This document shows, piece by piece, positions 1 through 23,170 of a DNA stretch of 23,170 nt. This DNA comes from a virus. The stretch lies in the IMG/VR virus record IMGVR_UViG_3300018410_000052, positions 1 through 23,170 of that record, one strand, 5' to 3'. The translations under genes were made by a program, and so were the position numbers. Each line of letters begins with the position of its first letter. Within the stretch, counting starts at the first letter, position 1. Below the pieces are notes generated by a model that was not told the origin of the DNA, searched no databases, and worked only from the letters and a program-made list of their open reading frames with translations.

Positions 1-86
1 AGGGTAATCTAAGTGAGACTTTTACCAATAACGATGTTAAACCTACGAGCGTATTTGACGCATTCAAAGATATTGTAGAAGAATAA
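1..86 (+). CDS. C-terminal end of an unknown protein (5' truncated)
   Basis: The frame is open from the left edge to the TAA at 84-86 and encodes about 27 residues ending in DAFKDIVEE. The stop lies one base before the ATG of the next gene, the same tight packing seen throughout the window, which supports a real gene end. Too little is visible to assign a family or function. Confidence 0.6.
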   Translation, partial: GNLSETFTNNDVKPTSVFDAFKDIVEE

Positions 87-87
87 A

Positions 88-369
88 ATGGTTACAACAA
101 TTATTATATTATCAATAACAACAGTCGTATTTCTATTTAGTACGATAAATCTTCTTCGTAAAAACGAGGCATACGAAGATGTAGTATTGGAACAAGAACT
201 ATTAATCTCAGATATTGCAGCTAAGATTGATAGTTCGATGGAGAAAATGAAAGAGCTCGATAAGTTAGGTTCATTCGAAGCAGATGATGAAACGGGATTC
301 ATCTTCAAAAATTTATATGAAGTAATCGAAGAATTGGAAAAATACTATGGGACGCAAAAGGAAGAATAA
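88..369 (+). CDS. Small membrane-anchored hypothetical protein
   Basis: The product has 93 residues. Residues 3-23 form one strongly hydrophobic segment (TIIILSITTVVFLF core), followed by Arg-Lys, so an N-terminal anchor with a cytoplasmic C-terminal part is likely. The remainder is acidic and predicted helical or coiled-coil (about residues 30-62), with a conserved-looking FEADDETGFIFK stretch near 64-75. It starts one base after the upstream stop and overlaps the sigma-factor gene by 23 bases, so it belongs to the same transcript. I do not recognise a named family. Small one-helix proteins like this occur near late-regulation genes in T4-like phages, but the role is unknown. Confidence 0.75.
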   Translation: MVTTIIILSITTVVFLFSTINLLRKNEAYEDVVLEQELLISDIAAKIDSSMEKMKELDKLGSFEADDETGFIFKNLYEVIEELEKYYGTQKEE

Positions 370-1057
370 AAGGTATTTTACACAAATTACTGAGATTGCA
401 ATTAACGCATATAATAGTTGTGATGACCAACGAATGAAGAATAAAATCTACAATAGATTCATTCATTATCCATTTGATAAACTTGCTGAAAACGTAATCC
501 ATACTTACAAGACTTATTATTTTGAAGTCCCATACGAAGATGTCAAAGCAAACGTAGTAGCATTCTTAAACGAGAAGATTCATAAATTCAATGGTGATAA
601 TGGTAGAGCGTTTTCATACTTTACTGTAATTGCTAGAAACTATTTGTTTAATGAAAACAATGCTAACTATGCTAGAATGAAAGCACGAGATGGTATTGAG
701 GTAATTGACTCATCTCGTAATATTATAAATGAGGTTTACGAGAAGAAACAATCGGAAGCGTTAAAAGACTTTATGGACTATTATGTTAGTTATATGGATT
801 ATAATGTTTTTACATTGTTTGATAAAGATAGAGATAGAAAGATTGCTGACTCCTTAACTGAATTATTTAGAACACGAGACAACCTTTACTCATACAACAA
901 AAAGGCACTTTACATACTTATTAGAGAGAGAACTGGTGTTCAGACTCAATACATCACTAAGGTGGTTGGTAGAATGAAAATAATTTACAAAGAACTATAC
1001 CTTGATTATATGATGGGTGATGTTCTACCAATAACTCACCGAGTGGAGGAATTTTAA
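347..1057 (+). CDS. 55: T4 gp55-like late-transcription sigma factor
   Basis: The 236-residue product resembles T4 gp55, the highly diverged sigma-70-family factor that directs host RNA polymerase to late promoters. The clearest segment is around residues 82-112, where KFNGDNGRAFSYFTVIARN is followed by a basic helix. It matches the region-2 pattern of gp55, a 'NF(D)..k..p.aYit...rN.f' type helix pair. The N-terminus is very basic (MGRKRKNKRY). Near the C-terminus, YLDYMM (about residues 217-222) loosely recalls the LDFLF-type clamp-binding tail of T4 gp55 but is not terminal. The gene overlaps its upstream neighbour by 23 bases, and its TAA overlaps the next ATG as TAATG. It lies just before the tail genes it would be expected to activate. 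The family call is made from motif memory, not from alignment. Confidence 0.75.
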   Translation: MGRKRKNKRYFTQITEIAINAYNSCDDQRMKNKIYNRFIHYPFDKLAENVIHTYKTYYFEVPYEDVKANVVAFLNEKIHKFNGDNGRAFSYFTVIARNYLFNENNANYARMKARDGIEVIDSSRNIINEVYEKKQSEALKDFMDYYVSYMDYNVFTLFDKDRDRKIADSLTELFRTRDNLYSYNKKALYILIRERTGVQTQYITKVVGRMKIIYKELYLDYMMGDVLPITHRVEEF

Positions 1058-1419
1058 TGGATAAAGATACTAAACTATTTAAGGACAAGAGTTTTTCAGA
1101 TATTATGTCGGACATCTATTCTAATCAAAAAAAGAAAGACCGACAAATCAAATTACTGATTGCTCAACTTGAACCAATGGTTAAAAACCTCAACGATGCC
1201 GCTGTGGTTGTTCCATTGATTAAAGAATACTTAGACATTTCAGTTCGTAACGATGATGCTTTAATCAAACTTGCTGCTATTGTTCAAAGAATGATGAAGG
1301 ATAGTAATAGTGGTGAAGCAGGTGGTCTTATCCTAAGTGATGAAGAAAAGAGACAACTGATGGACGCAATCGATGAGGTTGAAAAAGACATCCCTAAAGA
1401 AGATGGAGATGATGAATGA
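1057..1419 (+). CDS. Small acidic helical protein, unknown function
   Basis: The product has 120 residues, is almost entirely helix-forming, and carries a very acidic tail (last 15 residues with many Asp/Glu). The core around residues 28-80 (KKKDRQIKLLIAQL, then VVVPLIKEYLDISVRNDDALIKLAAIVQRMM) looks like a conserved helical bundle. Translation is coupled: ATG overlaps the sigma-factor stop as TAATG, and a strong Shine-Dalgarno GGAGGA lies at 1045-1050. Its stop overlaps the next start as ATGA. The position after a gp55-like gene suggests a transcription partner such as gp33, but its C-terminus lacks the hydrophobic clamp-binding motif of T4 gp33. It could equally be a structural or assembly protein. 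Function unassigned. Confidence 0.8.
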   Translation: MDKDTKLFKDKSFSDIMSDIYSNQKKKDRQIKLLIAQLEPMVKNLNDAAVVVPLIKEYLDISVRNDDALIKLAAIVQRMMKDSNSGEAGGLILSDEEKRQLMDAIDEVEKDIPKEDGDDE

Positions 1420-2426
1420 AATTAGGAACAGTAATATCAGTAAACTTATCAGATTCAAATCCAGATAACTTTAATAGTATAATTGTATCATTACAAGATA
1501 GAGCATCTAAAAATAACTTGAGATGCTTTCCATTGAGTCCCAATTCAAGACACATTCCTATTTTAGGGGAACAGGTTTATGTTATAGTAGCTAATTCCGA
1601 TGAAGCGTCTGCGTCAAGCCAGTCTTCTCGGAATTACTACATTTCAGTAGTAGGTCTCCAACGAAATGTAAATCACAACGCACTACCCAAATTAACTAAC
1701 AGCGAGGGTAAGTCTACACCAAACTTTAGTCAAGCCTTTAACGGAATACCTATTCAAAGTTCTACTGATTCTAAAGTTGACTTTGGAAACGGATTTGTTG
1801 AAGATTCAAGTGTATCACAATTACAACCATTTCTTGGAGATATTATCCACGAAGGTAGATATGGTCAGTCTATAAGATTTGGGTACACGCCTAATAATGT
1901 TACTATTAGTGACAATAAAATAAAAGGTGCTGATAACAAACCATCTTGGAAGTCCAGCACTCCTGAGAGTCCAATTACTATTATCAGAAATGGTGGCCAA
2001 TCCAAAGGATATAACAAATTTGTTATAGAAGATATTAATGAAGATGATTCATCAATTTGGTTAGGGTCTAAACAAACTATTGGATTGAAGTCATCAAACG
2101 GATTCTCATTGGGAGTAACTCCACAAAATATTTACAAGAATCCCCAAATCATATTAAATTCAGACCGAATAGTTCTTAACTCAAAATCGGACTCAGTTTT
2201 GATTAGTGGTAAGAAGTCAGTTAATGTATCAACTACAAATTGGAAAGCTGATATGGATGTGATGTTTACACAATTGGAAGAAGTTACAAACTCACTAATT
2301 ACATTATCAACTAAAATGGTAAGTATTACTGCAACCCCACCTCTGACACCATTGGCCGCTCCATTTGCAGAACTATCGGCAAAGGCAACACAAATCAAAA
2401 CTCAGTTAACATTAATGAAACAATAA
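1416..2426 (+). CDS. Baseplate central spike/hub OB-fold protein (gp5-like, no lysozyme domain)
   Basis: The product has 336 residues. The N-terminal ~100 residues look like the OB-fold of phage spike proteins: alternating beta strands with GEQVYVIVANS (about 50-60) and YYISVVGLQRN (about 73-83). A second hallmark is LGDIIHEGRYGQSIRFG (about 140-157), a segment I associate with gp5-like hub proteins of T4-like environmental phages. Residues about 212-275 contain short strand repeats (IILNSDRIVLNSKSDSVLISG) resembling the start of a beta-helix needle. The C-terminal ~60 residues are helical. T4 gp5 is 575 residues and has a lysozyme domain between the OB-fold and the needle; no such domain is seen here. 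The gene precedes gp25- and gp6-like genes, the expected baseplate context. Confidence 0.7.
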   Translation: MKLGTVISVNLSDSNPDNFNSIIVSLQDRASKNNLRCFPLSPNSRHIPILGEQVYVIVANSDEASASSQSSRNYYISVVGLQRNVNHNALPKLTNSEGKSTPNFSQAFNGIPIQSSTDSKVDFGNGFVEDSSVSQLQPFLGDIIHEGRYGQSIRFGYTPNNVTISDNKIKGADNKPSWKSSTPESPITIIRNGGQSKGYNKFVIEDINEDDSSIWLGSKQTIGLKSSNGFSLGVTPQNIYKNPQIILNSDRIVLNSKSDSVLISGKKSVNVSTTNWKADMDVMFTQLEEVTNSLITLSTKMVSITATPPLTPLAAPFAELSAKATQIKTQLTLMKQ

Positions 2427-2435
2427 TTATATACA
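2427..2435 (+). promoter_or_regulatory. Candidate phage promoter motif TTATATACA
   Basis: TTATATACA begins 24 bases before the ATG at 2451, in one of the longer intergenic gaps. The same nonamer sits 24 bases before the ATG at 11811, also intergenic. Both sites also have CATATTTAT close by (2438-2446 and 11782-11790). This may be a diverged late -10-type element used with the phage sigma factor. The evidence is two sites only, in AT-rich DNA. Confidence 0.35.
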
Positions 2436-2450
2436 AACATATTTATTACT

Positions 2451-2924
2451 ATGGATACAAAGAAACTAATTAAAGCGATTCAACTTATCATTAAGGAAGA
2501 AGTGAAGAAGGAAGTGGCTAAACGTGAAAAGTCCCTTCGTGAATCTATCCTTAAAGAGATGAAACAATCACAACCAAAAGTTGTTGAAAGAGACCCGCTT
2601 GATGTAGACCACATCTTTGAGACTTCCCATACAAATAACCAATCGTTTACTGGTAATTCTATGTTGAACGATATGTTAAATGAAACCGCTCAAGGTGGTG
2701 AGTGGAGAAGTATTAATGGGCCTGGTGGTGTATTTAATGCATCTCAAGCACAAGGTTGGGGTGGTGGATTAAACACACAACAATCAACATTCCAAACAGC
2801 AGAAGGTGGTCAAGTATCAGCACAACAACTTCAACAAACTGAAGCTGGTAAAGCAGTTGTAAACGCAGTTACACGAGATTATTCTCAACTAATGAAAGCG
2901 ATTGATAAGAAGAAGGGTAAATAA
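2451..2924 (+). CDS. Gln/Gly-rich hypothetical virion-associated protein
   Basis: The product has 157 residues. Residues 1-45 are highly charged and helical (repeated Lys/Glu), probably a coiled coil. The middle (about 60-135) is rich in Gln, Asn, Gly and Ser and looks flexible, with no hydrophobic core. The C-terminus returns to a helix (RDYSQLMKAIDKKKGK). No clear Shine-Dalgarno precedes the ATG, unlike most structural genes here, but a TTATATACA motif lies just upstream. The stop overlaps the gp25-like start as TAATG. It sits between the spike gene and the gp25-like gene, so a baseplate or assembly role is plausible, but I do not recognise the family. Confidence 0.75.
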   Translation: MDTKKLIKAIQLIIKEEVKKEVAKREKSLRESILKEMKQSQPKVVERDPLDVDHIFETSHTNNQSFTGNSMLNDMLNETAQGGEWRSINGPGGVFNASQAQGWGGGLNTQQSTFQTAEGGQVSAQQLQQTEAGKAVVNAVTRDYSQLMKAIDKKKGK

Positions 2925-3358
2925 TGCCAACTCGTAAAGAATATAAGATAAACCCATTAGACCTTAAACGGAATAAGGCAATTGGAGTTCAACTACCACT
3001 GGGTGGTGAGCCTTTATTTAAGTTATCTTATACTACCGAAGAGCAGGCAATATCAAACCTAAAAAACTTATTATTAACTCGTAAAGGTGAACGACCATTT
3101 CAACCATTATTTGGTTCTGATATATATTCATTACTATTTGAACAAATATCTGAAAATATAAACAACGAGTTGGAAGATTCATTAAGAAATGATATTAAAT
3201 TTTGGTTACCCTATATAATTGTAGATGATGTAAATGTAGATTCTAAAGAAGACTTGAATAGAGTAGATATATCACTTAGAGTTAGAGTAACTGAAACTGG
3301 AGCAAATACACAAATAACAATATTCGTAACTGAACAAGGTAACGTATCTATTGTCTGA
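2924..3358 (+). CDS. 25: Baseplate wedge protein, GPW/gp25 family
   Basis: The 144-residue product has the hallmark of the GPW/gp25 family: a helix with AISNLKNLLLTRKGERPFQP (about 42-61), then LFGSDIYSLLFE. The R-K-G-E-R-P-F-x-P-x-x-G signature lies at 53-64. The C-terminal half gives beta strands ending in a short hydrophobic strand. T4 gp25 (132 residues) is a core wedge subunit that contacts gp6 and helps nucleate sheath assembly on the baseplate, acting in the virion. An AAGGGT ribosome-binding site precedes the ATG. The gp6-like gene follows nine bases after the stop, which is the usual order of this pair. Confidence 0.93.
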   Translation: MPTRKEYKINPLDLKRNKAIGVQLPLGGEPLFKLSYTTEEQAISNLKNLLLTRKGERPFQPLFGSDIYSLLFEQISENINNELEDSLRNDIKFWLPYIIVDDVNVDSKEDLNRVDISLRVRVTETGANTQITIFVTEQGNVSIV

Positions 3359-3367
3359 GGATAAAAA

Positions 3368-5281
3368 ATGGCAGAGAACATAAAAAAAGATGTGAGTTTA
3401 GTTGGTAGAGATTTCGGTGAGATTCGTAAGAATCTTATTGACTTTACAAAAAACTATTTCCCACAAACCTATAATGATTTTAACGAGTCATCTCCTGGTA
3501 TGATGTTTATGGAAATGGCATCATATGTAGGTGATGTACTTTCATACTATACTGATGTTCAGTTAAGAGAATCGGTACTTGAAGAAGCTCAAGAAAAATC
3601 TAATGTATTTACAATAGCACAAGCGTTTGGTTATAAGCCGAAATTATATGTTCCTGCTACTACAACTCTAACTGTATACCAAATACTACCCGCACAAGGT
3701 AGTGGTGATAATGTACGACCTAATTGGGATTACGCTCTAACCTTAAAAGAAGGTATGGTCGTAGGTTCTTCTACCAATTCAGATGTAGAGTTCTCGACTA
3801 TAAACAAAGTAAGATTTGGATTTTCATCATCGTTTGACCCTACTGAAGTTTCCGTATATCAGGTAGATGAAAACACAAATGAGCCAGTCTACTACTTGTT
3901 AAAAAAGTATGTAAAAGCTGTTAGTGGGAAAGAAAAATCAGTTCAATATGAATTTGAATCTCCAAAACCATATGATAAAATAAGATTATCTGATGATGAT
4001 GGTTTAATCGATGTAATCCAAATTATGGATGATGATGGTGATGAGTGGACTAAAGTAGATTATCTTGCACAAGATACTGTATTTGAAGAATTACCAAATA
4101 CAACCGATTACTCAATAGCAATGTCCGCATATGCAAATGAAACACCTTCTCTATTAAAACTAAAAAGAGTCCCTAAGCGATTTGTAACTCGTATAACCGA
4201 TGAGGGAGAAATTGATATTCAATTTGGTAGTGGTGTTTCATCTAATGCAGATGAAGAAATCCTACCTAATCCAGATAATGTAGGGTCTGCATTATACCCA
4301 TCGAGTGGTGACTTAGACCAAGGTATCGACCCATCAAACTTTATGTATGTTAAGACATATGGAGTTGCTCCTTCAAACACCACACTAACTGTTACTTATC
4401 GAGTTGGAAATGGTGTAGTGGATAACGTACCTTCTTCAGACCTTACCAACATTATAGAACGAGTTATCGAAACTGATGAAACCGCATTGATTAGTGATAC
4501 ATTTAATGTTGTTAAAAATTCAGTAGCAGTAACTAATGAAGTTGCCGCAGGTGGTGGTGCTTACGAAGAAGAACTTGAAGAAGTTCGTAATAACGCAATA
4601 GCATATTTTAGAGCACAAAATAGAGCAGTAACTAAAGAAGATTATTTGTTAAGAGCATACGCATTACCACCTCAATTTGGTTCGGTAGCAAAAGCATATG
4701 CTGCTCCTGATTTTCAAATTAATACACTATTGGATGATGGCCCAGACCCAATCCCCAACCCATTAGCAATTAACTTCTATACATTGGGGTATGATTCTAA
4801 TAAAAAGTTGACTCAACTTAATCCTGCTACAAAACAAAATTTACAAAACTACTTATCGTATTACCGTATATTGACTGATGCTGTAAACATCAAGAATGCA
4901 TACATTGTAAACATTGGTATTGATTTCGAGATTATAGTTCTTCCAAATTATAACTCAAATGAGGTATTGTTAAAATGTATTGACGCATTGAAAAAATACT
5001 TTAATACCGATAGAATGGGTATCAATAAGCCAATCGTATTGACTGACATTTACGTTCTATTAGATGGTATCGATGGTGTTCAAAGTGTAGTAAGACCTGA
5101 CACCGATGGTAATGGTGGGTTGCAAATTGTAAATAAGTACGATGGAAGCTACTCATCAAATAAATACAACATTAAGAATGCGACTCGTGATGGAATCGTA
5201 TACCCACCAAAAGACCCAACTTGTTTTGAGGTGAAGTATCCAGATGTAGATATCAAAGGTAGAGTAGTATCATTATTTTAA
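3368..5281 (+). CDS. 6: Baseplate wedge protein, gp6/J-like family
   Basis: The product has 637 residues, close to the 660 of T4 gp6. The N-terminus is typical of gp6/gpJ-type wedge proteins: FGEIRKNLIDFTKNYFP (about 17-33), then a PGMMFMEMASYVGDVLSYYTD segment in which the protein describes its own helix pair (about 43-63). The middle is rich in beta strands. Around residues 400-435, RNNAIAYFRAQNRAVTKEDY followed by ALPPQFGSVAKAYA is the conserved gpJ-like core. The C-terminal part (about 490-637) has the ferredoxin-like stretch seen in gp6. In T4, gp6 dimers form the inner ring linking the wedges around the hub. A GAGGA ribosome-binding site lies just before the ATG, and the gp25-like partner is immediately upstream. 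Confidence 0.92.
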   Translation: MAENIKKDVSLVGRDFGEIRKNLIDFTKNYFPQTYNDFNESSPGMMFMEMASYVGDVLSYYTDVQLRESVLEEAQEKSNVFTIAQAFGYKPKLYVPATTTLTVYQILPAQGSGDNVRPNWDYALTLKEGMVVGSSTNSDVEFSTINKVRFGFSSSFDPTEVSVYQVDENTNEPVYYLLKKYVKAVSGKEKSVQYEFESPKPYDKIRLSDDDGLIDVIQIMDDDGDEWTKVDYLAQDTVFEELPNTTDYSIAMSAYANETPSLLKLKRVPKRFVTRITDEGEIDIQFGSGVSSNADEEILPNPDNVGSALYPSSGDLDQGIDPSNFMYVKTYGVAPSNTTLTVTYRVGNGVVDNVPSSDLTNIIERVIETDETALISDTFNVVKNSVAVTNEVAAGGGAYEEELEEVRNNAIAYFRAQNRAVTKEDYLLRAYALPPQFGSVAKAYAAPDFQINTLLDDGPDPIPNPLAINFYTLGYDSNKKLTQLNPATKQNLQNYLSYYRILTDAVNIKNAYIVNIGIDFEIIVLPNYNSNEVLLKCIDALKKYFNTDRMGINKPIVLTDIYVLLDGIDGVQSVVRPDTDGNGGLQIVNKYDGSYSSNKYNIKNATRDGIVYPPKDPTCFEVKYPDVDIKGRVVSLF

Positions 5282-5291
5282 GAGGTAGAAA

Positions 5292-7367
5292 ATGATTTAT
5301 AGAATATATCCAACTAAAGACACAACCCTATACGAAGACACATCTCGTAAAACTCAGAATGTGGGTAAGGATGAGATTCTCGAAATCGGTAAGTTTTACG
5401 ACACCGACAATACCTCTTTATTGGGTAATAGTAGAGCACTTGTTGAGTTTGATTTATCATCAATTTCATCCTCAATCGTAAGTGGTGATATAACATCACC
5501 TCAATACAGATTACGAATGGAGAATGTTGAAAGTCGTGAGATACAATCATCATATGACTTATATGTATTCCCAATCAAGGAATCGTGGACCGAAGGTATG
5601 GGTTCTGAATCGGATACACCACATAACATATTAGATTCATCTTGGGTTAGTAGGAGTCTTGATTCAATATGGGATACTGTAAATTCAACAGTTGATAAAC
5701 CAATTTCTGCAGAACGTATTCCATCTTTAGAAGTATACTATAACTTTGCTGCAAATGTTGGTGGGTTTGAGTTGGTAGAACCTATTAAAGGTACTTCTGG
5801 CGAATCACCCACTCTTCAAATTAGTGATGGTAAGATGATATTATCATCATCGAATTATGGTGGTGGTACTGCAAACTTATCAGCATCATTATCATCGGAT
5901 GAAATATATACAATCTCCTTTGATTTTAATAAAAACACATTATCAGGAGTTGATTTCAGAGTATATAAGCCGGATGGTTCATATTTAGATAATAGTGAAC
6001 TTACAAATTATACTGATACTCTGATAACAGCCGGAACATACGAAATGTCATTCACAGCAAGTGAGTCGGGAATATATAAAACTCAATTTACTTTCTTTGA
6101 TAATAATGGTTCTGATGGTTCTGCTGGCTCCATTGATAATTTCTATATATATTCTCAGGTAGACGGTGATGTATTAATATTTGACCAATTTAATATAGAT
6201 GGGCCCGCTCCATCGACATATTTTCTTAATCAACATATTAAGGATGTTAATTTAGGATTACAAACAATATCCGTTTCTGATTTTGGATTACAAATGTCAG
6301 CATCGGATTTTAGTGGTGCTACAATAAACCGACCATATTCATTACAAGAGAATGTATCATATACTGCTAGTTTTAATATTGATATTGGTAATCTACCAAC
6401 TGAATATGCAGATGGGTCGCCACTTGGTATCGAATTTACTATACAAGAGCCAGATGGTCGTTTATTAGATTCCTCTGAGATTATTGATTACGAAGCAAAC
6501 ATAACATCATCAAAATCTTCTGAAGTTAGGTTTACATCGAGGCAGGATGGTGAATATATATTCCGATGGTCCTTCTTTGGTAGTGGTAGTGGTGAGTATA
6601 GCGCATCACTTGATAATTTCAAACTACAATCAAGCGATGTTGACACAACGGGTTCGTTATACAATGATATTTACTATGACGCACATTGGATTACAAATGA
6701 GGGTGGTGGTACTTGGTATACTTCATCATTCCATAGTGGGTCACATTACAAACAATCGTTTGATAAGTACACTTCTAACTTAGATGTTGAGGTAACTGAC
6801 TATGTTGATGAGTGGTTGGATGGTACACGTTCTAATAATGGTTTAATTATAAAGAAATCAAAAGCAGATGAACAATCAACTAAGAAGTTTGGTTCAATCA
6901 AATTCTTCTCTTCAGATACTAATACAATCTACCCACCAGTTCTTGAAGTTCGTTGGGATGACACTGCATTTGAAACTGGGTCATTAGAAGCACTTAATAC
7001 CAATGATATGATTGTGTATGTTAAGAATCTATCGACTGAATATAAAGAAACTTCTAAAACAAAGATTCGAGTTTATGGTAGAGAGAGATTCCCAGCAAGA
7101 ACATTCTCTTCAACATCAAACTACACATTGGTAAAATACCTACCAACTACCTCGTATTACTCGGTAGTTGATGCTGAAACGGAACAAGTAATTATTCCGT
7201 TCGATACTAATTATACTAAGGTAGGTTGTGATTCTGAAGGTAACTATTTTAACTTTTGGTTCAATGGGTTACAGCCTGAGAGATTCTATAAGTTTGTATT
7301 TAGAGTTGACCAAAATGGAACAACTAAATACTTTGATGATAACTTCTACTTTAAGGTGGTTAGATAA
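5292..7367 (+). CDS. DNRLRE-like tail/baseplate protein with two inserted tandem beta-domains
   Basis: The product has 691 residues. The N-terminus (about 1-100) has the DNRLRE-type beta-sandwich pattern: YPTKDTTLYE, QNVGKDEILEIGKF, then SRALVEFDLSSI and a Trp-containing ESWTEGMG at about 97-104. The fold appears to resume at about 455-557 with GGGTWYTSS, VEVTDYVDEWLDG and PPVLEVRWDD. Between them lie two related units at about 159-288 and 297-447, each with a DG(S/R)xLD(N/S)SE turn and a closing DNF strand. The C-terminal ~130 residues form another beta-rich domain. The position after gp6 corresponds to large wedge/peripheral proteins. A surface or glycan-contact role is an inference from the domain types. 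AGAGGT precedes the start, and the stop overlaps the next ATG as TAATG. Confidence 0.7.
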   Translation: MIYRIYPTKDTTLYEDTSRKTQNVGKDEILEIGKFYDTDNTSLLGNSRALVEFDLSSISSSIVSGDITSPQYRLRMENVESREIQSSYDLYVFPIKESWTEGMGSESDTPHNILDSSWVSRSLDSIWDTVNSTVDKPISAERIPSLEVYYNFAANVGGFELVEPIKGTSGESPTLQISDGKMILSSSNYGGGTANLSASLSSDEIYTISFDFNKNTLSGVDFRVYKPDGSYLDNSELTNYTDTLITAGTYEMSFTASESGIYKTQFTFFDNNGSDGSAGSIDNFYIYSQVDGDVLIFDQFNIDGPAPSTYFLNQHIKDVNLGLQTISVSDFGLQMSASDFSGATINRPYSLQENVSYTASFNIDIGNLPTEYADGSPLGIEFTIQEPDGRLLDSSEIIDYEANITSSKSSEVRFTSRQDGEYIFRWSFFGSGSGEYSASLDNFKLQSSDVDTTGSLYNDIYYDAHWITNEGGGTWYTSSFHSGSHYKQSFDKYTSNLDVEVTDYVDEWLDGTRSNNGLIIKKSKADEQSTKKFGSIKFFSSDTNTIYPPVLEVRWDDTAFETGSLEALNTNDMIVYVKNLSTEYKETSKTKIRVYGRERFPARTFSSTSNYTLVKYLPTTSYYSVVDAETEQVIIPFDTNYTKVGCDSEGNYFNFWFNGLQPERFYKFVFRVDQNGTTKYFDDNFYFKVVR
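5766..6155 (+). repeat. Protein-level tandem repeat unit 1 (inserted beta-domain)
   Basis: This codes for residues about 159-288 of the DNRLRE-like protein. Shared landmarks with unit 2 are SDGKMILSSS, YTISFDF, VYKPDGSYLDNSE, SGIYKTQFTFF and SIDNFYIYS, in the same order and similar spacing. The layout resembles carbohydrate-binding-type jelly rolls, but no family is assigned. Confidence 0.65.
6180..6632 (+). repeat. Protein-level tandem repeat unit 2 (inserted beta-domain)
   Basis: This codes for residues about 297-447. It carries the counterparts of unit 1: SDFGLQMSAS, YTASFNI, IQEPDGRLLDSSE, DGEYIFRWSFF and SLDNFKLQS. The units are clearly related at protein level but well diverged, so the duplication is old or the domains were acquired separately. 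Confidence 0.65.
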
Positions 7368-7672
7368 TGGCAGAAAGAGAAATCAAAAGAAACAGTAGAG
7401 GTCAGATTGTATCATATGAAATATATGGTGCTTTAGACTCATCCATACCATCTGATTCATATGGTAAAGCTAGCTTCGATAAAAAAATTAGTGGTAATCG
7501 TTTTGCTACGATGGTTACTAAATATGATGCTGACTCATTTGATAGTTACATTGACACTACTATTTCTGATGAATTGATATCAACGGATAAGGAAGTGTCC
7601 GCTTCACCTCTATTGGGATTTATCGCAGATATCCAAATAGCATCTGGTCCTCAAGACCCATCTGGTAATTAA
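7367..7672 (+). CDS. Small hypothetical tail-region protein
   Basis: The product has 101 residues with no membrane segment or recognisable motif. The N-terminus is basic (MAEREIKRNSRGQIVSYEIYG); the rest is Asp/Ser-rich with scattered hydrophobic residues, ending in a Pro/Gly tail. Translation is coupled to the upstream gene through TAATG, with AAGGTGG as ribosome-binding site. It lies between two large tail proteins, so a small baseplate connector or chaperone is possible. No family is recognised. Confidence 0.75.
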   Translation: MAEREIKRNSRGQIVSYEIYGALDSSIPSDSYGKASFDKKISGNRFATMVTKYDADSFDSYIDTTISDELISTDKEVSASPLLGFIADIQIASGPQDPSGN

Positions 7673-7684
7673 TAAAGGTAGATT

Positions 7685-10600
7685 ATGTCATTTGATAGGT
7701 TCGTAAATAAAGATGTCGTTAGTGGATTCACACCCGTATTTGGTAAAACCATTGATGATTCTAACATAATAAAAAAAGAACAACCCCTTACAGATGGTGA
7801 TGTTACTGGTAAGTTTGATACAAACCTCGGACTTGAGTTTACACCTAATAAGGAAGTACATATCTACGCGGATTCCAATCTTATAAAATCATCGTATGGA
7901 AATTTTATAGATAATGAAAAGAAAAACTCATTACCAATTGTATACACCACTCCTGAATTAGACCTAAGAAAAAATGGTATAGAGCAGGGTGCTTATTCCA
8001 TATTATACAACTTCCATCATAATATAATATCTAATCTAAAGATATTAAATATATCAGCAGACCGTACTGAGATTAAATTAACATATGCAGGTGGTGGTAG
8101 GACTATTGGGGCTCTACCAACACTCCGTGAAGCGTTTCAAGATTTTGGAATAAACTCATTTGACACCGCTGGTAATAAAAAGGAGTTTGTACTAAACTTC
8201 AAAGAAAATAATATATACGATGTATTAAATATGAGATTTGAAGGGCCACGTGCTGGTCTTGTTAATACAGCACTACCATATCCAAGTGAGCAAACACTTT
8301 CAAATGGTAGTCTTAAAACATTGTGGTATGTTCCATTTGACAATACACTTGAAGCTATCGGAACCTGGCGTACTATGATTCAAATTGAAGAAAATGGTGA
8401 TTTAACTGGTAATTTCAAAAAGTATAGATTAGTACGAGGTTCGGATGGATTACTCGAATGGCAGGGTGGTAATTTATTGACCAGAGTACCAACTGAGTTG
8501 GATAAAGCTGAACCATTGTTACAAGATGCATTAGACAATGGTAATACTGTCACAGTTGGTAATAACCCAACTAATAAGGTATTACGATATGATAGATTTG
8601 ATAATAGTTTTACATCAATCGAGAGTGTCATTGTAAAATTAGATAGACCTCTTGATGAATCTATTGTGATTAACAACCTATGTGATGTGGATGCTCGTAT
8701 TATGAAGTCTTGGGTTGAGAAAATCATCGCATTCCCAAGTATTCAAAACCAAGATAGACCAGACTTTTCAGAACCAGACTTCTCTATGGATATGTCGGAT
8801 ATGAAAGGGGCAGATGGTGTAGATTGGCAGAATTGGAATTCACTATTAGATACCGATGCAACCACATCTCAAAGACTCATCAATAAATACTTTAGTGGTT
8901 CATTAGGAAACGTGAAGTTAAATATAGATTATTCTGATTTTTCAAAATTCGTACACTTCTCATCCGCTACAGAACGAATTGATAATTTCAAGTACAAGTT
9001 ACAACAAATAGAAGCATATAACTCACGAATTAATTTACTCGAATCTATAAGTGGGTCTGAAGCTTTAACAAACATATCTCAGTCACTAACCCGTAGAGAC
9101 ACTCTTATTGGTGGATTTGATGATTTTGAGAATTACTTATACTACAACGATAATTCAAACCCATATACACATTGGTCTGGGTCTTCTAATATAATAGAAC
9201 CATATCCAAAAGTATCAACATTCCCACATATATTATACGATGTGACATCATCACAAGGTGAGGCTTGGTACAATGGTGTTTATGCGTCTGCATCTTTATA
9301 CGATTCGTTTAATGACGCAAGACTCCGTAATATGATTCCAATCCATCTTCAAGAGGATGAGAGAAATTTGGAATACATTACGTTTGTTGATATGATTGGC
9401 CAACACTTTGACATACAATGGACATACATTAAATCTTTGACCGATATCAACAAACGTGAAGAACACCCACACGATGGTATGGCAGATGACCTTTTGAAGT
9501 CGGTTGCTGAATCATTGGGTTGGAAGTTATCTAACGGATACTCTGATGTTTCTCTTTGGAAATATGCGTTGGGTGTTGAGTCTGACGGTACGTTATATCA
9601 AACAGGCTCGCTACAATCTAAATCGAGAGATGAGATTACAAAAGAAACTTGGAGAAGGATTGTAAATACAATTCCTATGCTGTATAAAACAAAGGGGTCT
9701 GCTCGTTCAATCAAAGCAATCCTTGCAACATATGGTATTCCACAAGCATTCTTGAAGATTCGTGAGTGGGGTGGGCCTACAATTTCTACTCGTAAGAATG
9801 TTTACGAGCACGAGAGATTTGTATATAAATTACAGGCATCTCCATCAAAGTATATCTCAAATCCGTGGGATGATATTCAGTCCGATAGACCAAATTCGAT
9901 TGAGGTTATTGGTAAGATGCCTAAAGGGAACTATCACATACTAAGAGTAACCAATAACTCCGACAACATAGATTATTTTTGGGACTATCAAGATAATGAG
10001 ACTGTAAGAATCAGACTATCGGTAAATGGTACTGACATTATATCTTCATCTTATGTTCCATACAAAGAACGTAAAGAAGTTGCAATGGTGTTAACCTCGG
10101 CTAGTATTGATATTCAAGCTGCTTGGGTAGATTCTTGGGGAGAGGTATTAGCTAATCCAACTGCAAGTTTTAGTGGTAATAATTCTACATTTGATAGTGT
10201 GTGGTCTTCGAATGGTGTTGTACAAGTGCCAGGTCCAACAACTGACCTCAACGTAAACTCATATGAAACTGCAAGTATTCAAGAGGTTAGATATTTCCGT
10301 GACCCAATTACAAACGAGATAACTCAAGAACACGCACGAAATAGAGAGGCGTATTTTAGTGATGATAATACAACCGATTTGGATATAGACACTTCATTTG
10401 ATAAGTTGATGTATCGTATATTTCCAGATAGTGACTTCACCACAAACTCATCATCAATTTTATCGGTTCACCCAAATCAAAAATTCACTTCATCTGATAG
10501 TGGGTTAGTGTTATCAGCATCATTAGTTAATATGAAACCTTTGGATTTGGTAGGTGAGGTAGACACTCAATTTGTAACAGTACCATCTATGGGGGCTCTT

Positions 10601-11764
10601 AATTTAATGAATAACAAAGTTCGTATAGAGTCAGCATCACTAAATGGTGTATTAAGTCCTGATAAATCAAACGAGTTATCACAATACGATTATGCCCCAG
10701 TCGACTCAAATCTATTGGGTACATACTTCACAACAACCGATACTGTAAACTTTGATATCTACAACTCGGAAGGTTACTTCGAAGCAGATGATTGGGTGGG
10801 TGACCCTGACAAAAGATACAACGAAGATTATCCATTACTAAAGTATAGAGCAAAGAATTACTTCCAAAAGTATACAACTGGTACTGCTTTGGATTTAATT
10901 ATGGATATGTTGTCTCGTTATGATATGTCTGTATTTGACCAAATTAGACAACTCTTACCAGCCCGTGTAGATTGGCATAAGGGTATACTAATTGAACCAC
11001 ACGTTTTTGAAAGAAACAAGTATCAAAGGGAACGTGGTATTGTAATATCAAGACATCATTATGATGGTAGTATTAATGTTGGAGCAAATGTAATTACTGC
11101 AAGTAGACACGATTATGATGTATCATCAATCGATTTGTATGATTACAATTCATCTACATACAAATATCAGATTGCAGTATTAAGTGGTAGCACATACGAA
11201 AATCAAACAAATGGGTATTGGGAATATTCTCCAACTGGGTCTACTGTACTTAATGCAAGGCCATCGAAACATCACCAAGACATCGAGTATTTCTATTCTA
11301 CCGCAGAGTCGGCTAGTTTGAAACTACCAAGCTCTTCATCTTACAAATACGCTGAAGTACAAGACACTCGATTACCATTATCAATAGAAAATTTATATTA
11401 CAATGGTTGTAGAATATCAAGCGACTCATTAACAACAAACTCGGATGATACTCCAGATGGTGGGCCTGTTGTTGAAATAACGGAAGTGAATCCTAACGTA
11501 TTGGTATTCTCTGGTAGAGAGGGTGAATCACTTGGTACTGAGCAAACTATCAAACAAACTTCAGTTAGAACTATGCCTGTGAATGAATTGGTATCAGTTC
11601 GTAAAAGTGAGGAACGTGAAGTCAAACCAACCCCATCAGTTGCACTTGAAACTGATACTTTGAAACCATTAACATTTATTCCACGGAATAGTAAACCAAA
11701 AACTAATATTAGACCAAATCGAACACAAAGTTTATTAAAATCCTTATTAAATCGATTTAGGTAG
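7685..11764 (+). CDS. Large tail/baseplate protein with P2 gpI-like region and concanavalin-like insert
   Basis: The product has 1359 residues. Residues about 590-700 show the P2 gpI-like tail pattern seen in many phages: EDERNLEYITFVDMIGQHFD, then TWRRIVNTIPMLYKTKGSAR (starting at 655) and IKAILATYGIPQAFLKIREW. Residues about 735-890 look like a concanavalin/LamG-type jelly roll inserted after it (VRIRLSVNG, ASIQEVRYFRDPI, then a His/Asn-rich end). Residues about 1077-1125 carry a distinctive MSVFDQIRQLLPARVDWHKG segment that I associate with large tail proteins of environmental T4-like phages. The last ~55 residues are basic and probably extended. Position and size fit a gp7-like wedge component, but I infer this from order, not homology. 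AAAGGT precedes the start. Confidence 0.7.
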   Translation: MSFDRFVNKDVVSGFTPVFGKTIDDSNIIKKEQPLTDGDVTGKFDTNLGLEFTPNKEVHIYADSNLIKSSYGNFIDNEKKNSLPIVYTTPELDLRKNGIEQGAYSILYNFHHNIISNLKILNISADRTEIKLTYAGGGRTIGALPTLREAFQDFGINSFDTAGNKKEFVLNFKENNIYDVLNMRFEGPRAGLVNTALPYPSEQTLSNGSLKTLWYVPFDNTLEAIGTWRTMIQIEENGDLTGNFKKYRLVRGSDGLLEWQGGNLLTRVPTELDKAEPLLQDALDNGNTVTVGNNPTNKVLRYDRFDNSFTSIESVIVKLDRPLDESIVINNLCDVDARIMKSWVEKIIAFPSIQNQDRPDFSEPDFSMDMSDMKGADGVDWQNWNSLLDTDATTSQRLINKYFSGSLGNVKLNIDYSDFSKFVHFSSATERIDNFKYKLQQIEAYNSRINLLESISGSEALTNISQSLTRRDTLIGGFDDFENYLYYNDNSNPYTHWSGSSNIIEPYPKVSTFPHILYDVTSSQGEAWYNGVYASASLYDSFNDARLRNMIPIHLQEDERNLEYITFVDMIGQHFDIQWTYIKSLTDINKREEHPHDGMADDLLKSVAESLGWKLSNGYSDVSLWKYALGVESDGTLYQTGSLQSKSRDEITKETWRRIVNTIPMLYKTKGSARSIKAILATYGIPQAFLKIREWGGPTISTRKNVYEHERFVYKLQASPSKYISNPWDDIQSDRPNSIEVIGKMPKGNYHILRVTNNSDNIDYFWDYQDNETVRIRLSVNGTDIISSSYVPYKERKEVAMVLTSASIDIQAAWVDSWGEVLANPTASFSGNNSTFDSVWSSNGVVQVPGPTTDLNVNSYETASIQEVRYFRDPITNEITQEHARNREAYFSDDNTTDLDIDTSFDKLMYRIFPDSDFTTNSSSILSVHPNQKFTSSDSGLVLSASLVNMKPLDLVGEVDTQFVTVPSMGALNLMNNKVRIESASLNGVLSPDKSNELSQYDYAPVDSNLLGTYFTTTDTVNFDIYNSEGYFEADDWVGDPDKRYNEDYPLLKYRAKNYFQKYTTGTALDLIMDMLSRYDMSVFDQIRQLLPARVDWHKGILIEPHVFERNKYQRERGIVISRHHYDGSINVGANVITASRHDYDVSSIDLYDYNSSTYKYQIAVLSGSTYENQTNGYWEYSPTGSTVLNARPSKHHQDIEYFYSTAESASLKLPSSSSYKYAEVQDTRLPLSIENLYYNGCRISSDSLTTNSDDTPDGGPVVEITEVNPNVLVFSGREGESLGTEQTIKQTSVRTMPVNELVSVRKSEEREVKPTPSVALETDTLKPLTFIPRNSKPKTNIRPNRTQSLLKSLLNRFR

Positions 11765-11786
11765 TTAAAAAGTTAAAAAACCATAT

Positions 11787-11795
11787 TTATATACA
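11787..11795 (+). promoter_or_regulatory. Candidate phage promoter motif TTATATACA
   Basis: TTATATACA begins 24 bases before the ATG at 11811, inside the longest intergenic gap of the window (46 bases). Spacing and sequence match the copy at 2427. A clear AAAGAGG ribosome-binding site follows at 11797-11803, so transcription would start very near it if this were a -10 element. That leaves the placement uncertain. Confidence 0.35.
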
Positions 11796-11810
11796 TAAAG
11801 AGGAAACACT

Positions 11811-12482
11811 ATGGGATTTTTAGATAATTCATCGGTAACAGTAGACGCAATTCTTACCAAGAAGGGTAGGGAGTTGTTAGCACAAGGTCGTGACAAGTTT
11901 CAAATCACTCAATTTGCATTGGCAGATGATGAGGTTGATTATGAACTTTGGAATCCAGCACACTCGTTGGGTTCAGACTATTATGGTATCATCATTGAAA
12001 ATATGCCTGTGATTGAAGCAATCACGGATGAAAACTACGCAATGAAATACAAATTGCTGACACTACCTAAATCAACTACACGATTACCTTATATTTCAGT
12101 ATCACCATCATCGATAACATTAGATGAAGGTGTGAATAATACTGTAATTTCAGTAACCACTAAAAATGGTGGTAATGAAAACTTAGGTTACACTGCAATT
12201 TTGTTGAACAAAGATGCGGGTAATATAACTGGTAATGCTGGAGTTCCTGGTAACGTAACACCTATTATAAGTGTGGGTTCATACAATACCAACCAATCAC
12301 AAACAGTTGTTGGTAAGAACCAATTCACATTCCAATCGGTTGCAAATCTACCAAATGATACTGTAATTTCAACTCGTATCATTATTATTGGTAACGAGAC
12401 TGGTGGTAGAACTGAAATTGATGTAACCGTGAATCCCGTATCAGACTCACAAGTAGTCGTAGTGTCAACCCCAATCGCATAA
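11811..12482 (+). CDS. Virion structural protein with Ig-like C-terminal domain
   Basis: The product has 223 residues in two parts. Residues 1-~95 form a conserved-looking module beginning GFLDNSSVTVDAILTKKGRE, then FQITQFALADDEVDYELW. I associate this opening with structural proteins of environmental T4-like phages, though without a settled name. Residues ~98-215 are an all-beta, Ig-like segment (SVSPSSITLDEG opening, repeated Thr/Val/Asn strands, closing EIDVTVNPVSDS), like the Ig-like domains that decorate phage tails and capsids and may bind surfaces weakly. A good AAAGAGG ribosome-binding site is present. The longest intergenic gap precedes it, so it may begin a transcription unit shared with the two paralogous proteins downstream. 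Confidence 0.72.
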   Translation: MGFLDNSSVTVDAILTKKGRELLAQGRDKFQITQFALADDEVDYELWNPAHSLGSDYYGIIIENMPVIEAITDENYAMKYKLLTLPKSTTRLPYISVSPSSITLDEGVNNTVISVTTKNGGNENLGYTAILLNKDAGNITGNAGVPGNVTPIISVGSYNTNQSQTVVGKNQFTFQSVANLPNDTVISTRIIIIGNETGGRTEIDVTVNPVSDSQVVVVSTPIA

Positions 12483-12499
12483 CGTAAAGGAATAATAAG

Positions 12500-13708
12500 A
12501 TGGCAGTAGAAAGTATAGGTAGTAATGGTGGTACTGGTGGCGGCACCTTTTCAAGTGGAAACACTGGTGGAACAACTGGTGGAACAAGTGCTGGTAACTC
12601 TACAATTTTAGGTGAATTGAGTGGTCCTGCATCACTAAACGATATCGTAGCACAAGATGTTACAAATGATTCAACTCCCGTAATCCCAGCAGGTGCATAT
12701 GATTATGGTAGTGGTAAAGTATATACCGCATTTACTGTCGAAGATATTGTAGAAGGTAATACACAAAGAGTAACTCGTGGGTTATGGAGTGGTAATGTTG
12801 GTGAACTAACTACACTCTGGACGTCATCATATCAGTCTTCAACTCAAAAACAATATTACTACGAGATTTACAATGGAGACCCAACTGACTCTACTAAAGA
12901 AGCTCAGTTCTCAATCGCATATGGTCACTACGCTGGTAGTGGTTCTTCATCAGATGGTTCTAATGAAGATTCACCATCAAACGCAATGTACTCTCAATTC
13001 CAACAAATTCTCCTTCCTGCATCTCAAACAACATTTAACTTTGGTGGTGTAACTCAAGATGATGTTTATGTCGTGTCTCTAAATCGTGCTCGTATCAAAG
13101 ATAAGTTAGACCCAGGTAATTGGGAACTTGTATTATCTGGTTCAAATGGTGAAACACTTCGTTTGATTGATGATAGTGGTGATGTTAACCAATTGGGTAA
13201 CTCGAATCAAAATAAATACAATATTGTATCAGGGTCGTTGACTAATGGTATCCACAATGAAACCGAAATCTTTGGTGAAGTATACCCTCAATTTGGTGTA
13301 ATGGTCTTGGGTGCTGCTGCACTTGACGCATCTGCATCTCTTGGAACAAATAGAGCAAGTGATACCGATGCAAGAAACCACGGATTGTTGTTCACGGCTA
13401 TTAGTGGTGCAGCTGCTGCTAACTCTGATAATGGATTCCAAGCAAGAAGTGAGGAAGAAGTAAAATCAACATTCTTCTTTGTTAGAGCTAAGAACGCAGA
13501 ATACAACTTCTCAAACAACCCATCTTATGTTACAGGTTCAAATGGTAAGTTAAAACAACAAACATTCGTAGGTGACCCTAAGTCATATATTACTACGGTA
13601 GGATTGTACAATAACGATAATGAACTTTTAGCAATTGCTAAGTTGTCTAAACCTTTGTTGAAATCATTCTCAAATGAGATTTTGATTAAGGTTAAGCTTG
13701 ACTTCTAA
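12500..13708 (+). CDS. Virion structural protein, paralogue A (Gly-rich N-terminus)
   Basis: The product has 402 residues. The first ~32 are nearly all Gly, Thr and Ser, a flexible leader. The middle has TAFTVEDIVEG, LWSGNVGELTTLW, and QFSIAYGHYAGSGSSS (about 132-147), which I associate with tail structural proteins of marine myoviruses. The C-terminal ~82 residues (321-402) match the C-terminus of the next gene: EYNFSNNPS, YITTVGLYNNDNELLAIAKL and a terminal VKLDF strand. The segment VYVVSLNRARIKDKLDPGNW (about 188-207) and GEVYPQFGVMVLG (about 259-271) also have counterparts there. AAAGGAA precedes the ATG. The role is probably tail or fibre structure; the exact place in the virion is unknown. 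Confidence 0.7.
   Translation: MAVESIGSNGGTGGGTFSSGNTGGTTGGTSAGNSTILGELSGPASLNDIVAQDVTNDSTPVIPAGAYDYGSGKVYTAFTVEDIVEGNTQRVTRGLWSGNVGELTTLWTSSYQSSTQKQYYYEIYNGDPTDSTKEAQFSIAYGHYAGSGSSSDGSNEDSPSNAMYSQFQQILLPASQTTFNFGGVTQDDVYVVSLNRARIKDKLDPGNWELVLSGSNGETLRLIDDSGDVNQLGNSNQNKYNIVSGSLTNGIHNETEIFGEVYPQFGVMVLGAAALDASASLGTNRASDTDARNHGLLFTAISGAAAANSDNGFQARSEEEVKSTFFFVRAKNAEYNFSNNPSYVTGSNGKLKQQTFVGDPKSYITTVGLYNNDNELLAIAKLSKPLLKSFSNEILIKVKLDF
13460..13705 (+). repeat. Shared C-terminal domain, copy in paralogue A
   Basis: This encodes residues 321-402. It aligns without large gaps to residues 455-540 of the next gene: EYN followed by SNN or SSN, then YIT(T/Q)VGLYN, LLA(I/V)AKL and a final VK(L/F)D strand. 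It may be a shared attachment or trimerisation module. Confidence 0.75.
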
Positions 13709-13720
13709 AGATGAGACCAA

Positions 13721-15343
13721 ATGGGAATAGTATTCAAAAAAATCTTCAATGGTGGTGTTCAGTCACGACCATTCAAAGCTCATAAACGATATGAGGTTAC
13801 GAATGTAAACCATTCATCATCGTTTGAGATTTCTATTCTTAGAGGTATTTCAGATAATGGTATTTTAACGGAAGTATCAACCTCAGTTTCAAATGAGATT
13901 GGCGTTGATACTTTTTTGACTTCATCTGGTGGAGTGACTGATGAGTTAAATCGAATTCCACAAACAATTATTTGGAATTCAATAAATTCTACATTCTTCA
14001 AAAGAAGAAGTGATGTTCACTTATATGATACCGCATCGGTAGTTTCGATACCCCAAAACAAATTTGGAAACGGTATTAAACCAAAATCAGTATTTGTTAG
14101 CGACAACTCCGATTATCCAAATTCAACAATCTATTTGTCAGACCAAAAAGTTACTGATGAATATGGTATTCTTATCGCAAATGAATTAACATCATCATCA
14201 TATATTAAATCATCGGATAATGTATTATCACTCCTATTAGATGGTGAGTTCAAAGATTATTCTGGATATGATAATCGGTTAATTGAAGATACATACACCT
14301 TTGAAGAATCAAATGCAAACTTAGGTAAAGTTGTATCTTTAACCAATCAAACTCAAAGTATTAGAGTTAGACATAGTTCAAACTTTAATATGTTAAATAA
14401 GAATGATGATTGGGCAGTTTCATTTTGGGCAAGTATTCCAGAGCAAGGAGTTACTGGTAGAAACATATTTAATTTAGTTCAAAAAAGAAATGCACTAACA
14501 TACATCGATGATGCTGGTGTGGAACGAGTTAAGTCTGATGGTACAGGTGAATACCCATTTGATTTATCATTCTACTCAGAAGAACACCCAACACTCGCAG
14601 GGCAAGTTTTCCTAAAAGCATCTGATGGTAAATTTGTTGTGGATATCTCATCATCAGCATCTTACAATGATGGCCAGTTCCACCACTATGTTATAAACAA
14701 GAGTGGAAGTAATATTGGATTATATATTGATGGAAACGAATCGACTTCCTCACTATATGAATTCAATGGGAATACTAACAATAATAGAGACATCCTAATT
14801 GGTAGTCGTAATGTTGAGAATACTGAAGCAAACTTTAGTGGGTCTATCGGCCAATTAAGAATTCATAGAACTGCGCTAACCGACTCTGAGATAACATCAC
14901 TTGCTGATAATTCACCAAGTGGTTCAGCTCTTCAAAAGAAAGAAGTTGGGTATGTGTTCTATAAACAAGGTATGGTTATAGTTACTGACCCTCGACCACG
15001 ATACCAAAACATTTTCTTAGGTGATGGTAATTGGGAATACACAAACAAAGATTATCAGTTAGACTATCGTGCTACTAAACAAGTAGAAGAGGTATCAATA
15101 CTTTGTGAAATCAAACGAAATGAATATAATGTCTCATCAAATGCATCATTACGAGTTGGTGGTACTGATGAAGATAATAGATTAATACCTATGGTTACGG
15201 GGTCTGATTTTAGACCATACATTACACAAGTTGGATTATACAACGACACTGGAGACCTTCTTGCTGTTGCTAAGTTAGGGTCACCTCTCAAGAAAAGACA
15301 AGATGTTGATGTAACCATAAATGTGAAATTCGATATAGACTAA
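13721..15343 (+). CDS. Virion structural protein, paralogue B, with inserted LamG domain
   Basis: The product has 540 residues. Residues about 168-400 form a LamG/concanavalin-like jelly roll: LLLDGEFKDYSGYDNR, DDWAVSFWASIP, QFHHYVINKSGSNIGLYIDG, DILIGSRN and GSIGQLRIHRTALTDSEI, the usual order of strands ending in the 'G.i..lri..raLt..Ei' signature. The flanks match the upstream protein: VVSIPQNKFGNGIKPKSVFV before it, and EVGYVFYKQGMVIVTD (about 408-423) plus residues 455-540 after it. LamG domains commonly bind glycans, so a host-surface adhesin on the tail is likely but inferred. AAAGATGAG precedes the start, and the stop is one base before the endonuclease gene. Confidence 0.8.
   Translation: MGIVFKKIFNGGVQSRPFKAHKRYEVTNVNHSSSFEISILRGISDNGILTEVSTSVSNEIGVDTFLTSSGGVTDELNRIPQTIIWNSINSTFFKRRSDVHLYDTASVVSIPQNKFGNGIKPKSVFVSDNSDYPNSTIYLSDQKVTDEYGILIANELTSSSYIKSSDNVLSLLLDGEFKDYSGYDNRLIEDTYTFEESNANLGKVVSLTNQTQSIRVRHSSNFNMLNKNDDWAVSFWASIPEQGVTGRNIFNLVQKRNALTYIDDAGVERVKSDGTGEYPFDLSFYSEEHPTLAGQVFLKASDGKFVVDISSSASYNDGQFHHYVINKSGSNIGLYIDGNESTSSLYEFNGNTNNNRDILIGSRNVENTEANFSGSIGQLRIHRTALTDSEITSLADNSPSGSALQKKEVGYVFYKQGMVIVTDPRPRYQNIFLGDGNWEYTNKDYQLDYRATKQVEEVSILCEIKRNEYNVSSNASLRVGGTDEDNRLIPMVTGSDFRPYITQVGLYNDTGDLLAVAKLGSPLKKRQDVDVTINVKFDID
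15083..15340 (+). repeat. Shared C-terminal domain, copy in paralogue B
   Basis: This encodes residues 455-540, the partner of the copy at 13460-13705. The shared core is PYITQVGLYNDTGDLLAVAK against SYITTVGLYNNDNELLAIAK. Confidence 0.75.
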
Positions 15344-15344
15344 T

Positions 15345-15776
15345 ATGGCAAAAGGAAATTGGAGTCACATCCAAAAACAAAAAGGTCACAAGTCTGGCCT
15401 TGAGACTCGTATAGATGAGCAACTCAAATCACAAGGTATTGATGGTGAATATGAACAACACGAGGTAAAGTATACTATACCCGCTACCCACCATACTTAC
15501 AAGCCAGACTTCAAACTACCAAACGGAATCTACATTGAATCCAAAGGTTGGTTCTTACCTGAAGATAGAAAGAAGCATTTATTAATTAAGGAACAAAATC
15601 CCGATATGGATTTACGATTTGTTCTTCAGTCACCAAATGGTAAAATCTATAAAGGTTCTAAGACCACTTACGCACAATGGTGTGAGAAGTATGGATTCAA
15701 ATGGGCAAAGAAAGAAATACCACAAGAGTGGATTGATGAAAAACCTAAGCAAGATTTTTTTGATTATTCAAAATAA
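15345..15776 (+). CDS. T7 endonuclease I-type Holliday-junction resolvase
   Basis: The product has 143 residues; T7 gp3 has 149. It matches T7 endonuclease I along nearly its whole length: SGLETRIDEQL, IPATHHTYKPDF, LPNGIYIESKG, DRKKHLLIKEQNPDMDLR, KIYKGSKTTYAQWCEKYG and PQEWI. The four catalytic residues of the PD-(D/E)xK fold, Glu20, Asp55, Glu65 and Lys67, are all present at the same numbers as in T7. The enzyme acts as a dimer, cutting four-way junctions and branched DNA so that replicating phage DNA can be packaged. The start lies one base after the upstream stop and no Shine-Dalgarno is evident, so translation may be coupled to the tail gene. T4 uses a different resolvase (endonuclease VII, gp49). 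Confidence 0.96.
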   Translation: MAKGNWSHIQKQKGHKSGLETRIDEQLKSQGIDGEYEQHEVKYTIPATHHTYKPDFKLPNGIYIESKGWFLPEDRKKHLLIKEQNPDMDLRFVLQSPNGKIYKGSKTTYAQWCEKYGFKWAKKEIPQEWIDEKPKQDFFDYSK

Positions 15777-15781
15777 TTTTG
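15774..15781 (+). promoter_or_regulatory. Possible Bacteroidota-type -7 box TAATTTTG
   Basis: TAATTTTG fits the TAnnTTTG -7 consensus of Bacteroidota promoters and ends 13 bases before the primase ATG, which itself lacks a Shine-Dalgarno. I find no -33 TTG at the right distance. The pattern is expected by chance many times in AT-rich DNA. Confidence 0.15.
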
Positions 15782-15794
15782 TATATTAGTAGTT

Positions 15795-16730
15795 ATGGAA
15801 GATAGACTACTTGAACTTTTAGAGTCCGTTCTTGGTAAATCCAAGAAAACCAGTGGGGATAATTATGCATTCTATTCTCCATTTGTTGACCACTACAAAC
15901 CAAAGTTAGAGATTAATATACGAATTAATTCTAAGGGAAACAACCCGTGGCATTGTTGGATTTCTGATGAAAAGGGTAGAACTATAAAAACCCTATTCAA
16001 GAAACTTCGTGTATCCAAATCAACTTGGGATGAGTACAATGCAATCTTTAGCAAGGTTAATCGATATTCAAGTGAGTACGACACTACTGAGGTAGTAGAG
16101 CAAGTTGAACTTCCAAAAGAATTCACACCACTATATAAACCAGCCAACTCTTATAAGAGAAAACACGCACTCAATTATCTATTGGGTAGGGGTCTCAGGC
16201 CAGAAGATATTGTAAAGTATAATATTGGGTTTTGTGAAGAAGGTGAGTATCGGGATAAAATCATTATACCATCGTATGATGAAAGAGGTAAGTTGAATTT
16301 CTTTGTAGGTAGGTCATTCTACCAAACGCAATATAAACACAAAAATCCAAAGGTATCCAAAGACATAGTTGGGTTTGAATTACTCATCAATTGGGATACT
16401 CCATTGGTTCTTTGTGAGGGTGCATTTGATGCAATTGCTATTCGTAGGAATGTAATTCCATTGTTTGGAAAATCTATTCAATCTGAATTAGAGAAGAAAA
16501 TAATTGGAAATTCCGTAAAAAAGTTGTATATTGTATTAGATTCGGATGCTATAAAGAATGCAATCGGATTGGCAAAGAAGTTTATGTCGTATGGAATTCA
16601 GACCCATTTAGTAGATTTGGGAGATGAAGACCCATCCGATATGGGATATGATAAAGTTAACAAACTAATATATAATACTCCACCATTGGACTTACGAAGG
16701 TTGGTAGAGTATGAATTATTCAGAGTATGA
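15795..16730 (+). CDS. DnaG/gp61-like TOPRIM primase with degenerate zinc finger
   Basis: The product has 311 residues. The TOPRIM domain is intact: LVLCEGAFDAIAI with Glu208 and Asp212, VLDSDA with Asp249 and Asp251, then DEDPSD (277-282). The middle (about 120-200) has the DnaG-type helper segment with GLRPEDIVKYNIGF and IIIPSYDERGKLNFFVGR. Residues 24-63 keep the scaffold of the phage primase CHC2 finger (YxFxxPFxxHxKPKLEINI, then WHCW and KGRT). Expected cysteines are replaced by Ser28, Val31 and Ser57; only Cys54 remains. The role would be RNA-primer synthesis for lagging-strand replication. No Shine-Dalgarno is obvious. The gene overlaps the next one as ATGA. It is shorter than full DnaG, like T4 gp61 (342 residues). 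The helicase partner is not in the window. Confidence 0.88.
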   Translation: MEDRLLELLESVLGKSKKTSGDNYAFYSPFVDHYKPKLEINIRINSKGNNPWHCWISDEKGRTIKTLFKKLRVSKSTWDEYNAIFSKVNRYSSEYDTTEVVEQVELPKEFTPLYKPANSYKRKHALNYLLGRGLRPEDIVKYNIGFCEEGEYRDKIIIPSYDERGKLNFFVGRSFYQTQYKHKNPKVSKDIVGFELLINWDTPLVLCEGAFDAIAIRRNVIPLFGKSIQSELEKKIIGNSVKKLYIVLDSDAIKNAIGLAKKFMSYGIQTHLVDLGDEDPSDMGYDKVNKLIYNTPPLDLRRLVEYELFRV

Positions 16731-19700
16731 AAAAACTCAAGAAACTAAAAGTCGGTATTGAAAAGGTAAATAAAGTTTACCATATCGCAGATGTTCACAT
16801 CAGAAACCTCAAAAGACACAAAGAGTATCGTGAGGTATTTTCCCATCTTTATGGGTATATTTTGACTACAATGGAGGAAAATGACATCATCTATATTGCA
16901 GGTGATGTTGTTCACGCAAAGACTGATATGACACCCGAAGTGGTTGACCTCACTCAAGAGTTCTTCACTCGACTTGCTGACTTGTTACCAACGGTAGTTA
17001 TTCCTGGTAATCACGACGCTAACTTAAATAACCCATCGAGATTGGATGCGTTATCACCAATTATTAGTGCACTAAAGCACCCAAATCTATTCTATCTAAA
17101 AGATACTGGTGCTTGGTCATTAGGTGACCTTACAATCGTTCACCAATCGGTTTGGGATAAGTCACCAGGATTTCCATTAGCAAGTGAGTATGGTGGTGAT
17201 ACTAAGATTGGTGTATTTCACGGACCAGTTGATAAAATTGAGACCGAGCATGGATTCTCAATTGAAAATAAGAATATCAATGTAGGGAACTTTGATGGGT
17301 ATGATATGGTGATGTTGGGTGATATCCACAAACCAAATAATCCAGTTCAAGGAGAAGAGCATATTAAGTATCCGGGTTCACTAATCGTTCAGAATCACGG
17401 AGAAGCAAAGTATCCAGACCACGGAATTTTGGTGTGGGATGTTCAAACTCGTAAAAATAAATTCGTGAAGATTCCTAATGATTATGGATATGTCACGATA
17501 GATATAGAAGAGGGTAAGATTGTTTCGAATATGCCAATCCCTCAAAAACCACGAATGAGAGTTCGTGTAAAAGATACAAAGGCATCTGAACTTAATAAGA
17601 TTATTGCTGACCTAAAGAAAGGTCGTAAAGTTCAAGAATTAACCATACAAAAAGTTATCACTCGTAAAGAGGGTGGTGAGCATGAAAAGATTGTTCTTCA
17701 GAATGTTCGTGATACTGCTTTCCAAAATAAACTGATTGAGGAATTCTTAAATGAAACGGAACATCTCACCGAAGAGCAACTTGAAGTTGTTAAAAGCATT
17801 AACAACGATATCAATTCAAAACTCGGAACAGCGAGAACAATTGTCAACTCAACTTGGATACCGAAGGTGTTTGAATTCTCAAATATGTTCTCGTATGGTC
17901 CTAACAATGTCATAGACTTTTCTCAGATGAAAGGTGCTTATGGAATCTTTGCACCAAACGCAAGTGGTAAGTCAACCCTTTGGGATGCTCTATCATTTTG
18001 TATTTTTGATAAATGTTCAAGAACCTCAAAAGCAGAGGATGTGATGAACTACTCAAAGATGTCGTTTGATTGTAAGTTTACATTTGAGTTGAATGGAGTT
18101 GACTACACCATCGAGAGAACTGCTAAGAAGTCGCCTAAGAGAGGAACTGTAAAGGTAGACACTAACTTCTATCGTATGGTAGATGGTCAAGTAGAATCCC
18201 TTAATGGTGAACAACGTAGAGAAACAAATGCAATCATTAGAGAATATGTTGGAACATACGATGACTTCGTGCTCACTGCGATGTCAACACAATCAAACAA
18301 TAGTGGATTCATCGAGAAATCACAAAAAGAACGTAAGGAACTCCTCGCACAATTCTTGGATATGGATGTCTTCGAGAATCTCTACCAAATTGCGAGTGAA
18401 GAGATTAAAGAACTATCAGCTCTTCTAAAGGATTATAAAAACCAAGACTTCCCAACACAACTTGCTGAAGCAGAAGAGACACTTACATCTATCACGGGGT
18501 CTTTGACCTCGCTGCAAGATAGGAAGGTTGAGTTGGAAACCAAACGAGATAATACAAATACTAAGATTGAGTACGAGATGAGCAAACTAAAGCCCGTTGA
18601 AGACTTAGGTGATGTATCAGATTTGGAAGACCAATTGGAGTCTATGGAAGATTCCATTAAAAAGCAACAACTTTCGTGTGATTCTAATTTAACTCATATC
18701 AAGAAAGTTCAAACGGAAATCAAAGACATTCAGACCAAGCTATCAAAATACGACGCTGATAAACTTTATGAGACTGAAAAGGAATACAATCGTTTAGATA
18801 GAAAATTTAATGAGTTAGGTATTACGTTGGATAAAATTGAGACCGAGATGATTCACGCAAAGAAACACTTGGATGGGATTGGGTCTCTTACGTTTGACCC
18901 TAATTGTAATCATTGTGTTGAGAATCAAAATACTCCATTTGCTAAACAGGCAGAAACACTCGAACGTGAGTTAGAATCATTGGGTAAACAATACTCAGAT
19001 GTAGTTTCGGACCGAATGGGGGTGATGGATGCTCGTAATAGTTCAGATGTGAGTTCTAAGATTGAAGAATATGAAGCATTGGTATTGGAATCTAAAGAAG
19101 CGCATCAAGAATTAAAACAATACCAATCCGATTATGATGGGTGTACACTTCTTGTGGAAAAGATGACTCTTGAATTAGAATCTCTCAAAGAGAAAGTTCA
19201 AAGAGCAAAAGCACAAGAGGAGGCAGTAGTCTACAACGGAGAGATTCAAGAAAAGATAAAATCTTTTAGAGTCACACGAGATTCCATTCGAAATGAGATT
19301 GATGAGATTACAACTGAGATTATGAATGTAAACTCCGAAATCAAATTGGCTGAGAATACTATCGAGAGTGTAAATCGTGCTATTGATAAACTTAGTGATA
19401 TGGAAGTTCGATTCGATGGATATGAATACTACCTCAAATGTGTAAAGAGAGATGGTATCCCATATAATCTAATTTCAGATGTTCTACCAAAGTTAGAAGT
19501 TGAGATTAACAACATTCTACAACCACTCGTTGATTTCCAAATTATGTTGAATACTGATGGTAAAAACATCAACTCATACATTGCATATGGAACTGATGAA
19601 TATTGGCCATTAGAACTAACAAGTGGTATGGAGAAATTCATCTCATCAATTGCTATTAGAACTGCGTTGATTAATGTATCTAATCTACCACGACCAAACT

Positions 19701-19894
19701 TCATTGCTATTGATGAAGGGTTCGGTTCATTAGACACGGATAACTTTAATTCTTTATATTTATTATTTGATTACTTAAAGACCCAATTTGACTTTATCAT
19801 TACAATATCTCACATTGATAAGACACGAGATATGGTTGACCAGATAATTGATATCAATAAAGTTCGTGGGTTCTCTAAAGTTTCATATTTATAA
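16727..19894 (+). CDS. Fused Mre11-Rad50 (gp47-gp46 type) recombination nuclease/ATPase
   Basis: This is a single 1055-residue protein. The N-terminal metallophosphoesterase (about 15-250) has the Mre11/SbcD/gp47 motifs: ADVH (Asp22, His24), AGDVVH (Asp60), PGNHD (95-97), FHG (His165) and GDIHKP (199-203). A linker of about 100 residues follows. The Rad50/SbcC/gp46 part begins near 380: P-loop APNASGKST (409-417), long coiled-coil arms, a zinc hook CNHC (Cys727, Cys730), signature LTSGME (964-969), Walker B FIAIDE (992-997), D-loop SLD, and His1029. Such complexes bind DNA ends, resect them and feed recombination-dependent replication. T4 encodes the two parts as genes 47 then 46, the same order as fused here. 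The frame is uninterrupted. The start overlaps the primase stop. Confidence 0.95.
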   Translation: MKKLKKLKVGIEKVNKVYHIADVHIRNLKRHKEYREVFSHLYGYILTTMEENDIIYIAGDVVHAKTDMTPEVVDLTQEFFTRLADLLPTVVIPGNHDANLNNPSRLDALSPIISALKHPNLFYLKDTGAWSLGDLTIVHQSVWDKSPGFPLASEYGGDTKIGVFHGPVDKIETEHGFSIENKNINVGNFDGYDMVMLGDIHKPNNPVQGEEHIKYPGSLIVQNHGEAKYPDHGILVWDVQTRKNKFVKIPNDYGYVTIDIEEGKIVSNMPIPQKPRMRVRVKDTKASELNKIIADLKKGRKVQELTIQKVITRKEGGEHEKIVLQNVRDTAFQNKLIEEFLNETEHLTEEQLEVVKSINNDINSKLGTARTIVNSTWIPKVFEFSNMFSYGPNNVIDFSQMKGAYGIFAPNASGKSTLWDALSFCIFDKCSRTSKAEDVMNYSKMSFDCKFTFELNGVDYTIERTAKKSPKRGTVKVDTNFYRMVDGQVESLNGEQRRETNAIIREYVGTYDDFVLTAMSTQSNNSGFIEKSQKERKELLAQFLDMDVFENLYQIASEEIKELSALLKDYKNQDFPTQLAEAEETLTSITGSLTSLQDRKVELETKRDNTNTKIEYEMSKLKPVEDLGDVSDLEDQLESMEDSIKKQQLSCDSNLTHIKKVQTEIKDIQTKLSKYDADKLYETEKEYNRLDRKFNELGITLDKIETEMIHAKKHLDGIGSLTFDPNCNHCVENQNTPFAKQAETLERELESLGKQYSDVVSDRMGVMDARNSSDVSSKIEEYEALVLESKEAHQELKQYQSDYDGCTLLVEKMTLELESLKEKVQRAKAQEEAVVYNGEIQEKIKSFRVTRDSIRNEIDEITTEIMNVNSEIKLAENTIESVNRAIDKLSDMEVRFDGYEYYLKCVKRDGIPYNLISDVLPKLEVEINNILQPLVDFQIMLNTDGKNINSYIAYGTDEYWPLELTSGMEKFISSIAIRTALINVSNLPRPNFIAIDEGFGSLDTDNFNSLYLLFDYLKTQFDFIITISHIDKTRDMVDQIIDINKVRGFSKVSYL

Positions 19895-19914
19895 GAAAGT
19901 GATGGAGTCCGTTA

Positions 19915-22900
19915 ATGGGATTGGAATTAAAACGAAGGTCTAAACAATACTTAAAAGATATACCAAATACGATTGACCTCGCCGGTGATGGTGGTAATCG
20001 TGTATTTGGTATATCCGACTTTCCTAAATACCTTGGTGAAGGTAAAAACTCGTTTAGAATAAACCCATTGGTTAGGGCAATAAAACCTAATACCAATATT
20101 GATATTGAGGTTTTAGACTCCAATGGTAACACTGTATATTGGGAAATACCAAATTACAAGGATGGTGACAACTCAAGATTAGTTTCAATATGGGTTTACG
20201 ATACCTTGGATGAAAAATATCATACACCAGATGGTCCTTGTGAGATTATAATAGCTGCCCAAGGCCCAAGTGGTCCAATAAGACACACACTTAGAACTAC
20301 CATTGTAAAGAATAAAAAATCGGTATCTGAAATAGTGTTTTCAGAAAAACCAATTGGTAGTGTTTCATCATCTATACAAACATTTACGAATTTACCTCAA
20401 ACCGATGGCTCATTAACACAAACATCACAATCGGGTCAGTTTGTATATAAGAAATCTATATATGGTGATGATGTATCATTCGAATCATCTACTTCTATAA
20501 TAAATGGTGAAATGTTAAGTGGTAGTTTAGAGTTGGACTTAACATCCACAACTCTATACCCACGACTTGGTGGGGGTCAATCTCAGCCAGTAAATGTTAC
20601 AGCAAGTATAAGTGAAGTGCTAAGTTCTACCTTATTCAGAGTGTCACTTCCGATAACAGCAAGTGACAATAGAAGTCAAGGTTCGATACACACTTATGAA
20701 TATTCCGATGGTAGTATAAATGGTACTATTAGATATCAGTCTACTGGGTCTGCTGTAAATACACAAAACCAAGTAGCAATTGCAAATATATTATTAACTA
20801 ATGTAAATCCAGAGTCTGGACGAATATCATCGGTAAACACGTTAATAAAATCAGATGGATTGTCGGATTCAGATTATGAGTTAATATCAAATACCCAAGT
20901 TCCTAACGAATCTATTATATCATATAGAGTCCCAATTCCAACGGAACACCTCAATGACCCTAAGTCAATTAAGGTACAATTCCTAAATAGTTCAGGAGAT
21001 ATATCATCTACTGAGGTTGTAATTAAAAATATTATATTTGAGGGTGGTAACGTATACATTGGTGGTAATCAATCAATTGTAACTGGGTCGTTATTTATAT
21101 CCAACGCAATTGGTAGTGGTCTTGAGATTGGTGGTCATTCAAGTGGTTTCTTAAAATCAGTTGGGTATGAAGGTTTAACATCAGCGTCCAACGGAGATGG
21201 GCCTGGTGGGTTCATTATTTATAGTGGTAGTGGTGGCCTTCAAATGGGTGCTGATGTATTACAAGGAGTTGGTCTACAATTCGTTGGTGATAATGATGAT
21301 AGACACCTTATCTTTACAACTCACGATGGTGGGTTGTTGGATGTTAAGACTGATAAGTTTTTTATAGGAACACAAAATACCCAATTCGTAAGTGGTAGTG
21401 ATGGTAATATTGAAATCAGTTCATCATTATTCCACTTAGACCCTGCAAACGATAGATTGGTAATTGGTGCGGATGCTATTATAGAAGCAGACCTATCAGC
21501 AAATAATATCAGAACTCCTGCAACCATTGATGGTGCTCCATCAACTGACCTAAATGCATCATCTTCTATTAAGTCGGATGGTTTTGCAAGATTCGTATCT
21601 GCTTCGATTGGTGGATGGGGTGTTGATACTGGTTCAATCTTTAGTGATAATTTAGAGATAAACTCAAGTGGTAAAATTAAAACAAGAGATTACATCTCAA
21701 ATACCAAGGGGTGGGTTATAGATGAGACAGGTATCGCTGAGTTTCAGAATGTAAAGATTAGAGGTACACTTGCTACAACCACATTTGAGAAGGAAAGTGT
21801 TAATGCAGTAGGTGGTCAATTGTATGTTGCAAACTCAACTACATTGAGTGGTTCATATTCATCGAGTATAGATAGTACACCTGCGGCTGGTATAACTTCA
21901 TCAACATCATTACCAACAAACTTTACTACTGCAACAACTCGTAGTTTGGAGTTTGATTCTTCCACATATGATATATCAACAATAGATGGTGTTGATAAAT
22001 TTACAATTGATTCTGCTATTTATGCTGATAACGAATCCGCTACATTGTATTGGAGCCAAAGTAATGCATTTTCATCACAAGCATCAGCAAGTTTTAAGAC
22101 AACCGCCAGTACAACTACAAATACGGATGTATCCGCATCAGTATATAACTCGAATACCTTATATGGGAATGAAATTAGTATAGCACTTGGAAACTACACT
22201 GCTATTCAGCCAAACGGATTCCCACAACAATACTTTTTTAACCAAGAAGTGTATATCTCTGATAGAAATGGTAATAATGTTTTCACAATGGGTGGTTCTT
22301 CAGCCATAGGTACTATAACTTCAGTTAGTCCACTTGAAATAGAATTAGATAGTGATACGATTAGCTCAACTTATAGTGGGTTACCAATCACAGGTAATAG
22401 TGAACAATTCTATATATCATTTACATCACAATCCACATCAACCACAACTGTATATGATGCAAGTCAATATGTACACAAACCAGCTGGGACTTGGCCAACC
22501 AAAATCGAAGATGATGGTATAATAATATTTGATGATGGTAATGGTAGTAAAACATACACTATCCTTGAACGTGTTGATGCTACAACTTTAAGAATTGATA
22601 CATCATCATATGCACCAAATACAAGTGGTTCATTTGTAGTAGCAACTGGGGCATTTAGTGGGTCTGCTAATAGTTCAACTAATATCTCAGCAGGTAGTGG
22701 TAGTTTGAACGAGTTTATATACGATAATATATCCCCATCATCGAGTCAATTTATTGTAGACAATGTAAGTGGGTTTATTGTAGATGAGATTCTAACATTA
22801 AAGAAGGTAACAAGTACTGGATTCTCAACTGAGTATGTTCAAGTTGTATCATCATCGAGATTAAATGGTGGGAGTTCAACCGATTTGAGTGGTATCTTAA

Positions 22901-23170
22901 ATGTAACTCGTGCATATGGTAATGGTATCACAGGTGATTCGGCTTCGTTAGGAGATTCACCTTCTTCTGCGACTGACTACGAACAAGGTCAAGTGGTTGT
23001 ATCTACTGGTAAAATTGGAAGTGGATTTATTAGACTTAACGCAAATCCAAACGACACCTCAACTCCGTATATGGATATTGTAGAGAGAACTGGAAGTGGT
23101 ATATACGATGTTGAGTTGAAAGCACGATTGGGTGACCTAAGTGGTCTTGATGGGACTGATATGGTTCTTG
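19915..23170 (+). CDS. Large tail fibre / receptor-binding protein (3' truncated by window edge)
   Basis: The frame is open without stops from the ATG at 19915 to the right edge, at least 1085 residues. GGAG lies upstream of the start. Residues 1-~150 form an N-terminal beta domain, probably for attachment (MGLELKRRSKQYLKDIPNTI opening). Residues about 380-560 are strand-turn repeats of fibre type (SGLEIGGHSSG, GGLQMGADVLQG, NIEISSSLFHLD). Around 598-640, GWVIDETGIAEFQNVKIRG then TLATTTFEKESVNAVGGQLY is a motif I recognise from phage tail fibres. Near the right edge, VELKARLGDLSGLDG (about 1067-1081) is the 'ARLGDLSG' motif of fibre and host-specificity proteins. The product is expected on the baseplate, binding the host surface. 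Composition is very Ser/Thr/Asn/Gly-rich, like its tail neighbours. Confidence 0.85.
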   Translation, partial: MGLELKRRSKQYLKDIPNTIDLAGDGGNRVFGISDFPKYLGEGKNSFRINPLVRAIKPNTNIDIEVLDSNGNTVYWEIPNYKDGDNSRLVSIWVYDTLDEKYHTPDGPCEIIIAAQGPSGPIRHTLRTTIVKNKKSVSEIVFSEKPIGSVSSSIQTFTNLPQTDGSLTQTSQSGQFVYKKSIYGDDVSFESSTSIINGEMLSGSLELDLTSTTLYPRLGGGQSQPVNVTASISEVLSSTLFRVSLPITASDNRSQGSIHTYEYSDGSINGTIRYQSTGSAVNTQNQVAIANILLTNVNPESGRISSVNTLIKSDGLSDSDYELISNTQVPNESIISYRVPIPTEHLNDPKSIKVQFLNSSGDISSTEVVIKNIIFEGGNVYIGGNQSIVTGSLFISNAIGSGLEIGGHSSGFLKSVGYEGLTSASNGDGPGGFIIYSGSGGLQMGADVLQGVGLQFVGDNDDRHLIFTTHDGGLLDVKTDKFFIGTQNTQFVSGSDGNIEISSSLFHLDPANDRLVIGADAIIEADLSANNIRTPATIDGAPSTDLNASSSIKSDGFARFVSASIGGWGVDTGSIFSDNLEINSSGKIKTRDYISNTKGWVIDETGIAEFQNVKIRGTLATTTFEKESVNAVGGQLYVANSTTLSGSYSSSIDSTPAAGITSSTSLPTNFTTATTRSLEFDSSTYDISTIDGVDKFTIDSAIYADNESATLYWSQSNAFSSQASASFKTTASTTTNTDVSASVYNSNTLYGNEISIALGNYTAIQPNGFPQQYFFNQEVYISDRNGNNVFTMGGSSAIGTITSVSPLEIELDSDTISSTYSGLPITGNSEQFYISFTSQSTSTTTVYDASQYVHKPAGTWPTKIEDDGIIIFDDGNGSKTYTILERVDATTLRIDTSSYAPNTSGSFVVATGAFSGSANSSTNISAGSGSLNEFIYDNISPSSSQFIVDNVSGFIVDEILTLKKVTSTGFSTEYVQVVSSSRLNGGSSTDLSGILNVTRAYGNGITGDSASLGDSPSSATDYEQGQVVVSTGKIGSGFIRLNANPNDTSTPYMDIVERTGSGIYDVELKARLGDLSGLDGTDMVL

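Follow-up and report, generated by a model that had tools for sequence, protein, structure and literature searches.

A conserved single-frame fusion of Mre11- and Rad50-type domains in a large group of aquatic phages

A viral contig from IMG/VR (IMGVR_UViG_3300018410_000052), of which the whole stretch analysed here (positions 1 to 23,170; hereafter the window) is 23,170 nucleotides long, encodes Mre11- and Rad50-type domains in one polypeptide. The ORF, at 16727-19894 on the + strand, begins with ATG, is open throughout and specifies a single protein of 1055 aa that contains both domains, the nuclease first. The fusion is genuine and conserved, with chance and assembly error excluded, and it is shared across a large group of aquatic phages. 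We consider it very likely that the protein is a single-chain Mre11-Rad50 enzyme, corresponding to SbcD-SbcC and to T4 gp47-gp46, from a tailed phage whose replication genes resemble those of T4.

Reading frame and conservation of the fused gene

Both halves of the protein were recognised in similarity searches. The Pfam domains Metallophos and AAA_23 matched residues 16-203 (3.2e-10) and 385-590 (3.6e-15), respectively, PHROG and NCBIfam matches were to SbcC-like and SbcD/SbcC families, and sequence matches in the PDB were to SbcC/Rad50 and SbcD/Mre11. The uninterrupted frame, the two Pfam domains and the fused relatives described below agree with the first-pass annotation, which had read Mre11 and Rad50 as one polypeptide. 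The fused gene is under purifying selection (dN/dS of 0.07-0.15, or about 0.1, relative to close relatives), and 19 motif positions carry the identical residue in all 143 fused proteins compared. As this set was picked for single-frame proteins, it measures conservation and not the frequency of fusion, which comes from counts per locus.

A first scan of viral contigs yielded 80 loci, 67 of which have a complete single fused frame of about 1046-1057 aa. Twelve others run off contig ends and retain a single frame as far as the sequence extends, while one (L081) is broken at about residue 207, away from the junction. Profile-based scanning, together with a search using the protein of a 735-kb phage, contributed at least 90 further loci, all fused in an HMM test; some contigs were shared between the viral-contig scans, so the locus sets overlap. 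When the protein of Tenacibaculum phage PTm1 served as query, it returned only PTm1 itself (L166), which was an exception to the HMM fusion test, yet its 1318-aa frame has both domains. At least 491 relatives were confirmed in the profile scan, and removing near-copies left at least 101 complete proteins, including the window's own. Between residues ~270 and ~400, where a break had been named as evidence against a fusion, all complete relatives in the viral-contig scans read through the junction in-frame; the exceptions are two genes with endonuclease inserts elsewhere. Named or isolated phages with a fused frame include Microcystis phage Mel-JY01 (1066 aa) and, besides PTm1, Tenacibaculum phage pT24 (1310 aa); an uncultured 735-kb phage also has one (1202 aa).

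Two explanations would make the fusion only apparent. In a single metagenomic contig, a lost stop or a frameshift error could join two adjacent genes, but the chance of such an assembly or sequencing artefact is negligible here: the fusion lies at the identical place in around 100 complete, non-redundant relatives, which come from many different assemblies and span roughly 40-100% identity, and it is also present in an isolated phage, Mel-JY01. The fused relatives thus rule out assembly error. Alternatively, the frame could be translated while a separate Rad50 from an internal start, or cleaved products, do the work, leaving functionally two subunits. Met387 is conserved near the junction, and in the window's own clade synonymous variation is reduced across it, at codons 336-425 (window 17732-18001). 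However, this dip is absent from four other clades, none of 28 genes checked has a Shine-Dalgarno-like sequence before Met387, only one of them (L079) has one before any other candidate start, and Met387 lies beyond the first strand of the ATPase lobe. With no conserved ribosome-binding site and no recurrence of the dip, we rejected an internal start for a separate Rad50, and consider two functional subunits very improbable.

In two distant relatives, L081 (6600-7559) and L002 (6600-7604), the fused gene is broken at an identical site directly after motif V, where the residues read GDIHVPNQ and GDIHKRQ, respectively. The inserts, of ~0.9-1 kb, contain differing endonuclease-like ORFs (weak NUMOD3, phrog_5104; TnsA-like), and the 5' fragments of both genes end in similar tails (ESELEEYLKNGW and EDELEKYLNSGW, respectively). 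A catalogued intron was rejected, as neither had an Rfam match; the breaks may reflect splicing or intein-like joining, or the gene may truly be split. Because the gene is interrupted in these two relatives, continuity may not be essential everywhere.

Other candidates lie further afield. The genome of the 735-kb phage (LR756501.1) has, at 670999-672753 on the − strand, a second and stronger SbcC-type match (3.7e-74) that holds one TAG and three TAA codons, perhaps owing to recoding or an insert. Among the fold matches was a 1009-aa 'recombination exonuclease' of Listeria phage LMTA-57 (UniProt A0A068CB47), which may be a fusion of independent origin or the product of a frameshift in sequencing. 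Prevotella Lak-C1 was rejected as an additional fusion, being split into 372 and 558 aa under code 15. A scan of genome contigs with short peptide patterns of the window protein found no close cellular relatives.

Domain anatomy and active-site motifs

An AlphaFold model of the window protein (mean pLDDT 82) gives the order nuclease, capping region, two helices, linker, Rad50 head, long coiled coil with the CNHC motif at its tip, and second half of the head (Table 1). This is the layout described for Mre11/Rad50 fusions, in which capping and helix-loop-helix regions and about 9-12 linker residues separate the two domains (PMC3175470). Foldseek matches in the PDB were headed by chains of Mre11-Rad50-Nbs1, E. 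coli SbcCD, and archaeal Rad50 and Mre11, and other SMC proteins appeared among them.

Table 1. Fused gene, its predicted parts and the two genes upstream (window coordinates).
Feature	Position	Strand	Evidence or remarks
T7-type endonuclease I (Holliday-junction resolvase family)	15345..15776	+	Pfam Phage_endo_I 9e-55
DnaG-like primase	15795..16730	+	phrog_47 2e-33; overlaps start of fused gene
Fused Mre11-Rad50 gene	16727..19894	+	1055 aa; ATG overlaps primase stop (ATGA, 16727-16730)
Mre11/SbcD-type phosphoesterase core, residues 1-260	16727..17506	+	Pfam Metallophos; conservation in 143/143; model
Putative capping-domain region, residues 261-328	17507..17710	+	Strand-helix-strand at 274-310 in model; assigned by position
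Helix-loop-helix, putative Rad50-binding, residues 329-366	17711..17824	+	Model helices 330-344 and 349-366; weak coupling excess
Interdomain linker, residues 367-375 (~9 aa)	17825..17851	+	Model; alignments; no conserved ribosome-binding site near internal starts
Rad50 N-lobe, residues 376-545	17852..18361	+	P-loop N411-A-S-G-K-S416; Q-loop Q522
Coiled coil, residues 546-906	18362..19444	+	Zinc hook C727-N-H-C730
Rad50 C-lobe, residues 907-1055	19445..19891	+	Signature TSGME 965-969; Walker B FIAIDE 992-997; H-loop H1029

The Rad50/SbcC set is complete and invariant, comprising Walker A, Q-loop, signature, Walker B, H-loop and a CXXC zinc hook in the coiled coil, so that the ABC-ATPase motifs and CNHC hook named in the first-pass annotation were all found. 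For the nuclease, that annotation named residues that do lie where it placed them, but it overlooked Asp199 in motif V. Across motifs I-V of the Mre11/SbcD phosphoesterases, the metal-ligand positions are D22, H24, D60, N95, H165, D199 and H201. Six of the seven are canonical; at the seventh, Asp199 replaces a His, giving motif V as G-D199-I-H201 rather than the usual G-H-I-H. The replaced residue is the first His of motif V (P. furiosus His206), and the Asp is invariant in all 143 fused proteins. Judged by its residues, the nuclease site is not fully canonical, and the Asp could alter or weaken catalysis. The fixed change offers a direct way to probe the role of this metal ligand.

The linker bears on how the complex would assemble. 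In the T. maritima complex the C-terminus of Mre11 and the N-terminus of Rad50 are ~28 Å apart, a gap for which 9-12 residues are said to suffice (PMC3175470). The domain order and the ~9-residue linker of the window protein suit this canonical M2R2 arrangement, so no changed assembly is required, contrary to what had initially been proposed. Docking of the helix-loop-helix in cis is nevertheless an extrapolation, because the model's inter-domain placement is not confident (pTM 0.47). Co-variation placed 4 of the top 100 pairs between the helix-loop-helix and the coiled-coil base, against 0.9 expected; with ~51 effective sequences this excess is weak and confounded by phylogeny, and we rejected it as proof of cis docking.

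Genomic neighbourhood and proposed function

The two genes upstream of the fusion are frequent companions. Among 176 collected loci, the primase neighbour is present at 160 and the endonuclease I neighbour at 141. The primase/endonuclease I/fusion module adjoins baseplate and tail genes and lies apart from the replication genes, a placement that counts against the function proposed below. On either side of the module (88-13708 and 19915-23170), the nine ORFs tested had no PHROG match; they include tail-region proteins of 1359 aa and at least 1085 aa, and the ORF starting at 19915 continues beyond the window end. Judged by these ORFs, the structural region of the window phage is poorly covered by known families.

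The window is a partial genome; searches for a second copy and for recombinase genes were made on its relatives. Ten related contigs of 96-187 kb each had one SbcC/Rad50-type match and no second. Beyond the Mre11-type gene, metallophosphoesterase matches in these ten were limited to short separate ORFs (225-236 aa) in G005 and G009. The fusion is probably the relatives' only such enzyme, although failure to find another does not prove this, as their records may be incomplete. A RecA-family gene was found in all six large-contig relatives tested, and a family-B polymerase in eight of eight records. A cyanophage reading based on photosystem genes found no support, as none of the ten records contained photosystem reaction-centre genes.

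The conserved frame, both domains, the invariant motifs, purifying selection, the single Rad50-type match in large contigs of relatives, the neighbouring genes and the recombinase and polymerase genes of the relatives tested are observations; the homodimer, docking in cis, processing of DNA ends and a role in replication are what we infer. Each chain would contribute a nuclease, a capping domain and an ABC head together with half of a zinc hook, with its helix-loop-helix docking on the root of the coiled coil. Two chains would dimerise into the equivalent of M2R2; the heads would engage upon ATP binding, the nucleases would pair and the hooks would join via zinc. Such an enzyme would depend on ATP to process DNA ends as well as abnormal structures, and would pass 3' tails to the phage RecA/UvsX-type recombinase for recombination-dependent replication and repair. 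The primase and the endonuclease-I resolvase would be made from the same gene cluster.

Degradation of host DNA, as the main task in place of replication and repair, is an unlikely alternative role that nonetheless has some basis. The records of T4 genes 46 and 47 note that they are needed for recombination and for host-DNA degradation, and a T7-type endonuclease I adjoins the module; in T7, endonuclease I also helps break down host DNA. The primase neighbour and the RecA-type recombinase in these genomes favour recombination-dependent replication instead, and the two roles are not exclusive. At ~120 kDa, a naturally joined chain with its stoichiometry locked would lend itself as a convenient model for studying the structure and enzymology of Mre11-Rad50.

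Origin of the fusion and comparison with known systems

To place the fused proteins, one tree was built for the ATPase lobes and another for the nuclease domain, each from 26 fused and 7 split phage proteins. All 26 phage fusions fell on one side of a single branch in both (support 98/96 for the ATPase and 91/77 for the nuclease); the split outgroups were sparse and their branches very long. At motif V, most split Mre11s have GHxH, whereas the 24 fused proteins in which the motif was found all have GDIH; the split protein of Vibrio phage VPG01 has GDLH, so the Asp also occurs outside fusions. The results support, but do not prove, a single origin of the fusion among the phages sampled. The fusions might instead have arisen several times, making the Tenacibaculum, 735-kb-phage and window types convergent. 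The branches are deep, the outgroups long, and the fused proteins of a 2011 study were non-monophyletic (PMC3175470); the joint grouping in both trees and the shared motif-V Asp argue against convergence, which we regard as somewhat doubtful. We tentatively suggest, with similar reserve, that a single ancestral fusion could define a large lineage of aquatic phages, for the most part uncultured, with an ancestor common to the giant-virus R555 type, in which case a complete single-chain recombination nuclease with a fixed Asp in motif V would have moved between tailed phages and giant viruses of eukaryotes. Part of this idea was put forward in 2011 for the marine fragments (PMC3175470).

Mre11/Rad50 fusions were documented by Yoshida, Claverie and Ogata (2011) for Mimivirus (R555), for five strains of bacteria, for six eukaryotes and for Bacillus phage 0305phi8-36; the study also covered 249 R555 homologs of marine origin, some of which sit on scaffolds that carry genes for phage primases and T7-type endonucleases (PMC3175470). 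The window fusion is a further example of this protein type and not a new one; the novelty that the first-pass annotation implied is lost, as such fusions are routine in this phage group and their kind was published in 2011 (PMC3175470). Among later papers naming R555 together with Mre11 and Rad50, we identified no further fusion study. R555 and the window protein share their domain order, a helix-loop-helix with a short linker, the Asp in place of P. furiosus His206, and a GDXXD motif that ends in His instead of Asp (GDVVH63 in the window protein) (PMC3175470). They differ in length (1351 and 1055 aa, respectively), and the window protein belongs to a tailed phage. The marine scaffolds and the window have the same primase and T7-type endonuclease neighbours (PMC3175470). 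In a viral fold library, fused 'DNA repair exonucleases' of giant viruses ranked first, followed by Tenacibaculum phage proteins, which is a lead and not a placement in a tree. Because of the residues shared with R555, the scaffold neighbours and this ranking, the window probably derives from a phage of the type that yielded the 2011 fragments. The full-length genes and large contigs back the inference then drawn from short marine sequences, that tailed phages, besides giant viruses, carry many fusions. What remains of interest is how large the phage lineage is, the fixed Asp199, and how these fusions relate to those of giant viruses.

Among named phages, Mel-JY01, on which we found no literature, encodes a fused protein annotated merely as 'AAA domain containing protein' (PP395634.1). 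It is ~40% identical to the window protein over the full length and has a primase-like gene upstream. Unlike the window, Mel-JY01 has a small ORF between the primase and the fused gene, and a GIY-YIG protein gene where the window has endonuclease I.

T4 gp47/gp46 combine the same two activities with the nuclease first, and the window's relatives have a RecA-family recombinase and a family-B polymerase, as T4 does. In T4, however, these are two proteins (339 and 560 aa) instead of one frame, and motif V reads GHFH and not GDIH. The origin first suggested for the fusion, a T4-like 47-46 pair that lost a stop, is too simple, as ORFs 46.1 and 46.2 lie between T4 genes 47 and 46. Acidovorax phage ACP17 and Vibrio phage VPG01 have the pair in different frames, with overlaps of 4 and 11 nt, respectively, so fusion would need a frame change. 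E. coli SbcD and SbcC show detectable similarity to the window protein in sequence and fold, but are separate proteins, and SbcC alone (1048 aa) is about as long as the whole window fusion.
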